This document shows, piece by piece, positions 1 through 64,000 of a stretch of DNA of 64,000 nt. The notes under the pieces were generated by a model, which did no database searches, was not told the DNA's origin, and saw only the letters and a program-made list of their open reading frames with translations. The DNA comes from an uncultured Prevotella sp. GTDB taxonomy: Bacteria > Bacteroidota > Bacteroidia > Bacteroidales > Bacteroidaceae. The position numbers and the translations under genes are program-made. Location: the NCBI GenBank assembly GCA_944320105.1, contig CALUGA010000009.1:1-64000 (forward strand), read 5' to 3'. Numbering within the stretch: the stretch's first letter is position 1; each line of letters opens with the position of its first letter.

Positions 1-468
1 GTGCTGTGGCTGCGCTTCCTCACCGAGATATCCGAGCAGACACGCTCCGTGCCGCAGGAACTGCTGGACAACCCGGAAGTGAGCAAAGCCCTGTCGGAGG
101 TGGAGGAGTCCGCCTTCACCGATGCCGAGCTTGAAGGCTACGACAAGTTCTGGGATGCCATCCGCGTGGAATGCACCCTCGTCAACAGCATACAGCGCCG
201 CTACAAAGAGGGGTTAGAGAAAGGAATGGAAGAAGGATTGGCTAAAGGAATGGAAGAAGGATTGGCAAAAGGAAAAGCCAAAGGCATTGAAGAAGGAAGA
301 GCTGAAGGAAGAGCTGAAGGAAGAGCTGAAGGCATGGAAGAAGGAATGGCCAAAGGTGAATTAAGAGGCAAGGTCGACGTAGCCCGCAACCTCAAGCAGA
401 TTGGCTTGCCAACAAGCACAATCGCCCAAGCCACCGGACTCACTCCCGAAGCCATCGAACAGCTGTAA
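1..468 (+). CDS. Rpn-family nuclease/putative transposase, C-terminal part (cut by window edge)
   Basis: This is the last 155 residues of a Rpn (recombination-promoting nuclease, PD-(D/E)XK) protein. The frame is open through base 1, so the true start and nuclease core lie outside the window. The call rests on by-eye alignment with the complete paralogue at 46437-47291: LWLRFLTEIS against LWLRYLTEIG, ESAFTDAEL against ESAFSEAQL, GYDKFWDA against GYEKFWDA, and both end in ARNLKQ...ATGL. Residues about 70-118 are short charged repeats (KGMEEGLA, AEGR), probably one long helix, and this segment is much longer than in the paralogue. Rpn proteins are linked to DNA cleavage and RecA-independent recombination. 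Nothing visible here shows whether this copy is active. Confidence 0.75.
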   Translation: MLWLRFLTEISEQTRSVPQELLDNPEVSKALSEVEESAFTDAELEGYDKFWDAIRVECTLVNSIQRRYKEGLEKGMEEGLAKGMEEGLAKGKAKGIEEGRAEGRAEGRAEGMEEGMAKGELRGKVDVARNLKQIGLPTSTIAQATGLTPEAIEQL

Positions 469-652
469 ACCGCGCATTTATCCCTAACCGGCCATCAAAC
501 TGGTTTGGATTTTCCTTGTTTCACATGCTATTTAGCCTGCTCTACACCAAAGCGTAATTAAGCAAACGCCCGCTGCGATTTGGGCATAATTCATGTCGTT
601 TTCCGGCGATTTATAATTTTTCGCCAACCCACTGACAATCAACCAATTAGCA

Positions 653-740
653 AATCCCATCGTTTTACATTGCAAAACAGGCCGTCTGGGAGGCTCAAAC
701 AGGCCGTTTCAGGATGCAAAATGGCCTGTTTTGCAACGGG
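653..740. repeat. 22-nt-period dyad array, copy 1
   Basis: There are four units of a 13-nt core plus a 9-nt linker. Cores are at 653-665 (degenerate), 675-687 (AAACAGGCCGTCT), 697-709 (AAACAGGCCGTTT) and 719-731 (AAATGGCCTGTTT). Linkers are TACATTGCA, GGGAGGCTC, CAGGATGCA and TGCAACGGG. The cores are close to perfect dyads and the period is exactly 22. The rest of the 469-1137 spacer holds the MITE-like element at 846-1057 and no gene I can support. Confidence 0.8.
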
Positions 741-845
741 CTTCCACAGCACCAAACTTACGTGGCACTTTCGGGTTGCCCCAAGCTCCTGTTCGTCCGA
801 CAACGGGAGATAACAACGGAGATAACGCGGAAGTCCACAATAAAC

Positions 846-1057
846 CCAAATCGTCATTAGACCGCCTAACACATGTTTTTGTGCCGGTGGTCGGCTTTCC
901 AAACGCTTCCATCCTCTTGCCGACATCTTGTCTGCCGCTTTGTCTCGACGTAGAGACGATGTGCACATCGTCTCTACAATAGCGCCATCGACAAAGGCGA
1001 CAGCCAATCTGCACGGCAATAGAATGGAATCGTTTTGGATTCTAATGACCGATTTGG
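846..1057. mobile_element. MITE-like element, copy B, with a nested palindrome
   Basis: The left end CCAAATCGTCATTAGA pairs with the right end TCTAATGACCGATTTGG, apart from one missing base. The interior matches the element at 50983-51173 along nearly its whole length (shared stretches include GGCTTTCCAAACGCTTCC and GCCGCTTTGTCTCGACGTAG). No transposase frame is present. The flanks share ATAAA, which could be a target duplication. The copy is longer than its partner because a 28-bp palindrome (950-977) replaces a short GC-rich stretch. Confidence 0.7.
950..977. repeat. Perfect 28-bp palindrome nested in the MITE-like element
   Basis: Each half is GTAGAGACGATGTG and its exact reverse complement, so the 28 bases form a complete palindrome. 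The same sequence recurs at 17029-17056 with one central change. It is absent from the sister element at 50983-51173, so it looks like a separate small element that entered this copy. Confidence 0.75.
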
Positions 1058-1137
1058 GATAAAAGCAAATGCGGTAGTCTACGAAGATTTATTTTCACAA
1101 ACAAAGTCTTAATTTTTATTAAAACAATTGCGCGTTG

Positions 1138-1167
1138 TTGCGTTATACGCTATTTTGGATAACTTTG
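1138..1167 (+). promoter_or_regulatory. Bacteroidetes-type promoter of the C10 protease gene
   Basis: A -33 TTG (1138-1140) and a -7 TAACTTTG (1160-1167) are separated by 19 bases, matching the Bacteroidetes consensus. The start codon at 1215 is about 47 bases downstream. Confidence 0.7.
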
Positions 1168-1214
1168 CACAACAATTGGTAAATACAGAGTAAAAGAATA
1201 AAGCAAAGACTATT

Positions 1215-3596
1215 ATGAGAAAAACCTTCCACTTGCTTGCCGCCATGCTGCTCTGTGCAGCATCTGCCGTGGCAGGCGAAATAACCGAAAAGCAGGCTTA
1301 CCAGATAGCCGGCAGGTTCTTCAACAGTAGCCAGGCCATGCGCAAGGCACCCGCCACACAAGGCGAGGCAACCATCACCCTGGCGCAAGCCGCCGAGGGC
1401 TACTATGCCTTCAACAGAGGGCGCGGCGGGGGCTACGTCATCGTTGCTGCCGACGACCACGCCCGAGCCGAGGTGCTGGGCTACTCCGACAGCGGCACCT
1501 TCCGCCCCGACTCCATGCCCGAGGCCATGCGCTGGTGGTTGGGCGAGTATGCCCGCGAACTGGCCTACGCCGCACAAAGCCCTGCCAACGAAGCCAAGCA
1601 GCTCAAGAGGCAGCTGCCCACCTACAGTGCCATCGAACCTCTGCTCTCCTCGCTGTGGGGGCAGGACGACCCATACAATGCCCTCTGCCCCACGTACCAG
1701 GGCGAGAAATGCCCATCGGGCTGCGTCGCCACTGCCGTGGCACAGATAATGTACTACCACAAGTGGCCGGAGCACGGCACCGGCTCGCACTCCTACGACT
1801 GGGTGGTGAACGACCAGGTGCAGAACAAGTTCTCAGTCGATTTCAGCAAGAGCACATACAACTGGCAGGCCATGACCGACACCTACGGCGAAGGCAGCTC
1901 ACAGGCTTCCAAGGATGCCGTGGCCAAACTGATGTACGACCTCGGCGTGGCCACCGAGATGGGCTACCATCCCTCAGGCAGCGGCACGTCGTCAACCGAG
2001 GCCATCAAGGCCATGGCCAACTACTTTGGCTATGACCCCGGCGTCAACGTGCTTTGGCGCAACTACTACGGACTGGCCGAGTGGCAGGAGATGCTCTACG
2101 GCAGCCTCGCCGCCGGCTACCCCGTGTACTATGCCGGCAGCTCTTACGACGGGGCGCACGCCTTCGTATTCGACGGATACCGCGATGGCTACTTCCACGT
2201 GAACTGGGGATGGGACGGCATGAGCAACGGCTATTTCCTCGTTTCCGCACTCGACCCCGCCGCACAAGGCACCGGCGGCAGCTCATCGGGCTACAACTTC
2301 AGCCAAAGTGCCGCCATCAACCTCAGACCTGCCGAGGCCGGCTCCGTGGCCACGCCACTCATGTACTGCGCCATGGGTTTCTACCCCCTTACGCAAATAA
2401 CCAGCCTGGGCGACTCTGCCACCTTCACCGGCGGCTTCTACAACTATGGCTTCGGCACTTGCAACCTGACGCTCGGCATCAAGGTGGTTAGCCCCGACGG
2501 CGACTCCATCTACCTCGCTTCCGACTATTCCGCCGAAGTACCATCAAACTATGGATACAGCGATTTCGAGATGAGCCTCGAGGGTTTCCCCACAGAGACT
2601 GGCAGATACCTCGTATATCCGGCCTACCGCGATGAGAACGATGGCCGATGGCACGACATTCGCTCCAACATAACAGAAGGGAAAACCCACCTGATTGCAA
2701 TCGTAGAGGAACAGTATATACTCTTGCTCACACCCGATGCTCCCGTGGAAAGCGCAGAGGCCGCCAACGTTTCGCTGATCTCAACGCCTTACGCGGGCGA
2801 GAACTTCCAAGTGAAGGCTACCATCACCAACAATGGCAGCGACGAATACATCGACGAGGTGTTTGCGGCTATTGTGGCAGTTGGCGGCACCGAAATCCTG
2901 TCCAACTCCAACCCCATCGCTGTTGACATCCTCGGCGGAGATGCCACCGAGCTTACGTTCACCCTGCCCGCACCAGAGGAAACGGGCAGCTACGAGCTTG
3001 TGATTGCCTCGCTCAACGCGAACACGATGCTTAGCGAACGACTGCCCATCACCGTCACCGAGGCTCCTTCCGGCTCACTGAGCTTCTCCATGGCAAGGCC
3101 GCTCACCGTAAGCAACGCCAACAACGTCACGGCCGACGACCTGCACTTCTCGGCATCCATCACCTGCAACTCTGGCTTCTACGGCGACCAGATCTTTGCC
3201 TACGTGTTCCCCGAAGACGGCGACGACTACGTTGGCTACCTCTCCACCGACCTCTACATCGGGGAGGGCGAAACGCGCAACGTCACCCTCAGCGGCAGCA
3301 TCGAAGGTCTTGAGGTGGGCCGCACCTACACCGCTTCGCTCTACTACTTGATTGCGGGCTACTACCTCCAGGCCATAAGTCAAAGCTCCAACAACATCGC
3401 CACCTTCACCGTAGGCGCGCTTACCCCTGTCGATGGCATCAGCGACGACGCACAGCCCCACGACATCAGCGTATACAACCTCGCCGGCCGCTGCCTGCTG
3501 CGCCAGCACGCCACCACGGCCGACCTCTCGCAGCTCGCCCCCGGCACCTACATCATAAAGGCCAACGGCAAGACCAAGAAAGTGGTGAAGAATTAA
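1215..3596 (+). CDS. Secreted C10 family (streptopain-like) cysteine protease with T9SS sorting domain
   Basis: This 793-residue protein starts with a signal peptide (MRKTFHLLAAMLLCAASAVAG), followed by a SpeB-type propeptide (about 22-140) and a C10 peptidase domain (about 140-375). The catalytic Cys is C170 in CPSGCVATA and the His is H315 in GAHAFVFDGY; the HVNWGWDGMSNGYF block follows. Residues about 500-715 look like repeated beta-sandwich modules. The last 70 or so residues (ISVYNLAGRCLL...LAPGTYIIKANG...KVVKN) are a typical type A type IX secretion domain. The product is therefore probably exported across the outer membrane and anchored or released, to degrade host or dietary protein. 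It has its own promoter. The lipoprotein gene downstream may be functionally linked but is separated by tandem repeats and a hairpin. Confidence 0.93.
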   Translation: MRKTFHLLAAMLLCAASAVAGEITEKQAYQIAGRFFNSSQAMRKAPATQGEATITLAQAAEGYYAFNRGRGGGYVIVAADDHARAEVLGYSDSGTFRPDSMPEAMRWWLGEYARELAYAAQSPANEAKQLKRQLPTYSAIEPLLSSLWGQDDPYNALCPTYQGEKCPSGCVATAVAQIMYYHKWPEHGTGSHSYDWVVNDQVQNKFSVDFSKSTYNWQAMTDTYGEGSSQASKDAVAKLMYDLGVATEMGYHPSGSGTSSTEAIKAMANYFGYDPGVNVLWRNYYGLAEWQEMLYGSLAAGYPVYYAGSSYDGAHAFVFDGYRDGYFHVNWGWDGMSNGYFLVSALDPAAQGTGGSSSGYNFSQSAAINLRPAEAGSVATPLMYCAMGFYPLTQITSLGDSATFTGGFYNYGFGTCNLTLGIKVVSPDGDSIYLASDYSAEVPSNYGYSDFEMSLEGFPTETGRYLVYPAYRDENDGRWHDIRSNITEGKTHLIAIVEEQYILLLTPDAPVESAEAANVSLISTPYAGENFQVKATITNNGSDEYIDEVFAAIVAVGGTEILSNSNPIAVDILGGDATELTFTLPAPEETGSYELVIASLNANTMLSERLPITVTEAPSGSLSFSMARPLTVSNANNVTADDLHFSASITCNSGFYGDQIFAYVFPEDGDDYVGYLSTDLYIGEGETRNVTLSGSIEGLEVGRTYTASLYYLIAGYYLQAISQSSNNIATFTVGALTPVDGISDDAQPHDISVYNLAGRCLLRQHATTADLSQLAPGTYIIKANGKTKKVVKN

Positions 3597-3780
3597 AAGT
3601 TAAGAGTTAAAAATTAAAAGTTGCTCCACCCCTTCGATAATTAAAAGTTAAGAGTTAAAAATTAAAAGTTGCTCCACCCCTTCGATAATTAAAAGTTAAG
3701 AGTTAAAAATTAAAAGTTGCTCCGCCCCTTCGATAATTAAAAGTTAAGAGTTAAGAATTAAAAGTTGCTCCGCCCCTTCC
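3591..3780. repeat. 48-bp tandem repeat, about four copies, starting at the protease stop codon
   Basis: The unit starts AATTAAAAGTTAAGAGTTAA and ends TTGCTCCACCCCTTCGAT. Copies start at 3591, 3639, 3687 and 3735, exactly 48 bases apart, and the last is partial. CCACCCC becomes CCGCCCC in copies 3-4. The first copy begins inside the last codons of the protease gene (AAG AAT TAA). Confidence 0.9.
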
Positions 3781-3809
3781 GCGTGGCTGTCCTCGTGGAT
3801 GGGCGGAGC
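3767..3809 (+). terminator. Stem-loop after the C10 protease gene
   Basis: GCTCCGCCC (3767-3775) pairs with GGGCGGAGC (3801-3809). The loop contains a smaller possible pairing. There is no clean T run afterwards. Near-identical arms occur at 32372-32413, so this is a repeated hairpin type used at 3' ends. Confidence 0.45.
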
Positions 3810-3892
3810 TTCAGTTCTCCCAGAACTCCTATAAGTCCTATTTGTCTTATTTGTCATATAAAGCCCTATCCCCCTATAATCGCAGCCCCACT

Positions 3893-3942
3893 GGGCGTAG
3901 CGGCCCCTCTCCACGGGAGAGGGCGGGGGGAGAGGCTTTCCC
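3893..3942 (+). repeat. PSPRERAGGEA-type palindromic element, intergenic copy
   Basis: The element contains CCTCTCC-ACG-GGAGAGG followed by GGGCGGGGGGAGAGGC. It matches the copies inside genes at 18535, 23540, 26538 and 26599, and the spacer copy at 19435. Here it lies directly upstream of the lipoprotein start at 3953, in an open frame that would read GPSPRERAGGEAF. Confidence 0.8.
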
Positions 3943-3952
3943 TTTACCAATC

Positions 3953-4516
3953 ATGAAACAACTATTCCCATTCCTTGCAGCCGGCGCGATAGCGGCGGCC
4001 TGCTCAGGTGGCACAGCCACCACCCCACCCCGCCCCGCAGACGGCATCACACAGGCTTCTGCAATCTCCGTTGGCTCCAACAGGATGCGCCCGGCGGCGA
4101 TAGTCTACCGCACCACGCGCGACTACAGCAACAACGTGCCGGTAACAATGAACGGCAACCGCACGAGCATCACCTCTTACCCCGACCCGGCCGACCTGCG
4201 CAACACCGAGGCTAAGCCACTGCCCCTCGCCGACGGCTACTTGCTCGACCGACGAGGCATAACCACAACAACAGCGTTCCTCGACTATACCTATGAGCAA
4301 TATGCCGCACTGCCCGAAGCCCCCGACCGCGCCACACTGACGGCTCACATCATCGACCGCAACCCTTTCACCGAGATGTACTCGCTGCCCATCACCGCCT
4401 CCGAGGCCCGCACCGACACAGCCCGCTGCCGCGCCTTCATCACCGCCGGCTTCAAGGGCTGCACGCCCCTGCTAACAGCCCCAAAGCCTGTAAAAATTAA
4501 GAATTTAGGGCGTTAG
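3953..4516 (+). CDS. Uncharacterised lipoprotein next to the C10 protease
   Basis: This 187-residue protein has a short signal peptide and lipobox with predicted lipidated Cys17 (MKQLFPFLAAGAIAAACSGG). The start at 3953 is preferred because the upstream in-frame extension is only translated repeat sequence. The body holds RPAAIVYRTTRDYSNNVPVTM, PLADGYLLDRRGI and TAFLDYTYEQYAALP. I recall similar small hypothetical lipoproteins in Bacteroides but no assigned function. Because it follows a C10 protease gene on the same strand it could be a partner or inhibitor of that protease, but 356 bases of repeats separate them. The C-terminus (KIKNLGR) runs into the AT-rich 3' repeat type seen at other gene ends here. 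Confidence 0.7.
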   Translation: MKQLFPFLAAGAIAAACSGGTATTPPRPADGITQASAISVGSNRMRPAAIVYRTTRDYSNNVPVTMNGNRTSITSYPDPADLRNTEAKPLPLADGYLLDRRGITTTTAFLDYTYEQYAALPEAPDRATLTAHIIDRNPFTEMYSLPITASEARTDTARCRAFITAGFKGCTPLLTAPKPVKIKNLGR

Positions 4517-4551
4517 GAGTCAAGGAGTTAAGGAGTCAAGGAGTTAAGACA
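4515..4551. repeat. 9-nt-period repeat (GGAGTYAA type)
   Basis: Repeated GGAGTCAAGGAGTTAA blocks with a 9-nt spacing begin at the lipoprotein stop. A related CAGTACTCC/CATTACTCC run follows at about 4584-4622. Confidence 0.7.
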
Positions 4552-4632
4552 AATGCAAGTATGGCAGGGCGTGGCTCGCATATTCCCAGTACTCACAGTA
4601 CTCCCATTACTCCCAAACCTCCCAACAAAAAA

Positions 4633-4671
4633 GCAAGCCCTTCCCGCAACTGTGCTTCGGGAAGGGCTTGC
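4633..4671. terminator. Bidirectional terminator between convergent genes
   Basis: GCAAGCCCTTCCCG pairs with CGGGAAGGGCTTGC over a loop of 11. It is flanked by an A run on the left and CTTTCTT on the right, so it can stop both the lipoprotein gene and the giant minus-strand gene. Confidence 0.8.
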
Positions 4672-4675
4672 CTTT

Positions 4676-4732
4676 CTTAATTCTTCACTCTTAATTCTTC
4701 ATTCTTCACTCTTAATTCTTCATTCTTATTTT
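4676..4732. repeat. AT-rich repeat overlapping the 3' end of the giant gene
   Basis: Repeats of TTCTTAATTC/TTCTTCAC units run through the stop codon at 4712-4714. The last codons of the giant protein (RMKN) are encoded by the same repeat. Confidence 0.7.
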
Positions 4733-7700
4733 CCCCGTCTTTACGCTCTCCTCGCCTCTAACAATCTCTACTACGGCCACGCCCGATACCGGGGCGGCAA
4801 GACGGAGCGTAGAGCCTGCGGCCACACCCTGCGCAGCCATCACACCCGAGGCAGAGAACACTCGCACCACGTCGCCCTCGGCAAGGCCGGTCACGGCCAC
4901 TGTAGCAGCGGCAGGCGACCAGATGCGGATGGCGTCGGCCATGCGGTCGTCGGCCATGCGCCTGAAGCTAACGGTGAACCGTCCGTTCACCTCGCCGCCC
5001 TCAGTCACGGAGAAGTCGTAGCCACCCTCCAGCAGGTCGGCAGTGCTACCCGTGGCAGCATCGTGCAGCACCACGGCCTCATAGCCGTCGGCGGAACAGT
5101 CATCGGGCAGGGCAATGGTGTACATGCCCGCCTCGGGCAGACTCAGGCCCACGCTCACCGCGCCCTCGCGGTTGACGGCAGAGAGGAGCGAGTAGCGGCC
5201 CGAGCCGCGCTCAGCGAATATCTGCGCAGCGGAGTCAGCCATCCACTTCACGCCGTCAGCCGACAGGTCGAAGTCGGTGCGGGCTGCCGTAGCCTCCACG
5301 GCGTTTAGCTGCAGCACGTCGCCGCCGCCAAGCCCGGCGGAGCGGGTGTCGCCCGCAGCAGTCACGGAGAGCTGTATGGCGGCCATGCCTGCGTAAGCCC
5401 CACCCTCTTCAGGAACGTTGTCCTCATCAGGCTGCTCCACTGCGAACGTCTCGCCCTCGGCCTTCAGCGTGGCCGTTTGGGTGAACACGGCATCGCCTGC
5501 GGGGATGTAGCCCCCAGTGGTAGCCTCGGATGTGTTCAGCGTGATGTAGTTGTCGTCGTCGTGGCCATAGATAACTCGGCCATACTCCATGTCGTCATAT
5601 TTCATGGCACAGAGGTAAGGCGAGCCGAAGAGGTTCCAGCTCATGTTCTCCTTGTGGGTGAAGCGGTTGCCGCCATCGGCGGGCGTTGCCCACGGTTCGT
5701 TGAAGTTGTTGTAGGCCAGCGTCACCTGCTTGGGCGCGTTCATGCCCGGCCCCTCGGCATACACATTGTCGCCCTTGCCAACGAAGCGCACGCGGGCCTC
5801 GGCAGAGCCTTGGCTGTTGTCTATCAGCAGACCCGTGCGGCCGTAGGCGGTGGCGTCAGTCCATGCCTTGCCGTCGGCACTGTCGAAGGTATAGTCGTAG
5901 GCGGCGCGCTTCGCCCCATCGTAATACTTCACGGGCAGGGCTGAGCCATTCTCGAACATGCTCACTTCAAACGGCACGTAAGCCATGTCGATGCCGTCCG
6001 CCGCCACGCTACGCTCCACGATAACGTTATCCAAGCCTATGTTCTTGCCGTTGCCACGCAGTCCGGCGCGGTGCTCCAGCAGCAGCACTCCGGGGCAGAA
6101 CGGGGTTGCGGCGGCATAGTCGCGCCGGAGCAGCAGTTCCTTGCCGCTGCGCACGTACACCACCGACTTACCGTGGGGATAGTCTTCGTCTGTCACAGCA
6201 GCGTTGTCATAATTGATGTTCCACGTCTCGAAGCAACCATTGTCCACCGCGTTGCGTATGCGCAGGTTGCCGGCTATGTCGCGGTGGTGGCCCACGGCAT
6301 CGATGCAAGCCGTGGTAGCGGCGCCGTCGGTGTCACCGTCTATGTCGGCAGACGTTTCCATGAGCTGGTAGTTCCAGTGCTCATCGGCAACGTAATCGTT
6401 TGTCTCTGTGGCGTTGCCCCGATTGTTCGCGCTGCCCTCAGCCGCCGTTATGTCGCGCGTGGCGGTTACGTTCACGGCCTTTGCGCCGCTCACGCCGCCA
6501 TACACAAGCGTATTGTAGAGCATTCCATCGGCTTCGCCGCTAACATCGCCATTGACTATCGACGTGGCGAGGTAACCATTAGTGACAGTGGCATCTCTCG
6601 TCACCACGAAGCCGTCGGACACGGCATCGGCAGCCGCCACGGCCACCGACTGAAGCTCGGTGCGGTTGGCGCGCTCAAGCAATCCGCTGCGGGCGGATAG
6701 CAAACCACTCACAGCATCGCCCACGCCATGCCAATTGCCGTCGGCGTCCTGCGAGATGGCAGATGTCTGCTCGTCGTTCATGCCGCCGTACACCTTGGTA
6801 TTGGGCAGCGTGAGGCGCAGCGACTGCCCATCGATGTTGCTGTGTACAAACACATACCCGCTTTCTCCTTGGTTGTTGTTGGCGTAGATGCCTGCAAGGT
6901 CGGCTGCGCCCTGAAGGTCGTCAAGGGCCTTGTCCCAGCTGCTGCCGTCGGCATCGTCGGCCACCACGTCGGCCTTCACGTAGACAATCGGGCGCAGCGG
7001 AGCCTCATACTCGTAGGCGCCAATGTCTATCGTGCCGTCGGTAAGGCGCGGGTTGCCCGCAAGGTCGCGCTCTGCGGCGGGGATGGGGTCGTCACCAAGT
7101 GCATGGCTGGCGTAAAGCGCGTTGTCGCCCTTGTTAAGCAGCGTGAGACTGGGGCGTATGCGGTAGTCGCGGCTCTCTTTGTCGGCATTGAGCGGGTCGC
7201 GGAAGTTAGGTCCGTTCTCTATGTCCTCGTTGTTCTCGCGGGCTGCCTTGTCGTCATTGCCAGTAAGGCCGAACGCACGGTTGTGGTTTTCGTCGCTTTG
7301 CGAGATGTTGTTAGTCTTGTTGTTCCAGGAGACTGTGTTGTAGATTGAGAGGGCTGGGAGGGCTGAGAGATTTTGGAGGTCTGAGCCGTTGTTGGCGAAC
7401 GTGGTGTTCACGAGCGTGGTCGTGCCATTGGGGGTGAGACCTGCCAGGCCGTTGTCGGCAAAGAGGGTGTTGTAGATGAGCACCGAGCCGTTGTTATCGC
7501 CAATCCGCATACCGTCACCACCGTTTGCGCGCAGCGCGCCGTTCTTCATGGTGAACGTGCCGCCCTGGGCGGTGGCGGCCATTACGCCGCGCCCCTGGCT
7601 GTTGATGAACGTAAAGCCCTCCACCACCACGTCCTTATTATTGGCATTCACGTTGAGCAGGTTCTCTGCATCAAGGGCGTTAGGATGGTTGCGCACCACG

Positions 7701-10700
7701 GTCTGGTTGGCGAAGTCCTGCGTATGGGCGACGCCTGTGCAGGAGCCTTTGATGGTGAGCGAATCGGAAAGATTGTTGTCGCTCATGGTGAGCACATAGG
7801 CCTGCCCGGCTGATAGGCGCGGCAGCGAGTAGTTGCCGTTGCGCACGTAAATCGTCCGCGCCCCCGCGTTCTGGTCCGGGTTTGACGCCCCGGCTATGGC
7901 ACCGCGCAGGTCGCTGGTGGCGTTGGCCCAGCTGTCGCCGCTGCGGTTGCCGGCATCCTCGGTGGCCACGTATATGGCGAGCATGGTGCGGAAGTTCGAC
8001 ACATACTGGTACTCGTAAGCGCCTATGTCGATGGGGCGGTCGCCAGTGATTCCGGTGCCGGGGTCTACGGGGCCTGAGTAGCGCTCGTAGTAAGCATTGC
8101 CCATGTATTGGTTGCAATAAGCGACAAGCTCGTCATCGCCAAACCATTCGTTATACGCCCCCGAGACGGCGCCGCTGGCGTTGGTGAGTCCGTCGCCCGC
8201 ATCGGTGGCCACGGAGATGGCGGCAGGATTCCAGAGGTTGGTGGCGTCGTTGCCGCCGATTCCCGCCGTGGCAGCTGGCTTGACGAAGCGCGGGCCTGAA
8301 GCATCGGCGTTGCGGGCGGCGAGCAGTATGTTGCCGCTGGCGTTGCCGTCGGCAAACTTGCCTGCATAGTCGTGGTCGCTGGCCGAGTGGCTGATGGCTA
8401 CGTGGGCTGCGTCGGTCTCTGTGTCATAGCCTTGGCTTTCGTTGCCCCAGATGAGGGTGTTGGTGAGTGTGCTCTTGCCGTTGTGGTTGTAAAGCACAGC
8501 GTTGGTCTGGGCCTTGTTGCGGGCGAAGGTACAGTTAATGATGTCGAGCCGCGGGTCTACGTTGGTGATAACGCCCTCGGCGAAGTTTGTGCCTATGGCA
8601 CCGCCCTGCCCTGTGGTCTCGTTGTTCACGAAGAGCGAGTTTACTGCATGGAGCGAAGTACCGTCATAATTGATGCCCGCAAGGAAGATGGCTCCGCCGC
8701 GGGCGGGCTGGGTAGTGCCAGAAATATCAGGAAGCTCTGGTGCCGTCATGTTGGCAGACCAGCCGTTGCCGGCGAAGATTGAGCCTATGACGTTGAGGCG
8801 GGCGTCGCGCACGAAGACGGCACCGCCGCGCACTCCGTAGTTGTTCATCAGTCGGCAGCGGCTGAGCGTGTAGCCCACGCCGTCGGAATAGATGCCGCCG
8901 CCACGGCCCTGCTCGTTGCTCTCGGACACTGCGGAGAGCACGTTGCTGGTCTCGCCGTTCATCACGGTGAGCCCGTCGAGCGTCACGGGCATGGGGTCGC
9001 TTACGCCGGTGGCATCGGAGTAAACCACGTGGTAGACGTTGCTCGCCGTGGCCGATACGTTGATGTTGCCCGAGAGGATGGTCTGGTTGGCCAGCTCCCA
9101 GGCCTCTTCGATGCCGTTCTGGTTGAAGTCGGAATACTTGCGGACATCTATTATGCCATTGATGTTGCCATCGGCTGCAAGCTTCAAGGTAGAGCCGTCG
9201 GCGCAACTGATGCTCTCAACACCGCCTGAAGAGATAAGCTCAGTGCCGCTGAAGCCGCCATATATCCTCACCCCGTGGGGAACGGCGAACGAGTAGAGAC
9301 GCTGGTCGTAAGCCACGTCGGCGGTTGTCTCGCGCTGCGTGGAGGGCTTGTAGGTGCCGCCGCCCACGAGAATCTCGAACTCCTCGTTGGCGTAGCCTTT
9401 CTCCCGCTGCTGGCGGATGTAGGCGAGCGCATCGTCGAGGGAGGAGAACGAGGTGTAGAACGAGCGGCCGAGATAGTCCATCATCTTGGTGTCGTCTTCA
9501 AGCTTCACGTTGGCCGTTTGCGACACGAAGAGACGCTTGAAGAAGCTGGTGGGCAGCACACCGCCGTTGTAAGCAAAGGCGCCGGCGTCGATGCGCTCAA
9601 GCTGCTGGTTGCGATCGATGCCCTGCACGTCCTGCGCGCTTACGCCGAACTCCGCTGCGAGCGCATCCTGGTACTCATCCCTGACGCCGTGCTTCACGAG
9701 GGGCGAAAACTCTTTGAGGCGACGGTAGCTGTCGGCAAAGTAAACGGTGGAGTCGCCCGTCATGGAGGCGTTCTCGAAGTCGGAGGGCATCTCCTGGCGC
9801 TCAATGAAGCAGTCGTTGAATGGATAATACTCGCCATCGTTCACATCACCGAACACGGTGGCAAGGCGACTGTCGGCAAAACGCTCCGTGCCAACACCGC
9901 TCACGTTGCGGCCCGAGGGGGCGTCGTTGCCCCAGATTACGGTGTTTACGCTCATGGCAGCCCCATCCTCAAGGTAGAGGCCGCCGCCGTCGTCGGCAGT
10001 GTTGTCGGCAATGGTGCATGAGATGATGTGGGCACGGCTGTCCTCAGCGGCATCTGTGTTGTCGGCATAGATGCCGCCGCCGCTCGTGGCGGTGTTGCGC
10101 AGCAGGGCCGTGCCGCTGACGGTGGCGCCCGGCATGAGGTAGAGGCCGCCGCCCTCAATGGCCGTGCAGCCCTCCACGATGCAGTTCCTCACGTGCGCCC
10201 CGGCAGGCACTATGGCACCGCCGCCACGGGTGTTGGGGTTGCCCGCCCCGGCCAACGACGTGGCCGAGCCGTCGGTGAGCCACAGGCCGTCGATGATGGC
10301 TGGCTCTTCGAGAGCCGCCGTGCCGGGCCAGCTGCCAAAGGTTACGGTGTGGAAGCCCTGCACCTCCTGCGGTATCGTTGAGCCTTGCGCAGGCACCGCC
10401 ACGGCACTGAGCACCGTGCGGAAGCGCATAACGTCACGTGCTTCGGTATTATTCCAGTCCTCAGCTTCATCATTATAGCCGCCCATGAGCGTAACGCCTG
10501 CCGGCACAACGTAAGTGTAACTCTGAGGACTGTTTGCATCTGCCAACGTATTGGCATGGTAAACGAACGAAGCATCCTCGTAGCCTGCCACCTTGACTAC
10601 AGCATAAACAAAAAAACCATCTTTAACTTTTTCACCTGCATCCGTAAGTATATTCTGAAGTTTCATGGCACATGCCGCATTGGCTTCATTCTCGCCACTG

Positions 10701-13700
10701 CGAGACCCTGCACCATTTTGGGATACATAATATGTGCCTACACTATTTCCGGAAGTACTTGTCTGGGTGTATTTTATATTATCTTCATTGTCGCTTTCGT
10801 ATGCACCAATATCAATTGTACAGTCCTTTATACGGTTTGTGTAGTCCATATCTGTGTCTGGTATGCTCACACCATCACCAAGATTTTCAGTTCCAGTATT
10901 AAGGCATGTACTTCCCACTGCAAGTCGATAATTATTTTCCGATTGAGCAGAATTGCCTCTTGCAAAAGGATTGGGAAGATTTTCTCCTACTTGATTTCTG
11001 TAAACATTGTCATTTGTCACAAATTGGCCTCTGATATTATCACCAACGCGTCCACTGACATAACAATTGTAAGGCTTATCGAATGTGGTTGGAGCAGAAG
11101 AAGTTATTTGATAATTTGTATAATAGTTGTAATCTACATGTGTTACACCAACATTTCCATAAATAATACAATTATACAACCCTAATTTTGAAAGACGAGT
11201 CATATTGTCTTCAGCATATTGGAAAATGCCACTGCCATTACCTGCGTCTAACGGTTTTCTGTCACCTGTACGATTGAAAGCAACTGTATTGTTATAAAAA
11301 GTTGCACTCTCAATAAAGAGACCACCACCTGCGACTTCTGCATGATTGTTGGCAACAACCATATTAAATCCTGTACCGACAATCATATAAGCCCCACCGC
11401 CATAAGACTCGGCTCCACTGCTCAGATTATTAACAAGGAAGCTGTTGTTTATAACACTGTTCAAACCATCCATATAAAGCCCGCCACCACGAGAACGACT
11501 ACCATGGGTATAGTTGTTCACAACAACCAAGTTCTGGAGTGTGACGCCACGAAAGGCACGAACACCTGCACCGCCATCACGGTTTGCTGTGTAATTCTTA
11601 ATATATCCATGCCTTACAGTGAAGCCGTCCCACAATGCGCGGGTATATTCAACGTAATGCTGTGGGTCTTCGTTGTAACGGTAACGGTTAGCACCCCACT
11701 TATCGGCATCGTTATTTTCAACAGCCCAAGTAGGAACACAGACATCCGGCTGATACAATACATAATGACGTACGGTAGAAGAGCCAGGCATCCAACTGTC
11801 ACTGACAACTTTACCCGTATTGTTATTTGTCCACGTCACCGGTGATTCTTTGCGAATCTGTAGTATTGTCTCATAATCACGCGCCTTCAATGTGTTATCG
11901 CGCGATGGAATATAACCAGACAACAAGGCCATACGGTCGTCCTCACCAGGAGTACCGTCATTTGGGAATCCGCCGTAGACACGAACGCTGTCGCGGATTA
12001 CAAAACCTTTGTAATCCGTGTAAATACCTGCTCCGACCCACACGTCTATTCTTTCACTTACAGGATGGGTCTTGTTCCATTCAGACGCTTTCTCAATGGC
12101 ATACTGAAGACCACTGACGTATTGCTCATCACGGTTGTTGGTTATTACGTTGTTATAATCTCCTCTATAATTGTGAGTTCCGTCCAAAAATGTACCGTAA
12201 TGTCCAGCTGTTGGACCGTAAGTACTGCTTCTGTAAAGGTCATAATCATAAGAAGAAGGTTTCAGCACACCGTCTCTCACGATGTAAAAGTCATTTCCGT
12301 CGCCATTACTTTCCAAGTTGCATATTGCATTGCCATTAATTGCGTTCTCCCACGACGAGCCGTCGCCCGCAGTGGAGATATCCATGCTCGGCGAACCGTC
12401 GATTTCCTCGCGGTCGCCATCCCACACGGTGTTGTACGAGCGGACATAAATCACCTTGCCAGCTCGCGGCAAGTCGGCCTCGTATGCGCCAAGATCGGGA
12501 ACGCCGCCGAGGTTGCGCTCGTTGCCCATGATGTCGGCAGCGAGGGCTGTGGATGCACCTTTATTAATAATGTGGGTGGCAGCGTCGGCAGAGCTTGTTA
12601 GCGGGCGGAACGAGGAGTAGCCGCCGAGGTAGGTGTCGAAGCCGAGCGTCGCACCGCGCCCGTTGGTGGGGTTGGCGAAGTTCTTCGCACCGTCGGCGCC
12701 GGTGGTGGCCAGCTTCTTGTCGATGCTGTTATTGCTCGTGTTGCCCTTGGAGAACGAGCTACCCGTGAGTACATCTTCGTTGGTCACTGCCGCCCCGATG
12801 TTGTTCACTATGGTAACGTGCTCCATGGTTAGGTTGCCGGCGGGGCAGTTCACAATGGCCGTGGTCTCGTCGGTGTTAGTATTGTTGTTCACCACGCAGT
12901 TGCGCATGGTGAGAGTGGCGTTGCGGGCGTCGATGGCGGCGGCTGTGGCAGCGGTGTTGTTCTCGAAGATGCAGTTGGTGAGGGTTACATCGGCCCCGTC
13001 GCGCACGAGCATTCCCGCGCCATACTGCAGCGAGGCTGCCCCGGCGGCGTAGCCGTTGATTACGTGGAAGCCGTCAAGCTCAACGTTGGCGCCCTGCTCC
13101 ACTGTCACCACGTGGTAGAGTCCGTCTTCGAGCGAGTCGCCGCCGTTGTTGCCGTTGAGCTGCGAGCGGTAGGTGAGCGGGTCGCGCACCACGCTGCGGC
13201 TCTCAGCATCGTTGCGGTGGTAGCCGCCTACGATGCGCAGTGGCTTGCCGCTCTGCATGGCGAGGATGTCGAGCGTGGCGGTCTTCGGGTCGTCGTTTAC
13301 AAAGGCGTAGCGCGGCCAGAGGTTGCCCTCAAGCACACGGATGACGAGGGAGTCGACGTTATCTTTGAACATCTGGGTTTGTAAAACCATCTTCTGCCCG
13401 CTACTCATGATAGTATCGCTGCCGGGGGTAATGGTTGCGAAGAAACTGATGGCATCGTTGAGCGAGCGGTATGCCGTAGCCCACGACGAGCCGTCGTGCG
13501 ACGGCTCTGTGCAGCCGGCATCCACGTAGATTACAAGGTTATAATTATTTTCAGCATTGCGCTCCAGCGCAGGCACTATGGGCGAACGGTCTACATGGAA
13601 AGCGCCCACGGCGGGCTTCTGGTCGAAGAGGCCGCCCTCGATGTCAATCTCGGGGGCGAGCACCACCTCTGCGGGCAACTGACCGATGGCCATGCCTCGC

Positions 13701-16336
13701 GCCCAGAGGTTGGAGCCGGCAATGGGCTTCCAGTAGTAGTCGATGGCGGTGCCGTTGGCGGAGTTCCAATCTGACTGCACTCCAATCTTGCCTTGCAGGC
13801 TGTTGTCATCGGTGTAGTTTGTAGCCCCGGTGTTGGTGGCGAATCGCGGGCCAATGCTCTCGCTGTTGTCCGTTATGCCCCGATTGGCGTCTACGAGGCT
13901 GAGCGTCTGCTCCTGCAGCGTGTTGTTCCACACGGCGTTGTTCACGCCCGACATGGCGTTGTACATGAAGCGCACGTCGGCCACCTGCGGGTTGCGGGCG
14001 TACATTGGTATATTGGTGGAAGTCTGCGCGTCGCTGCCCATGCGGTTGTTCCACACCACTGAGTTGGCCACGAGGGCGTAGCCGTCGATGTATATGCCGC
14101 CGGTCTGCGAGGCGTTGGGGTCGGTCAGGTCGGTGGCGGTGATGCAGTTGTTGTTGGCAATGGTGTTCTGCAGCAGCACGCCGCCTCGGGCGCAGTACAC
14201 CGCTCCGTTGCCTCGGGCGGTGTTGTTGGTCACCACGCAGGTGGAGAGCACGAGGTACTCGGGGATGGAGCCGTCGCCCACGCTGTTGTCGAGGTATGCG
14301 GCTGCTCCGTTGCGCGCCGTGTTGTTGGCGAGCATGGAGCGGTGCACGAGGCCCTGGCCGCTCACGTAGACCGCGCCGCCGGCAGCCTCGGCGTTGTTGT
14401 TGTATATGAGCGACGTCTGCACGCGCCCATCCTTGAGCCACACTCCGCCGCCGTTGCCCGTGGCGTAGTTCTCCTTCACGATGCAGTTTTGCAGGCGGGC
14501 GTTCTCGCCGTCGATGTAAACGCCGGCGCCGCAGTCGGTCATGAAGTCAGCCAGGCCCGTGTTGCCCTGGGCGTAGCCGCCCCGGATGGTTACGCCGTCG
14601 AGCACGGTGACGCGGGCGAACGCCTGCTCACCCTGCATGGGGGCAAACCATACGACGTGGCGCGAGTCGCTGGTGAGCGTCCAGCGGCCGTCGGCGTAGG
14701 CAAGGTTTGCGTGGTCGTAGTATGCGCCGGAGAGCACCGTCGTGTTCTTGAACTGCCACGGCATGGAGCCGCTCATCTCGCGCTCGGTCTTCGACGTCTC
14801 TGTGCCGGCAAAACCGCCATAGACGCTTATGCCGGAACGCATACGGAAGGAAGCGGAATAGTTCATGCCGCTGATTACGTAGGACTGCGGTTCATACTCA
14901 CCCGCAGCCACCCACACTTCGCCGGGCAGCTGCTGCGGGTTGTCATCGGCAAGGTCGTCGATCATGGCCTGTATGTTGCCGGAAGCATTATCCCACGACG
15001 TGCCGTCGCCGGTGCCGCCGGGCCTTACGTAGCGCACACGGCCCTCGGCCATGGGCTGGTACTCAAAAGCGCCAATGTCGATGCTGTTCCCGGCGATGCG
15101 GGCATTGCCGCCGAGGTCGGCAGAGCCGAAGTAAGACTCCGTGTAAGCCCCGTTGTCGCCCGCATCAACGAGCGGCGTGGCCTCCATGGGTTCCCATGTC
15201 CAGAGGGGGTAGAGCTGCGAAAGGATGAGGTAGTCGGTGTCGAAGCCAATCTTTACCGACGGCGAGCTGAAGTGGGGGCCGTCGGGCTCGTTGTTCTTGG
15301 CGGCGAGGTAAACGTTGTCATTGCCTTCGGTGCCGCCGGGGTTGGCCTCGGGGTAGGCCGAATGGCTGAAAACGGGGCGGGAGGCGGCGGTCATGGAGAG
15401 GAGCGAGTTGCCCCACACCACGGTGTTGAGCACTTGGGTGGAAGAATTGCCATCGATGCCGGCGCCGGTGTTGCGCACCACGGTGGAGTTGATGACGCGG
15501 GCATTATTGCCGGAAAGGAGGATGCCACCGTTTTCGTTGTTGAACACGGCGGTGTTCACCACTGTGCCTGCGCCCCGCAGGCTGATGGCGCCGCCCGAGT
15601 TGGAGAGCGTGCCGCGCGCCCCGGCGGCGTTGTTGAAGAAGCCGCAGCGGTCCACGATGCCGCCCTGAACGCCGTCGGCCACATAGAGCGCGCCGCCCTC
15701 AGCGGCATAGTTCTCTATGAAGAAGCAGCGGCGTATCTCGTAGTTGACGCCTTGGCCAGTGACAAGGATGCCGCCGCCCTGTTCGCCTGCGCCGTCGGCG
15801 TGGCCACGGGCTATGGTGATGCCGTCCACCACGGTGGGCTGCTGGTTCTGGTTGCCGCTCGCTTGGGTGCGCTCAAGGTTGAGCGTGAGCACACGGGTGG
15901 CATTATCCTGCCGCAACGTGTTGGCGGGGAAGATGAGGTTTGTTGCGTCTACAGTGTCATCGCGCTGGATGTCGGCGGTGAGCACCGTGCGGTAGGCCAT
16001 GCGGTAAGCCTTGCCGTCGATTACGGCGCGCCCGTCGATGGAAGCCTCCGTGCCGGCAAAACCGCCATAGAGGCGAACGCCGGCCTTGAGCGTATAGCCG
16101 CTCTGAGGCACCACATACGAATGCTCGCGTCCGCCTTCGGAATAGCCCATGAGCCACAGCTCGTCGCCAGCCACGGCGCGTTGTATGGCCGTGGCCAGCG
16201 GCAGGGGGGTATCCCACGACGCGCCTGTGCCTCCATCGGTTGCATTAACGGTTACATAATATCTCGTGGCCTGCGCCCCAACAGGGAGCAGAGCCGCCAT
16301 CATCATGACACACAAAAAACGAAAAACCTTATTCAT
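4712..16336 (-). CDS. Giant (3874 aa) parallel beta-helix surface protein with T9SS sorting domain
   Basis: A signal peptide (ending PVGAQA) is followed by repeated pectate-lyase-like right-handed beta-helix modules. Each starts near YV...G.G.SWD.A, has an I.VYGGF.GTE turn and stretches such as NCIF.NN.A and GGG.Y..., and ends in an IDIGAFEYQ-type motif (choice-of-anchor Q style). Such ends lie near residues 422, 915 (variant), 1282, 1842, 2252, 2771, 3105 and 3370, so there are about eight modules. Residues about 3400-3800 differ. The C-terminus (VTGLAEGDVVRVFSASG...KTGKIRMKN) is a type A type IX sorting domain. The protein is probably a cell-surface adhesin or glycan-binding protein. It lies last in the fimbrial locus on the same strand, behind a 737-base repeat-filled spacer, so co-transcription is uncertain. 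Residues about 1330-1915 are encoded by markedly AT-rich DNA. Confidence 0.9.
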   Translation of the reverse strand: MNKVFRFLCVMMMAALLPVGAQATRYYVTVNATDGGTGASWDTPLPLATAIQRAVAGDELWLMGYSEGGREHSYVVPQSGYTLKAGVRLYGGFAGTEASIDGRAVIDGKAYRMAYRTVLTADIQRDDTVDATNLIFPANTLRQDNATRVLTLNLERTQASGNQNQQPTVVDGITIARGHADGAGEQGGGILVTGQGVNYEIRRCFFIENYAAEGGALYVADGVQGGIVDRCGFFNNAAGARGTLSNSGGAISLRGAGTVVNTAVFNNENGGILLSGNNARVINSTVVRNTGAGIDGNSSTQVLNTVVWGNSLLSMTAASRPVFSHSAYPEANPGGTEGNDNVYLAAKNNEPDGPHFSSPSVKIGFDTDYLILSQLYPLWTWEPMEATPLVDAGDNGAYTESYFGSADLGGNARIAGNSIDIGAFEYQPMAEGRVRYVRPGGTGDGTSWDNASGNIQAMIDDLADDNPQQLPGEVWVAAGEYEPQSYVISGMNYSASFRMRSGISVYGGFAGTETSKTEREMSGSMPWQFKNTTVLSGAYYDHANLAYADGRWTLTSDSRHVVWFAPMQGEQAFARVTVLDGVTIRGGYAQGNTGLADFMTDCGAGVYIDGENARLQNCIVKENYATGNGGGVWLKDGRVQTSLIYNNNAEAAGGAVYVSGQGLVHRSMLANNTARNGAAAYLDNSVGDGSIPEYLVLSTCVVTNNTARGNGAVYCARGGVLLQNTIANNNCITATDLTDPNASQTGGIYIDGYALVANSVVWNNRMGSDAQTSTNIPMYARNPQVADVRFMYNAMSGVNNAVWNNTLQEQTLSLVDANRGITDNSESIGPRFATNTGATNYTDDNSLQGKIGVQSDWNSANGTAIDYYWKPIAGSNLWARGMAIGQLPAEVVLAPEIDIEGGLFDQKPAVGAFHVDRSPIVPALERNAENNYNLVIYVDAGCTEPSHDGSSWATAYRSLNDAISFFATITPGSDTIMSSGQKMVLQTQMFKDNVDSLVIRVLEGNLWPRYAFVNDDPKTATLDILAMQSGKPLRIVGGYHRNDAESRSVVRDPLTYRSQLNGNNGGDSLEDGLYHVVTVEQGANVELDGFHVINGYAAGAASLQYGAGMLVRDGADVTLTNCIFENNTAATAAAIDARNATLTMRNCVVNNNTNTDETTAIVNCPAGNLTMEHVTIVNNIGAAVTNEDVLTGSSFSKGNTSNNSIDKKLATTGADGAKNFANPTNGRGATLGFDTYLGGYSSFRPLTSSADAATHIINKGASTALAADIMGNERNLGGVPDLGAYEADLPRAGKVIYVRSYNTVWDGDREEIDGSPSMDISTAGDGSSWENAINGNAICNLESNGDGNDFYIVRDGVLKPSSYDYDLYRSSTYGPTAGHYGTFLDGTHNYRGDYNNVITNNRDEQYVSGLQYAIEKASEWNKTHPVSERIDVWVGAGIYTDYKGFVIRDSVRVYGGFPNDGTPGEDDRMALLSGYIPSRDNTLKARDYETILQIRKESPVTWTNNNTGKVVSDSWMPGSSTVRHYVLYQPDVCVPTWAVENNDADKWGANRYRYNEDPQHYVEYTRALWDGFTVRHGYIKNYTANRDGGAGVRAFRGVTLQNLVVVNNYTHGSRSRGGGLYMDGLNSVINNSFLVNNLSSGAESYGGGAYMIVGTGFNMVVANNHAEVAGGGLFIESATFYNNTVAFNRTGDRKPLDAGNGSGIFQYAEDNMTRLSKLGLYNCIIYGNVGVTHVDYNYYTNYQITSSAPTTFDKPYNCYVSGRVGDNIRGQFVTNDNVYRNQVGENLPNPFARGNSAQSENNYRLAVGSTCLNTGTENLGDGVSIPDTDMDYTNRIKDCTIDIGAYESDNEDNIKYTQTSTSGNSVGTYYVSQNGAGSRSGENEANAACAMKLQNILTDAGEKVKDGFFVYAVVKVAGYEDASFVYHANTLADANSPQSYTYVVPAGVTLMGGYNDEAEDWNNTEARDVMRFRTVLSAVAVPAQGSTIPQEVQGFHTVTFGSWPGTAALEEPAIIDGLWLTDGSATSLAGAGNPNTRGGGAIVPAGAHVRNCIVEGCTAIEGGGLYLMPGATVSGTALLRNTATSGGGIYADNTDAAEDSRAHIISCTIADNTADDGGGLYLEDGAAMSVNTVIWGNDAPSGRNVSGVGTERFADSRLATVFGDVNDGEYYPFNDCFIERQEMPSDFENASMTGDSTVYFADSYRRLKEFSPLVKHGVRDEYQDALAAEFGVSAQDVQGIDRNQQLERIDAGAFAYNGGVLPTSFFKRLFVSQTANVKLEDDTKMMDYLGRSFYTSFSSLDDALAYIRQQREKGYANEEFEILVGGGTYKPSTQRETTADVAYDQRLYSFAVPHGVRIYGGFSGTELISSGGVESISCADGSTLKLAADGNINGIIDVRKYSDFNQNGIEEAWELANQTILSGNINVSATASNVYHVVYSDATGVSDPMPVTLDGLTVMNGETSNVLSAVSESNEQGRGGGIYSDGVGYTLSRCRLMNNYGVRGGAVFVRDARLNVIGSIFAGNGWSANMTAPELPDISGTTQPARGGAIFLAGINYDGTSLHAVNSLFVNNETTGQGGAIGTNFAEGVITNVDPRLDIINCTFARNKAQTNAVLYNHNGKSTLTNTLIWGNESQGYDTETDAAHVAISHSASDHDYAGKFADGNASGNILLAARNADASGPRFVKPAATAGIGGNDATNLWNPAAISVATDAGDGLTNASGAVSGAYNEWFGDDELVAYCNQYMGNAYYERYSGPVDPGTGITGDRPIDIGAYEYQYVSNFRTMLAIYVATEDAGNRSGDSWANATSDLRGAIAGASNPDQNAGARTIYVRNGNYSLPRLSAGQAYVLTMSDNNLSDSLTIKGSCTGVAHTQDFANQTVVRNHPNALDAENLLNVNANNKDVVVEGFTFINSQGRGVMAATAQGGTFTMKNGALRANGGDGMRIGDNNGSVLIYNTLFADNGLAGLTPNGTTTLVNTTFANNGSDLQNLSALPALSIYNTVSWNNKTNNISQSDENHNRAFGLTGNDDKAARENNEDIENGPNFRDPLNADKESRDYRIRPSLTLLNKGDNALYASHALGDDPIPAAERDLAGNPRLTDGTIDIGAYEYEAPLRPIVYVKADVVADDADGSSWDKALDDLQGAADLAGIYANNNQGESGYVFVHSNIDGQSLRLTLPNTKVYGGMNDEQTSAISQDADGNWHGVGDAVSGLLSARSGLLERANRTELQSVAVAAADAVSDGFVVTRDATVTNGYLATSIVNGDVSGEADGMLYNTLVYGGVSGAKAVNVTATRDITAAEGSANNRGNATETNDYVADEHWNYQLMETSADIDGDTDGAATTACIDAVGHHRDIAGNLRIRNAVDNGCFETWNINYDNAAVTDEDYPHGKSVVYVRSGKELLLRRDYAAATPFCPGVLLLEHRAGLRGNGKNIGLDNVIVERSVAADGIDMAYVPFEVSMFENGSALPVKYYDGAKRAAYDYTFDSADGKAWTDATAYGRTGLLIDNSQGSAEARVRFVGKGDNVYAEGPGMNAPKQVTLAYNNFNEPWATPADGGNRFTHKENMSWNLFGSPYLCAMKYDDMEYGRVIYGHDDDNYITLNTSEATTGGYIPAGDAVFTQTATLKAEGETFAVEQPDEDNVPEEGGAYAGMAAIQLSVTAAGDTRSAGLGGGDVLQLNAVEATAARTDFDLSADGVKWMADSAAQIFAERGSGRYSLLSAVNREGAVSVGLSLPEAGMYTIALPDDCSADGYEAVVLHDAATGSTADLLEGGYDFSVTEGGEVNGRFTVSFRRMADDRMADAIRIWSPAAATVAVTGLAEGDVVRVFSASGVMAAQGVAAGSTLRLAAPVSGVAVVEIVRGEESVKTGKIRMKN
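7340..7382. repeat. 9-nt GGGAGG-type repeat inside the giant gene
   Basis: The run GAGAGGGCTGGGAGGGCTGAG resembles the GGGAGAACT satellites found in spacers at 18170, 23806, 27297 and 31806. Here it is in frame and encodes part of LQNLSALPALSIYN, while beta-helix spacing on both sides continues. Confidence 0.4.
10590..12345 (-). other. AT-rich module inside the giant gene
   Basis: Base composition changes sharply inside one open frame. By hand count, bases 11101-11160 have 15 G+C of 60, while 14401-14460 have 39 of 60. The segment encodes about residues 1330-1915, roughly one helix module including one IDIGAYE end. The frame is intact on both sides, which suggests replacement or gain of a module from a low-GC source. 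Confidence 0.7.
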
Positions 16337-17028
16337 ATATTGTATATCTTTAGTTCAGGAGTTCAGACGTATGCGGGCAAGCCCAGTTGAAAGGCGCAGC
16401 CCAGTCTCCAGTATTCAGTATTCAGAGTTCTGTCTTCTGTATTCTGTCTTCTGTATTCACTTTCATCCCAGTTTCCGCCACGTTCCGGCGGGTTTGCAAC
16501 CCGCCGGGTGGAGGTTGGGGGTTTGCACCCCCCGCAGCGGACACGCTGCCATGCTCCTTGTTTTCCCTGCCGGCGTTTGTTGTCGGGTCGCTGACCCGGC
16601 GCCGGGAGGCGGCGGGTTGCAAACCCGCCGCAACGTGCCATCCCCGCAACGGCGCGCTGCCATATTCCTTGTTTTCCCTGCCCGCGTTTTTTTGTCGGGT
16701 TGCAAACCCGACCCAGGGGAGGCGGCGGGTTGCAAACCCGCCGCAACGTGGGCGGGCAACGTGGATGCCTGCGTGGGAGGCAACGGGGCCGCAACTGGGA
16801 GTCCGAAACCCGCCGCAACGGCGGGTTTGCAAGCCCCAGTTAACTTCCACGTCCCGGCGGGTTTGCAGCCCCAGTCAACTTCCACGTTCCGGCGGGGTTA
16901 CGCCCCCAGTTAACTTCCACGTCCCGGCGGGTTTGCAACCCGCCGGGTAGGGATTGGGGGTTTGCAACCCCCGCAACGTGGGTGATACGTTGTCTCAAAC
17001 TTGCAGCAAAATTAAAGGGATTGTGGCC
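16337..17028. repeat. Repeat-filled spacer of GC-rich REP-like palindromes
   Basis: No gene is supported here. From 16425 there are TTCTGTCTTCTGTATTC repeats. From about 16481 to 16985 two kinds of block alternate: CGGCGGGTTTGCAACCCGCC-type palindromes, and CCGGGTCGCAGACCCGG/GGCGGGTTGCAAACCCGCC blocks. Open frames that cross it are translated repeat. Confidence 0.8.
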
Positions 17029-17056
17029 GTAGAGACGATGTACACATCGTCTCTAC
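17029..17056. repeat. 28-bp palindrome, second copy
   Basis: Same as 950-977 except for one central change (arms of 12, centre TACA). It stands alone here, 18 bases beyond the stop codon of the minus-strand fimbrillin gene, and could act as a hairpin in its 3' region. Confidence 0.75.
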
Positions 17057-17073
17057 AAGAGGCGATTCAACCC

Positions 17074-18159
17074 TTACTCATTCCACTGCAACTGTATATC
17101 GGTTACCCCAGAGATGCCGCGGATGGTGGTATTCACCTTATACCACGTGGCCTGCCTGAGAGGGGCAGGGAAAGTGAAAGTATATTCGCGAGATGTTTGG
17201 GAGTCGCCGTTGGCCGTGGTGGCCTCGATGTCAAACCTTACCTTGGGGGCGGCTCCACCATCGGGGAACACGTAATGGTAAACGCGGCCATTGCGTTGGC
17301 TTATCTCCGTGGTGTTGAGGAACAGGGAAGAGCCGCAGAGCGATGCTGCGTTCTCACTGAACGAAGGAAAGAGGCGGCCGCTGCCCGCACCACCATCATC
17401 GGGGGTTGCCCCGCCACTGAATGCGAAGTCCGTGACGCGCACATTGGTATATTTGGGATAGGCGTCAGCGGCATCCCACTGTATGTCTATCTTGGCAGCG
17501 AGGCGGCGGAGCGTCATTGTGGGCGTGGCCTGCCCCACCTCACCCTCAGTGCCTTGGCGAATCTCGTAAGTGCCAAGGCCGCCGGTGGCGGCATCAGCGT
17601 AATAGCCAGTGGCCACGCTGAGGAACTTGCCCACGCGGTTGGTATCGCCTTGGGCATAGCTGTTGGGGATGGTGAGCGAGGCCACAGCGTCGGTACTGTT
17701 AGCCCAACCGTCGATGACGTCGCCGAGGTCTTTACCACCGTCAGTCACCGCGATGCCGCTGCTGTACGTCACGCCATATATATGCACGTCGCCGGGCTGC
17801 ACGTCGAGCGCGAGCCGCCTTACGTTGGCATTGCCGCTGACCGCAGGCAGGCGGTCGAACTCTTCCTTGGTGATAATCTTGGCCATGCGGCGTTGTGCAG
17901 GCATGGAGATATCATCGCTGTTCTGCACATACTCAAGCATCACGGCCAGCTCATCCCAGTCGGTGCCCTCGCCGGTGGGCTGGCCGGGGTCGCCGAGGCG
18001 CGTGCCGGCAGCGGCAGGCACGGCTATGTAGAGCTGCACCGTCTCCGTGAGCGGCGCGGAGGCCGACGCCCCCTCGTCGTCGCCCGAGCAGGCCGCAAGG
18101 GCAAAGAGAGGCAAGGCCAAGCACAGCTTGCTGATTGCTGAAAGCATTCCTTTAATCAT
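17074..18159 (-). CDS. Fimbrillin-family lipoprotein (probable accessory fimbrial subunit)
   Basis: This 361-residue protein has a signal peptide and lipobox LFALAAC with predicted lipidated Cys24, then SGDDEGAS. The layout is that of FimA/Mfa1-type pilins: lipoprotein leader, N-terminal beta domain beginning TETVQLYIAVPAA, and a second domain ending TWYKVNTTIRGISGVTDIQLQWNE. In this family the lipoprotein is moved to the surface, trimmed by an Arg-specific protease and polymerised by donor-strand exchange. It follows the Mfa2/FimB gene by 165 bases on the same strand, so an accessory or tip subunit is more likely than the main pilin. The exact subfamily cannot be set by eye. Confidence 0.75.
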   Translation of the reverse strand: MIKGMLSAISKLCLALPLFALAACSGDDEGASASAPLTETVQLYIAVPAAAGTRLGDPGQPTGEGTDWDELAVMLEYVQNSDDISMPAQRRMAKIITKEEFDRLPAVSGNANVRRLALDVQPGDVHIYGVTYSSGIAVTDGGKDLGDVIDGWANSTDAVASLTIPNSYAQGDTNRVGKFLSVATGYYADAATGGLGTYEIRQGTEGEVGQATPTMTLRRLAAKIDIQWDAADAYPKYTNVRVTDFAFSGGATPDDGGAGSGRLFPSFSENAASLCGSSLFLNTTEISQRNGRVYHYVFPDGGAAPKVRFDIEATTANGDSQTSREYTFTFPAPLRQATWYKVNTTIRGISGVTDIQLQWNE

Positions 18160-18169
18160 GATGGAAGTA

Positions 18170-18262
18170 TTTTGAGAGGGCTGGGAGCTTTGGGAGGGCT
18201 GGGAGAGCTGAGAGCTTTGTGAGAACTGGGAGTTCTGGGAGAACTGAGAGTTCTGAGGACAC
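18170..18262. repeat. 9-nt-period repeat (GGGAGAACT/GGGAGTTCT)
   Basis: Imperfect 9-nt units GGGAGGGCT, GGGAGAACT and GGGAGTTCT fill the spacer between the second fimbrillin and the Mfa2/FimB gene. Related runs are at 23806-23851, 27297-27403 and 31806-31857. Confidence 0.75.
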
Positions 18263-18324
18263 CCGCAATCCCTGCCCAGTTGAAGGGCGCAGCCATTTCT
18301 TAATTCTTACTTCTTAATTCTTAA

Positions 18325-19380
18325 TTAAATTTCTATGTCGTGGTCGCCGCCGGGCTTCCAGTCGAGCTTTACGCTCACGCCCACCTCGGGGGCGTCGGTC
18401 ACCACCTGGCCGCCATCGCCTATGCGCGCCTTAATCACCTTTATGTCGCCGGCGCGCAGCGGCTCGCTCACGCTGAGGGTACTCTCGGTGATGCTGCCGT
18501 TCTCAGTGGTGTATACCACGAACTGGTAGAGGGAGGAAGCCTCTCCCCCCGCCCTCTCCCGTGGAGAGGGAGCCGCTCCGCCCAATAAACGGCCCTGTTG
18601 AATGGCTTGCAGCCCTCTCCCCACGGGGGAGAGTTGGAGAGGGGCTTCCCGGCTTGGGAAGCAGGCGGCGTAGAGAGCCACGCGGCCTTGGCCGTCGTCG
18701 AGGCGCGAGGCGCGGATGACGGTGTTGCGGTCGAAGCTGTAAGTGCTGTCGGCCACGGCAAAAGCCGAGGCCATGCCGCTTAGCGAGCCGTGTATGTCGG
18801 TGAGCTGGTGGCCGTTAAGGTCGATGACCAAGGCCACGGCACTGTTCTGCATATACAGGTCTACGTTGAAACTGCCGCCGGCATCGGCCACGCGCAACTG
18901 CCGCCTCGCGGCAAAGACGCCGGAGGAGTGGGAATCGATGGTGTCGGCAGGGGCCTGGCGCAGGCAGAGGGCGGAGTAAGCGTCGCCCTCCACGCTCACC
19001 TGCGGCTCCGCCCCGGCGTTGGCAATGGCAAGGTGGTTGTAGTCGGCCGAGGGCAGGTAGATGGTATAGGTAGCCGAGGAGCCGTCCATCTCGTGGGCCT
19101 CGCGGTGGGCGGGTGCCTCACCGGTGTAGAAGGCAAGGTCGAGGTCGGAGGCGTGGTCGGTGAACACTCCGCCAAGGGCCTGTGCAAGGCGCTCGGCCAC
19201 GGCCTGCTCCGCCGGTGCCGACAGCTCGCCGTAGAGCGTGGAGCGCAGGTTGGTGCGCAGCCTCACGTTGTAGGTAAGGCCGAAGTCGGTGCCGCAGCCC
19301 GAAAGGTCTTCGTTGATGCACGACGTGAGCGACGGCAAGGCCAGCGCCAGCAATGCAAGTATCTTATTGTTCTTCTTCAT
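18325..19380 (-). CDS. FimB/Mfa2 family fimbrial anchor lipoprotein
   Basis: This 351-residue protein starts MKKNNKILALLALALPSLTS and has predicted lipidated Cys21 in the family-typical block SCINEDLSGC. The end (AGDIKVIKARIGDGG then VGVSVKLDWKPGGDHDIEI) also fits Mfa2/FimB. In Porphyromonas this protein anchors the fimbrial shaft to the outer membrane and limits its length. I chose ATG 19380 (19392 is possible, adding MLTK) because longer versions only add translated repeat. Residues about 243-282 contain two in-frame insertions of the GC-rich palindromic element (SREAPLQLSPVGRGLQ and GGAAPSPRERAGGEASS), interrupting an otherwise ordinary domain just before LYQFVVYTTENGS. Whether the product still folds is unknown. 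Confidence 0.88.
   Translation of the reverse strand: MKKNNKILALLALALPSLTSCINEDLSGCGTDFGLTYNVRLRTNLRSTLYGELSAPAEQAVAERLAQALGGVFTDHASDLDLAFYTGEAPAHREAHEMDGSSATYTIYLPSADYNHLAIANAGAEPQVSVEGDAYSALCLRQAPADTIDSHSSGVFAARRQLRVADAGGSFNVDLYMQNSAVALVIDLNGHQLTDIHGSLSGMASAFAVADSTYSFDRNTVIRASRLDDGQGRVALYAACFPSREAPLQLSPVGRGLQAIQQGRLLGGAAPSPRERAGGEASSLYQFVVYTTENGSITESTLSVSEPLRAGDIKVIKARIGDGGQVVTDAPEVGVSVKLDWKPGGDHDIEI
18535..18583 (-). repeat. In-frame palindromic element in the Mfa2/FimB gene
   Basis: On the coding strand it reads GGGCGGAGCGGCTCCCTCTC then the dyad around CCACGGG, and encodes GGAAPSPRERAGGEAS. The frame is the same as in the copies at 23540 and 26538-26646. Confidence 0.85.
18612..18650 (-). 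repeat. Divergent in-frame copy of the palindromic element in the Mfa2/FimB gene
   Basis: On the plus strand it reads GCCCTCTCCCCACGGGGGAG and then TTGGAGAGGGGCTTCCC, a variant with arms CTCTCCCC/GGGGGAGAG. It encodes EAPLQLSPVGRGLQ, about 10 codons before the standard copy. Confidence 0.6.
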
Positions 19381-19751
19381 CTTCGTCAACATCTTTCTTT
19401 GTGAGCGGAGGCCGAACCAACGGCACTCCGCCCTGGAAGCCTCTCCCCCCGCCCTCTCCCGTGGAGAGGGAGCCGCTACGCCCGAGGGTGAGGGTGATGG
19501 AAGCCCTGTCGTGGTGCCACGCTCCACCACGTTCCGGCCTTAGAGCGCCCTGACCAGTTGCTGCCACGTTCCGGCGGGTTTGCAACCCGCCGGGAGGCTG
19601 TTGGGGGTTTGCAACCCCCGTAGCCACAAGCTCACGGGGCGCGGACTTTCCATGCATTTTAATTTGCATTTCCGGGTCGCAGACCCGGCTCCGGGAGGCG
19701 GCGGGTTGCAAACCCGCCGCAACGTGGGAGGAACGTGGGAGGAGTCAGAGT
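19381..19751. repeat. Spacer with palindromic element and REP-like blocks
   Basis: No gene is supported. A standard PSPRERAGGEA-type element is at 19435-19483, just upstream of the Mfa2/FimB start. REP-like blocks with CGGCGGGTTTGCAACCCGCC and CCGGGTCGCAGACCCGG follow at about 19562-19735, next to the fimbrillin stop. Confidence 0.8.
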
Positions 19752-21578
19752 TTACTCTCCAATCTCCACGTCGAAGCTCATACCGGCAGACCATGAGAGG
19801 TCAACCGAGAGACCCAGCTCCATCTTTGTGGCGCGCAGGTCGGGGATGGTGTTGTAGGCAGACGCGAGGCTGCTGATGGTTACATTGGCCGTAGTGGTGT
19901 GGTCGGCAGCAAAGATGTGGGCGTTGGTCCATTTTGCGGGCTTGGTGGAGTTGCCGGACCCGTTCGGGTCGAGCTGGCCCACGAGGTAGAACTTGCCGCC
20001 TACGGGGATGATGCCGTCAGCGCCGCGGAACTCCACGCCACTGTTGTTCTCAAGCTCTACGGCGAAGTTAACCTTCTGCGCGGTGGCGAGGGTGTCGCTC
20101 AGCACGAGGGTGTAGTTGGGGGTGCTGGCGGTGCCGGCCATGGCCACGAGCTTGTTGTCATCATCGGTTGCGCACTTGTCGTAGATGGTCTTATCCATCT
20201 GAGTGCTGGCGGCAGGTTCCAGCTTCCAGTCGGCCAGTGTGGGCTGTCCACCCACGAGCACAGCCGTAACGGGGAATCCCTCGGCAGGCACGTTAACCCA
20301 CACTGCGGGATTGCTTTCGGTGCCCTTGTCCTGCAGCTGTGCAGCCTTGCACTTCACGGTGAGCTTCAGGTTGGCCACGCCATACTGGATGTTCTTCTTC
20401 AAGGCGATGGAACGGGTGGTGGCGGTAACGGCATTGCCCCAGCTGTTGCCAGAGGCGTTCCAAGGTGCGGTGTTGGCAACCCAGTTGGTAGTGGTGTTAG
20501 GCCATGTTTCCACCTCGTCATTGCTGGCGGCGAGGTCAGTGTTGATGAAGTAATAGAGCGATGTGGGGAAGCAGATGTCCGTAGCCTTCAGCTTGGCACC
20601 GAACACATTGCCGCTGCCCGTGGCATCCTCAACGTAAGAGAACTTTTGGCCTGCGGTGCCATCAGCATTGCAAGCCAGTTCCACTGCACCATCGGGCAGG
20701 TTGAGGTTCTGCGGGAAGGTGAGCGTGGTGCTCAGCGTGTAGGGAGCAGCAGAGCCAGTAACGGTGAATGTACCACCGCTTGTGATGGCGGTGCGGATGG
20801 CCAGTGCGGCGGTCTTGTCGGCGCTTTCTCCATCTGCAGCAGCCCAACGCTCCACGGTGTTGTAGAGGTTTTGCAGAGCCAGCTTGATGTTGTTTGCCGA
20901 ACCGGCCTTCATGGTTACAAAGGCGGCGTGAAGGGCTTTAAATTCATCGTCAGAGCTAGTGCTCCAGTTGGAAACGTTCTCCACTGCATTGAGCACTGCG
21001 AGCAGCTTCGTGGCCTCTTCGTTGGTGCTTACGGTGACGTTATTGCCGAGCACCGGCTCAAGGGCAAAGGTGAGCTGGCTGAGGTTGGTGGTACCTTCAG
21101 TTGCGAGCTTGGCGTCGTTAAGCACACCTTTGGCAAACTTGCCGACTGCGTCGGTACCCATGGGAGCCGTGGCGTAGAAGAGGAAGCCCTTGGTGCCTAC
21201 AGGCACATTGACGTCGCTGTAAATCTTGGACGACTGCGAGGTGCTGATGTCAGTAGTGTTAAGGTCGGTGAGGGGAATCACCGAAGAGGCGACCTCATTG
21301 CCAGCAGTAGGCTGGGAAGCGAACGACAGCAGGTGGATGTTATCCATGCCGAGGAAGCTAACAGGACTGCCGTTCTGCGTGTTACCGGCGGTCATACGGG
21401 TGTCGGGGCCACCATAAGGGATGTTGAGAGCAAAGCTCGTCTTCACCACTTGGCCCGGCACTGTGGGCTGCGGGTTGCCCTCTGCTGCCAGCTCATCGTC
21501 GGACGAGCAAGCTGTGAAAGCTACTGCGCCTGAGAGCAGCATTGCGCTCATCAAGGCAAAATGTTTTTGATTCTTCAT
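19752..21578 (-). CDS. Fimbrillin (FimA/Mfa1-like) major-subunit candidate
   Basis: This 608-residue protein starts MKNQKHFALMSAMLLSGAVA, with lipobox FTAC (predicted lipidated Cys24) followed by SSDDELAAEGN. It has a lipoprotein leader, VKTSFALNIPYGGPDTRM at the mature N-terminal region, and a C-terminus ELGLSVDLSWSAGMSFDVEIGE that could supply the donor strand. The Arg in PDTRM lies where fimbrillins are often cut by an Arg-specific protease; that is inference. The start was set at 21578 because upstream codons come from spacer repeats. It lies between the DUF3868 and Mfa2/FimB genes, where the shaft subunit is usually found, but it is longer than typical FimA or Mfa1. Confidence 0.8.
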   Translation of the reverse strand: MKNQKHFALMSAMLLSGAVAFTACSSDDELAAEGNPQPTVPGQVVKTSFALNIPYGGPDTRMTAGNTQNGSPVSFLGMDNIHLLSFASQPTAGNEVASSVIPLTDLNTTDISTSQSSKIYSDVNVPVGTKGFLFYATAPMGTDAVGKFAKGVLNDAKLATEGTTNLSQLTFALEPVLGNNVTVSTNEEATKLLAVLNAVENVSNWSTSSDDEFKALHAAFVTMKAGSANNIKLALQNLYNTVERWAAADGESADKTAALAIRTAITSGGTFTVTGSAAPYTLSTTLTFPQNLNLPDGAVELACNADGTAGQKFSYVEDATGSGNVFGAKLKATDICFPTSLYYFINTDLAASNDEVETWPNTTTNWVANTAPWNASGNSWGNAVTATTRSIALKKNIQYGVANLKLTVKCKAAQLQDKGTESNPAVWVNVPAEGFPVTAVLVGGQPTLADWKLEPAASTQMDKTIYDKCATDDDNKLVAMAGTASTPNYTLVLSDTLATAQKVNFAVELENNSGVEFRGADGIIPVGGKFYLVGQLDPNGSGNSTKPAKWTNAHIFAADHTTTANVTISSLASAYNTIPDLRATKMELGLSVDLSWSAGMSFDVEIGE

Positions 21579-22261
21579 AATTGTTTTGTTTTTATTGGGG
21601 TTGATTGTTTGTTTCATTTTGCCGGGTCTGAGACCCAGCCCAGGGGAGGCGGCGGGTTGCAAACCCGCCGCAACGGGGGAGGGCAACGGGGCCGCAGCGG
21701 GGCGGGCAGCAGGGTGGGCTGCGTGGGAGGCAGCGGCATGACTGCCATATATCCTATTTCCCTGTTGGCGCCACGTTCCGGCGGGTTTTAGCTTTTAGCT
21801 GCCCTGTTGGCGCCACGTTCCGGCGGGTTTTAGCTTTTAGCTGCCCTGTTGGCGCCACGTTCCGGCGGGTTTTAGTTTTTAGCTGCCCAGTTGGCGCCAC
21901 GTTCCGGCGGGTTTGCAACCCGCCGGGTGGGGGTTGGGGGTTTGCAACCCCCGCAGCGGACACGCTGCCCCATTTATTATTACCTTTCCCATCGGCACTT
22001 GTTGCCGGGTCTCAGACCCGGCCCAGGGGAGGCGGCGGGTTGCAAACCCGCCGCAACGTGGGAGGGCAACGTGGGAGGGCAGTGGGGCGAGCTGCGTGGG
22101 AGGCAGCGGGACCGCAGGGAGAGGGGGCTGCAGCGGGGAGATGGCGGCGCGCGGCAAGAATGCCGCACCCCCTAAGGCCTGCCCACATATTCTTTTAATT
22201 TTTATCTTTTATCTTTTAACTTTTAATTTTTAACTTTTAATTTTTAACTTCATGGCCTTCC
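21579..22261. repeat. Spacer of REP-like palindromes and 42-bp tandem repeats
   Basis: No gene is supported. REP-like blocks lie at about 21621-21680 and 21896-22065. Between them a 42-bp unit (starting CCTGTTGGCGCCACGTTCCG) repeats at 21761, 21803, 21845 and 21887. AT-rich TTTTAATTTTTAAC repeats run from about 22195 to 22250 near the DUF3868 stop. Confidence 0.8.
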
Positions 22262-23668
22262 TCACTTGTTAAGCCTTTCCGCCTCAATTATCCGCTCATA
22301 CTGGCGCAGGTTCTCGCGGGCCTCGGCGTTGCCATGGCTGATGGCGCGGCGCAGTCGGCTGAGGGCCTCGGTGCGGTTGCCCGTCATGAAGCAGGCCACT
22401 CCGAGGGCGTTCTGCGCGCGCTCGTCGTGCTCCACGGTGCGGAGCATGGCAAGGGCCTCCTCGTTGCGCCCCTGCCACAGCAGTTGCGTGGCACGGTTGA
22501 TCACCTCGGCAGCGGTGTCGGGCTTGAAGTCGTAGTAGATGCGCATATATCCCGAGTTGCGCTGGTCGGCCAGCACACTGTCGCGCAGCCAGCGGTAGGC
22601 GTGTCCGTTGCCGAGGCGCTTTATGAGCCACTCACGGCGGTCAGCGTCAGTCTCTGTGTCGATGATGCGGAGCAGAGGGTCGCGCCAGGGCGAGGCCGAG
22701 GCCGCAATGGCGTGGCGCATCTCGCGCCATCCCTCACCACCGTTCACTGTCTCGTAGAGCGAATCGGGCGTAGGCACACGCTGCTGCACATAGTCCTTAA
22801 GCGCCATGACGCGGTGTCCGGCAAGGTCGATGTTGTGGCGGCGCGGTCCGTCGACTGACGCCAGACCCACTATCTGAATCTTCTTCACCGTTGACGCTGT
22901 GTCGGCCATGATGGCTCGCGTTATGTCGATGATACGGTCGAGGGTGGCGGCGTTGTTGCGGAAGTCGTGCAGGAGCACGTGGCGGTCAAGCTCGAAGTGC
23001 ACGAGCAGTGCGCCCTCCATTGGCGAGCCGTCGTAGGGGCGGTACTGCGATATGTGCTGCAACACGGGGTTGTCCTTCTGCAGCTCGCCGGCCCTGCCGC
23101 GCTCCGGCACAAGGGCCAACGCCGGGCGGAACGGCGGCACGTAGGCAAAGTGGCCAATGTGGGCGGCAGGCATCTGCTCCACCTCACAGCAGCCCTCGCC
23201 CTCGCGCTGCGCATCGACACTGATGCGCCCCTGCCATAGCCACGGTGCCTCGGCGCGCGTGAGCGTCACTGAGTAAGGCACAGCCTGCCCGGCGGCCACC
23301 TCGCGACTGGCAGCCTTGGGGGCATCGCCGAAGAAGCGCGCGCGGTCGGTATAGCGGCGGTTGCGCTTGCCCCGGAACACCGAGGGCGAGAGCCGCAGCG
23401 TGTCGCCGCGCCCGTTGGTGAGCATGGGCATGGCCCACACGGAGTAGTCGCTGCCCACGTTGCGTCCTTCGGCCAGCGAGAAAGCAAGGCTGAGGGCGGT
23501 GCTGTCGCGCCAGGTGACGCGGAGGGAAGCCTCACCCACGGAAGCCTCACCCCCCGCCCTCTCCCGTGGAGAGGGAGCCGCTACGCCCGCCCACACATCA
23601 GCGAGCGGGAGGGCCGCCACCATGAAGGCGGCGCACAGCGCGGTATTTATCAGTGGTTTCATATACAT
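22262..23668 (-). CDS. DUF3868 protein with OmpA-like and TPR-like regions, fimbrial locus
   Basis: This 468-residue protein has a signal peptide (ending LPLADVWAG), a DUF3868-type N-terminal region (LRVTWRDSTALSLAFSL, DYSVWAMPMLTNGRGDTLRL), an OmpA-like middle part (VHFELDRHVLLHDFRNNAATLDRIID, then IQIVGLASVDGPRRHNIDLAGHRVMALKDYV at about 250-310) and a TPR-like end (NRATQLLWQGRNEEALAMLR...). Proteins of this type recur in Bacteroidetes fimbrial operons; the OmpA-like part may bind peptidoglycan. Residues about 27-43 are an in-frame copy of the palindromic element (VAAPSPRERAGGEAS), placed exactly at the signal-peptide/mature junction. The first codon may instead be the ATG at 23662. Confidence 0.82.
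   Translation of the reverse strand: MYMKPLINTALCAAFMVAALPLADVWAGVAAPSPRERAGGEASVGEASLRVTWRDSTALSLAFSLAEGRNVGSDYSVWAMPMLTNGRGDTLRLSPSVFRGKRNRRYTDRARFFGDAPKAASREVAAGQAVPYSVTLTRAEAPWLWQGRISVDAQREGEGCCEVEQMPAAHIGHFAYVPPFRPALALVPERGRAGELQKDNPVLQHISQYRPYDGSPMEGALLVHFELDRHVLLHDFRNNAATLDRIIDITRAIMADTASTVKKIQIVGLASVDGPRRHNIDLAGHRVMALKDYVQQRVPTPDSLYETVNGGEGWREMRHAIAASASPWRDPLLRIIDTETDADRREWLIKRLGNGHAYRWLRDSVLADQRNSGYMRIYYDFKPDTAAEVINRATQLLWQGRNEEALAMLRTVEHDERAQNALGVACFMTGNRTEALSRLRRAISHGNAEARENLRQYERIIEAERLNK
23540..23588 (-). repeat. In-frame palindromic element in the DUF3868 gene
   Basis: Same core as at 26538-26646 with one different base run (CTCACCCCCC). It encodes VAAPSPRERAGGEAS directly after the predicted signal peptide. 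A short partial duplication (GGAAGCCTCACCCA) adjoins it. Confidence 0.85.
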
Positions 23669-23910
23669 AATATATTATCTCGTTGTATGTTGTAGTGGTT
23701 CTTGTTTTCTTTTTCCGGGTCGCAGACCCGGCACCGGGAGGCGGCGGGTTACAAACCCGCCGCAACGTGGCGGTAACGGGGCTTTGAGTAGGCTAAGAGG
23801 GTTGGGGGACTGGGAGAACTGGGAGAACTGGGAGGACTGGGAGTTATAGGGAATAGTACCCCCTAAGGCTTGCCCGCATATTCTTTTAATTTTTAACTTT
23901 TAATTTTTAA
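23669..23910. repeat. Spacer with REP-like block, 9-nt repeat and AT-rich tail
   Basis: A REP-like block is at about 23716-23770 and GGGAGAACT repeats are at 23806-23851. TTTTAATTTTTAACT repeats sit next to the DUF3575 stop. No gene is seen. Confidence 0.75.
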
Positions 23911-24504
23911 CTATTTAATGTAGTATATTGCCGAGATAGCGAGTTTGGTGGGCATGAAGAGCCAACGCGTATGGTCATCGACCTGCGAGCCGCACACCTC
24001 GCACATATATTTCTTGTAGTGGGTGACACCGATGCCAAGGCCGATGGCGGCCTCGATGCTCCAGCGCCGACCAAGCATCCAACTATAGCCGTATACAAGA
24101 CCGATGGCCCCGAGGTCGCCCTGGAAGCGGTGGTCATCAAGCTCCGGGAAGATGCCGAACGGCACATCGATGTTTCCCACGTTGTAGTGAGAGTAGATGG
24201 CGTTGGCCCCAATGAAGTGGCCAGCGTATGGCGAGCAGAGCCAATAGCGCGCCTCCGGCTCAATGAGCACATGCTTGAGCTTGGTGTTGTCGGAATAAGT
24301 AAATGGATTGTAGCCGGCAGTGAGACCCACCGTCCACTTGGGAGCTACCCGAATCTCTGCACCGGCATTAAACGTTGTTGTCGCCCAATATAAAGCATTG
24401 GTTTTCAAAGCAATGCTCTGGGCAAACGAACGCTGCGCCCCCATGAGAAGCATGATGACAACCATCACAAGGCCCGCAAGCCTGCATTTATCGCTACGAT
24501 TCAT
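23911..24504 (-). CDS. DUF3575 outer-membrane protein, first gene of the fimbrial locus
   Basis: This 197-residue protein has a signal peptide (MNRSDKCRLAGLVMVVIMLL...SFAQ) and alternating beta segments: SIALKTNALYWATTTFNAGAEIRV, WTVGLTAGYNPF, LIEPEARYWLC, FIGANAIYSHYNVG and WSIEAAIGLGIG. That is the DUF3575 pattern, an outer-membrane barrel-like family common at the head of Bacteroidetes fimbrial clusters. The C-terminal CEVC...DDHTRWLFMPTKLAISAIYY is also usual for it. An upstream ATG at 24522 would add six residues; I prefer 24504 as a cleaner signal peptide. A long leader separates it from the promoter at 24809-24839. Confidence 0.82.
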   Translation of the reverse strand: MNRSDKCRLAGLVMVVIMLLMGAQRSFAQSIALKTNALYWATTTFNAGAEIRVAPKWTVGLTAGYNPFTYSDNTKLKHVLIEPEARYWLCSPYAGHFIGANAIYSHYNVGNIDVPFGIFPELDDHRFQGDLGAIGLVYGYSWMLGRRWSIEAAIGLGIGVTHYKKYMCEVCGSQVDDHTRWLFMPTKLAISAIYYIK

Positions 24505-24808
24505 CTTGCATGAACTCAACATATAATCGCTATAAAATTTGCTAATAGATATCTTCTTTCCTAATAACTAATTTCCGCGCAGCAGCAGTTCCCTACACCA
24601 TTCTGCCCGAAAACCTTAAGAGCGCCACAACGAAAGAGACTCAAGCAAAAGCCTGGCTTCAGCAGCACTTTAACCTTCCGCCCCTACATCGGGAAATGTC
24701 CGTCGCCTTAGAAAAGGCGATTAGCTAATTTATTGGCGGAGCTTAACATTACTTACTTGTAAACCTTATTTTCCTGTTGCTACCCGCCAAACACACTAAT
24801 TTTTAAGG
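24505..24808 (-). promoter_or_regulatory. Long (about 290 base) untranslated leader of the fimbrial locus
   Basis: Between the promoter's -7 box and the DUF3575 start there is no gene. The leader includes the small inverted repeat GTCGCCTT-AGA-AAAGGCGA near 24700-24722. I could not match it to a known riboswitch. Confidence 0.35.
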
Positions 24809-24839
24809 CAAAGATACGAATTTAATTATTGAAAAGCAA
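24809..24839 (-). promoter_or_regulatory. Promoter of the fimbrial locus
   Basis: Read on the minus strand, the -33 TTG (24837-24839) and -7 TATCTTTG (24809-24816) are 20 bases apart, a full match to the Bacteroidetes consensus. A run of nine C/G (24857-24865) lies 17 bases upstream of the -33 box. Confidence 0.72.
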
Positions 24840-24904
24840 CAGAATGTTTAAAATTACCCCCCCCCGTTAACATTATTTAAGCAAGAGACTCGATACAAGA
24901 GAGG

Positions 24905-25005
24905 GGGCTATATAGGAGTAATAGGACTAATAGGGCTGATAGGGCTAATAGGACTAATAAGCCAAATAGGGCTAATAGGACTAATAGGAGCTATAGGGCT
25001 AATAG
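24905..25005. repeat. 9-nt-period repeat (TAATAGGRC)
   Basis: About ten imperfect units of CTAATAGGA/CTAATAGGG fill the spacer. The same family occurs at 29240-29284 and 32250-32362, and weakly near 3827-3872. Confidence 0.8.
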
Positions 25006-25012
25006 GAAAGCA

Positions 25013-25056
25013 GGCTGCGCCCTTCCACGAGGACTGCCACGCGGAAGGGCGTAGCC
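25013..25056 (-). terminator. Stem-loop after the TonB receptor gene
   Basis: GGCTGCGCCCTTCC (25013-25026) pairs with GGAAGGGCGTAGCC (25043-25056) with one wobble, about 13 bases beyond the receptor's stop codon. The run after the stem on the minus strand is weak. Confidence 0.6.
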
Positions 25057-25068
25057 TTTTCTTAATTC

Positions 25069-27279
25069 TTAATTTTTAATTCTTAAATCTATTGCTGCTC
25101 CTGCGATGAACCAGAAGCCGGGCTGCGGCACGTTGCCATAATCGACGTAAGATGTGCCGAGGAGGTTGTTGGCCTCCAGATAGAGGCGCAGGCGGCGGAC
25201 TGTCCAGGCCAAGCGCGCGTCGGCCACGGCGTATGGAGAATAGGCTTGGGTGGTGCCGTCGGTGGCGGTATAGGTGCCTGTGCGGTCGTGCCATCGGCAG
25301 TTGACATCGAGGGTGAGGCGCGGGGCAAGGTTGAAGCCGAGGGTTGCCACTAACTTGTGGCGCAGGTATTCGAGCGAATACTTACTTTCAAGTCCCTCGG
25401 TATTTGCCTTGCTCTGCGAGATGTAGCTGTAGTCAACGCCTAAGGAGCGCAGTACCCGCTGCGAGGGGATGAGGCGCAAGAAGCTGAGTCTGAGCGACGC
25501 CTCAAGGCCGAGGGCGTTGATTTCGGTAAAGTTGACCGATCGCCACGGCGCGTCGGGGCCGTCGGCCACGGTGCGCACCCAGTCGATCATGTCGGAATAA
25601 TGGTTATGGTAAACAGCCGCCTTGGCCTCGACTCCGCCCGAGGCATAGCGCAGTCCTCCCTCAATGGCTGACAACTCCTCAGGGCGCAGGTGCTTGTCGG
25701 CCTTATGCCCGCCCACGGAATAGTAAAGCTCCGTGGCCGACGGCATACGCAGCGAAGAGCTGTACGAAGCATACACGGAGAAGCCCCGGCCAAAGGCATA
25801 GCCTACATCCACGCCCGGATAGATGCGGAAGTTCATGTCGCTCCATGTATTGCGGGCGGCCACAAGACCTGCCGACAGCGTAAGGCCACGCCACGTGAGG
25901 TTGTGCTCAAACATGAAATTGAGGCTCGTTCGGTTAAGGCCATACCCATAATGGCGGTCGGTGCCGGAGATATGGTGGGGGCGCGAGAGCGGTTCGCCGA
26001 GCGTGGTGCTCACCAAGTCCTCGTTGCGCAGCTCGGCGCCGATGGCCGTGCGGCCAAGTGGCGAATCGAAGAATCCGCCCACGTTGACACCCATCACATC
26101 ATGGCGATGATAGTTGAAAGGCGATTTGTCCTCAGAGCCGCGGAACAGCTCGAAACGGTCGGCACCATGGTTCCAATAGACTGCCGAGCGCAGGCGGAAG
26201 CCGCCCACGTGCGCCTCGGCCTGCAAGGCAGTAAAGGTCTTGAGCGTATGCTCATACTGGTCGTCCCAGGATGCGCCGTAGAAGGTATTGGCCCCATAGC
26301 CCTTGACGCTCATACCTGCGTGCCACCTCACGGCCATGGCATCGGCAACGTAACGCCCCTGGAAGAAAGCCTTGCCGCCGCTGTAGTCGGCATTGAGGCC
26401 GCCGGCGCGGTTGCGGCTGTAGCCATCGCTGCGCGTGTAACTGCCCGAGAGGCTGGAGGCGACGGTGCGCGAGGCCATGGCTACGCGCGCGGAAGCCAAG
26501 GCATAGCCATAGCTGCCGGCGGAGAGGGAGGCCCCAACAGCCTCTCCCCCCGCCCTCTCCCGTGGAGAGGGGGCCGCTACGCCATTGTAAGCTGAGAGGG
26601 AAGCCTCTCCCCCCGCCCTCTCCCGTGGAGAGGGGGCCGCTACGCCATTATTAGTGGGTGAATGGGAGGACTGGGAGTTGGGGGTGGGCGACGTGACAAT
26701 GTTAATCGCACCGGTGAGTGAGGAAGTGCCGTAGAGGCGGCCTGCGGGGCCTTTGATGACCTCTATGCGCTCGATTTCCGAAATGCTGACCGGGAAATCG
26801 AAAGAGTTGTGGGCGGTCTGGGGGTCGCAGATGTTGATGCCGTTGAGTAGAATGGCTATCTGCTCGTTGTTGCCGCCCCTGATGCTGACGTCGGTCTGCG
26901 CCCCAAGTGGGCCTCGCTGCCTGACGTCTACGCCCGCGACGAGCTTGAGCAAATCGTTGACACTCTGCGCCGGAGTGGCGGCAATGTCCGCCCTCGTCAG
27001 CACACTTACCATCCGCACGGAGCGGCCTGAGGACAGCGGCGCGCGCGTGCCGGTGACGCTGACCTCGCCGAGGGTCATCTCCTTTTCTGCAGCGGCGGCA
27101 ATGGTATCAGCCTTTATGGGCTTGATGCTTATGCCCTTGGCCGTGGCATGGGTGAGGGTGAAGGCACTGAGCACACCTATCACCACCTCGCGACCCAAGC
27201 AGGCAAAGAGGGCATAGCCCTTGCGCCGAAACCGCCGGAAGACGATGACCTCGCGATGAATGAAAGTTGGTTTTGACAT
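25069..27279 (-). CDS. TonB-dependent outer-membrane receptor (BtuB-like)
   Basis: This 736-residue protein has an N-terminal leader of the FRRFRRKGYALFA type followed by a hydrophobic signal segment, then a linker. The plug domain (about 70-205) contains VSVTGTRAP, SVNDLLKLVAGVDVRQRG, VSIRGGNNEQIAILLNGI and IERIEVIKGPAGRLYGTSSLTGAINIV. A barrel follows, ending in a short aromatic-poor AAIDLRIKN. BtuB-type receptors take up cobalamin and similar ligands using TonB energy; the ligand here is not readable. Residues about 211-247, between plug and barrel, are two tandem in-frame copies of the palindromic element (NGVAAPSPRERAGGEAS, 63-nt unit). The last codons run into AT-rich repeats. No cobalamin riboswitch was seen upstream. 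Confidence 0.9.
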   Translation of the reverse strand: MSKPTFIHREVIVFRRFRRKGYALFACLGREVVIGVLSAFTLTHATAKGISIKPIKADTIAAAAEKEMTLGEVSVTGTRAPLSSGRSVRMVSVLTRADIAATPAQSVNDLLKLVAGVDVRQRGPLGAQTDVSIRGGNNEQIAILLNGINICDPQTAHNSFDFPVSISEIERIEVIKGPAGRLYGTSSLTGAINIVTSPTPNSQSSHSPTNNGVAAPSPRERAGGEASLSAYNGVAAPSPRERAGGEAVGASLSAGSYGYALASARVAMASRTVASSLSGSYTRSDGYSRNRAGGLNADYSGGKAFFQGRYVADAMAVRWHAGMSVKGYGANTFYGASWDDQYEHTLKTFTALQAEAHVGGFRLRSAVYWNHGADRFELFRGSEDKSPFNYHRHDVMGVNVGGFFDSPLGRTAIGAELRNEDLVSTTLGEPLSRPHHISGTDRHYGYGLNRTSLNFMFEHNLTWRGLTLSAGLVAARNTWSDMNFRIYPGVDVGYAFGRGFSVYASYSSSLRMPSATELYYSVGGHKADKHLRPEELSAIEGGLRYASGGVEAKAAVYHNHYSDMIDWVRTVADGPDAPWRSVNFTEINALGLEASLRLSFLRLIPSQRVLRSLGVDYSYISQSKANTEGLESKYSLEYLRHKLVATLGFNLAPRLTLDVNCRWHDRTGTYTATDGTTQAYSPYAVADARLAWTVRRLRLYLEANNLLGTSYVDYGNVPQPGFWFIAGAAIDLRIKN
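26538..26646 (-). repeat. Two tandem in-frame palindromic elements in the TonB receptor gene
   Basis: Copies at about 26538-26583 and 26599-26646, joined by codons for LSAY, encode NGVAAPSPRERAGGEA twice. Each has arms CCCTCTCC/GGAGAGGG around a short CGT-type loop, followed by GCGGGGGGAGAGGC. Their position in the plug-barrel linker should be tolerated structurally. Confidence 0.88.
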
Positions 27280-27296
27280 AAAATATAATAAAAAAA

Positions 27297-27403
27297 ATGA
27301 GAGTTCTGGGAGTTCTGGGAGTTCTGGGAGGGCTGGGAGAACTGGGAGTTCTGGGAGAACTGGGAGAACTGAGAGAGCTGGGAGAGCTGGGAGCTATGGG
27401 AGA
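27297..27403. repeat. 9-nt-period repeat (GGGAGTTCT/GGGAGAACT)
   Basis: About eleven imperfect 9-nt units lie between the dnaA stop and the TonB receptor start. AGTTCT and AGAACT units alternate, so parts are self-complementary. AT-rich repeats at 27436-27472 then lead into the dnaA stop. Confidence 0.8.
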
Positions 27404-27455
27404 GCTGCGCCGCACCTCACAAAGCTTGCCAGCATATTCTTTTAACTCTTAATTT

Positions 27456-28862
27456 TTAACTTTTAATTTTAAGAGCGTTCTCGATACTGTTAAGCTCTTC
27501 AACGAAAGCCTTGTCTACCTTGAGCCGCTTCTCGATGGCAGAGCAGCTGTGGATAACGGTAGAGTGGTCGCGGTTGCCGATGAGCTGGCCTATGCGCGAC
27601 GCGGGCATCTTGGTGTACTTCTGGGCGAAGTACATAGACACCTGGCGCGTGAGCACATAGTCGCGCTTGCGGCTGCGGCTGAACACATTCTGCGTGGTGA
27701 CGTTGAAGTGGGCGCACACCTTCTCAAGGATGTCATCGACGGTGAGCGGGCGGTTGTCTATCTTTACGGCGCGCTTTATCACCCGCTCCGCCAAGCGCAT
27801 ATCGATGTTGCAATTATAAACCACAGAATAAGCCAGTAGCGAGTTGATTACCCCCTCAAGGTCGCGCACACTGCCATTGGCCGTAGTGGCAATGAACTGG
27901 ATGACGTCAGCCGGAATCTTGAGACCATCGCGGCGGCACTTAGAGTTGAGTATGTCAACGCAGAGCTGCACGTTGGGCTTCTCAAGCTCGGCAATGAGAC
28001 CACAGCTAAAACGCGTGAGCAGGCGATCCTTCATGCCCTGCAGGTCTACGGGCGGCCTGTCGCTGGCAAGGATAATCTGCTTGCCGTTGCGGAAGAGGTG
28101 GTTGAAGATATGGAAGAACGTGTCGAGCGTCTTCGTGGCCGTGACCCACTCCTGTATGTCATCGACGATGAGCATGTCGATGGTCTGGTAGAAGTTGATG
28201 AAGTCATTTACGCGGTTCTGGCGCACGGCGTCGGTGAACTGCACCTGGAAGAGGCGCGCGCTTACGTAGAGCACACGCCGCTGCGGGTAAAGCTCCTTGC
28301 AGCGCACCCCGATGGCATTGACGAGGTGCGTCTTGCCGCAGCCCGACGGGCCGTAGATGAAGAAGGGGTTGAACGTGGTCTTGCCCGGGTGCTCGGCAAT
28401 GGAGAGGCCCACCGTACGCGGCAGCTTGTTGCTGTCGCCCTCAATAAAGTTGGCAAACGTATGGCGTGGGTTGAGCTGCGGGTTGAGGCCCTGCGGCACG
28501 GCGGCGTCGAGCGTGGTGGGCGACTGATTGGCGCGGACAGCCCGCGGCGGCTCGATGCTGGCAGGCGGCTCCGCATCGATGTCCTGCGTGAGGTGGTGCT
28601 CCTTGTCGGTAACGATGCGGTAGCGCAGCACCACGCCCTCGCCGAAGCAGCGCGCCAGCACCTTGTTGAGCAGCCCCACGTAATATTGCTCAAGGTATTC
28701 GTAAGCATAATGGCTCGGCACCTGAAGCAACAGCGTCCGCGTCGGGGCCGTGAAGGACTCGAACACGATCGGGGCGAACCACGTCTTGAACTGTTGCTCG
28801 GTGACATTCTCCTTGATGAGGGCAAGGCATTTGTCCCAAAGCGCTCTGCTATTGTTTACCAT
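27456..28862 (-). CDS. dnaA: Chromosomal replication initiator DnaA
   Basis: This 468-residue protein has all four DnaA regions. The N-terminal domain is ALWDKCLALIKENVTEQQFKTWFAP. A variable linker (about 95-130) follows. The AAA+ core has Walker A GPSGCGKTHL (about 170-179) and Walker B MLIVDDIQ (about 230). The C-terminal helix-turn-helix has the signature GNRDHSTVIHS (about 430). It starts bidirectional replication by binding DnaA boxes and melting oriC. It stands alone on the minus strand with no dnaN or recF beside it, as is common in Bacteroidetes. I saw no cluster of DnaA boxes in the flanking spacers. Confidence 0.97.
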   Translation of the reverse strand: MVNNSRALWDKCLALIKENVTEQQFKTWFAPIVFESFTAPTRTLLLQVPSHYAYEYLEQYYVGLLNKVLARCFGEGVVLRYRIVTDKEHHLTQDIDAEPPASIEPPRAVRANQSPTTLDAAVPQGLNPQLNPRHTFANFIEGDSNKLPRTVGLSIAEHPGKTTFNPFFIYGPSGCGKTHLVNAIGVRCKELYPQRRVLYVSARLFQVQFTDAVRQNRVNDFINFYQTIDMLIVDDIQEWVTATKTLDTFFHIFNHLFRNGKQIILASDRPPVDLQGMKDRLLTRFSCGLIAELEKPNVQLCVDILNSKCRRDGLKIPADVIQFIATTANGSVRDLEGVINSLLAYSVVYNCNIDMRLAERVIKRAVKIDNRPLTVDDILEKVCAHFNVTTQNVFSRSRKRDYVLTRQVSMYFAQKYTKMPASRIGQLIGNRDHSTVIHSCSAIEKRLKVDKAFVEELNSIENALKIKS

Positions 28863-29297
28863 TGGGCGTTATTCACTGTTTATTATAATGTAGGCGGTGG
28901 CTTTGCACTGCTTACGGACTGCAAATATCGCATTTTTTTTTGAAACGAGCAAATGTGCGGCATACATAGCCCAGCGGCAGCAAAAGCGTAAAGTGCTTAT
29001 TTTAGGGCAATTAGCTCAAACGGATGGGTGTACGCCCCAAAAAAGCTGTTGCAGGATTGCAACAGCTTGAACTACAAAGCATTGCGCCCCGAAGCCGACA
29101 TGAGGATAAAGCACTGAGGCAAAGGGAAGCCAGCAACCGAAATAGGCTTGTATCAGGCAATTGCAGGACAAGGCGCCCACGGAAGAGGGGGCAGACTGCT
29201 ATTTAGACAAAATAAAAATTAGGGAAGGAAGAAGGGGGGATAGGACAAATAGGGCTAATAAGGCTAATAGGGCTAATAGGACAGGCGGGAAACCGAA
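28863..29297. other. Spacer upstream of dnaA without a recognised gene
   Basis: It contains a perfect 11-bp inverted repeat AAGCTGTTGCA/TGCAACAGCTT (29043-29068) without a T run, and TAATAGGGC 9-nt repeats at 29240-29284. No DnaA-box cluster or convincing frame was found. Confidence 0.5.
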
Positions 29298-29338
29298 GCA
29301 AGCCCTCCCCGCGGCAGTGCGCAGCGGGAAGGGCTTGC
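29298..29338 (-). terminator. Stem-loop terminator after the MCE gene
   Basis: GCAAGCCCTCCCCGC pairs with GCGGGAAGGGCTTGC with one mismatch, 33 bases beyond the stop codon. The arms nearly match the terminator at 4633-4671. Confidence 0.65.
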
Positions 29339-29371
29339 ATAAGTTATAAGTTTTAACTTTTAACTATTAAC

Positions 29372-30274
29372 TTACTTGTCTTTCCTGCCGAAGATGGAGA
29401 AGTGGACGTAGCGCTTGGGGTGCTGGCGCAGGTCGATGAGCAACGAGTCGGCGCTGCGGGCAGTGGAGTTAAGGTTGTTGTAAAGGCCCGGATCGCGCAG
29501 GAGCAGGCCAAGAGTGCCCTCGCCGCTGTTGAGGCGTTCGGTCATCTGGTGTACATCGTCGAGCGTTTGGTCAACGCGGGCCATGGTGGCCGCCACGTCA
29601 AGCTCACTGAGGTTCTTAGTGAGCTTGCCCGTGTTGTCGAGCACCACGTCGGCCTTGGCCATCATGCCCGGCACAGAGCGGTTAAGCCCCGCCACGAGAG
29701 TGTTGAGCTGCGCGGTGGTAGTGGTGAGGTTAGCCGTAATCTTGTCGACGTTATGCAAGGTGTTGTCCACAGACGGGTCGGCCAACAAAGTGTTGAGCCT
29801 CGTCATGATGGAGTCGAGCTTAGGCAGCATCTTCTCTATGGCCGGTATCATCTCGGCAGCCTTGCCGAGCATCCCCGAAGCCATGCCCCCGGTGATGGTG
29901 TCGCCCGGAGCCACGCGCTCCACGGGATTTGAAGCCAGCATAAGGTTAACCTTGACATTGCCGAGCATATCGGTCTCTATCTCGGCAGTAGAACCCTTAG
30001 GCAGCCTCATGTTCTTGTTGAGCGAGATAGAGGCTACGGTCTTGCCCTGCCCGGCATAGTCGTAGGCGATGTCCTTTACAGAGCCCACCTTGTAGCCATC
30101 GGCAAAGACGGCGCTGGAGGGCGCAAGGCCGCTGATGTCGTCGAAAGTGACATAATAGACATCCTCATCGGAAAAGAGGCTCAGTCCCTTGAGGAACTGC
30201 AGTCCGAAGAACAGCACGACCACCCCAACGATGGCCACGAGGGCAATCTGCACCTCACGGTTGAAGAATTTCAT
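29372..30274 (-). CDS. MCE (MlaD-like) domain protein
   Basis: This 300-residue protein has one N-terminal membrane segment (IALVAIVGVVVLFFGLQFL, about 9-28) and an MCE domain (about 38-115: VTFDDISGLAPSSAVFADGYKVGSVKDI ... LPKGSTAEIETDMLGNVKVNL). A long helical C-terminal part follows (IEKMLPKLDSIMTRLNTLL and similar heptads). MCE proteins form hexameric rings that carry phospholipids between the membranes with an ABC transporter. The partner permease and ATPase (MlaE/MlaF type) are not in the window. It starts 18 bases after the amidase stop, so the two are probably co-transcribed, a pairing common in Bacteroidetes. Confidence 0.88.
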   Translation of the reverse strand: MKFFNREVQIALVAIVGVVVLFFGLQFLKGLSLFSDEDVYYVTFDDISGLAPSSAVFADGYKVGSVKDIAYDYAGQGKTVASISLNKNMRLPKGSTAEIETDMLGNVKVNLMLASNPVERVAPGDTITGGMASGMLGKAAEMIPAIEKMLPKLDSIMTRLNTLLADPSVDNTLHNVDKITANLTTTTAQLNTLVAGLNRSVPGMMAKADVVLDNTGKLTKNLSELDVAATMARVDQTLDDVHQMTERLNSGEGTLGLLLRDPGLYNNLNSTARSADSLLIDLRQHPKRYVHFSIFGRKDK

Positions 30275-30292
30275 AAGCTACGAAGTCTCTTA

Positions 30293-31732
30293 TTACTTAT
30301 TGTTTCTGTTTTGCTTGAACTCACGTATGGCCTCGGCCACGTTTATGCGGCGCCCGTCCTTGAAAGCCACTATGAAAGCCTCGGGGAACTTCTCGGCCAC
30401 AGCACGGCGCAGGCGCAGGATTTCGTTATAGTCGGCCGACGAGCCGCAAGTGAACTTGAACAGTCCGCCATCCTCATAGCACTCCACGCCTTCAAGACCC
30501 AGGAAGCGCGGGCTGTCGACCGGCAGGCGACTACTGCTGGCAAGGATCTGCACCTTGAACACAGGGCCTGAGGGCTGCGCAGCCACAGTATTCCCCACTC
30601 CAGCGTCAGCAGCCACCGTGGAGACAGGCTCGACAGCCTTGGGGGCTGTTGCGACAGGCACATCGGCCTTTGCCACAGCTGGCCTGGCAGCGGGTTGGCC
30701 AGTCCTTGCCCTTGCCAGCTCAGCGGCGATGCTATTGGCACTCTCATCCGACCTGGCAGATGCGGCTTCGGCGGCCTTGCGCTCAGCCTCGGCCTTGGCC
30801 TTAAGGGCTTGCTCGGCTGCCTCGCGGGCTTCACGTTCCGCCTTTTCGCGCTGCCGTCGCTCACGGCGGCTCTCACGCTTCGGCTTGTCGGTCTCGGCAG
30901 GTTTTGCAGCAGCAGCGGGCTTGTCGGCCTTGGCAGGCTTATCGGCAGCAAAAGGCACCGTGACCGTGCGGCCATAACGCTTCTTATAATCGACGAAAGC
31001 CTTGTATATGCCCCGCGCCATGGCATCGACGCCGGCCGAGGTGTTGAGGTAACGCTCCTCATCGGGCGTGGTGATGAAGCCCAGCTCAATGAGGCAGCTC
31101 GGCATGGACGTCTCGCGGAGCACGAGGAATCCGGCCTGCTTGACGCCCTTGTTGGCGCGCCCTGTCTCGGCGCAAGTACGCCGCTGCACATAGCGAGCCA
31201 GCTCTACGCTTTGCGCCATGTTGCGATCCTGGAGGAACTCGAACATGATATAGCTCTCGGCAGAATTGGGGTCGAAGCCCTCATAGTGCTGCTTGTAGTC
31301 GCTCTCGAAGAGAATTACTGAGTTCTCGCGTTTGGCCACGTCGAGATTGTCGGCAGCGCGGTGCATGCCAAGGGTGTAGGTTTCCATGCCACGTGCAATC
31401 TTGCCCTTGGGCAAAGCGTTGGTGTGGATGGACATGAAAAGGTCGGCCTTGGCGCGGTTGGCGATGCGGGCGCGCTCATGGAGCGGTACGAAGACATCGG
31501 TCTTGCGAGTATAAACCACTCGCACATCGGGGCAATTGCGCTCAACGTACCGCCCAAAGGCCAGCGCGACATTCAGATTGATGTTTTTCTCCTTGGAAAT
31601 CTTGCCCCTTGCACCGGCATCGCCGCCGCCATGGCCGGCATCTATGACCAGCGTAAAACGCTTGTCTGCCGCAACTACAACGGCGACAGACAACACCAAG
31701 AACCATAGGAATGCAACAAACCTCTTGCCCAT
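30293..31732 (-). CDS. N-acetylmuramoyl-L-alanine amidase with SPOR-like C-terminus
   Basis: This 479-residue protein has a signal peptide (ending VVVAA), an Amidase_3 domain (about 25-235) and the zinc-site motifs DAGHGGGDAG, a Glu-containing block near ENSVILFES, and SIHTNA. It cuts the bond between MurNAc and L-Ala in the periplasm during cell separation. A long Ala/Lys/Glu-rich charged linker (about 240-380: KPAKADKPAAAAKPAETDK, then KAEREAREAAEQALKAKAEA) leads to a SPOR-like domain (VFKVQILASS...YNEILRLRRAVAEKFPEAFIVAF), which usually binds denuded septal peptidoglycan. A -7-like box TACTTTTG (31750-31757, minus) lies 18 bases upstream of the start. Confidence 0.9.
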   Translation of the reverse strand: MGKRFVAFLWFLVLSVAVVVAADKRFTLVIDAGHGGGDAGARGKISKEKNINLNVALAFGRYVERNCPDVRVVYTRKTDVFVPLHERARIANRAKADLFMSIHTNALPKGKIARGMETYTLGMHRAADNLDVAKRENSVILFESDYKQHYEGFDPNSAESYIMFEFLQDRNMAQSVELARYVQRRTCAETGRANKGVKQAGFLVLRETSMPSCLIELGFITTPDEERYLNTSAGVDAMARGIYKAFVDYKKRYGRTVTVPFAADKPAKADKPAAAAKPAETDKPKRESRRERRQREKAEREAREAAEQALKAKAEAERKAAEAASARSDESANSIAAELARARTGQPAARPAVAKADVPVATAPKAVEPVSTVAADAGVGNTVAAQPSGPVFKVQILASSSRLPVDSPRFLGLEGVECYEDGGLFKFTCGSSADYNEILRLRRAVAEKFPEAFIVAFKDGRRINVAEAIREFKQNRNNK

Positions 31733-31805
31733 AACGCAATTAATAAATGCAAAAGTAGCGATTAATCCACAAAAACCCGAACAAACGACGGAGTTTTTAT
31801 TATTT

Positions 31806-31857
31806 ATTAAGGGATGGGAGGGATGGGAGAACTGAGAGAAATGGGAGGGATGGGAGC
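31806..31857. repeat. 9-nt-period repeat (GGGATGGGAG type)
   Basis: Short GGGATGGGAGGGATGGGAG and GGGAGAACT units precede TTCTTAATTCTTAATTT, which runs into the folB stop codon. Confidence 0.6.
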
Positions 31858-31863
31858 CATTTC

Positions 31864-32238
31864 TTAATTCTTAATTTCCCAGTGAGCCTCGACGCCGGCC
31901 CCGAGGCAGTCGGCACCCATGGGCGGGTTGAGCTTGGTGATGCTCAGGTCGATGGAGGTGAGGGCGGGGAATGCCGCCTGCAAGGCGTCGGCAATGCGCC
32001 CTGCCACGTGCTCCACAAGCTTGGAGGGCTGCGACATCTCGCGCTTAACTACCTCGTAGGCATCGGCATAACTCAGCGTGTGGGCCACGTCGTCGGTGAG
32101 CATGGCGCGGCTTACATCATAGCCGAGCCGCAGGTTGACGATGAAGTCGGCGCCTACGGCGGTTTCTTGGGAAGCCACGCCGTGGCTGGCATGGAAGCGC
32201 AAATCGCGAAGGAAGATATAGCTTGAAGTTAGGATCAT
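31864..32238 (-). CDS. folB: Dihydroneopterin aldolase
   Basis: This 124-residue protein fits the family's usual length of about 120. Motifs are YIFLRDLRFHASHGVASQE at the N-terminus (pterin binding, including the HGV loop), VNLRLGYDVSRAMLTDDVAHTLSYADAYEVVKREM, and SIDLSITKLNPPMG near the C-terminus with the catalytic Lys. It converts 7,8-dihydroneopterin to 6-hydroxymethyl-dihydropterin and glycolaldehyde in folate synthesis; folK in this window (61904-62371) acts next. The start at 32238 is preferred: the upstream open frame of repeated LLVLLALL residues is translated 9-nt repeat and would mimic a membrane segment. Confidence 0.9.
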   Translation of the reverse strand: MILTSSYIFLRDLRFHASHGVASQETAVGADFIVNLRLGYDVSRAMLTDDVAHTLSYADAYEVVKREMSQPSKLVEHVAGRIADALQAAFPALTSIDLSITKLNPPMGADCLGAGVEAHWEIKN

Positions 32239-32249
32239 GAGAAGTGGTA

Positions 32250-32362
32250 TAAGGATGATAGGGCTTGATAGGACTAATAGGACTAATAGGACTAATAAGC
32301 CAAATAAGGCCGATAGGGCTAATAAGGCTAATAGGACTAATAAGGCTAATAGGACTAATAAG
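32250..32362. repeat. 9-nt-period repeat (CTAATAGGA) upstream of folB
   Basis: About eleven units of CTAATAGGACTAATAAGG-type sequence sit between the folB start and the nrdJ terminator, so they form the folB leader if it is transcribed from further upstream. Confidence 0.8.
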
Positions 32363-32371
32363 CCAACTGAA

Positions 32372-32413
32372 GCTCCGCCCTTCCACGTGGCCTGCCACAC
32401 GGGAGGGCGGAGC
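32372..32413 (-). terminator. Stem-loop after the ribonucleotide reductase gene
   Basis: GCTCCGCCCTTCC pairs with GGGAGGGCGGAGC with one mismatch; the arms match those at 3767-3809. AT-rich repeats at 32411-32498 separate it from the gene's stop codon. Confidence 0.55.
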
Positions 32414-32499
32414 AACTTTTAATTTTTAACTTTTAGTTTTTAATTCTCGAAGAGGGCGGAGCAACTTTTAATTTTTAACTCTTAACTTTTAATTCTCGA

Positions 32500-35064
32500 C
32501 TATCCGCAGCGGCTGGCTCCGCAGTTCTTGCATATGAGGCAGCCCTCTTGGTAGACGAGCGTCTCCTGGCCGCAGACGGGGCATTTCTGACCCTTGGCCT
32601 CGGTGCCGTCGACCACGTATTTCTTAAGGGCGCGCTCCACGCCGTTCTTCCAGGTGTTGATGCTCTCGTCCTTGAGTTGCAACGAACCGACAAGCTTTAT
32701 GACGTGGGCGATGGGCATACGGTAGCGGAGCACACCGCTGATGAGCTTGGCGTAGTTCCAGTATTCGGGGTTGAACTTCTCGCTCAGGCCCTCAACGGTG
32801 GTCTTGTAGCCGCGCTTGTTCTCAAACTGGAAGTCGTAGCGGTGCTTGCCGTTCTCGTCGGTCTGCTTTATTATCTTGCCCTTGGTGACGGTCTTTGGCA
32901 GCACGATGCCCTCTTCATCGTCCTGCAGTCCGGTGAAGATTTCGTAAGGATAGCCGTTGAGCAGGCCCACGAAGGCCACCCACTTCTCCTTGTTGTTCTG
33001 GAAGCGCACCACGTCGCACTCAAGCTCCTTGGGCCTCACCTCGGTCACTTCGGGCTGCTTGCACGGCGCAGGCTCGGGCTGCAGCGTGGCCCCCTCGCCC
33101 TTCTTGTCTTTCTTGGATACGGAAATCATTACGCCCGAGCGGCTGCCCTCGCGGTAGATGGTGCAGCCCTTGCAGCCGGAACGCCATGCCTCGACGTAGA
33201 GACGGTTGACGAGCGACTCATCGACATCGGCCGGCAGGTTGACGGTAACGCTGATGGAGTGGTCTACCCACTTCTGTATGGCGCCCTGCATACGCACTTT
33301 CATGAGCCAGTCCACGTCGTTGGCCGTGGCCTTGTAGTAAGGCGACTTGGCCACGAGGGCGTCTATCTCGTCCTGCGTGTACTTCTTGTTGATGTCGTAG
33401 CCGTTGACCTCCATCCACGTGAGGAACTTGCGGTGGTAAACGATGTACTCCTCGAAAGAGTCGCCCACCTCGTCAACATAGTCAACATGAACATCGGGGT
33501 CGCCCGGGTTTACCTTGCGACGGCGTTTGTAGACGGGCATGAACACCGGCTCGATGCCGCTGGTAGTCTGCGTCATGAGGCTGGTGGTGCCGGTGGGCGC
33601 GATGGTGAGGCAGGCAATGTTGCGGCGGCCATGCGCGGCCATGTCGGCATAGAGCTGCGGGTCGGCCTCGCGCAGGCGAGCCACGAAGGGATTGTCTTTC
33701 TCGCGCTCCGCGTCATATACCTCGAAAGCCCCGCGCTCACGCGCCATCTCCACCGACGAGCGGTATGCGGCCAGTGCGAGCGCCTTGTGAACCTCAACGG
33801 AGAAAGCCGTGGCCTCCTCGGTGCCGTAGCGCAGGCCCATGGCTGCGAGCATGTCGCCCTCGGCGGTGATGCCCACGCCCGTGCGGCGGCCCATGCCGCT
33901 CTTGCGCTTTATCTTCTCCCAAAGGTGATACTCGGCTCCCTTCACCTCGTCAGACTGCGGGTCGGCCTTCACCTTCTCCATGATCATGTCTATCTTCTCA
34001 AGCTCAAGGTCAACGATGTCGTCCATTATGCGCTGGGCGGCGCGCACGTGGCTGCGGAAGAGGTCGTAGTCGAAGCGAGCCTGCGGCGTGAACGGGTCGA
34101 TGACGTATGAGTAGAGGTTGATGGAAAGCAGGCGGCACGAGTCGTAGGGGCAGAGCGGAATCTCGCCACAAGGGTTGGTAGAGACGGTGCGGAAGCCCAG
34201 GTCGGCATAGCAGTCGGGCAGGCTCTCGCGCAGGATGGTATCCCAGAAGAGCACTCCAGGCTCGGCGCTCTTCCATGCGTTGTGCACAATCTTGGCCCAG
34301 AGATCCTTGGCACTGATTTCCTTGCGGTACATGGGGTTGTCGCCGCTGATGGGGAACTGCTGCACGTATGGGCGGCCGTCGATGGCCGCCTGCATGAACT
34401 CGTCGTCGATCTTCACCGACACATTGGCCCCGGTGACCTTGCCCTCGGTCATCTTGGCGTCGATGAAAGCCTCGCTGTCGGGGTGCTTGATGCTCACGGA
34501 GAGCATGAGCGCGCCGCGGCGTCCGTCCTGCGCCACCTCGCGGGTGGAGTTGCTGTAACGCTCCATGAACGGCACGAGGCCCGTGGAGGTGAGGGCGGAG
34601 TTGTTTACCGGCGAGCCTTTGGGGCGTATGTGCGACATATCGTGGCCCACGCCGCCGCGCCGCTTCATGAGCTGCACCTGCTCCTCGTCGATGCGCATTA
34701 TGGCGCCGTAGGAGTCGGCATCGCCGTCGATGCCAATCACGAAGCAGTTGCTAAGCGAGGCAATCTGGTGATTGTTGCCAATGCCGGTCATGGGGCTGCC
34801 GGCGGGGATGATGTAGCGGAAGTGGTCGAGCAGGGCGAACACCTCCTCTGCCGACATCGGATTGGCATACTTCTGCTCAATGCGGGCAATCTCGCGGGCT
34901 ATGCGCCAATGCATATCCTCGGGCGAACGCTCGTAGATATTGCCGAAGCTGTCCTTCATGGCGTACTTGTTGACCCACACGCGGGCAGCAAGCTCGTCGC
35001 CGCGAAAATATTCTAAGGAAGCCGCAAAAGCCTCCTCGTAAGTGAAAGTCTTGTCAGAATCCAT
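32500..35064 (-). CDS. nrdJ: Adenosylcobalamin-dependent (class II) ribonucleotide reductase
   Basis: This 854-residue protein starts at an N-terminal domain (TFTYEEAFAASLEYFRGDELAARVWVNKYAMKD). The barrel has the cysteine-bearing block ASLSNCFVIG (about 105-115) and the active-site loop NPCGEIPLCPYDSCRLLSINL. A C-terminal zinc-ribbon-like tail reads CPVCGQETLVYQEGCLICKNCGASRCG in two CxxC pairs. It makes deoxyribonucleotides using adenosylcobalamin, with or without oxygen. A -7-like TATCTTTG box (35087-35094, minus) is 23 bases upstream of the start. No cobalamin riboswitch was recognised in the leader. A -33 element is not clear. Confidence 0.93.
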   Translation of the reverse strand: MDSDKTFTYEEAFAASLEYFRGDELAARVWVNKYAMKDSFGNIYERSPEDMHWRIAREIARIEQKYANPMSAEEVFALLDHFRYIIPAGSPMTGIGNNHQIASLSNCFVIGIDGDADSYGAIMRIDEEQVQLMKRRGGVGHDMSHIRPKGSPVNNSALTSTGLVPFMERYSNSTREVAQDGRRGALMLSVSIKHPDSEAFIDAKMTEGKVTGANVSVKIDDEFMQAAIDGRPYVQQFPISGDNPMYRKEISAKDLWAKIVHNAWKSAEPGVLFWDTILRESLPDCYADLGFRTVSTNPCGEIPLCPYDSCRLLSINLYSYVIDPFTPQARFDYDLFRSHVRAAQRIMDDIVDLELEKIDMIMEKVKADPQSDEVKGAEYHLWEKIKRKSGMGRRTGVGITAEGDMLAAMGLRYGTEEATAFSVEVHKALALAAYRSSVEMARERGAFEVYDAEREKDNPFVARLREADPQLYADMAAHGRRNIACLTIAPTGTTSLMTQTTSGIEPVFMPVYKRRRKVNPGDPDVHVDYVDEVGDSFEEYIVYHRKFLTWMEVNGYDINKKYTQDEIDALVAKSPYYKATANDVDWLMKVRMQGAIQKWVDHSISVTVNLPADVDESLVNRLYVEAWRSGCKGCTIYREGSRSGVMISVSKKDKKGEGATLQPEPAPCKQPEVTEVRPKELECDVVRFQNNKEKWVAFVGLLNGYPYEIFTGLQDDEEGIVLPKTVTKGKIIKQTDENGKHRYDFQFENKRGYKTTVEGLSEKFNPEYWNYAKLISGVLRYRMPIAHVIKLVGSLQLKDESINTWKNGVERALKKYVVDGTEAKGQKCPVCGQETLVYQEGCLICKNCGASRCG

Positions 35065-35431
35065 CGCAATTTTATGTTAGTGTGGGCAAAGATAGGTCTT
35101 TTTCGCGAGACTGGGAAATATTTTTTTGGAAAACTTTGCGCCATTTTCTCCACCCAAAGTTGCCTGAAACGGATAACTTTTTAAGCCTCACGGAGATACA
35201 AGGGAAATGAAGAGTGAAGAATGAAGAAGCCCCCTCCGGCTCCCCCAAGGGGGAGTGAAGGGTTCCTCAAGCTGGGGAGAAGCCCCGCATCAAGGGCGTG
35301 ACAAGCAAACGTCTGAACTCCTGTACTCCTGAACTCCTGAACTTCTGTACTCCTCTAAACAAAACGTGGCGGCTGCAAAAAAACGCGACAAAAGCCATGC
35401 CAACAAACGCCACCGACGATCCGGCACCGCG
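35065..35431. other. Spacer between divergent nrdJ and tnaA, left part
   Basis: It holds the nrdJ -7-like box (35087-35094), a CCCCCTCCGGCTCCCCCAAG motif near 35226 resembling the palindromic element family, and a 9-nt repeat TGAACTCCTG/TACTCCTGA at 35314-35357. Frames crossing it are repeat run-through. Confidence 0.55.
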
Positions 35432-35519
35432 AAACAGCCCATATCGCAGCCTCAAACAGGCCGTTTGGCAATGCGAAAAGGGCTGTTTGGGAGCGCAAAA
35501 CGGCACATATCGCAACGCA
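35432..35519. repeat. 22-nt-period dyad array, copy 2
   Basis: Four units. Cores are AAACAGCCCATAT (35432), AAACAGGCCGTTT (35454), AAAAGGGCTGTTT (35476) and AAACGGCACATAT (35498). Linkers are CGCAGCCTC, GGCAATGCG, GGGAGCGCA and CGCAACGCA. The period is exactly 22. Confidence 0.85.
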
Positions 35520-35713
35520 TTGAGAGCCAGACGGTTGCAAAAGCAGCGGCTATTTGCGAACAATCTTTACATTTTCAGTTGCCCGCCAGTAGTCTTCCAC
35601 ACTGCGGCAGCTTGCAAACAGCCCGTAACAAAGGGGAGGGGCAGCACTTGGCAAATTGCAGAAAGCCGTATAAATATTTCGCCGCAAAGCGATGGTTTCT
35701 CATATATTTTCCG

Positions 35714-35721
35714 TAAATTTG
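35714..35721 (+). promoter_or_regulatory. -7-like box upstream of tryptophanase
   Basis: TAAATTTG lies 42 bases before the start codon. No good TTG at the usual distance is present, so this is a partial promoter match. Confidence 0.4.
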
Positions 35722-35763
35722 CAAAAGATAAGCTAACCATAACATAAACCTAAACATCAACCT

Positions 35764-37137
35764 ATGCAACTACCATTCGCAGAATCGTGGAAAATCAAGA
35801 TGGTGGAGCCTATCCGCAAGAGCACTCGCGAACAGCGCGAGCAGTGGATAAAGGAGGCCCACTACAACGTGTTTCAGCTAAAAGCCAACCAAGTGTACAT
35901 CGACCTCATCACCGACTCCGGCACCGGAGCCATGAGCGACCGGCAGTGGGCCGCGCTGATGATGGGCGACGAGAGCTACGCGGGGGCAGAGTCGTTCTTC
36001 AGGCTCAAGGAAACCATCACGCGGCTCACGGGCTTCAACTACGTGATACCCACCCACCAGGGCCGCGCGGCGGAGAACGTGCTCTTCTCTTACCTCGTAC
36101 ACGAAGGCGACATAGTGCCGGGCAACTCGCACTTCGACACTACCAAGGGCCACATAGAGGGGCGCAAGGCCACCGCTCTCGACTGCACCATCGACGAGGC
36201 CAAGCAGACGCAGCTCGAAATACCGTTCAAGGGCAACGTTGACCCGGCCAAGCTGGAGCGCGCCCTGCAAGAGAACGCCGACCGCATACCTTTCATCATC
36301 GTGACCATAACCAACAACACGGCCGGCGGGCAGCCCGTATCGATGGAGAACCTGAGGGCTGTGCGAGCAGTGGCCGACAAGTACGGCAAGCCCGTGATAT
36401 TCGACTCGGCGCGCTTCGCCGAGAACGCTTACTTCATAAAGACGCGCGAGGAGGGCTACAAGGACAAGACGATAAAGGAGATAACGCGGGAGATGTTTGC
36501 ACTGGCCGACGGCATGACGATGAGCGCAAAGAAAGACGGCATAGTGAACATGGGCGGCTTCATAGCCACCAACCGCAAGGACTGGTACGACGGGGCAAAG
36601 GGCTTCTGCGTGCAGTTTGAGGGCTACCTCACCTACGGCGGCATGAACGGACGCGACATGGAGGCACTGGCCGTGGGCCTGGACGAGAATACTGAGTTCG
36701 ACAACATCGAGACGCGCATACACCAGGTGCACCGCCTGGCCATGAAGCTCGACGAGTACGGCATACCCTATCAGCGCCCGGCGGGCGGACACGCCATATT
36801 CGTTGACGCGCCTAAGGTGCTGACACACGTACCAAAGGAGGAGTTCCCGGCGCAAACGCTAACCGTCGAGCTGTACCTTGAGGCCGGCATCCGCGGCTGC
36901 GAGATAGGCTACCTGCTGGCCGACCGCGACCCCGTGACGCGCCAGAACCGCTTCAACGGGCTTGACTTGCTGCGCCTGGCCATACCGCGCCGCGTATATA
37001 CCGACAACCACATCGACGTGGTGGCAGCCGCGCTGAAGAACGTTTACGACCGCCGCGAGCAGGTGACGCGGGGCGTGCGCATAGCCTGGGAGGCACCGCT
37101 GATGCGCCACTTCACCGTGCAGTTGGAACGGCTCTGA
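35764..37137 (+). CDS. tnaA: Tryptophanase
   Basis: This 457-residue PLP enzyme of the tryptophanase/tyrosine phenol-lyase family is close to what I recall of Bacteroides TnaA. Motifs: VEPIRKSTREQREQWIKEA at the start, LITDSGTGAMSDRQW, GDESYAGAESF, IPTHQGRAAENVLFS, ITNNTAGGQPVSMENLRAV, FDSARFAENAYFIK, and the Schiff-base region MTMSAKKDGIVNMGG (lysines near 256-257). It cleaves L-Trp to indole, pyruvate and ammonia. A tyrosine phenol-lyase role cannot be fully excluded by eye. No TnaC leader or permease gene is adjacent. A strong terminator follows at 37159. Confidence 0.93.
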   Translation: MQLPFAESWKIKMVEPIRKSTREQREQWIKEAHYNVFQLKANQVYIDLITDSGTGAMSDRQWAALMMGDESYAGAESFFRLKETITRLTGFNYVIPTHQGRAAENVLFSYLVHEGDIVPGNSHFDTTKGHIEGRKATALDCTIDEAKQTQLEIPFKGNVDPAKLERALQENADRIPFIIVTITNNTAGGQPVSMENLRAVRAVADKYGKPVIFDSARFAENAYFIKTREEGYKDKTIKEITREMFALADGMTMSAKKDGIVNMGGFIATNRKDWYDGAKGFCVQFEGYLTYGGMNGRDMEALAVGLDENTEFDNIETRIHQVHRLAMKLDEYGIPYQRPAGGHAIFVDAPKVLTHVPKEEFPAQTLTVELYLEAGIRGCEIGYLLADRDPVTRQNRFNGLDLLRLAIPRRVYTDNHIDVVAAALKNVYDRREQVTRGVRIAWEAPLMRHFTVQLERL

Positions 37138-37158
37138 GGCCATTCTGCCCAAACATAA

Positions 37159-37202
37159 AAACAGCCGCCGCAGTGACTTACACACTGCGGTGGCTGTTTT
37201 TT
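37159..37202 (+). terminator. Rho-independent terminator after tnaA
   Basis: ACAGCCGCCGCAGTG pairs with CACTGCGGTGGCTGT over a 7-base loop, preceded by an A run and followed by six T. Confidence 0.92.
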
Positions 37203-37303
37203 GTGCCGTCTGCAACAGGTTGGGCCGACGAAAAACAATGGGTAGAAAGCATGAGTAACAGAAATTATGCGTAAATTTGCATCCAAACAAACCGCAATAC
37301 AAC

Positions 37304-38041
37304 ATGGAGACAATAAACACACGGCGGACAATCCGCAAGTATTCTGACAAGGACGTGAGCGAGGAACTGCTGAACAAACTGCTCAGCGAGGCCGCGCGCA
37401 CGCAGACCATGGGCAACCTGCAACTGTACAGTGTGGTGGTGACGCGCTCAAAAGAGGGCAAGGAAAGGCTCGCCCCGGCGCACTTCAACCAGCCGATGGT
37501 AACAGAGGCTCCGGTGGTGCTCACCATCTGCGCCGACTACAACCGCACTTCGGCGTGGTGCCGCTGCCGCAAGGCCGAGCCGGGATACGACAACTTCCTG
37601 TCGTTCATCAACGCCGCCACCGACGCGCTGCTCTATACACAGACGTTCTGCAACCTCGCCGAGGAGGCCGGCCTGGGCCTGTGCTTCCTCGGAACAACCG
37701 TTTATATGCCACAGATGATAATAGACGCGCTCCGCCTGCCACAGCTCGTGATGCCAGTGGCCACGCTTACTGTGGGCTGGCCGGCAGAGAACCCGCCCCT
37801 CTCCGACCGCCTCTCGACCGAAGCCTTCGTCCACCAAGAGGCTTACCACGACTATTCGCCGGCTGACATCGACCGCCTCTATGCCTACAAGGAGGCTTTG
37901 GAGGAGAACAAGCACTTCTGCGAGATTAACCAAAAGGAAACGCTCGCGCAGATTTTCACCGACATACGCTATACCAAGAAGGACTGCGAAGCAATGTCGG
38001 AAGGAATGCTCGATGCCCTGAGGAAGCAAGGATTCATCTAA
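37304..38041 (+). CDS. Nitroreductase family NAD(P)H:FMN oxidoreductase
   Basis: This 245-residue protein starts at ATG 37304 (METINTRRTIRKYSDKDVSEELL); the frame is open further upstream but that falls in the -7-like box TAAATTTG (37272-37279). RTIRKYSD is the usual N-terminal FMN phosphate-binding motif. TQTMGNLQLYSVVV and the later EEAGLGLCFLGTTVYMP and LPVMP-like VMPVATLTVGWPAE are standard nitroreductase features. Such enzymes reduce nitro compounds, quinones or flavins as homodimers; the substrate here is unknown. It sits behind the tnaA terminator with its own -7-like box, so it is probably transcribed separately. Confidence 0.88.
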   Translation: METINTRRTIRKYSDKDVSEELLNKLLSEAARTQTMGNLQLYSVVVTRSKEGKERLAPAHFNQPMVTEAPVVLTICADYNRTSAWCRCRKAEPGYDNFLSFINAATDALLYTQTFCNLAEEAGLGLCFLGTTVYMPQMIIDALRLPQLVMPVATLTVGWPAENPPLSDRLSTEAFVHQEAYHDYSPADIDRLYAYKEALEENKHFCEINQKETLAQIFTDIRYTKKDCEAMSEGMLDALRKQGFI

Positions 38042-38178
38042 AGGTAAAAGGGTAAAAAGGTAAAAAGGCAAAGGCTACGCTAACCAAAGCGCACAATTTG
38101 ATGCAATTATTTTTGAACATCTACTTATAATTCCGAACGGAAAACTGAGCAAAAACGAAGTAAACATCTTTATAAACC

Positions 38179-38221
38179 AAACGGAAAGGCCTCCCACCAA
38201 GCGCGGGAGGCCTTTCCGTTT
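38179..38221. terminator. Bidirectional terminator between nitroreductase and MFS genes
   Basis: AAACGGAAAGGCCTCCC pairs perfectly with GGGAGGCCTTTCCGTTT over a 9-base loop, between convergent genes. T runs flank both sides of the stem. Confidence 0.92.
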
Positions 38222-38254
38222 GATTTATGTCATGGCCGCAGGGCGGCGCAACAT

Positions 38255-39706
38255 TTAGTCAACGATGATGGGCTTGTACTTCGGAACGAGCGCCTTCATG
38301 ATGATCCAAGCCAGCAGGTAGGCCACGGCGCAGATGCAGAAGATGATCATGTAGCCGGCGGGCTTGCCCTCGAAACCGAGGAACGAGAACGAGCTACCCA
38401 TGGTCTCTGCATACGTGAAGAGCGAACCGGCACCCTTGTTGATGAGCAGCGAGCCGAGTCCTCCGGCCATTGCACCGATTCCGGTGATGGTTGCTATGGT
38501 AGACTTCGGGAACATATCGCCAATGGTAGAGAACAGGTTGGCCGACCAAGCCTGGTGGCCTGCACCTGCAAGACCGATGATGATTGCAGGGAACCAAGCC
38601 GTATATGCACCCAGAGGCTGCGCGAACAGGGCGAACAGCGGGAAGAAAGCGAATATCAGCATGGCAAGCATACGGCCCGCATACGGACCCATACCCTTCT
38701 TCTCAACGAAGAGCTTGGGCAGGTATCCGCCATAGATTGACAGCACGGTAACGATGAGGTAGAGCACGAAGATGAGCGCGATGCCCATTGGCGAGGACGA
38801 CTCGTAGCCGAACTGGTCGGAGAAATAGGCGGGGGCCCAGAACAGGTAGAACCACCAAACGCCGTCGGTGAAGAACTTGCCCACAACGAACGACCACGTC
38901 TGCTTGTACTTGAAGCACTGCAGGAACGGTATGGTTTTCTCCTCCTTGGCCTCTGCGGCAGGCTTCGTCTCTGCCTCTTCGTCCTGGTTAACGTAGATAA
39001 GCTCAGCCTTGTTCACGTGCTTTGAGTTCTCGGGCTTCTCATAGAGGTGTGCCCAGAAGAACATCCAGATGAAGCCGATGGCACCGATGATGATGAAAGC
39101 CATCTCCCAACCGAAGTGCTTGGCGAGCACCGGGATGGTGAGCGGGGCTGCCAATGCGCCCACGGAAGCGCCAGCATTGAATATCGAGGTGGCGAAAGCG
39201 CGGTCCTTCTTCGGGAAATACTCGGCCGTCACCTTGATGGCTGCGGGGAAGTTTCCGGCCTCGCCGAGGGCGAGGATGGCGCGGCAAACGAGGAAGAGCC
39301 ATACGCTGAGGGTGGCTATGGCCACGGCCGTGGCACTGCCGGCCTCAACGGCACGGAGGGCAGCAACGGAGTCGAGGCCCTCAACCTGCATTGTAACCCA
39401 GCCGCAACCTGCGTGCAAGCATGCGCCGAGCGACCAGATGAAGATGGCCCAGAGATAGCCTTTCTTTATGCCCATCCAATCGACAAACTTGCCGGCAAAG
39501 AGGCAGGCAATGGCGTAAAATACTGAGAAGAAACCGGTAATGGTACCGTAATCGGAATCATTCCAGTGGAACTCGGGTGCTATGAAGTCTTTCCACGTAA
39601 GCGAAAGAACCTGCCTGTCGAGGTAGTTCACCGTCGTTGCGCAGAAAAGCAAAGCACAAATGACCCAACGAAAATTGGTCATCTTGGTTGTTTGGATAGA
39701 ATTCAT
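38255..39706 (-). CDS. MFS transporter of the hexuronate/anion:cation symporter type
   Basis: This 483-residue, 12-helix MFS protein resembles ExuT. It has NYLDRQVLSLTWKDF in helix 1, GKFVDWMGIKKGYLWAIFIWSLGAC (loop 2-3 motif), RAILALGEAGNFPAAIKVTAEYFPKKDRAFATSIFNAGASVGALAAP (helices 4-5), a charged central loop (NSKHVNKAELIYVNQDEEAETKPAAEAKEEK), and GHQAWSANLFSTIGDMFPK in the second half. It probably imports sugar acids (glucuronate or galacturonate) with protons, but the substrate is inference. No uronate catabolic genes are adjacent. A -7-like TAACTTTG (39764-39771, minus) is 57 bases upstream of the start. Confidence 0.85.
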   Translation of the reverse strand: MNSIQTTKMTNFRWVICALLFCATTVNYLDRQVLSLTWKDFIAPEFHWNDSDYGTITGFFSVFYAIACLFAGKFVDWMGIKKGYLWAIFIWSLGACLHAGCGWVTMQVEGLDSVAALRAVEAGSATAVAIATLSVWLFLVCRAILALGEAGNFPAAIKVTAEYFPKKDRAFATSIFNAGASVGALAAPLTIPVLAKHFGWEMAFIIIGAIGFIWMFFWAHLYEKPENSKHVNKAELIYVNQDEEAETKPAAEAKEEKTIPFLQCFKYKQTWSFVVGKFFTDGVWWFYLFWAPAYFSDQFGYESSSPMGIALIFVLYLIVTVLSIYGGYLPKLFVEKKGMGPYAGRMLAMLIFAFFPLFALFAQPLGAYTAWFPAIIIGLAGAGHQAWSANLFSTIGDMFPKSTIATITGIGAMAGGLGSLLINKGAGSLFTYAETMGSSFSFLGFEGKPAGYMIIFCICAVAYLLAWIIMKALVPKYKPIIVD

Positions 39707-39791
39707 TAGTTATTAATTAGTTTTTATTTATTGTCTGGTAGATACCGAAAAGTAACTTACGCGCAAAGTTACTGTTTTTTATTTAAAATAC

Positions 39792-39831
39792 AGATGCCGC
39801 CTCGTTAAATTAGTTTAACGGGGCGGCATCT
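39792..39831 (-). terminator. Terminator after murF-alr
   Basis: AGATGCCGCC...TTAAA pairs with TTTAACGGGGCGGCATCT over a short loop, 29 bases past the stop codon; on the minus strand TGTATTTT follows. Confidence 0.85.
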
Positions 39832-39859
39832 GGCAAAATTGAGCCAAACGTGGGTTGCC

Positions 39860-42331
39860 TCAATCTTGGAAATATACTTTCTTGACGCGGCTGCTTACGC
39901 TCGTGAGCACCTCGTATGGGATTGTGCCGAGGGCGTCGGAGAGCACGGTGACGGGCAGGTGGTCGCCGAATATCTCCACGGAGTCGCCCTCGCGGCAATC
40001 AATGCCGGTCACGTCGATCATCGCCACGTCCATGCAGATGTTGCCGACGTATGGTGCCGGCTGCCCGTTTACGAGGCAATGGCAGTGTCCGCAGCCCAGA
40101 TGGCGGTTCAGTCCGTCGGCATATCCTATGGGGATGGCGGCTATAATGCTGTCGCGTGTGAGTCGGCCCTTGCGGCTGTAGCCCACGGTTTCCTCCTTAG
40201 GCACGTGGCGGAGCTGCAGTATTGTGGTCTTAAGTGTGCAGACATTGTTGATGATGCGGTTGTCGCGGCTGTCGATGCCGTACAGTCCCAAGCCCAGCCT
40301 GCACATATCGAGCTGCCGCTCGGGGAAGTGCTCAATGCCCGCGGAGTTGTCCATGTGGCGCAGTATCTTGTGGTCGAAGGCAGCCTGCAGCTTTCGGCTG
40401 GCCTCGTCGAAGAGGGCGAACTGCATGGCCGAGAAGCTGTCGAAGTCGTCGCTGTCGGAGCCGACGAAGTGCGAGAACACCGACCGGGGGATGATGGCGT
40501 TCTGGTGTTTCAGGCGGCTTATCACCTCGTCGATGTCGTTCTTGGGGTCGAAACCGAGGCGGTGCATGCCCGTGTCGAGCTTTATGTGTACCGGGTAATT
40601 GGTTATTCCCTCCTTCTCTGCTGCGCGTATGAGGGCATCCATAAGGCGGAAGCTGTATACCTCAGGCTCCAAGTCGTAGTCGAACATGGCCTTGAACGCC
40701 GTCATCTCTGGGTTCATTATCATGATGTTGGTAGTGATTCCGTTCTTGCGGAGGGTCACTCCCTCGTCGGCAACGGCCACTGCGAGGTAGTCAACGCGGT
40801 GGTCTTGCAGCGTCTTGGCTACCTCCACGGCCCCTGCGCCGTATGCATCGGCCTTCACCATGCACACCATCTTCGTCTCGGGCTTGAGGAAAGAGCGGTA
40901 GAAGTTGAGGTTAGCCACAAGGGCATTGAGGTTGACCTCAAGTATGGTTTCGTGTACTTTCTGTTCCAGAAGCTCGGTAAGGCGGTCGAAGCCGAACGCC
41001 CGCGAGCCTTTGATGAGGATGACCTCATCGCGCAGCGAGCGGAACACGGGGCTGCCCACGAAGCTGTCTACGCTCGTGAAGAAGTGCTTCTCGCCCACGG
41101 CTATGGCATCTGCCTCGGCCGAGATGTCGGGCCCTATGCCTATTAGCTTGCTTACGCCGCGCTTTGCCGCCAGCTCGCCCACCTCGGCGTAGAGCCGTTC
41201 GGGGCGTTCGCCGCTTTGGTAAATGTCGCTCAGGATGAGCGTGCGGCGGCGCCCCAACTGGTCGGGGCGGCGGTTCATAAAGTCGAGCGCAATGTCGAGC
41301 GAGTTGATGTCGGAGTTGTAAGAGTCGTTGATGAGCGTGCAGCCGCGCTGCCCCTCCTTCACCTCAAGGCGCATGGCCACAGGCTCCAAGGTCGCCATGC
41401 GGGCGGCAAGGGCATCGGGCTGCACGCCGAGACGGAGCGCGACGCAGGCGCAGGCGAACGAGCAGCCGAGCGAAGCATCGTCGATGAAAGGCAGGCGGTA
41501 GCTGCCTTCAGTGCCTTTATATATATAATGTATGGTAGAGGTGGTGCCTTCGGCCTCGACGGAAGCCACGTAGAAAGCCGCGCTGCGGCTCTGGCGGCTC
41601 CACCCTATCTTCTCACCGGCAAAACCCGACTTGCGCAGGCAGCGGCTCACAGTCTCGTCGTCGGAGTCGTAAACCACCACGCGGGCATCGTGAAACAGCG
41701 CCAGCTTCTCCCAACATTTCTCCTCCAAAGAGCGGAAATTCTCCTGATGGGCCGCGCCGAGCGAGGTGAGCACGCCGATGGTAGGCTGTATGATGTCGCG
41801 CAGGGCCTGCATCTCGCCGGGGCGGCTTATGCCCGCCTCGAAGAGTGCCACGTTGGTATGCTCACTGAGCAGCCACACCGAGAGCGGCACGCCTATCTGC
41901 GAATTGTAGCTCTTGGGCGAGCGGGTGACCACCATCTGCGGCGAGAGCAGCTGGTAGAGCCACTCCTTCACCATCGTCTTGCCGTTGGAGCCGGTGATGC
42001 CCACCACCGGTATGGAGAACTCGTCGCGGTGGCGTTCGGCCAAACGCTGCAACGCTTCGAGCGTGTCGACCACCTTGAGGAAGTTCGCCCCGGCGTATTC
42101 AGCCACGTTGTCAGGCAGGCGGCTCACAACGAAGTTGCGCACGCCACGGCGGTAAAGCTCGGGTATGTAGCGGTGGCCGTCGTTGCGCTCAGAGCGCAAG
42201 GCGAAGAAAAGGGTTTCCTCCGGGAAACAGAGCGAGCGGCTGTCGGTGAGCAGCCACCCTATGCTGGCATCGGCCTCGCCGATGCGCCGCGCCCCAATGA
42301 GCGTGGTGACTTTTTCGATTGAATACTTCAT
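39860..42331 (-). CDS. Bifunctional MurF ligase / alanine racemase
   Basis: This 823-residue fusion is typical of Bacteroidetes. The N-terminal part (1-450) is UDP-MurNAc-tripeptide:D-Ala-D-Ala ligase, with ATP loop VGITGSNGKTMVKEW (about 115) and NDSYNSDINSLDIALDFM. The C-terminal part (about 455-823) is a PLP alanine racemase, with MVKADAYGAGAVEVAKTL (PLP lysine, about 492), HIKLDTGMHRLGF and the catalytic Tyr region TVGYSRKGRLT (about 717). It makes D-Ala and joins D-Ala-D-Ala to the peptidoglycan precursor in the cytosol. The start MKYSIEKVTTL at 42331 gives a normal MurF N-terminus; the frame extends further upstream but into the promoter. Promoter at 42372-42401. Confidence 0.93.
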   Translation of the reverse strand: MKYSIEKVTTLIGARRIGEADASIGWLLTDSRSLCFPEETLFFALRSERNDGHRYIPELYRRGVRNFVVSRLPDNVAEYAGANFLKVVDTLEALQRLAERHRDEFSIPVVGITGSNGKTMVKEWLYQLLSPQMVVTRSPKSYNSQIGVPLSVWLLSEHTNVALFEAGISRPGEMQALRDIIQPTIGVLTSLGAAHQENFRSLEEKCWEKLALFHDARVVVYDSDDETVSRCLRKSGFAGEKIGWSRQSRSAAFYVASVEAEGTTSTIHYIYKGTEGSYRLPFIDDASLGCSFACACVALRLGVQPDALAARMATLEPVAMRLEVKEGQRGCTLINDSYNSDINSLDIALDFMNRRPDQLGRRRTLILSDIYQSGERPERLYAEVGELAAKRGVSKLIGIGPDISAEADAIAVGEKHFFTSVDSFVGSPVFRSLRDEVILIKGSRAFGFDRLTELLEQKVHETILEVNLNALVANLNFYRSFLKPETKMVCMVKADAYGAGAVEVAKTLQDHRVDYLAVAVADEGVTLRKNGITTNIMIMNPEMTAFKAMFDYDLEPEVYSFRLMDALIRAAEKEGITNYPVHIKLDTGMHRLGFDPKNDIDEVISRLKHQNAIIPRSVFSHFVGSDSDDFDSFSAMQFALFDEASRKLQAAFDHKILRHMDNSAGIEHFPERQLDMCRLGLGLYGIDSRDNRIINNVCTLKTTILQLRHVPKEETVGYSRKGRLTRDSIIAAIPIGYADGLNRHLGCGHCHCLVNGQPAPYVGNICMDVAMIDVTGIDCREGDSVEIFGDHLPVTVLSDALGTIPYEVLTSVSSRVKKVYFQD

Positions 42332-42371
42332 CGTTGTCTTGTTTATGCGCCATGGCGCAGCTTTAGCAGTG

Positions 42372-42401
42372 CAAAGATATTGCAAATAGAGCGAAAGGCA
42401 A
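42372..42401 (-). promoter_or_regulatory. Promoter of murF-alr
   Basis: Read on the minus strand, -33 TTG (42399-42401) and -7 TATCTTTG (42372-42379) are 19 bases apart; the start codon is 41 bases downstream. Confidence 0.72.
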
Positions 42402-42539
42402 AAAGTTTGGGTTGGTTTTTCAATACAAAAATGCGGTCAATCACACCATGCCCGCGTTATGACGGAATGAGCGCAATGCCAAAGGCCGCGCATGGCGTGG
42501 CGGCGGCCACCTGCCCTAACGGGCATCAGCGTTATGGTT

Positions 42540-43340
42540 TCAATCCTCCATCAGCGGGTAGCGGGCCTTGAGCGCGGCCAGACGCTCCTGCGTTTTCTGC
42601 ATGAAAGCCTTGTACTCGCAGCTCTCGGGATTGAAGGGGCGGTGGCCAAGAGCCTCCTTTATGGGCCTCCACTCCTCGATGAAGCGGCGGGCAGCCGGGC
42701 TGAGGTATGCCTCGGCGAGTCGTTCCCAGATGTAGTCTACGGCCTGCTGCGAGGGGTGGAGCATATCGGGGGTGTAGAAGCGGTAGTCGCGCAGCTCGTC
42801 GAGCACTATCTCGTAGGCCGGGAAGTATGTGCAGCGCGGGTCGGCCTTCACCAGGCGGTCGGCCGCCATGAGCAGCGTGGCCTTTGAGAGCTGGCTGGCG
42901 TGGTAGCCATACTTGGCGTAGCGTATGGGGCTTACGGTGAGCACCACGCGCACCTCTGGGTTGCGGCGGGCCAGCTCGCCGACAGCCTGTTGCAAGTAGT
43001 CCACGCACTCGTCTACCGAAAGCTCGCGCTCGGTGAAGAGCCGTTGGGGCCGCTTGCGGCAGTTGTCCACTATCTCACCCGTTTCGTTGAGAATGTAAAC
43101 GTGGTTGGTGCCGAGCGTGAGGAAAGCCACCCGAGGGGCGCAGTCGGTGCGCTCAACGGTGTGGAGTATGCTCGCGGGGTTGTACATAACGCCAAAGGGA
43201 TTGACCGTGGCGCGGAACTTCTCTTCCATGAACCGCCGCCCTATGCTGTCGGCAAAGCACGAGCCTACGCACAGTATGCGCTCTTGCGGCCCTATCTCGA
43301 AGCCGGGGCGCGGCACGTCAACTATTGTCCTGAAGTCCAT
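42540..43340 (-). CDS. GSCFA domain protein
   Basis: This 266-residue protein has the N-terminal family motif ILCVGSCFADSIGRRF (the GSCF block) followed by VNPFGVMYNPASILHTVER and FLTLGTNHVYILNETGEIVDNC. The middle contains VVLTVSPIRYAKYGYHASQLSKATLLMAADRL, and the end YTPDMLHPSQQAVDYIWERLAEAYL. The Ser in GSCF and the DMLHPS...H pair resemble an SGNH/GDSL hydrolase layout, so an esterase or acyl-hydrolase role is plausible; the family is not biochemically defined as far as I know. No signal peptide is seen. It lies between murF-alr and fkp on the same strand with spacers of 208 and 293 bases. Confidence 0.85.
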   Translation of the reverse strand: MDFRTIVDVPRPGFEIGPQERILCVGSCFADSIGRRFMEEKFRATVNPFGVMYNPASILHTVERTDCAPRVAFLTLGTNHVYILNETGEIVDNCRKRPQRLFTERELSVDECVDYLQQAVGELARRNPEVRVVLTVSPIRYAKYGYHASQLSKATLLMAADRLVKADPRCTYFPAYEIVLDELRDYRFYTPDMLHPSQQAVDYIWERLAEAYLSPAARRFIEEWRPIKEALGHRPFNPESCEYKAFMQKTQERLAALKARYPLMED

Positions 43341-43493
43341 CTTCTATTTTCTATCCGTTGTTTTCCGTACTGAATGACAGCTGCCACAAGCTGCGGAAGC
43401 AATGCAGCAAGCCGCCGATGTGTAAAATAAATTCGCGTTACGCGCCACAGCGGGCATTGTTTGCGCAAGTCATTGTAAACCAAGAGGTTAACC

Positions 43494-43594
43494 ACAATGT
43501 CGTTTTTACAATGCCAAACGGCCTGTTCCGCGCTGCAAAACGCATGGTTCTGCGGTGCGAAACAGGCCGTTTGTCAATGCAAGAACGCCGGTGC
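43494..43594. repeat. 22-nt-period dyad array, copy 3
   Basis: Cores are at 43494 (degenerate), 43516 (AAACGGCCTGTTC), 43538 (AAACGCATGGTTC), 43560 (AAACAGGCCGTTT) and 43582 (degenerate). Linkers are TACAATGCC, CGCGCTGCA, TGCGGTGCG and GTCAATGCA. The array lies in the spacer between the fkp stop and the GSCFA gene start. Confidence 0.82.
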
Positions 43595-43633
43595 GGGCGC
43601 GCCGGGCCGCCTTTGTAAGCATTTTTGGCAGCC

Positions 43634-46360
43634 TCAACTGCGGCTCACCTGCAAGCCCGTCTTGCTCAGAGTCATGTCAACAAAGCGCGCGTTGGCGTTC
43701 ATCCTGTTCTCTCCGAGCACCTTCCTTATGCGCGCGGCGGCCTCGGGATCCTTGGCCATCATGTAGAGATAGCCGCCGCCCCCGGCTCCGGGGAGCTTGT
43801 AGCCGAGGCAGAGGTCGTCCACGAGGTCGGTGAGCCGCTTCACCTCTGCGGGGTTGGTGCCGCTGTCGAGGGCCTGGTTCTGCCGCCACGTCTCGCGCAT
43901 GAGCAAGCCCGTAAGGCGGAAGTCGCGCCGCTGCAGGGCCTCATACATATCCATGGTGTGGGCCTTCATCTCGCGCAGCAGGGCCAGTTGGGCGTTGCTG
44001 TTGAGGAACATCCGGCGCACTATCTCGGCCAGAATGCTCTTTGCCGTGCGCGTAATGCCGGTATAGTAGAGCAGGTGGCAGCCGGCGCAATCGGCCTGCG
44101 TGTACACGTCGTCGGGCAGCCAGCGCACCAACGGGCTTTGTTCGAAGCCACGGCCCGTCTGCAACAACTTCACGCCGCCGTGTACGCCGCCATACTGATC
44201 CTGCCATCCGCCGCCCGTGGTAAGCAGCTGTTCAAGCACGAGCGTGCGGCGGCCAATTTCGTTTTTGTCCCAAGCCAGCGAACAGAAGTCGCTCACCGCG
44301 CCGAGCACCGTGGCCGCAAGGATGCTGCTCGTGCCAAGTCCGCTGCCTGCGGGGATGGCCGACAGCAGCGTAAGCTCCATGCCGCAGCCGAATGCCGTGA
44401 GCTGGTCGCGCAGCGTAGCGTGGCGCTCCGCGCTGAAGCCGGGCTGGAAACCGGCCAGCACCAGCGCCGCCTTGGGTATGGAGAAGGGGCTGCCCACGTG
44501 CATGAAGTCGGCCAACTGCTCATACGTCTCCACCACCTCCACTGCGCCGAGGTCGATGCTCCGGAGCACGATGTGCGGCTCGCGGCAGGGGCGTATGTAG
44601 GTTTGCAAGGGCGGCTGGCCGTTGAGTTCGATGGCAAGGTTGATGACGTTGCCGCCCTCCATGAGGCAGAACGGCGGCGTGTCGGTCCACCCTCCGGCTA
44701 TGTCGATGCGCACAGGACTGCGCGCCCACACTATCTGGTCGGCATAAACCGAGAGGCGCGGGCTTTGCTTTTGGGCAAGGACGGTCTGCGTAAGCCCCTC
44801 GCGCAGCATGCTGAAAGCGCACTTTTCCTCATCCGAGCCATCGCGCCCGGTGAGCCGCAACACCTCCGAGCGGAACATGGCGTCGTGGATTCGCGTCATG
44901 AGCGGAGCCTCGGCAGAGAGCGGCGCGGGCAGGCTTATCCCTTCGCGGGCATACTCATGGGCAGCGTCGTCAAGGTCGGTCTGGTAGAAAACGCTGTGCT
45001 CGTAGTTGGCGGCAAGGGCAGGCCAGTTGGCGCGGCGGAAGCTGCGCCGCTGCTCCACGAGCCTCTTGAGGTTGGCCTCGTTGCTTATCTCCTCCGCGCT
45101 CATGAGCCTGTGACCCTCCGGGGCAGGCCCACCGGCAAGCATGGCAGCCAGCACCCGGCCCATCTCGGCCACGTCGCCGACCACGGGGAACTGCCTGCGC
45201 TGCTGCTCCTCACCGGCAAACTTGTCGCCTATATGGTATGGGCGCACCACGTAGTCGGCCTCGCCCACCGGCACAACGTCAACGCACTGACCCGCGCCGA
45301 GGCTCAGCCGCCAGTCGTTACGCGGCAATCCGGTTACGATGTTGTCGTGGCTCAGCGTCCATCCGGCGGCCACATGGCTGTTTTCTATCCACACGTTTGT
45401 GTTATCGGCCGTCATCCGTATGTCGGCTATGGCGTTCTGTATGAATATTGATGGATGAGGCTTGCGGCCGTGGTGCATTATCTCGCGCTGGTCGTTAACA
45501 AGGTTCTGGATGGCCAGCATCGACGATATCATCTCGCCGCTCGTGCCAAAATGGTAGAATTCGCCGCCGGGCAGGGGCAGCACGGCCACCTTGAGCGAGC
45601 GCAACTCTGGGTCGTCAATGACGGGATCTGTGCCGAGCGAGCAGCCGAACTCGCCGTAGAGGTCGTAACAAACGGTGTCGGCGCCGCGCTTGGAACGGCG
45701 GCGCAACAGCTCCACGGCGCGGTCGCTGAGCAGCCACACACCTATGTCGGTAAGGTAAAAACTGGTTTGCAGCAGGTCGGCCAGCGTCTCCACAGTAGGC
45801 TTCTGGAGCATCTGCTTCAGCACGGAAGGCGTCTGCCGGTCGCAGACAAACACGCCGTGGTCCTTGGCTATCGACGCGTCGAGCCACAGCCCGTAGCAAA
45901 CCACGTCGGCATCAGGCACGGGCGGCAGCTGTGCGGCGGCGCGGATGTAGACGTCGCCGCTAACAATCATGGTGTGGATGGAACTTGGCGCGAGCCTCAT
46001 CAGCCTCTCGTAGAGCGGCAGCTGCAGGTCGAGCAGCGTCTGCGACAGGCTCTGACCCCGCTCCCAACGGAACACGGGGATGGGCGTAAGGATCTTGCCC
46101 GAGGGTGCGTATGCCGGCAGGCGGCGGCTCTGCCCGCCCGCGTGGAGCAGTATGCGGCGGTCGGAGGCGAGCCAGGAGGCAAAGTCGCGGCCTTCGCCCC
46201 ACGCCTCGTGGCAGCGTTCGAGCAGCCACGTGGTGCCGCCCCCGCTGCCGAGCTTGCGGCCCACGGGGTCGTTGGTGCAAAAATATTCATGCGGGGCGGC
46301 ACCCGTTATCTCATGGAAACAGCCCACCAGGTTAGGGGGCAATGAAAGCAGTTTCTTCAT
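43634..46360 (-). CDS. fkp: Bifunctional L-fucokinase / L-fucose-1-phosphate guanylyltransferase
   Basis: This 908-residue protein has a nucleotidyltransferase-like N-terminal half (NDPVGRKLGSGGGTTWLLERC at about 30-50; LHAGGQSRRLPAYAPSGK; PVFRW). The C-terminal GHMP kinase has PVRIDIAGGWTDTPP, ATP loop IPAGSGLGTSSILAATV (about 677) and LPGAGGGGYLYMMAKD near the end. It turns salvaged L-fucose into GDP-fucose in the cytosol, used to fucosylate capsule and glycoproteins in gut Bacteroidales. The first codon was set at ATG 46360 rather than the GTG six bases upstream. A FucP-like transporter gene is about 3 kb away on the opposite strand, which fits fucose uptake. Confidence 0.93.
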   Translation of the reverse strand: MKKLLSLPPNLVGCFHEITGAAPHEYFCTNDPVGRKLGSGGGTTWLLERCHEAWGEGRDFASWLASDRRILLHAGGQSRRLPAYAPSGKILTPIPVFRWERGQSLSQTLLDLQLPLYERLMRLAPSSIHTMIVSGDVYIRAAAQLPPVPDADVVCYGLWLDASIAKDHGVFVCDRQTPSVLKQMLQKPTVETLADLLQTSFYLTDIGVWLLSDRAVELLRRRSKRGADTVCYDLYGEFGCSLGTDPVIDDPELRSLKVAVLPLPGGEFYHFGTSGEMISSMLAIQNLVNDQREIMHHGRKPHPSIFIQNAIADIRMTADNTNVWIENSHVAAGWTLSHDNIVTGLPRNDWRLSLGAGQCVDVVPVGEADYVVRPYHIGDKFAGEEQQRRQFPVVGDVAEMGRVLAAMLAGGPAPEGHRLMSAEEISNEANLKRLVEQRRSFRRANWPALAANYEHSVFYQTDLDDAAHEYAREGISLPAPLSAEAPLMTRIHDAMFRSEVLRLTGRDGSDEEKCAFSMLREGLTQTVLAQKQSPRLSVYADQIVWARSPVRIDIAGGWTDTPPFCLMEGGNVINLAIELNGQPPLQTYIRPCREPHIVLRSIDLGAVEVVETYEQLADFMHVGSPFSIPKAALVLAGFQPGFSAERHATLRDQLTAFGCGMELTLLSAIPAGSGLGTSSILAATVLGAVSDFCSLAWDKNEIGRRTLVLEQLLTTGGGWQDQYGGVHGGVKLLQTGRGFEQSPLVRWLPDDVYTQADCAGCHLLYYTGITRTAKSILAEIVRRMFLNSNAQLALLREMKAHTMDMYEALQRRDFRLTGLLMRETWRQNQALDSGTNPAEVKRLTDLVDDLCLGYKLPGAGGGGYLYMMAKDPEAAARIRKVLGENRMNANARFVDMTLSKTGLQVSRS

Positions 46361-46436
46361 AAACACTTATATATATTGCCAGAGCATGACAGCCTGGCGT
46401 ACATTTACACAATACAACGCGCGGCTTGCTAAGTCC

Positions 46437-47291
46437 TCACAAGGCGGCAACCTCGGCAGCCGACAGCCCCGTTGCAGCCGCGATGGTGGCCGCATCTACA
46501 CCCATCTGCTTCAGGTTGCGGGCCGTTTGGAGCACTCCCGCGCGCCGACCCTCTACCAATCCCTCACGCCGACCCTTGCGCTCAGCACTGCTCACAAGGG
46601 TCTTCTCCACGCTCACCGCATCCCAAAACTTCTCGTAACCAAGCAGTTGCGCCTCGCTGAAGGCCGACTCCTCCAACTGGCCCACGGCCTTGCTGATGGC
46701 CGGGTCGGCCAGAAGCTCGGCAGGGATGGTGCTGGTTTTGTCGCCTATCTCGGTGAGGTAGCGCAGCCACAGGGTCATCATGCGCTTGTCGGAATACGTG
46801 TGGGGCTTGAACTTGGGCAGCTCTACGAACACGAGGTGAAGGCCGTCGATTACGCGGTCGGTGTGTTCCACGTGTACAAGGCGGTAGTAATGGTAGAACT
46901 CGCCGCCCAAGTCAGGCTCGAATACGTCGTTGACAATGTTCAGCGAGTACACCGGTTGCAGCAGGTCGTAGTCTTCCCCGCCACCTATTTGGCGCACATA
47001 CGCCTTCGATGCGTTGAAGACCACACGCTGCTTGAACTCGGGCGACCACACCATCTGCATCTCCACGATGAACTGGCGGCCACGGTTGTCGCGGCAGCGC
47101 ACGTCTACTATGCTGTTCTTCCTCAGCGGTGTCTGCGGCACAAGCTCCGCCGGGAGGTACTCAACATCGGTTATTTCGTCGTCGGGATGGTCGAACGGCA
47201 GGAGCGCGTTGAGGAAACTCATCACCAAGTCGGGATGTTCGCCGAACACTTTCTTGAAAGTCAGGTCGGCCTTCGGGTCGAGATATCTCAT
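46437..47291 (-). CDS. Rpn-family (PD-(D/E)XK) nuclease/putative transposase
   Basis: This complete 284-residue protein starts MRYLDPKADLTFKKVFGEHPDLVMSFLNALLP, the standard Rpn N-terminus. The nuclease core follows: NSIVDVRCRDNRGRQFIVEMQMVWSPEFKQRVVFNASKAY, with D and E-x-Q matching the PD-(D/E)XK residues, then QIGGGEDYDLLQPVYSLNIVN. The end carries a short charged helix and ARNLKQMGVDAATIAAATGL. Rpn proteins cleave DNA and stimulate RecA-independent recombination in E. coli; many act as single genes scattered through genomes. A -7-like TAAGTTTG (47326-47333, minus) is 35 bases upstream. A second copy is cut at the left window edge. Confidence 0.88.
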   Translation of the reverse strand: MRYLDPKADLTFKKVFGEHPDLVMSFLNALLPFDHPDDEITDVEYLPAELVPQTPLRKNSIVDVRCRDNRGRQFIVEMQMVWSPEFKQRVVFNASKAYVRQIGGGEDYDLLQPVYSLNIVNDVFEPDLGGEFYHYYRLVHVEHTDRVIDGLHLVFVELPKFKPHTYSDKRMMTLWLRYLTEIGDKTSTIPAELLADPAISKAVGQLEESAFSEAQLLGYEKFWDAVSVEKTLVSSAERKGRREGLVEGRRAGVLQTARNLKQMGVDAATIAAATGLSAAEVAAL

Positions 47292-47641
47292 CGGTCGCTA
47301 TGTCTTTAGGGATTCGTTCCGAGTGCAAACTTACACATTTTTCCCGAGACTGCTGCCCGGCGGGAACTGTTTTTTGCGCCTCTGTGGCAACATATACCAC
47401 AATGTATCAGCCTCGCGGGGGCGATGTCCGCCCGCTTTGCCTGTGGCAGCACGACCAAGAGGGCGGGCACTTTCAGCCCTGAGAACTGACTTTTACAAAA
47501 TTATGCCACACCAAGTGGATACATTTGGGTAAAAAAATTGTATTTTTGCAGGCGATGCGCGCTGTCCGCAGGCAGGTGCCAGCACCGCCCGCCGATGCAC
47601 GCTAACGCCAATACCCTAAAACGGAACCTAACTTCATTGCA
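47292..47641. other. Divergent spacer between Rpn and DUF2264 genes
   Basis: -7-like boxes point both ways: TAAGTTTG (47326-47333, minus) and TATTTTTG (47541-47548, plus). Neither has a clear -33 TTG. No gene or repeat family is recognised in between. Confidence 0.45.
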
Positions 47642-49570
47642 ATGATAAAGACATTAAGGCTCACCCTATTGCTGGCATTCGCTGTCGCCGTGGCGGCAAA
47701 TGCGACCGAAAGGGTGTTTGAGGTGAAGAACCCCGACTACAAGCTCAGCCCCTTCACGGGCATGACACGGCAACACTGGATAGACGCCGACAAGTACCTC
47801 CTGGAGGGAGCTTTCAGCCACATACGCTCGCTCGACGACCCGATGTACTTCCAGCGGCTGGGCCGCGTGTGCTACCCTACTGACAGCAGCCGTGTGCGCG
47901 GGGCCACGCTCGAAGGCATGTGCCGCACGCTATTCCTTGCCGCGCCGCTGCTGCGCGAAGACTCCACGCTAACCATCAACGGCATACGCCTGGCCGACTA
48001 CTACCGCCGCCAGCTCTCGCTGCTCGTTGATCCAAGCAGCCCGCAGTACGTGGCCCACCGCGGCAAACGCGGCCCTTGCCAAGACTTGGTGGAGTTCGGC
48101 GCGCTCGGCATATCGATGTTCGTCTGTGGCGACGTGCTCTGGGATCCTCTGCCCCAAGCCACACGCGACTCGCTCTACTCCATGATAGAGAGCTATGCCG
48201 ACGGCCCAACCATTCCGCAGAACTGGCGTTTCTTCAATGTCTACCCCATGTCGTTCTTCAAGTCGAAGGGCTATGAGGTCAACGACAGCCTGCTCGTGAA
48301 GTACGTGCGCCAGCTGCTGGCCGACTACCGGGGCGACGGCTGGTATCTCGACAAGCCAAACTACGACTTCTACTCCATGTGGGCATACCAGCTCTACGGC
48401 CGCCTGTGGTCGCTGTTCTTCGGGCGCGAGCACTACCCGGAGCTGGCAGCGCAATTCGACAAGAACTTCGCTGAGTTGTACCGCAGCTACCCACGTATGT
48501 TCGGGCGCAACGGCCATATGCCCATGTGGGGCCGCAGCAATATGTACCGCTTCGCCGCAATAGCGCCGCTGGCGTGGGGCGAGGGCGTCAACATGGGCTG
48601 GATGCGCCGCATCGCCTCGGGATGCCTGCTGCAGTTCCTGCAAAACCCCGACTTCATATACTCCGACGGAGTGCCCACGCCGGGCTTCTACGGACTCTTC
48701 GACCCCGTGCTCCAGGGCTACAGCTGCCGTGGCAGCGTGTACTGGTGCGCCAAGGCGTTCCTCCCGCTGATGCTTCCCGAAAGCCACCCCTACTGGAGCG
48801 AGACCGAGAACGAGGGCTACTGGGCCGGCCTTAAGCCCTCTGCCGTGGACAACCTATGGCTGCCCGGCCCCAAGATGCTCATCACCAACTACGGGGGCAG
48901 CGGGGCTTCGGAGACGCGGGCTTTCTGCAATTACGACACCGAGCGGCGCGGGGCGGAGAAGTTCCGCGGCTCGGAGCAATACAACCGGCTGGCCTACAAC
49001 ACACTGTTCCCGTGGATGGCCGACGGCAAGCAAGGCGAGGTGGCCATGGCCTACGTGGTGAAGAACAAGAAGGGGCAATGGGAGCCGCTGCGCCGATACA
49101 CCACCGAGGGCTTCGACGGGCATACGCTGCGGCGCACCGTATGGCTGCAGAGCGACCGCCGACTGACCATGACGCTACGCGACACGCCCCAGCCCTACGG
49201 AATGCTGCGCACCGACTCCGTTACCGCCATAGGCGCGCCAACCACCCTCAGGCTGGGCCACTATGCCCTTCCCGAGCGCGAGAGCCGCATTGAGGAGCAG
49301 GTGGTAGACTTGGGCGGCGGGCTTAAGGCTTATACCTTATATAATGGCCTACACTCCCTGGCGCTCGTTGCGCTCGGGGGATGGGGCAAGGCCGAGTTCG
49401 TGCGCACCGAGGGGCTGCACCCCGAGACGCGCTTCGCCGAGACCATAAACGTGGTGGCGGAGGTGAGCGCACCCACGGAACTGAAAACGCTCATGCTCTT
49501 CAAGGAGGGCCGCTTCAGCGCCGCCGACATTAGCCAAGCCCTGCAAACGGCCCTTAAACAGAAACCCTAA
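47642..49570 (+). CDS. Secreted DUF2264 family protein
   Basis: This 642-residue protein has a signal peptide (MIKTLRLTLLLAFAVAVAANA) followed by a DUF2264-like alpha/alpha-barrel region. Landmarks: GMTRQHWIDADKYLLEGAFSHI, EGMCRTLFLAAPLL, QDLVEFGALGISMF, PQNWRFFNVYPM, GWYLDKPNYDFYSMWAYQLYGRLWSLFFGREHYPELA and GSVYWCAKAFLPLML. The family is uncharacterised but has a glycoside-hydrolase/polysaccharide-lyase-like fold and is often found near sugar-use genes. It is followed after 21 bases by a FucP-like transporter gene, so the two are probably one operon. The enzyme could release a sugar the transporter imports; this is inference. Confidence 0.82.
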   Translation: MIKTLRLTLLLAFAVAVAANATERVFEVKNPDYKLSPFTGMTRQHWIDADKYLLEGAFSHIRSLDDPMYFQRLGRVCYPTDSSRVRGATLEGMCRTLFLAAPLLREDSTLTINGIRLADYYRRQLSLLVDPSSPQYVAHRGKRGPCQDLVEFGALGISMFVCGDVLWDPLPQATRDSLYSMIESYADGPTIPQNWRFFNVYPMSFFKSKGYEVNDSLLVKYVRQLLADYRGDGWYLDKPNYDFYSMWAYQLYGRLWSLFFGREHYPELAAQFDKNFAELYRSYPRMFGRNGHMPMWGRSNMYRFAAIAPLAWGEGVNMGWMRRIASGCLLQFLQNPDFIYSDGVPTPGFYGLFDPVLQGYSCRGSVYWCAKAFLPLMLPESHPYWSETENEGYWAGLKPSAVDNLWLPGPKMLITNYGGSGASETRAFCNYDTERRGAEKFRGSEQYNRLAYNTLFPWMADGKQGEVAMAYVVKNKKGQWEPLRRYTTEGFDGHTLRRTVWLQSDRRLTMTLRDTPQPYGMLRTDSVTAIGAPTTLRLGHYALPERESRIEEQVVDLGGGLKAYTLYNGLHSLALVALGGWGKAEFVRTEGLHPETRFAETINVVAEVSAPTELKTLMLFKEGRFSAADISQALQTALKQKP

Positions 49571-49591
49571 AACCCACAAGACATACACAAA

Positions 49592-50980
49592 ATGGAAACC
49601 AACACCAAACTGACAAACGGCGGCAACGCCGGGACGGCCTCACAGAAGGACGGCATCTTTACACGCAACGGGGTGAGCTTTGCGCTCCCTTTCTTCTGCA
49701 TCACGGCCTGCTTCGCGCTGTGGGGTTTCGCCAACGATGTTACAAGCCCCATGGTAAAGGCATTTTCCAAGATTTTCCGCATGAGCGTCACCGAGGGTGC
49801 ACTGGTGCAGGTGGCCTTCTACTTAGGCTATTTCGTCATGGCCTTCCCTGCCGCCATATTCATAAGGAAATACACTTTCAAGTCGGGCGTGCTCATGGGG
49901 CTGTCGCTCTACGCCGCAGGCGCGCTACTGTTCTTCCCGGCGCAGGCCATAGGCGAGTACGCCCCGTTCCTGCTTGCCTACTTCATCATGACCTGCGGAC
50001 TGTCGTTCCTTGAAACGAGCTGCAACCCCTACATCTACTGCATGGGCAGTGAGGAAACCGCCACGCGCCGCCTCAACCTGGCGCAGGCGTTCAACCCCAT
50101 TGGCGCCCTGTCGGGAATGTACGTCGCCATGGCCGTGGTGCAGGCGCGGATGAACCCCATGCCCACCGCCGAACGGATGCAACTGCCCGAGGCCGAGTTC
50201 GAGATGCTCAAGCAGCAAGACCTCAGCGTGCTCATACAGCCCTACCTCTTCATAGGCATAGTGGTGCTGGCGCTGCTCGTGGCCATCCGCCTCATGAAGA
50301 TGCCCAAGGCGGGCGACACGCCCACATCGAAGAGCCTCGGCACCTCACTGCGCGAGCTTGTGCGTGTACACAACTACCGCGAGGGCGTGGTGGCGCAGTT
50401 CTTCTACATCGGCGCGCAGGTGATGTGCTGGACGTTCATCATACAATACGGCACCCACGTGCTCATGGCAGAGGGCATGGAGGAGCACCAGGCCGAGATA
50501 ATGTCGCAGAAGTTCAACATCGCCGCGCTGGTTCTCTTCACCGTGAGCCGCTTTATATGCACGTTCTTCCTGCGCTACGTAAGTCCGGGCAGGCTGCTGT
50601 CGGTGCTCGCCGTGGTGGCCATAGTGGCCGTAAGCGGAGCCATCTTCCTTACCGACAGGCGCGGGCTTTACTGCCTCGTGGCCGTAAGCGGCTGCATGTC
50701 GCTCATGTTCCCCACCATCTACGGCATAGCCCTGCGCGGCCTTGGCGACAACGTGAAGATTGGCGGGGCCGGACTGATAATGTCGATCCTTGGCGGCTCG
50801 GTATTTCCGCCGCTCCAGGCTGCGCTCATCGACGCCGGTTTCTCCGTGGCAGGGCTGCCCGCCACCAACACCTCGTTCGTAATGCCGCTCATCTGCTTCG
50901 TGGTAGTGGCCATCTATGGCCAGCGCGCCTTCCTGCGCGACCGCAAACGCCGCAAGCGCGCTGAGGCCGCTGCGGAGTAA
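49592..50980 (+). CDS. FucP-like sugar:H+ symporter (MFS)
   Basis: This 462-residue, 12-helix protein of the FucP family has SFALPFFCITACFALWGFANDVTSPMVKAFSKIFRMS in helix 1 (the FucP-type Asn-Asp pair), AAIFIRKYTFKSGVLMGLSLYAAGALLF, ETSCNPYIYCMGSEETATRRLNLAQAFNPIGALSG in helices 4-5, and GDNVKIGGAGLIMSILGGSVFPPLQAALID in the second half. It probably imports fucose or a related 6-deoxy or C4-type sugar with protons; the exact substrate is not set by the sequence. The stop codon TAA (50978-50980) lies inside the left flank of the MITE-like element. Confidence 0.86.
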   Translation: METNTKLTNGGNAGTASQKDGIFTRNGVSFALPFFCITACFALWGFANDVTSPMVKAFSKIFRMSVTEGALVQVAFYLGYFVMAFPAAIFIRKYTFKSGVLMGLSLYAAGALLFFPAQAIGEYAPFLLAYFIMTCGLSFLETSCNPYIYCMGSEETATRRLNLAQAFNPIGALSGMYVAMAVVQARMNPMPTAERMQLPEAEFEMLKQQDLSVLIQPYLFIGIVVLALLVAIRLMKMPKAGDTPTSKSLGTSLRELVRVHNYREGVVAQFFYIGAQVMCWTFIIQYGTHVLMAEGMEEHQAEIMSQKFNIAALVLFTVSRFICTFFLRYVSPGRLLSVLAVVAIVAVSGAIFLTDRRGLYCLVAVSGCMSLMFPTIYGIALRGLGDNVKIGGAGLIMSILGGSVFPPLQAALIDAGFSVAGLPATNTSFVMPLICFVVVAIYGQRAFLRDRKRRKRAEAAAE

Positions 50981-50982
50981 AC

Positions 50983-51173
50983 CCAAATCGGTCGTTAGAC
51001 CGCCTAACGCTTGTTTTCATGTATGTGGCCGGCTTTCCAAACGCTTCCATCCTCTTGTCGGCATCTTGCCAGCCGCTTTGTCTCGACGTAGCCCGCTACG
51101 CCGCCGACAAAGGCGACTGCCAATCTGCACGACAATAGAATGAAATCGTTTTGCACTCTAACGACCGATTTGG
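50983..51173. mobile_element. MITE-like element, copy A, with perfect 17-bp terminal inverted repeats
   Basis: The left end CCAAATCGGTCGTTAGA (50983-50999) is the exact reverse complement of the right end (51157-51173). The interior lacks a gene and matches 846-1057. AGTAAA occurs directly left of the element (with one extra C) and directly right of it, a candidate 6-bp target duplication that includes the stop codon of the transporter gene. Confidence 0.8.
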
Positions 51174-51246
51174 AGTAAAGATATTTCGCACCCCAGAAGG
51201 TTGGGACGCCCCTACAGGCAACAGCCTCTGCCTCAACGGGTTACCG

Positions 51247-51347
51247 ACAACTGCCATCTTGCGATGCAAAACGGGTCGTTTCGCTCTTCGAAACGGCCCG
51301 TTTTACGTTGCAAGAAAGCCCGTTTTGCAGGGCAAAACGGGCGAAGC
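51247..51347. repeat. 22-nt-period dyad array, copy 4
   Basis: Five units. Cores are ACAACTGCCATCT (51247, degenerate), AAACGGGTCGTTT (51269), AAACGGCCCGTTT (51291, a perfect dyad), AGAAAGCCCGTTT (51313) and AAACGGGCGAAGC (51335). Linkers are TGCGATGCA, CGCTCTTCG, TACGTTGCA and TGCAGGGCA. The 51307-51345 stretch can also form a hairpin with arms GCCCGTTTTG/CAAAACGGGC. Confidence 0.85.
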
Positions 51348-51473
51348 CAATGTCCAGCTTGGCTTTTGTAAAGTTTTCTAACGCAATGACCCCAAATGCC
51401 ACCGCCAACAGGTAGCACATAAAAAAGCCAAGGAGCAAAGACCGCGCACGGCCCTGCCACCGCGCATACGTCT

Positions 51474-51558
51474 TAACTCCTTGACTCCCTTTAACTCCTT
51501 AACTCCTAAAAAATGACTCCTTACCTCATTAAAGAGTGCCTTCCTAACTCCTTTAAAC
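51474..51558. repeat. 9-nt-period repeat (TTAACTCCT) next to the YfhO stop
   Basis: Units TTAACTCCTTGACTCCC and TTTAACTCC repeat near 51474-51512 and continue imperfectly to the stop codon of the minus-strand gene. Confidence 0.6.
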
Positions 51559-54060
51559 CTATTCCTTGGCCTCGCCGTTCTTGCGGCGTCGCCATTCGAG
51601 CAGCACGAGGACGATGACCACCAAGGCCAGAACCGCGTAGGCAGTATAGGCTATTGTCTCCGTGGTGTCCACCGACTTGGGGAAGAACGACAGCTCCACC
51701 TTGTGGTTGCCGGGCTTCACGTTGATGGCACGGAGCACGTAGTTGACGCGCCCCACCTCCACCGGCTGCCCGTCGACAGTGGCCGTCCAGCCGGGATAGT
51801 ATATCTCCGAGAACACCACTACGCCCCCGGCGGCAGTGCTCACGTCGTAAGTGAGCTTGTTGGCGTCGTAAGACGTGAGCTTCACCACGCTCGTGCTGTC
51901 CTGCTTCTGGCTCTGCCCGAGCACGTCGGCAAACTTGCGGTCGGCCACGGCCTCGTGGCGCAGGCTGAGCTTGCCCACCATGTCGAGCTCTTGGTTGGCG
52001 TTGTCAACGTAGTTAACGCGGTCAACTATCCATGCGTTGCCGTAGACATAGGGGTTCTGCACCGGCACGGTCTGCCCCGACTGCAGCGGCATTATGAAGT
52101 ATTTGGCGTTGAGCATGTTGAGCACGGGGAAGATGCTGTCGCCCTTCACCTGCGTCATGTCGCCACCGCTCGCGGCCACCGCGCCATAGAGCTTCTGCAT
52201 CTCGGGCGATATGTATGCCTCTATCAGCTCCTGGTAGCGGCGCAACTTGGCCGCATGGTAACCACCGACGCTCTTCAGGTAGTACGAGGTCTCGTTCTCG
52301 TTGAACGTGTTCGTGGCCAGGTTCAGCGTTCGGTAGTACAGTTGTTTGTCCTGCAATATCATCCGCTCCGTGTCGGTCATCTGCACGGGGGCGGTGCGCA
52401 CACTCCTCTCCACGAACATATCGTCGTTGAGGTAACGCTTGTTCACCTGCCACATATCCACGAGGCAGAGCACCGTCACGGCCCCCACCATGTACGAAGC
52501 CCGCAGCTTGCGCGCCTTGAAGAGCAGCAACAGCAGTGTGCCGGCCACCACAATCCAGAACGAACGCCAGCAGTCGGCCGTGAAGATGGCCTTGCGCATC
52601 TCGGTGAGGTTGGCCAGCAAGGGCTGCATCTGGTCGGCGGGGAGCTGCGAGAGCGCCCTCATCTCCGACGACGAGACGTATTCGGGGAAGAAGAGGCCCG
52701 GCATAAGGGCAAAAAGCAGAGCCATGCCGCCGGTCAGGCCGAAGCTGACGTAGACGAGCTTTATCTTCTTCGTGAGCAGCTCCGGCTCGTCAACGATGCG
52801 CTTCAGGGCCAGCATGGCCAGCAGCGGTATGGTGAACTCGGCTATGACGAGTATCGATGCCACGGTGCGGAACTTGGAGTACATCGGCACATAGTCGATG
52901 AACAGGTTGGTGAACCACATGAAGTTGTGGCCCCAGGAGAGCAGCACCGACAGCACGGTGGACGCCAGCAAGGCCCACTTCATTGGCCCCTTTACCACGA
53001 ACAGGCCGAGGACGAAGAGCATAAGCACGAATGCGCCCACGTATACGGGGCCGCTCGTGCCGGGCTGCTCGCCCCAGTACTGGCCCAGCTGCTGGTATAT
53101 GGGCAGGTAGTTATTGTCGGCATGCTCCATGGCGCGCTCGTTCTGGCTCAGCGGCACGCTGGCGCCGCCCTTGGTGTTAGGCACGAGCAGCGTCCATGTT
53201 TCGCCTATGCCGTAGCTCCACTGCGTTATGTAGTCGCGCTCAAGGCCGCTGTTGGTCTGGTTGGCGGTGTGCTCCTTTACAAGCTCGCTCTTGCCCCTCA
53301 TCGACTCCTTTGAGTACTCCCACGTGTGGTAGAGGTTGGATATGTTCATGCAGATGCCAAGCACGGCGGCAGCGGCGCACACGCCCGTGGCCTTGAGGAA
53401 GGCAGCCATGCGCTTCTTCCTCACGGCATCCACAAGGAAAGCAACGACCATGAAGAGCACCACGAAGAGGTAGTAGTAGGTCATTTGCACGTGGTTGGCA
53501 TGCACTTCCAGGCCCGAGAAGAGAGCCGTGAGCAAGAAACCCCACAGCAGCCTGCCCCTGTAGGCCAGCACAACTCCCGCAATCATCGGCGGCAGGTAGG
53601 CCAGGGCCATCACCTTCCAGAAGTGTCCGGCGGCGATGATTATGAAGAAATAGCTGCTGAAGGCCCACACAATGGAGCCGAGCACGGCCAGCGACTGCCT
53701 GAAGTTGAGCGCCCGCAGCAGGATGTAGAAGCCCAGCAGGTAGGCGAACACGAACCATACGTACTCCGGGAGCCACAGGTGGTAGGCATTCTCAACGTGC
53801 GTAAGCACATCCGCGCTGTCGTAAGCAGGCGACATTTGGTACGTAGGCATGCCGCAGAAGAGGCTGTTGGTCCAGCGCGTGGTCTCGCCCGTGCGCTTGT
53901 AATACTCCGAGAGTTCCTGGCCCGCGCCGCGCCCGGCGGAGGCGTCATGTTGGTAAAGGATGCGCCCTTCCGTGTCTGCCGGGAAGAAGTAGGCAAGCGC
54001 AAGGACGGCGAACAAGAGCACTGCCAACACATCGGGCAGGCATCGTTTCAATGTCTTCAT
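51559..54060 (-). CDS. YfhO family integral membrane protein
   Basis: This 833-residue protein has about 12-13 hydrophobic segments. The N-terminal segment (LAVLLFAVLALAYFFPA) is followed by the periplasmic loop HDASAGRGAGQELSEYYKRTGETTRWTNSLFCGMPTYQM, whose D and W-N-x-L-F-x-G-x-P pattern is typical of YfhO and other GT-C-like proteins. A large extracytoplasmic domain (about 520-790) is followed by a last helix and RRRKNGEAKE. YfhO proteins are thought to glycosylate cell-envelope lipids or proteins (in Gram-positives, lipoteichoic acid); the substrate here is unknown. A divergent -7-like TATCTTTG box (54099-54106, minus) is 39 bases upstream of the start. Confidence 0.85.
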   Translation of the reverse strand: MKTLKRCLPDVLAVLLFAVLALAYFFPADTEGRILYQHDASAGRGAGQELSEYYKRTGETTRWTNSLFCGMPTYQMSPAYDSADVLTHVENAYHLWLPEYVWFVFAYLLGFYILLRALNFRQSLAVLGSIVWAFSSYFFIIIAAGHFWKVMALAYLPPMIAGVVLAYRGRLLWGFLLTALFSGLEVHANHVQMTYYYLFVVLFMVVAFLVDAVRKKRMAAFLKATGVCAAAAVLGICMNISNLYHTWEYSKESMRGKSELVKEHTANQTNSGLERDYITQWSYGIGETWTLLVPNTKGGASVPLSQNERAMEHADNNYLPIYQQLGQYWGEQPGTSGPVYVGAFVLMLFVLGLFVVKGPMKWALLASTVLSVLLSWGHNFMWFTNLFIDYVPMYSKFRTVASILVIAEFTIPLLAMLALKRIVDEPELLTKKIKLVYVSFGLTGGMALLFALMPGLFFPEYVSSSEMRALSQLPADQMQPLLANLTEMRKAIFTADCWRSFWIVVAGTLLLLLFKARKLRASYMVGAVTVLCLVDMWQVNKRYLNDDMFVERSVRTAPVQMTDTERMILQDKQLYYRTLNLATNTFNENETSYYLKSVGGYHAAKLRRYQELIEAYISPEMQKLYGAVAASGGDMTQVKGDSIFPVLNMLNAKYFIMPLQSGQTVPVQNPYVYGNAWIVDRVNYVDNANQELDMVGKLSLRHEAVADRKFADVLGQSQKQDSTSVVKLTSYDANKLTYDVSTAAGGVVVFSEIYYPGWTATVDGQPVEVGRVNYVLRAINVKPGNHKVELSFFPKSVDTTETIAYTAYAVLALVVIVLVLLEWRRRKNGEAKE

Positions 54061-54098
54061 CTATATTCTTGTTTTTAGTATAGGTTCAAATACGGATG

Positions 54099-54106
54099 CA
54101 AAGATA
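54099..54106 (-). promoter_or_regulatory. -7-like box of the YfhO gene
   Basis: TATCTTTG on the minus strand, in the 151-base spacer shared with the divergent mtnN gene. The -33 match is weak. Confidence 0.45.
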
Positions 54107-54181
54107 CGTTTTTTAATTCAAAAAAGCACCCCGCGGCGCAGGCTAACGTGCGTTTCCGGGGCATAATTCATATTTATTTGC

Positions 54182-54189
54182 TATCTTTG
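54182..54189 (+). promoter_or_regulatory. -7-like box of mtnN
   Basis: TATCTTTG, 23 bases before the mtnN start. No clear TTG at the right distance. Confidence 0.45.
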
Positions 54190-54211
54190 CGCCGTCAAAA
54201 CAACATACAGA

Positions 54212-54895
54212 ATGAGGATAGGCATAGTAATAGCGATGGACAAGGAGTTCGCGCAAGTGAGGTCGCTGCTGGGCGACGCGAAAGAAACTGTGCGCCGGGG
54301 CAAGGCATACTGCACCGGGACGATAGGCCGCAACGAGGTAGTGATGGTGCAGTGCGGCATCGGGAAGGTGAACGCCGCCATCTGGGCCACGGACATGATA
54401 GAGGCTTTCTGCCCCGACGCCGTGGTGTCAACGGGCGTGGCCGGAGGCGCATCTACAGCCTTGGAAGTGCAGGAAGTGGTGGTGGCCACCGAGTCGTGCT
54501 ACCACGACGCCTACTGCGGCAGCAACGAGGCTTACGGCCAGATAGCCGGCATGCCGGCGCGCTTCGCCTCCGACGGCGGGCTGCTTGCCAAGGCGTCGGC
54601 CATCAGCTGCGGCACTAAGGTTACGCCGGGACTTATCGTCACGGGCGACTGGTTCGTTGACTCGCAGGACAAGATGCGCTCCATCATAGCCCATTTTCCC
54701 GAGGCCATGGCCGTAGACATGGAGTCGGCAGCCATCGCGCAGGCCTGCCACACGTTCGGGGTGCCGTTCATCAGCTTCCGCATCATAAGCGACATACCGC
54801 TCAAGGACAGCGAGGCCAGCCAGTACTTCGACTTCTGGGAGCGTCTGGCCGACCGTTCCTTCCACGTCACCAAGGCCTTCCTTGAGAGCATATAA
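54212..54895 (+). CDS. mtnN: 5'-methylthioadenosine/S-adenosylhomocysteine nucleosidase
   Basis: This 227-residue protein is the usual length. Motifs: MRIGIVIAMDKEFAQV with catalytic Glu12, VMVQCGIGKVNAA, VVSTGVAGGAS, GDWFVDSQDK, AVDMESAAIAQACHTFGVPF with ribose-binding Glu171, and ISDIPLKDSEASQYFDFW with catalytic Asp194. It cleaves adenine from S-adenosylhomocysteine and methylthioadenosine in the cytosol. S-ribosylhomocysteine then goes to LuxS, whose gene follows after about 80 bases on the same strand, so the two steps of the activated methyl cycle are adjacent. Confidence 0.95.
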   Translation: MRIGIVIAMDKEFAQVRSLLGDAKETVRRGKAYCTGTIGRNEVVMVQCGIGKVNAAIWATDMIEAFCPDAVVSTGVAGGASTALEVQEVVVATESCYHDAYCGSNEAYGQIAGMPARFASDGGLLAKASAISCGTKVTPGLIVTGDWFVDSQDKMRSIIAHFPEAMAVDMESAAIAQACHTFGVPFISFRIISDIPLKDSEASQYFDFWERLADRSFHVTKAFLESI

Positions 54896-54937
54896 GCCTC
54901 TTGCAGGGAGCCACAACAACGGCCACCGCCGCATATT

Positions 54938-54974
54938 CTTTTAATTTTTAACCTTTAACTTTTAATTTTTCAAG
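54938..54974. repeat. AT-rich repeat running up to the luxS start
   Basis: TTTTAATTTTTAACC and TTTAACTTTTAATTTTT units fill the space between mtnN and the luxS TTG codon and leave no usual ribosome-binding site. Confidence 0.65.
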
Positions 54975-55454
54975 TTGAAAAAGATACCAAGCTTCACCAT
55001 CGACCACAACAGGTTGCTGCGCGGGATATACGTTTCGCGCAAGGACAGCGTGGGCGGCGACACCGTGACCACGTTCGACATACGCATGAAAGAGCCCAAC
55101 CGCGAGCCTGCACTGCACCCCGGCGCGCTCCATACCATAGAGCACCTGGCCGCCACATACTTGAGGAACGACCCCGAATGGCGCGACCGCATCATCTACT
55201 GGGGGCCTATGGGATGCCTCACGGGCAACTACCTGCTCGTGCGTGGCGACCTTGCCAGCCGCGACATAGCCGAACTCATGCGCCGCACGTTTGCGTTCAT
55301 AGCCTCGTTTGAGGGCGAAGTGCCGGGCGCCGCGCCCAAGGACTGCGGCAACTGGCTGCTGCACGACCTGCCCATGGCGCGCTGGGAGGCCCGCAAGTTC
55401 CTCACCGAGGTGCTCGAAAACCTTGGCGAGGAGAACCTGAATTACCCCGGATAG
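54975..55454 (+). CDS. luxS: S-ribosylhomocysteine lyase LuxS
   Basis: This 159-residue protein starts at TTG; no ATG is available before KKIPSFTIDHNRLLRGIYVSR, which is the standard LuxS N-terminus. Metal ligands are His53 and His57 (HTIEH in ALHTIEHLAATYLRN) and Cys124 (KDCGNWLLHDLPMARWEA). It splits S-ribosylhomocysteine into homocysteine and DPD, the precursor of autoinducer-2. It is paired with mtnN upstream. The TTG start directly follows AT-rich repeat sequence, so translation could be inefficient or coupled. A strong terminator follows at 55479. Confidence 0.94.
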   Translation: MKKIPSFTIDHNRLLRGIYVSRKDSVGGDTVTTFDIRMKEPNREPALHPGALHTIEHLAATYLRNDPEWRDRIIYWGPMGCLTGNYLLVRGDLASRDIAELMRRTFAFIASFEGEVPGAAPKDCGNWLLHDLPMARWEARKFLTEVLENLGEENLNYPG

Positions 55455-55478
55455 GTTTTCGGGAACACAAAAAACACG

Positions 55479-55534
55479 ACAGCAGGCGACCCCGTTGCAT
55501 GGCTCCAAGGCCACGCGGCGGGGGCGCCTGCTGT
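55479..55534 (+). terminator. Terminator after luxS
   Basis: ACAGCAGGCG pairs with CGCCTGCTGT, with an inner CCCCG/CGGGG pairing, followed by TATATATAATAT rather than a pure T run. Confidence 0.8.
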
Positions 55535-55622
55535 ATATATAATATTGTGGCTAAGAGCTTCTGGCAGCCACCGGCCATCCTTTCCTGAATATAGTTCGTT
55601 GGTTGCCGGAACATCGCTCGGC

Positions 55623-56246
55623 TCATTCTGCCGCGCTGCCTACTTTCTTATAATGCCCAAGAGGTATGCGGTAGCCCACTGTAAACGACAGCACCATATT
55701 GCGGCCTCGGTCTACCGAGCCTTTCTCGGTGGGAACCAAGCCTGTGCCTATGGCATAACGCACATCCAGGACTAAGCCTTTATACTCATAAGATGCGCCC
55801 ACGGGAATGCCTATTTCCACTTTCTTTGCCACCTCGCTTTCGCTAACCCGCACTCCTGCCTGAAGGCCCGCTTTCAGTGCAAAGCCCTTGAACAGGTAGG
55901 CACCAACCATCACCGGAAAGTTGACATAACCAACGCGCTCCTCTATCTTGGACGTCGCCGACGGGTCGTAATCCCACCAGGAGCGAAACTCGTAGCCCAT
56001 TCCCTGCCGCGAATAGGCCGCACCGAGCGACACCGCAATCAGCCTTGAGGCCTGAAATTCCACGCTAACACCTGCCTTTGCGCCCCACAGGCCACAATCA
56101 TCGCAACATTCGGTTGGCGAAAGCCCAGCTAGCCGTGAATAATTATATCCTATGTGCGGCACGAGCGATACAGTACCTACAGACGCTTGCGCCTGCGCTT
56201 GCATCGTGGCAAGGAACAGAAAGAACAATAGCAGCAACTTTTTCAT
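55623..56246 (-). CDS. Outer-membrane beta-barrel protein (PorT/OMP_b-brl type)
   Basis: This 207-residue protein has a signal peptide (MKKLLLLFFLFLATMQAQAQA) followed by alternating strands: TVSLVPHIGYNYSRLAGL, WGAKAGVSVEFQASRLIAVSLGAAYSRQGMGYEF, VGYVNFPVMVGAYLFKGFALKAGLQAGVRVS, VEIGIPVGASYEYKGLVLDVRYAIGTGL and NMVLSFTVGYRIPLG. This is the small porin-like barrel family common in Bacteroidetes. An odd pair CCDDC near residue 48 could form a surface disulfide. No binding function can be assigned. It is convergent with luxS. Confidence 0.82.
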   Translation of the reverse strand: MKKLLLLFFLFLATMQAQAQASVGTVSLVPHIGYNYSRLAGLSPTECCDDCGLWGAKAGVSVEFQASRLIAVSLGAAYSRQGMGYEFRSWWDYDPSATSKIEERVGYVNFPVMVGAYLFKGFALKAGLQAGVRVSESEVAKKVEIGIPVGASYEYKGLVLDVRYAIGTGLVPTEKGSVDRGRNMVLSFTVGYRIPLGHYKKVGSAAE

Positions 56247-56387
56247 GATTCAATAAAACGTTTGTATTACAAACTCCGTGAACAAAAACAGGCAAAGGAA
56301 CGAGGTTGGCCAGATATGATAACGGCCTGTCTGCCTCATGCCTTTGCCTGCCGTTCTGCGCTGAAAAGTGGCGCAGACACGGGCATA

Positions 56388-58190
56388 TCAAGCCTTCTGG
56401 CTCTTCTTGCGCTCGTTGTGGTCGAGTATGGTCTTGCGCATTCGCATGCTCTTGGGCGTCACCTCCACCAGCTCGTCTTCCTTTATGTACTCCAGGGCTT
56501 CCTCAAGCGAGAGCACGGTGCGGGGTATTATGCGCGCTTTGTCGTCAGAACCGCTGGCCCGGGTGTTGGTGAGCTGCTTGGCCTTGGTGACATTTATCAC
56601 GAGGTCGTTGTCGTGGACGTGCTCGCCCACCACCTCTCCGGCATACACCTCGTCGCCCGGATCGATGAAGAACTTGCCGCGGTCCTGCAGCTTGTCTATG
56701 GAGTAAGCGTAGGCGGTGCCGGTCTCCATGGCTATCATCGAGCCGTTCACGCGGCGCGTTATGTCGCCCTTGTACGGCTGGTACTCCTTGAAGCGGTGGG
56801 CCATGATGGCCTCGCCCTGGCTTGCGGTGAGCACGTTGGTGCGCAGCCCGATGATTCCGCGCGATGGAACGTCGAACTCTATGTTCACTCGGTCGGCCTG
56901 GCTCTCCATCGAAGTCATCTCGCCCTTGCGGCGCGTCACCATGTCTATCATCTTGCTGGCAAACTCCTCAGGCACGTTGATGGTAAGCTCCTCTATGGGT
57001 TCGCACCGCTGCCCGTCAATCTCCTTGTAGATAACCTGCGGCTGGCCTACCTGAAGCTCGTAGCCCTCGCGGCGCATCGTCTCGATGAGCACCGAGAGGT
57101 GGAGCACACCTCGGCCGCTCACTATCCACTTGTCGGTACTGTCCTCAAAGGGCCTCACGCGCAGGGCGAGGTTCTTCTCAAGCTCCTTTTGCAGGCGGTC
57201 GTTGATGTGGCGGCTGGTTACGAACTTGCCCTCGCGGCCGAAGAAGGGCGAGTCGTTGATGGTGAAGAGCATGCTCATGGTAGGCTCGTCGATGGCTATG
57301 GGCGGCAGCGGCTCGGGATTCTCGAAGTCGCAGATGGTGTCGCCAATCTCGAAACGCTCCAGGCCGATGATGGCGCAGATGTCGCCGCTCTGCACTTCGG
57401 CCGTTTTCACGTGGCCCATGCCCACGAACGTGTGCAGCTCCTTTATCTTGGTTTTCTCCATGGAGCCGTCGCGGTGGGCTATGGTTATGCTCATGCCCTC
57501 GCGGAGCGCGCCCCGGTGTACGCGGCCCACGGCAATGCGGCCCGTGTAGCTTGAGTAGTCGAGCGACGTGATGAGCATCTGCGGAGTGCCTTCAATCACC
57601 TTCGGGGCGGGTATCACCTCCACTATCTTGTCCAGCAGGTAAGTGATGTCGGTAGTTGGGGTCTTGTAGTCCTCGCCCATCCAGCCGTTCTTGGCCGAGC
57701 CGTACACCACGGGGAAGTCGAGCTGGTCCTCGGTGGCGTTGAGCGAGAACATAAGGTCGAACACCATCTCATAGACTTCCTCGGGGCGGCAGTTGGGCTT
57801 GTCCACCTTGTTTACCACCACTATCGGCTTCAGTCCTATCTGGAGGGCCTTTTGCAGCACGAAGCGCGTCTGCGGCATGGGGCCTTCGAAGGCGTCCACG
57901 AGCAGCAGGCAGCCGTCGGCCATGTTCAATACGCGCTCCACCTCGCCGCCGAAGTCGGAGTGGCCCGGGGTGTCGATGATGTTTATCTTCGTTCCCTTCC
58001 AGTTGATAGATACGTTCTTCGATAGGATGGTAATGCCGCGCTCGCGCTCAAGGTCGTTGCTGTCGAGCACCTGCCCGCTGAGATCCTGGCCTTCGCGGAA
58101 CAGGTTGCCGGCGAGCATCATCTTGTCCACCAGCGTGGTCTTTCCGTGGTCCACGTGGGCGATGATAGCTATGTTTCTGATGTCTTGCAT
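56388..58190 (-). CDS. typA: Ribosome-associated translational GTPase TypA/BipA
   Basis: This 600-residue protein shows the G domain: [10 protein letters not shown] (residues 11-20), RERGITI switch [17 protein letters not shown] (about 72-87) and NKVDKPN (about 127). Domain II and EF-G-like domains III and V follow, then the BipA-specific C-terminus ([25 protein letters not shown]). TypA binds the 70S ribosome under stress or cold and helps large-subunit assembly. A -7-like TAACTTTG (58216-58223, minus) lies 26 bases upstream of the start. Confidence 0.96.
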
Positions 58191-58215
58191 TGATGTGTTA
58201 CCTTAAAAACCGCTG

Positions 58216-58223
58216 CAAAGTTA
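58216..58223 (-). promoter_or_regulatory. -7-like box of typA
   Basis: TAACTTTG on the minus strand with no clear -33 TTG; position fits a short leader. Confidence 0.45.
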
Positions 58224-58381
58224 CACATTTTACTCCATATTAATACTTGCGCGCCCCACATTTTTAAAAGCCAAGGCACAAATACGCGCCGCCATTGCCA
58301 CCATGCCCCCTGCCCCGCCGCGCCATGCGGGCTGGTGGCTGCAACGCTGAAACATATTTACAAAACCATCCCCGCCAGCCA

Positions 58382-58491
58382 GTGCCAGCCGTTTTGCCTC
58401 GCCAAACGGCCTGTTCCGCACCCTGAAACGGCACGTTTGGCAAGGTCAAACGGCACGTTTGGCAGCACAAAACGGCACGTTTGGCAAGTCC
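58382..58491. repeat. 22-nt-period dyad array, copy 5
   Basis: Five units, the most regular array. Cores are GTGCCAGCCGTTT (58382, degenerate), AAACGGCCTGTTC (58404), and AAACGGCACGTTT three times (58426, 58448, 58470). Linkers are TGCCTCGCC, CGCACCCTG, GGCAAGGTC, GGCAGCACA and GGCAAGTCC. It lies in the divergent spacer between typA and the GYF_2 cluster. Confidence 0.9.
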
Positions 58492-58636
58492 CTGGCAGCC
58501 AGAACGTTACGCAAAATGCCCGCCGCAGTAAACAAACTTTACAGAAACGAGGCGCATGAAACGGCCACACTCGCCCTCTTTTGAATCCACTCCCAACCGC
58601 TTTTACACCACCCCCACCCTCTGCTACACCCACCCT

Positions 58637-58712
58637 CCCCCACTGTCACACCCAATCTCCCCCACTGTCACACCCAATCTCCCCCACTGTCACACCCAAT
58701 CTCCCCCACTGT
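58637..58712. repeat. 22-bp tandem repeat of a different sequence
   Basis: Three and a half copies of a unit beginning CCCCCACTGTCACACCCAAT start at 58637, 58659, 58681 and 58703. The period again is 22, but the sequence is unrelated to the dyad arrays and the copies are identical, so it looks recently expanded. Confidence 0.85.
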
Positions 58713-59031
58713 TGTGGCGGGTTTGCAACCCGCCACGGCCCTGTAGCGGGTCTGCGACCCGCACAATAAAAAAACCGAAACAAGGGATTGGCGGGTTGCA
58801 AACCCGCGCACAGGACGCAGGCGGGTTGCAGCCCCGCCTGAACGTGGGTGTAAACGTGGCTATAAATAAACAAAACCAACCGCTTGCAATAAGCAAATCA
58901 ACCGCTTGCAACAAGCCACCCAACTATCCACCCGGGGCAACTGCCGCCCCGGAAAAGCGCACAGCCGAATACGAACACCTTGCAAGCTGGCATGAAACAC
59001 CGCTTCCCGCATTCTTTTTCACTATTTTTCA
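58713..59031. repeat. REP-like blocks and spacer before the GYF_2/CD225 cluster
   Basis: GGCGGGTTTGCAACCCGCC, GCGGGTCTGCGACCCGC and GGCGGGTTGCAAACCCGC blocks lie at about 58715-58830. Nothing recognised follows up to the promoter. Confidence 0.7.
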
Positions 59032-59061
59032 TTGTCGTTTAATATTTTATTAGTACATTTG
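59032..59061 (+). promoter_or_regulatory. Promoter of the GYF_2/CD225 cluster
   Basis: -33 TTG (59032-59034) and -7 TACATTTG (59054-59061) are 19 bases apart. The first start codon is at 59155, leaving a leader of about 90 bases. Confidence 0.72.
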
Positions 59062-59154
59062 CAAACACAAAACGGCCATCGGCACCGCACTGACAGACAA
59101 GCCACAAGGCCGAAGCCAAGGTGAATGTAGATTAAAACCAACACCTCAATAAAC

Positions 59155-59682
59155 ATGGAATACTACGCCATCATCAACAACAAGAGGCAAGGCCCCTTCA
59201 CTGCCGAGCAGCTTAAAGAGCTGGGTATAAGGCGCGACACAAGGGTGTGGCACGAAGGCTTGATGGGATGGGCCAACGCAGCCGACGTGGCCGAGCTTGC
59301 CGAATTTGCCAAGGAAGAAGGCCCCGCCCCTTACCGCGAGCCTGAAAAGGAAACCGTGGCAGGGCGCGAACAGTTGGCCTCCACCACATGGATTATCCTC
59401 TCTATCATCACGCTGATATTGTTACCATTCAGTTTTGTATTCTTTCACATATCGGCATCCTGCGCCATTTGCGGCATAATACACAGTTTACAGGGCGAGA
59501 GATACTACGCAGCCAACAGGCCTGCACTGGCAGAACGAAAGCTCAAAACCGGGCGCACATTCGCTATTGTTGGCCTGTGCATAGCCATTCTTGGCGCTAT
59601 AGCATACATAGCCTATATCATATTGCATTGGGTATTCTTATATCATGATTTGTTTAACCGCATTTTAAGCAGCTTCCAATAA
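59155..59682 (+). CDS. GYF_2 domain membrane protein
   Basis: This 175-residue protein has an N-terminal GYF_2-type domain (MEYYAIINNKRQGPFTAEQLKELGIRRDTRVWHEGLMGWANAADVAEL, residues 1-50), a polar linker, and about three hydrophobic segments (TTWIILSIITLILLPFSFVFF, a Cys-rich ISASCAICGIIHSL, and FAIVGLCIAILGAIAYIAYI). The GYF_2 domain is a small peptide-binding-like fold common at the start of bacterial membrane proteins. The membrane part resembles CD225 in layout (SASCAICGIIHS...A.RKLKTGRTFAIVG) but is more divergent than in the next genes. First gene of a five-gene cluster with short spacers. Function unknown. Confidence 0.75.
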   Translation: MEYYAIINNKRQGPFTAEQLKELGIRRDTRVWHEGLMGWANAADVAELAEFAKEEGPAPYREPEKETVAGREQLASTTWIILSIITLILLPFSFVFFHISASCAICGIIHSLQGERYYAANRPALAERKLKTGRTFAIVGLCIAILGAIAYIAYIILHWVFLYHDLFNRILSSFQ

Positions 59683-59700
59683 CCCCAAACACCACCTATC

Positions 59701-59958
59701 ATGGAAACAAACATATTGCCAAAGACTTGGCTCTTCGAATCGCTACTCATCACAACATGCTGCTGTCCGCCGCTCGGCATTATCGGCATCGTGTATGCCG
59801 TAAGGGTAGACACGCTTTTCGCAGCGGGCCGGGTAAAAGAAGCTGAAAGCGCAAGCAACACGGCAAAGAACTTGATGGTAGCTTCCATTTGCATCGCGAT
59901 TGCCATATTGCTTGCCTTTATCCTTATCAGTGCCTTAAATAGTGGCACAACTACATAA
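59701..59958 (+). CDS. CD225/dispanin family small membrane protein
   Basis: This 85-residue protein matches the CD225 (IFITM-like) pattern: LPKTWLFESLLITTCCCPPLGIIGIVYAVRVDTLFAAGRVKEAESASNTAKNLMVASICIAIAILLAFIL. It has an intramembrane hairpin with three adjacent cysteines followed by PP, a conserved polar loop (V..L...G....A...S..A) and a second membrane helix. In animals such proteins restrict virus entry and cluster in membranes; bacterial roles are unknown. It starts 18 bases after the GYF_2 gene, so it is co-transcribed. A 165-base spacer follows. Confidence 0.8.
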   Translation: METNILPKTWLFESLLITTCCCPPLGIIGIVYAVRVDTLFAAGRVKEAESASNTAKNLMVASICIAIAILLAFILISALNSGTTT

Positions 59959-60010
59959 AGACAACGCCACGAAATACTTGCAGCCAACCGCCCCTCCATA
60001 CGGAAAGAAA

Positions 60011-60123
60011 GCGCGCACTCGCACACATTTGCAGTTGCGCAACGACTAACCAAACAGGCCGCGCCGCCAGCGGCAAGGGCGCAACAAAAGCGCAGGTAGA
60101 TTAAAATAAGCAGACCCCACAGC
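60011..60123 (+). promoter_or_regulatory. Duplicated upstream segment before the second GYF_2 gene
   Basis: CACATTTGCAG near 60022 and GTAGATTAAAA near 60092 match TACATTTGCAA (59054) and GTAGATTAAAA (59129) before the first GYF_2 gene, with similar spacing to the start codon. The -7 T is lost here (CACATTTG). The array thus looks like a tandem duplication that included the promoter region. Confidence 0.5.
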
Positions 60124-60594
60124 ATGGACTACTACGTAATAAGGAACAACAAGAGACAAGGCCCGTTCACCATAGAGCAACTGCAAGAGGCCGGTCTGAC
60201 GCGCACCACCAAGGTGTGGCGCGAGGGCCTGGCCGACTGGACTAACGCAGCCGACGTGAAGGAACTGGCAGAAATGGCCACGGCAGACGCTCCGCCACCC
60301 GTAACCACGCCACAAGAGGAGGCCAACAGGCGCGAGCCACAGCCCATGCCGAAGACGTGGCTCGCGGAGTCGATACTCGTAACGCTGCTCTGCTGCCCGC
60401 CCTTCGGCATTGCCGCGATAGTGTTTGCCTCGCAGGTGGAAAGCATGTACTGCCTCGGCAACTATGAAATGGCCGAGCACAAGTCGGCCCAGGCAAGGAA
60501 GATGGTGCTCTGGGGCTTCGGCCTCGGCCTTGTGCTGATAGTGGGATACTTCGGCTTCCTGCTGCTCGGCATGATGGCGGCGGCACTGCAATGA
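60124..60594 (+). CDS. GYF_2-CD225 fusion membrane protein
   Basis: This 156-residue protein starts with a GYF_2 domain (MDYYVIRNNKRQGPFTIEQLQEAGLTRTTKVWREGLADWTNAADVKEL, 1-50), very close to that of the 59155 gene, then a Pro/Glu linker (about 55-75). A CD225 domain follows: MPKTWLAESILVTLLCCPPFGIAAIVFASQVESMYCLGNYEMAEHKSAQARKMVLWGFGLGLVLIVGYFGFLLL. It combines in one chain the domains that the two preceding genes carry separately, which supports a shared function. Likely an inner-membrane protein with a cytoplasmic GYF_2 domain; topology is inference. Confidence 0.82.
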   Translation: MDYYVIRNNKRQGPFTIEQLQEAGLTRTTKVWREGLADWTNAADVKELAEMATADAPPPVTTPQEEANRREPQPMPKTWLAESILVTLLCCPPFGIAAIVFASQVESMYCLGNYEMAEHKSAQARKMVLWGFGLGLVLIVGYFGFLLLGMMAAALQ

Positions 60595-60646
60595 CAACAC
60601 GCCAACAGCTAACAACACTTTATAAATTATCAAAAATCAAAGAATC

Positions 60647-60913
60647 ATGGATCAAATTACCCCCCCCAAATCGTGGTTGGCTGAGTCCATCCTCGTGACA
60701 ATCTTCTGCTGTTTGCCCTTCGGCATAGTAGGAATAGTGTATGCCAGCAAGATAAACTCGCTCTTCGCGGCAGGCCAGTACGAAGCCGCCGAGCAGGCAA
60801 GCGCCAACGCCGGCAAGTGGACGAAGATAGGATTCTTCATCGGCATCGCCTACTGGGTGATCATTGCCCTCATCTACGGAGGCACCCTCATGACCTTGAT
60901 GTCTGGCATGTAA
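60647..60913 (+). CDS. CD225/dispanin family small membrane protein with poly-C tract
   Basis: This 88-residue protein: MDQITPPKSWLAESILVTIFCCLPFGIVGIVYASKINSLFAAGQYEAAEQASANAGKWTKIGFFIGIAYWVIIALIYGG. It has the CD225 pattern with CC-x-P-x-GI, the loop G.Y.AA..AS..A and a second helix, closest to the CD225 part of the 60124 gene. Codons 5-7 (ACC CCC CCC) create eight C in a row 13 bases after the start. The paralogues have no such run, so slippage here would switch the gene off. It starts 52 bases after the preceding gene. Confidence 0.82.
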   Translation: MDQITPPKSWLAESILVTIFCCLPFGIVGIVYASKINSLFAAGQYEAAEQASANAGKWTKIGFFIGIAYWVIIALIYGGTLMTLMSGM

Positions 60914-60935
60914 GCGGGAGCCACAAACACAAACA

Positions 60936-61319
60936 ATGAAGAAAACGCATAAGGCAGCCATCTGCGCCCTCGCCGCCTGCGTGGCGGCGGTGGGCGCAGT
61001 GGTGTATTTCGAGGTGGACCCTACGTCGAGCAGGCTCTTCCCCAAGTGTCCGTTCTACGTGCTCACGGGGCTTAAATGCCCGGGGTGCGGCTCACAGCGC
61101 GCGCTGCACTGCCTGCTCCACATGGACGTAATAGGCGCCATGCGCCACAATTTCATGCTCGTGGCCTCGCTGCCGCTGCTGGCCCTGCTTGCCATCGGCG
61201 AGCTGATGCGCAAGCGGCGACCGGCCTTCTACGCCGCCCTAAACAACGCAAGGCTCGCCCTCACGGCGTTCGTCGTGGTGGCACTGTGGTGGATAGGCCG
61301 CAACGTAATGGACTGGTAA
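60936..61319 (+). CDS. DUF2752 membrane protein
   Basis: This 127-residue protein has the DUF2752 signature CPFYVLTGLKCPGCGSQRALHCLLHMDVIGAMRHN (about 38-70), with the paired cysteines of CPGCG, and about three membrane helices (AAICALAACVAAVGAVVYFEV; FMLVASLPLLALLAIGEL; LTAFVVVALWWIGRNVM). The family is uncharacterised but often found beside small membrane proteins such as CD225 and TM2 types. It starts 22 bases after the CD225 gene and is the last member of the cluster. Confidence 0.82.
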   Translation: MKKTHKAAICALAACVAAVGAVVYFEVDPTSSRLFPKCPFYVLTGLKCPGCGSQRALHCLLHMDVIGAMRHNFMLVASLPLLALLAIGELMRKRRPAFYAALNNARLALTAFVVVALWWIGRNVMDW

Positions 61320-61419
61320 TCGCCTCGGAACAAGGGCACAGGATGGCCACGGAAGCTAAACAAATGTTAACAAAGGGATGTTTGCAAGCGCAGGATGGCG
61401 CAGAACGGATAAAAATGCG

Positions 61420-61427
61420 TACCTTTG
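61420..61427 (+). promoter_or_regulatory. -7-like box of rpsO
   Basis: TACCTTTG, 109 bases before the rpsO start. The -33 match is not clear. Confidence 0.45.
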
Positions 61428-61464
61428 CACCCGCTAATTCGGAAAATCCGATGCATTCGAAGAG

Positions 61465-61487
61465 GCCGCCGTTGTGATTAAGGCGGC
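61465..61487 (+). promoter_or_regulatory. Possible structured leader of rpsO
   Basis: GCCGCC pairs with GGCGGC over an 11-base loop in the rpsO leader, next to CGGAAAATCCG. S15 leaders are often self-regulatory, but I cannot match this to a known class. Confidence 0.3.
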
Positions 61488-61536
61488 GGGCGTCAGAAGG
61501 ATGTGATGAGCAAACCAATTAATCAAACAAACAACA

Positions 61537-61806
61537 ATGTATTTAGACAAAGCCAAGAAAGAAGAGATTTTCGAGAAGTACGGAACCGCAAAGACCAACA
61601 CCGGGTCGGCCGAAAGCCAGATTGCGCTGTTCTCTTACCGCATCGCCCACCTCACCGAGCACCTGAAGGAGCACCACAAGGACTTCGTTACCGAGAGGTC
61701 GCTGACCAAGCTCGTGGGCAAGCGCCGCGCACTGCTCAACTATCTCTACGACCGCGATGTGGAGCGTTACCGCGCCATCGTGAAGGCCCTGGGCCTGCGC
61801 CGATAA
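61537..61806 (+). CDS. rpsO: 30S ribosomal protein S15
   Basis: This 89-residue protein is the standard length. MYLDKAKKEEIFEKYGTAKTNTGSAESQIALFSYRIAHLTEHLKEHHKDFVTERSLTKLVGKRRALLNYLYDRDVERYRAIVKALGLRR contains the family motifs TGS.E.QIA, LTEHLK.H.KD and RR.LL.YL. It binds the central domain of 16S rRNA early in 30S assembly. It stands alone with its own leader and terminator, separate from the membrane-protein cluster by 217 bases. Confidence 0.98.
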   Translation: MYLDKAKKEEIFEKYGTAKTNTGSAESQIALFSYRIAHLTEHLKEHHKDFVTERSLTKLVGKRRALLNYLYDRDVERYRAIVKALGLRR

Positions 61807-61836
61807 GACGGCAAGCACACCACAGTGACAATACAA

Positions 61837-61878
61837 CGGGCGGGAAGGATGCCAAGAGGCAACCTTCCCGCCCGAATT
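61837..61878. terminator. Terminator between rpsO and folK
   Basis: CGGGCGGGAAGG pairs with CCTTCCCGCCCG over a 14-base loop, followed by AATTTT. Between convergent genes, so it can serve both. Confidence 0.9.
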
Positions 61879-61903
61879 TTATATTTACACAGTCCACCGG
61901 GCA

Positions 61904-62371
61904 TCACGCCCCGCACCCGCCCCGGCGCAATGCCGAAAGCCCGCCGGGCGGCAGTATCTCGCCCAAGGGCTTCATTACGAACTCGCGTTCAAGCATGAGC
62001 GGATGCGGAATCTTGAGGTCTGGCTCATCGACAGTAAGGTCGCCATAGAGCAGTATGTCAATGTCTATGGGGCGGTCGGCATAATGGCCGCCCACAGACT
62101 TGTGCTCGCGGCCCAGCTCCCGCTCTATAAGCTGCGTAAGCTCTAACACCCGCCGGGGGCTGTGAGGCGTGAGGCAGCACACCGCCGCGTTGAGGAAAGC
62201 GTGGCTGGAGGCAAAGCCCCACGGCTCGGTTTCATAAAGGGCCGACCGGCGCACCACCGCGCCGACCAGCCCGCCAATCATCTCCACGGCCTCGCGGAGC
62301 GTGCGCTCGCGGTCTCCGAGGTTGGAGCCGAGGCCGAGGTAAACTTCATTCAACTCTTCGCCCTGCTTCAT
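61904..62371 (-). CDS. folK: 2-amino-4-hydroxy-6-hydroxymethyldihydropteridine pyrophosphokinase
   Basis: This 155-residue protein. VYLGLGSNLGDRERTL (about 10-25), SALYETEPWGF, FLNAAVCCLT, RPIDIDILLYGDL (metal-binding Asp pair) and IPHPLMLEREFVMKPL are the HPPK motifs. It adds pyrophosphate from ATP to 6-hydroxymethyl-dihydropterin, the step after folB (31864-32238). The start at 62371 is taken; the open frame extends upstream into the queA gene but has no HPPK sequence. It begins 20 bases after the queA stop, so it is the last gene of a truB-queA-folK operon. Confidence 0.95.
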   Translation of the reverse strand: MKQGEELNEVYLGLGSNLGDRERTLREAVEMIGGLVGAVVRRSALYETEPWGFASSHAFLNAAVCCLTPHSPRRVLELTQLIERELGREHKSVGGHYADRPIDIDILLYGDLTVDEPDLKIPHPLMLEREFVMKPLGEILPPGGLSALRRGGCGA

Positions 62372-62391
62372 GGTGCGCCACAGGAAAGCCG

Positions 62392-63552
62392 TCAGTCGTC
62401 GAGGATGAGCAGCGCGTCGCCGTAGCAACCGAAGCGATAGCCATTCTGCACGGCCATGTTGTAAGCCTCCATCACAAGGTCGTAGCCACCAAAGGCAGCC
62501 GTGGCCATGAGCATGGTAGACTCGGGATGGTAGAAATTGGCCACCATGCTGTTGGCCATGCCATACTCGTAGGGCGGGAAGATGAACTTGTTGGTCCACC
62601 CGTCGTACTCCTTCAGCAGGCCGTCGGTGCCCACGGCGGTCTCCGTGGCGCGCGCCGTGCTCACGCCAACGGCGCACACGCGGTGACCGGCCAGCTTGGC
62701 GTCGTTGACCAAGCGGCAGGCTTCGGCACCCACAATCATCTGCTCCGAGTTCATCTTGTGCTTCGTAAGGTCCTCCACCTCGATAGGCTCAAAGCTGCCG
62801 AGGCTGCAATGCACAGTGATGAAAGCCTTCTCTATGCCGCGTATCTCCATCATCTTCATCAGCTCGCGACTGAAGTGCAGGCCGGTGGAAGGCGCCGTAA
62901 CGGCCCCCTCGTTGCGCGCGAAGATGGTCTGGAAGTTCTCCATGTCGTCGGCGTTAGCAGGCCGGCGGTCGATAATATAGCGCGGCAGGGGAGCCTCGCC
63001 GAGCGCAAACAGCTCGCGCTTGAACTCATCGTGGGGGCAGTCGTAGAGGAAACGGAGGGTGCGCCCGCGGCTGGTGGTGTTGTCGATTACCTCGGCCACC
63101 ATCGGGCCGTCGTCGTTGAAGAAGAGCTTGTTGCCAATGCGGATCTTCCGGGCAGGCTCCACGAGCACGTCCCAGAGGCGCAGCTCCTCGTTAAGCTCGC
63201 GCAGGAGGAACACCTCAATCTTCGCGTCGGTCTTCTCCTTGGTGCCGTAGAGGCGGGCGGGAAACACCTTGGTGTCGTTGAAGATGAAGGCGTCGCCCTC
63301 GTCGAAGTAGTTCACTATGTCGCGGAAACCGAGGTAAATGAGGTTGCCCTCGGCATCCTTGAGGTCGTTGCCGTCGGCGTCGCGCCTGCACATCTCAATG
63401 GTTTGGCTCTTGCGGTGGGCCACCATCAGGCGGCACTCGTCGCGGCGGTACACCTTGTCAACGGTGCCGTCGGGATTTGGGAACGCGCGGAATGGCGGCT
63501 CAAGCGCCACTTGCGCCTCGGGCAGCTTAAACTTGAATTGTGTCAGTTTCAT
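62392..63552 (-). CDS. queA: S-adenosylmethionine:tRNA ribosyltransferase-isomerase
   Basis: This 386-residue protein starts MKLTQFKFKLPEAQVALEPPFRAFP and has the family blocks GDAFIFNDTKVFPARLYGTKEKTDAKIEVFLLREL, PLPRYIIDRRPANADDMENFQTIFARNEGAVTAPSTGLHFS and FITVHCSLGSFEPIEVEDLTKHKMNSEQ. It transfers ribose from S-adenosylmethionine to 7-aminomethyl-deazaguanine in tRNA during queuosine synthesis. Its start codon overlaps the end of truB by 26 bases, implying coupled translation. Confidence 0.96.
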   Translation of the reverse strand: MKLTQFKFKLPEAQVALEPPFRAFPNPDGTVDKVYRRDECRLMVAHRKSQTIEMCRRDADGNDLKDAEGNLIYLGFRDIVNYFDEGDAFIFNDTKVFPARLYGTKEKTDAKIEVFLLRELNEELRLWDVLVEPARKIRIGNKLFFNDDGPMVAEVIDNTTSRGRTLRFLYDCPHDEFKRELFALGEAPLPRYIIDRRPANADDMENFQTIFARNEGAVTAPSTGLHFSRELMKMMEIRGIEKAFITVHCSLGSFEPIEVEDLTKHKMNSEQMIVGAEACRLVNDAKLAGHRVCAVGVSTARATETAVGTDGLLKEYDGWTNKFIFPPYEYGMANSMVANFYHPESTMLMATAAFGGYDLVMEAYNMAVQNGYRFGCYGDALLILDD

Positions 63553-64000
63553 TCGTATTGTCTCCTTTCAGTATGTTGTCTTCAATGTCCTGTCGTTCGA
63601 GCCACGCCGGGAAGTCGTCGAGCGTGATGCAGTCCTCGGCCCTTACGGCCCCCACGCGGGTGCGCCTGAGCGAGATGAGGAAAGCCCCGCTGCCCAGCGC
63701 ACGGCCTATGTCGCGGGCCAGGGCGCGTATGTACGTGCCTTTGCCGCACACCACGCGGATGGCCAGCCGCTTGGCTTCGCCGTCGTAGTTTAGCAGCTCT
63801 ACCTCGTCGATGCGCAGCTTCTTGGGCTTCAGCTCCACGTCGTGGCCCTTGCGCTTCAGCTTGTACGCCCTTGCCCCGCCCACCTTGCAGGCCGAATACT
63901 CGGGCGGCACCTGGCTTATATCGCCCACGAAGCCGGCCAACACTTGCTCCACCATGGGGCGCGTTATGTGCGCCGTGGGATATGTGGAGTCAACGGTGTG
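63527..64000 (-). CDS. truB: tRNA pseudouridine55 synthase, C-terminal part (cut by window edge)
   Basis: The frame stays open to base 64000 and reads ...TVDSTYPTAHITRPMVEQVL then FVGDISQVPPEYSACKVGGARAYKLKRKG, VVCGKGTYIRALARDIGRALGSGAFLISLRRTRVG and a short end. These match the second half of TruB; the catalytic Asp lies further upstream, outside the window. TruB makes pseudouridine 55 in the tRNA T loop. The internal ATG at 63955 is not the true start. It overlaps queA by 26 bases and heads the queA-folK operon. Confidence 0.92.
   Translation of the reverse strand, partial: HTVDSTYPTAHITRPMVEQVLAGFVGDISQVPPEYSACKVGGARAYKLKRKGHDVELKPKKLRIDEVELLNYDGEAKRLAIRVVCGKGTYIRALARDIGRALGSGAFLISLRRTRVGAVRAEDCITLDDFPAWLERQDIEDNILKGDNTNETDTIQV

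What the first reader, a model, noticed from the sequence alone, without database searches (positions are those of the whole stretch)
58382..58491. Five intergenic arrays with a strict 22-nt period: 13-nt dyad core plus 9-nt linker
Arrays at 653-740, 35432-35519, 43494-43594, 51247-51347 and 58382-58491 share one design: a core close to AAACGGCCCGTTT (a dyad) every 22 nt, with 9-nt linkers that often read NNNNNTGCA. I aligned about 16 good cores and none breaks phase. Twenty-two bases is about two helical turns, so a protein could bind the units on one face; as RNA each unit could form a small hairpin. Cores vary in compensating ways (AAACAGGCCGTTT, AAACGGCACGTTT, AAATGGCCTGTTT), suggesting the dyad is maintained. 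Contexts are mixed (divergent, convergent, same strand), and the period is not a multiple of 3, so the arrays are not coding. I know of no described element with this layout; a protein-bound chromosome-organising site, a REP-like family or an RNA element are all possible.
Basis: seen in the sequence. Interest (0 to 1): 0.78.

Follow-up and report, generated by a model that had tools for sequence, protein, structure and literature searches.

The report
22-base dyad platforms across Prevotella chromosomes
The five arrays are copies of one roughly 200-base DNA element that recurs throughout this Prevotella genome, nearly always between genes and almost never within 5,000 bases of the next copy; each copy carries dyads exactly 22 bases apart, so it is likely a landing platform for a still unidentified DNA-bending, chromosome-organising protein, and it is probably related to a repeat of unknown function reported from Prevotella intermedia.

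Summary
The five arrays are part of a fixed ~200-bp element: a GTAAAnATnTTTACAAAA-like end, a half core, three full 13-bp cores and a partial fourth at exactly 22 bp, a CTGAG..CAG/GTTGCG tail, and a second TTTACA end. In 864 kb of the 2.27-Mb genome there are 66 copies, in both orientations. Perfect-arm cores within 150 bp of each other lie only 22, 44 or 66 bp apart (68 of 68 pairs). One of 57 gaps between neighbouring copies is under 5 kb (about 17 expected), though spacing is not otherwise even. Of copies with alignable flanks, 21 of 23 are shared with a ~92%-identical relative; cores change less than linkers. The layout recurs in related genomes with different cores. A two-contig genome that is probably P. 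intermedia has the same architecture downstream of tnaA, matching the published 188-bp repeat PINSR (function unknown). Most likely mechanism, inferred: an architectural protein binds the phased sites and bends the DNA. No protein is identified; mobile-element and hairpin explanations remain open.

The parts
58337..58548 (+). whole element around the array of the finding (profile columns -155 to +57)
   Evidence: profile alignment of 64 elements; extent computed
58349..58365 (+). left end motif GAAACATATTTACAAAA
   Evidence: sequence; left-end consensus
58404..58482 (+). four full cores at 22-nt pitch (58404, 58426, 58448, 58470), preceded by a half core ending GCCGTTT (slot from 58382)
58492..58513 (+). 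tail module CTGGCAGCCAGAACGTTACGCA
   Evidence: sequence; tail consensus
58528..58544 (+). right end motif GTAAACAAACTTTACAG
   Evidence: sequence; right-end consensus
51181..51392 (-). element between the convergent MFS and YfhO genes
   Evidence: a counterpart is visible at the same place in L031, L032, L033 and L039, reduced in L031 and L033
43428..43639 (-). element between GSCFA and fucose-pyrophosphorylase/GHMP-kinase genes; unusual middle core AACCATGCGTTT kept in L033 and L031
35365..35576 (+). element between divergent ribonucleotide reductase and beta-eliminating lyase (tnaA-like) genes
587..798 (-). element upstream of the peptidase C10 gene

Best explanation
The arrays are the core of a ~200-bp intergenic DNA element with dyads spaced exactly 22 bp, and the element most likely works as a nucleoprotein platform: dimers of a still unidentified protein are predicted to sit side by side on one face of the helix, bend the DNA and anchor chromosome structure. 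Shown: the fixed architecture, the exact pitch, conservation of cores over linkers, shared positions in relatives, avoidance of close neighbours, and lineage-specific cores in related genomes. Predicted by a model: intrinsic curvature from phased A/T tracts. Inferred and untested: that a protein binds, that binding is cooperative, that chromosome organisation is the role, and that the tail and the two AT-rich ends bind further factors. The change of the core between lineages would mean that the binding protein's specificity changes with it.
For: Strict 22/44/66 spacing, 68 of 68. The 64 arrays all score 51-184 bits on one gapless profile. A scan of 864 kb with the array profile adds 2 more, at 97 and 68 bits, and nothing else above 8 bits; the reversed-sequence control reaches 28.8. 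Close neighbours avoided: 1 of 57 gaps under 5 kb, minimum 4,612; four null models give 16-19 such gaps on average and none of 2,000 draws in each reached the observed number or minimum. In the relative G159, 33 copies in 400 kb have a smallest gap of 4,614, but many of these sites are shared with G000. Of 23 own copies with both flanks alignable in the G159 stretches, 21 have a counterpart; reverse 23 of 25. Core identity 0.863 against linker 0.743 in 17 pairs, p=3e-4. Paralogs in G000: core 0.75, linker 0.49, far flank 0.27. Predicted curvature: end-to-end ratio 0.855 against 0.948 shuffled and 0.970 for random genome 110-mers (wedge values recalled). Same pitch with other cores in related genomes.
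Against: No protein identified and no binding data. Copies avoid closeness but are not evenly spaced: the CV of the gaps is 0.84 against 0.85-0.96 in the nulls, not significant. Avoidance is weaker in the P. intermedia-like genome G246: minimum 1,361 bp, 2 gaps under 3 kb against 7.6 expected (p=0.0045), and under 5 kb not different from chance (10 against 11.7). In the curvature model 21 bp, not 22, bends most, and AAA-N9-TTT would bend more than AAA-N7-TTT. G246 copies look recently amplified (core 0.87, linker 0.86), which points to mobility. Elements fold as RNA better than unit-permuted chimeras. GGNCC is under-represented genome-wide (0.61 of expected), so part of the perfect-dyad avoidance need not concern this element.
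Confidence: 0.37

Rival explanations
1. A non-autonomous mobile repeat: the 22-bp units are binding sites of a transposase or recombinase acting in trans (as in Mu or Tn7 ends, recalled), and the avoidance of close neighbours reflects target immunity; copies in the window's genome are mostly old.
For: G246 copies are alike along the element (linker 0.86, spacer 0.72) while far flanks are unrelated (0.29), as after amplification. G032 copies have inverted ends, by eye. Multiple 22-bp sites and immunity fit Mu/Tn7-like systems (recalled; only a search listing seen). Some sites differ between G000 and G159.
Against: No gene-bearing copy was met, though half elements were not searched for; end motifs in G000 are in direct, not inverted, order; 21 of 23 sites shared at about 92% identity; no clean empty site or target duplication, by eye, in the two loci absent from G000 that I read; two element queries found no match in 50,697 phage records.
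Confidence: 0.3
2. A transcript-level element: the repeated dyads fold as RNA hairpins that end or stabilise transcripts from either side.
For: The five window arrays fold with z-scores of -1.4 to -8.3 against dinucleotide shuffles over both strands. Real elements fold about 2-3 kcal/mol better on average than unit-permuted chimeras, with 0 of 60 permutations as low on either strand under either way of cutting units. The 51.2-kb site shows paired arm changes between species, by eye. Across linkers, 2 of 6 double changes in core halves and 3 of 21 within linkers swap Watson-Crick pairs.
Against: No complementarity between fixed slot pairs and no excess of gapless palindromes at any centre (z -0.16); double changes are no more frequent than expected (core 6 against 4.9, linker 21 against 19.1, halves 6 against 8.5); no Rfam match at gathering thresholds; no constant gene context: divergent gaps lead in G000 (21 of 63), convergent in G246 (10 of 36, with 10 more inside crude ORFs). 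Exact pitch is not needed for hairpins.
Confidence: 0.12
3. A strong DNA gyrase wrapping and cleavage site, like E. coli BIME-2 (recalled): the ~11-bp A/T phasing makes a right-handed wrap.
For: Phased A/T tracts over about 110 bp; a random skeleton at 22 bp gives a right-handed path in a simple wedge model, while 21 is flat and 20 left-handed. Avoidance of close neighbours suits topological domains.
Against: Gyrase is conserved, so lineage-specific cores are not expected; the model parameters are recalled and crude; nothing tested directly.
Confidence: 0.08
4. A dispersed transcription-regulatory or insulator element bound by one regulator.
For: Intergenic, both orientations, dyads; 32 of 59 intergenic copies lie in divergent or convergent gaps against 70 of 177 gaps of at least 200 bp.
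Against: The 10 window proteins scanned, mostly neighbours of the five copies, share no function; ~170 copies (extrapolated) with a fixed 200-bp build are unusual for a regulator site.
Confidence: 0.1

Closest known systems
[quoted passage not shown] 2015, PMC4755523; abstract, passages and section 3.4 read)
   Same: Intergenic, ~188 bp against ~200 bp here, 177 and 184 copies against about 174 extrapolated here, no terminal inverted repeats, about three quarters of sites shared between two strains, function unknown. G246 (two contigs, 2.7 Mb) carries the G000-type architecture and has a copy downstream of its tnaA-like gene, as reported for P. intermedia; P. nigrescens NZ_CP082843.1 has a G246-type copy.
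   Different: Core sequences differ from the window's. The paper reports PINSR only in four related species and, in the parts read, does not describe 22-bp dyads; here the layout is found in many further genomes. Its Fig. 4A consensus is not held, so letter-by-letter comparison was not possible. In G000 the copy near tnaA is upstream of it, and at the G180 tnaA-like gene no core triple was found in the 3 kb held.
BrickBuilt elements of Porphyromonas gingivalis (PMC4596501; passages seen)
   Same: Bacteroidales, dispersed, short tandem units with leader and tail.
   Different: 23-nt units, numbered to at least 19 sites, unit number varies between strains, described as a MITE; here the pitch is 22 and the build is nearly fixed.
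REP/REPIN and BIME elements with RAYT (titles and abstract starts in a search listing only)
   Same: Many intergenic palindromic copies.
   Different: No copy near the only Y1 transposase hit of the genome; no hairpin covariation; regular 22-bp multi-dyad build.
Tn7/Mu transposon ends (recalled; listing)
   Same: Several ~22-bp protein sites in a row; target immunity would keep copies apart.
   Different: No transposase found with the element, no inverted ends in G000, sites mostly shared with a relative.

Membership tests
PINSR | intergenic location | tested here: met
   59 of 63 placed elements outside called genes; the other 4 lie in ORFs that may be spurious
PINSR | length about 188 bp and roughly 180 copies per genome | tested here: met
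   conserved span about 200 bp; 66 copies in 864 kb, about 174 by extrapolation
PINSR | no terminal inverted repeats | tested here: met
   end motifs in direct order in the G000 consensus, by reading
PINSR | copy downstream of tnaA in P. intermedia | tested here: met
   L220 of G246: tnaA-like gene 1498-2874 minus, element cores from 1137; that G246 is P. intermedia is inferred
PINSR | match to the published 188-bp consensus | not testable with these tools
   Fig. 4A not held
REP/RAYT | RAYT gene flanked by the repeats | tested here: not met
   only Y1_Tnp hit at C6:1316-1543; nearest element found in C6:1-100000 begins at about 39,094; the 1.3 kb beyond the hit ends at the contig edge
MITE | terminal inverted repeats and target duplication | tested here: inconclusive
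   not seen in G000; inverted ends are visible by eye in G032 copies
BrickBuilt | 23-nt repeat with variable unit number | tested here: not met
   pitch 22 in 68 of 68 pairs; 2, 3, 4, 5 and 6 slots in 1, 8, 42, 12 and 1 of 64 arrays, counts that depend on the detection threshold
CRISPR array | near-identical repeats with longer unique spacers | tested here: not met
   9-nt linkers, variable cores, many dispersed sites
structured RNA | compensatory base-pair changes | tested here: not met
   an excess of folding energy over chimeras remains

The most novel reading that the evidence does not exclude
A family-wide bacterial chromosome-organising element: about 170 platforms of 200 bp per genome, kept kilobases apart, each loading a row of protein dimers at exactly two helical turns, with a recognition code rewritten lineage by lineage together with an undiscovered architectural protein, while the pitch and the overall build stay the same. 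PINSR would be one recently amplified branch of it.
Probability: 0.28. Interest if true: 0.85.

Novelty: new variant of a known kind. Interest (0 to 1): 0.62.

Why it matters
If the inference is right, a large gut and oral bacterial family has a dedicated class of sites for shaping its chromosome, with fast-changing recognition: a test case for how a DNA-binding protein and ~170 sites change together. Even if not, it turns a repeat reported from four oral species into one branch of a wider element with a precise, testable build.

Tried and rejected
Fixed-slot hairpin pairing, tested by permutation, and gapless palindromes at every centre: no signal. Folding energy against unit-permuted chimeras gave an excess on both strands that I could not explain; uneven base composition between elements is one possibility and was not tested. 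Column covariation: the top pairs lie in the tail and look like a one-base register shift there, not pairing. Restriction-site avoidance as the whole reason for imperfect dyads: GGNCC is avoided genome-wide (0.61), cores avoid perfect dyads more (6 where 40 are expected), so it may be a part. Curvature as the sole purpose: the model optimum is 21 bp. RAYT, Rfam and phage links: nothing. Replichore bias could not be tested on a fragmented genome; copies are 30 plus and 34 minus. The place list for G246 was capped and appeared to lack one strand of C1, so I drew nothing from it. Paper searches; two searches found no paper, and only PMC4755523 held PINSR with Prevotella. Papers read beyond listings: PMC4755523 (abstract, passages, section 3.4) and PMC4596501 (passages). 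Dropped rows: 4 of 21 ortholog pairs were left out of the core/linker test (identity outside 0.6-0.97); own and relative copies whose flanks did not align were left out of the 23 and 25 (of 66 and 33); the 51.2-kb element counts as absent in G159 although a reduced copy is visible. Not done: a search for half elements or gene-bearing copies.

Full report
Observation. The five arrays exist where stated and keep 22-nt phase. The genome (G000, 2.27 Mb in 47 contigs, 78% complete) is a Prevotella by the nearest named relatives of the YfhO gene. A degenerate 22-spaced core pair matches 353/344 times against 11/8 for the reversed pattern. I took 800 kb of stretches and added the window: perfect-arm cores within 150 bp of each other are 22, 44 or 66 bp apart in 68 of 68 cases.

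Anatomy. A seed search found 64 arrays in 864 kb. Oriented on a tail motif, all 64 score 51-184 bits on one gapless profile; in some copies the tail is shifted by a base, and a few low scorers, such as the one near C7b 23,159, are irregular. The build: left end GtAAAAAATcTTTACAAAAGCC; about 20 nt; a half core GCCGTTT; linker TGCcTTGCA; three full cores AAACGGCCTGTTT-like; a partial core AAACGGCAC; TGCAA; a tail CTGGG/CTGAG..CAAG/CAG..GTTGCGCA; about 20 nt; right end TGTGAAAAAnTTTACAAA. A second end class (TTGCAnATATGCAA left, TTAACATnnnATGTTA right) is seen by eye in at least 3 of the 64 and at the L032 and L039 sites. A scan with the array profile finds 66 copies and nothing else above 8 bits. 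Orientation is 30 plus, 34 minus.

Spacing. Of 57 gaps between neighbours, one is under 5 kb and the minimum is 4,612 bp. Random placement into intergenic gaps (three variants) or anywhere gives 16 to 19 such gaps on average; in 2,000 draws of each, none matched the observed number or minimum. Beyond that the spacing is not even: the CV is 0.84 against 0.85-0.96 in the nulls, not significant, with gaps up to 67 kb. In G246 the avoidance is weaker: 2 of 35 gaps under 3 kb against 7.6 expected (p=0.0045), no effect at 5 kb, minimum 1,361.

Evolution. Against 400 kb of G159 (about 92% identical in flanks), 21 of 23 own elements with both flanks alignable have a counterpart, and 23 of 25 in reverse. 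The bipA-upstream copy (58.4 kb) is absent in G159 but visible in L031, L032, L034 and L039. In 17 ortholog pairs cores are 0.863 identical, linkers 0.743 (p=3e-4). Paralogs within G000 are 0.75 identical in cores, 0.49 in linkers and 0.27 in far flanks, which suggests they are old; in G246 they are 0.87, 0.86 and 0.29, which suggests recent amplification.

Dyads. Pairs across linkers fare no better than chance in number (6 double changes against 8.5 expected, 2 of them Watson-Crick swaps; within linkers 21 against 19.1, 3 swaps). Most often one pair at position 5 or 6 of the core is broken. Part of this may be genome-wide avoidance of GGNCC.

RNA or DNA hairpins. The window arrays fold well (z -1.4 to -8.3), as repeated near-palindromes would. 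Against chimeras made by swapping whole units between elements, gapless complementarity shows no excess, but folding energy does, by about 2-3 kcal/mol (z -3.3 to -5.8, 0 of 60 on either strand under either cut). I report this as unexplained; it keeps the hairpin rival open.

Bending. With recalled wedge parameters, elements are predicted to be curved (0.855 against 0.948 for shuffles, 0.970 genome). A random skeleton AAA-N7-TTT at 22 bp gives a right-handed path; 21 bp would bend most in plane, and AAA-N9-TTT more than AAA-N7-TTT. So curvature may contribute but does not fix the pitch.

Breadth. Without assuming a motif, lags 22 and 44 stand out in 80 relative loci, with other arms too (GAAC..GTTC in L041, AGA..TCT in L106). 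A skeleton pattern that assumes AAA..TTT, and so misses other arms, is found in 102 of 151 genomes of the family with up to 1 mismatch and in 86 of 150 of the genus exactly. By my reading of the tables, 10 of 151 and 27 of 150 have at least 10 matches and three times the control, so bare presence overstates it; the rule also leaves out G149 and G246, whose reversed controls are high. That the family is Bacteroidaceae in the GTDB sense is recalled. Cores differ by lineage: AAACCAATCGTTT (G032), AAACTGTCAGTTT (G149), AAACACCAAGTTT (G114), AAAGGTGCCCTTT (X. caecicola), AAAGCATAGGTTT (H. saccharolytica).

Link to PINSR. G246 has two contigs (the first 1,965,935 bp) and 2.7 Mb in all; its copies show a comparable left end, half core, four cores, tail and TGTGAAAAATATTTACA right end, and one lies downstream of the tnaA-like gene, as reported for P. 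intermedia ATCC 25611. At G180's tnaA-like gene no core triple was found. P. nigrescens FDAARGOS_1486 carries the G246 type (77% over 86% of the query). In about 250 kb of that record, a scan with the G246 profile gives 6 hits, two of the G246 type (88 and 121 bits) and four weaker ones (11-15 bits, control below -90) with other cores; none falls in 300-450 kb, which holds conjugative-transposon genes but also ordinary genes. I conclude that G246's repeat is very probably PINSR and the window's element its relative; the published consensus could not be compared.

Mechanism. Exact pitch with free linkers, more conserved cores, avoidance of close neighbours and shared positions fit a multi-dimer protein platform best; the protein, cooperativity and chromosome role are inference. 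Recent amplification in G246 and inverted ends in G032 keep the mobile-element rival strong.

Noticed in passing
window 58626-58712 and 58865-58924: Two further tandem repeats with a 22-nt period but unrelated sequence lie just beyond the 58.4-kb element.
   Followed up: no
window 16530-16755, 58715-58860: Palindromic GGCGGGTTGCAAACCCGCC-type repeats, apparently a separate REP-like family.
   Followed up: no
window, e.g. 3591-3779, 22191-22250, 27301-27407, 32258-32360: Many heptamer (TTTTAAC-like) and 9-mer (CTGGGAGAA-like, ATAGGACTA-like) tandem repeats.
   Followed up: no
G000, 864 kb: GGNCC (0.61), GATC (0.22) and CTAG (0.04) are under-represented, possibly restriction pressure.
   Followed up: partly
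G093, G051, G025, G136, G171: The reversed control pattern (TTT-N7-AAA cores at 22 bp) is more frequent than the forward one, by far in most of these; possibly arrays with inverted arms.
   Followed up: no
L266 and L262 (P. nigrescens NZ_CP082843.1): Besides G246-type copies, elements with AAACAGGCTCTTT-like cores are present, some with a similar tail, so two core types seem to coexist in one replicon.
   Followed up: partly
window 4712-16336 minus: A 3,874-codon open reading frame.
   Followed up: no
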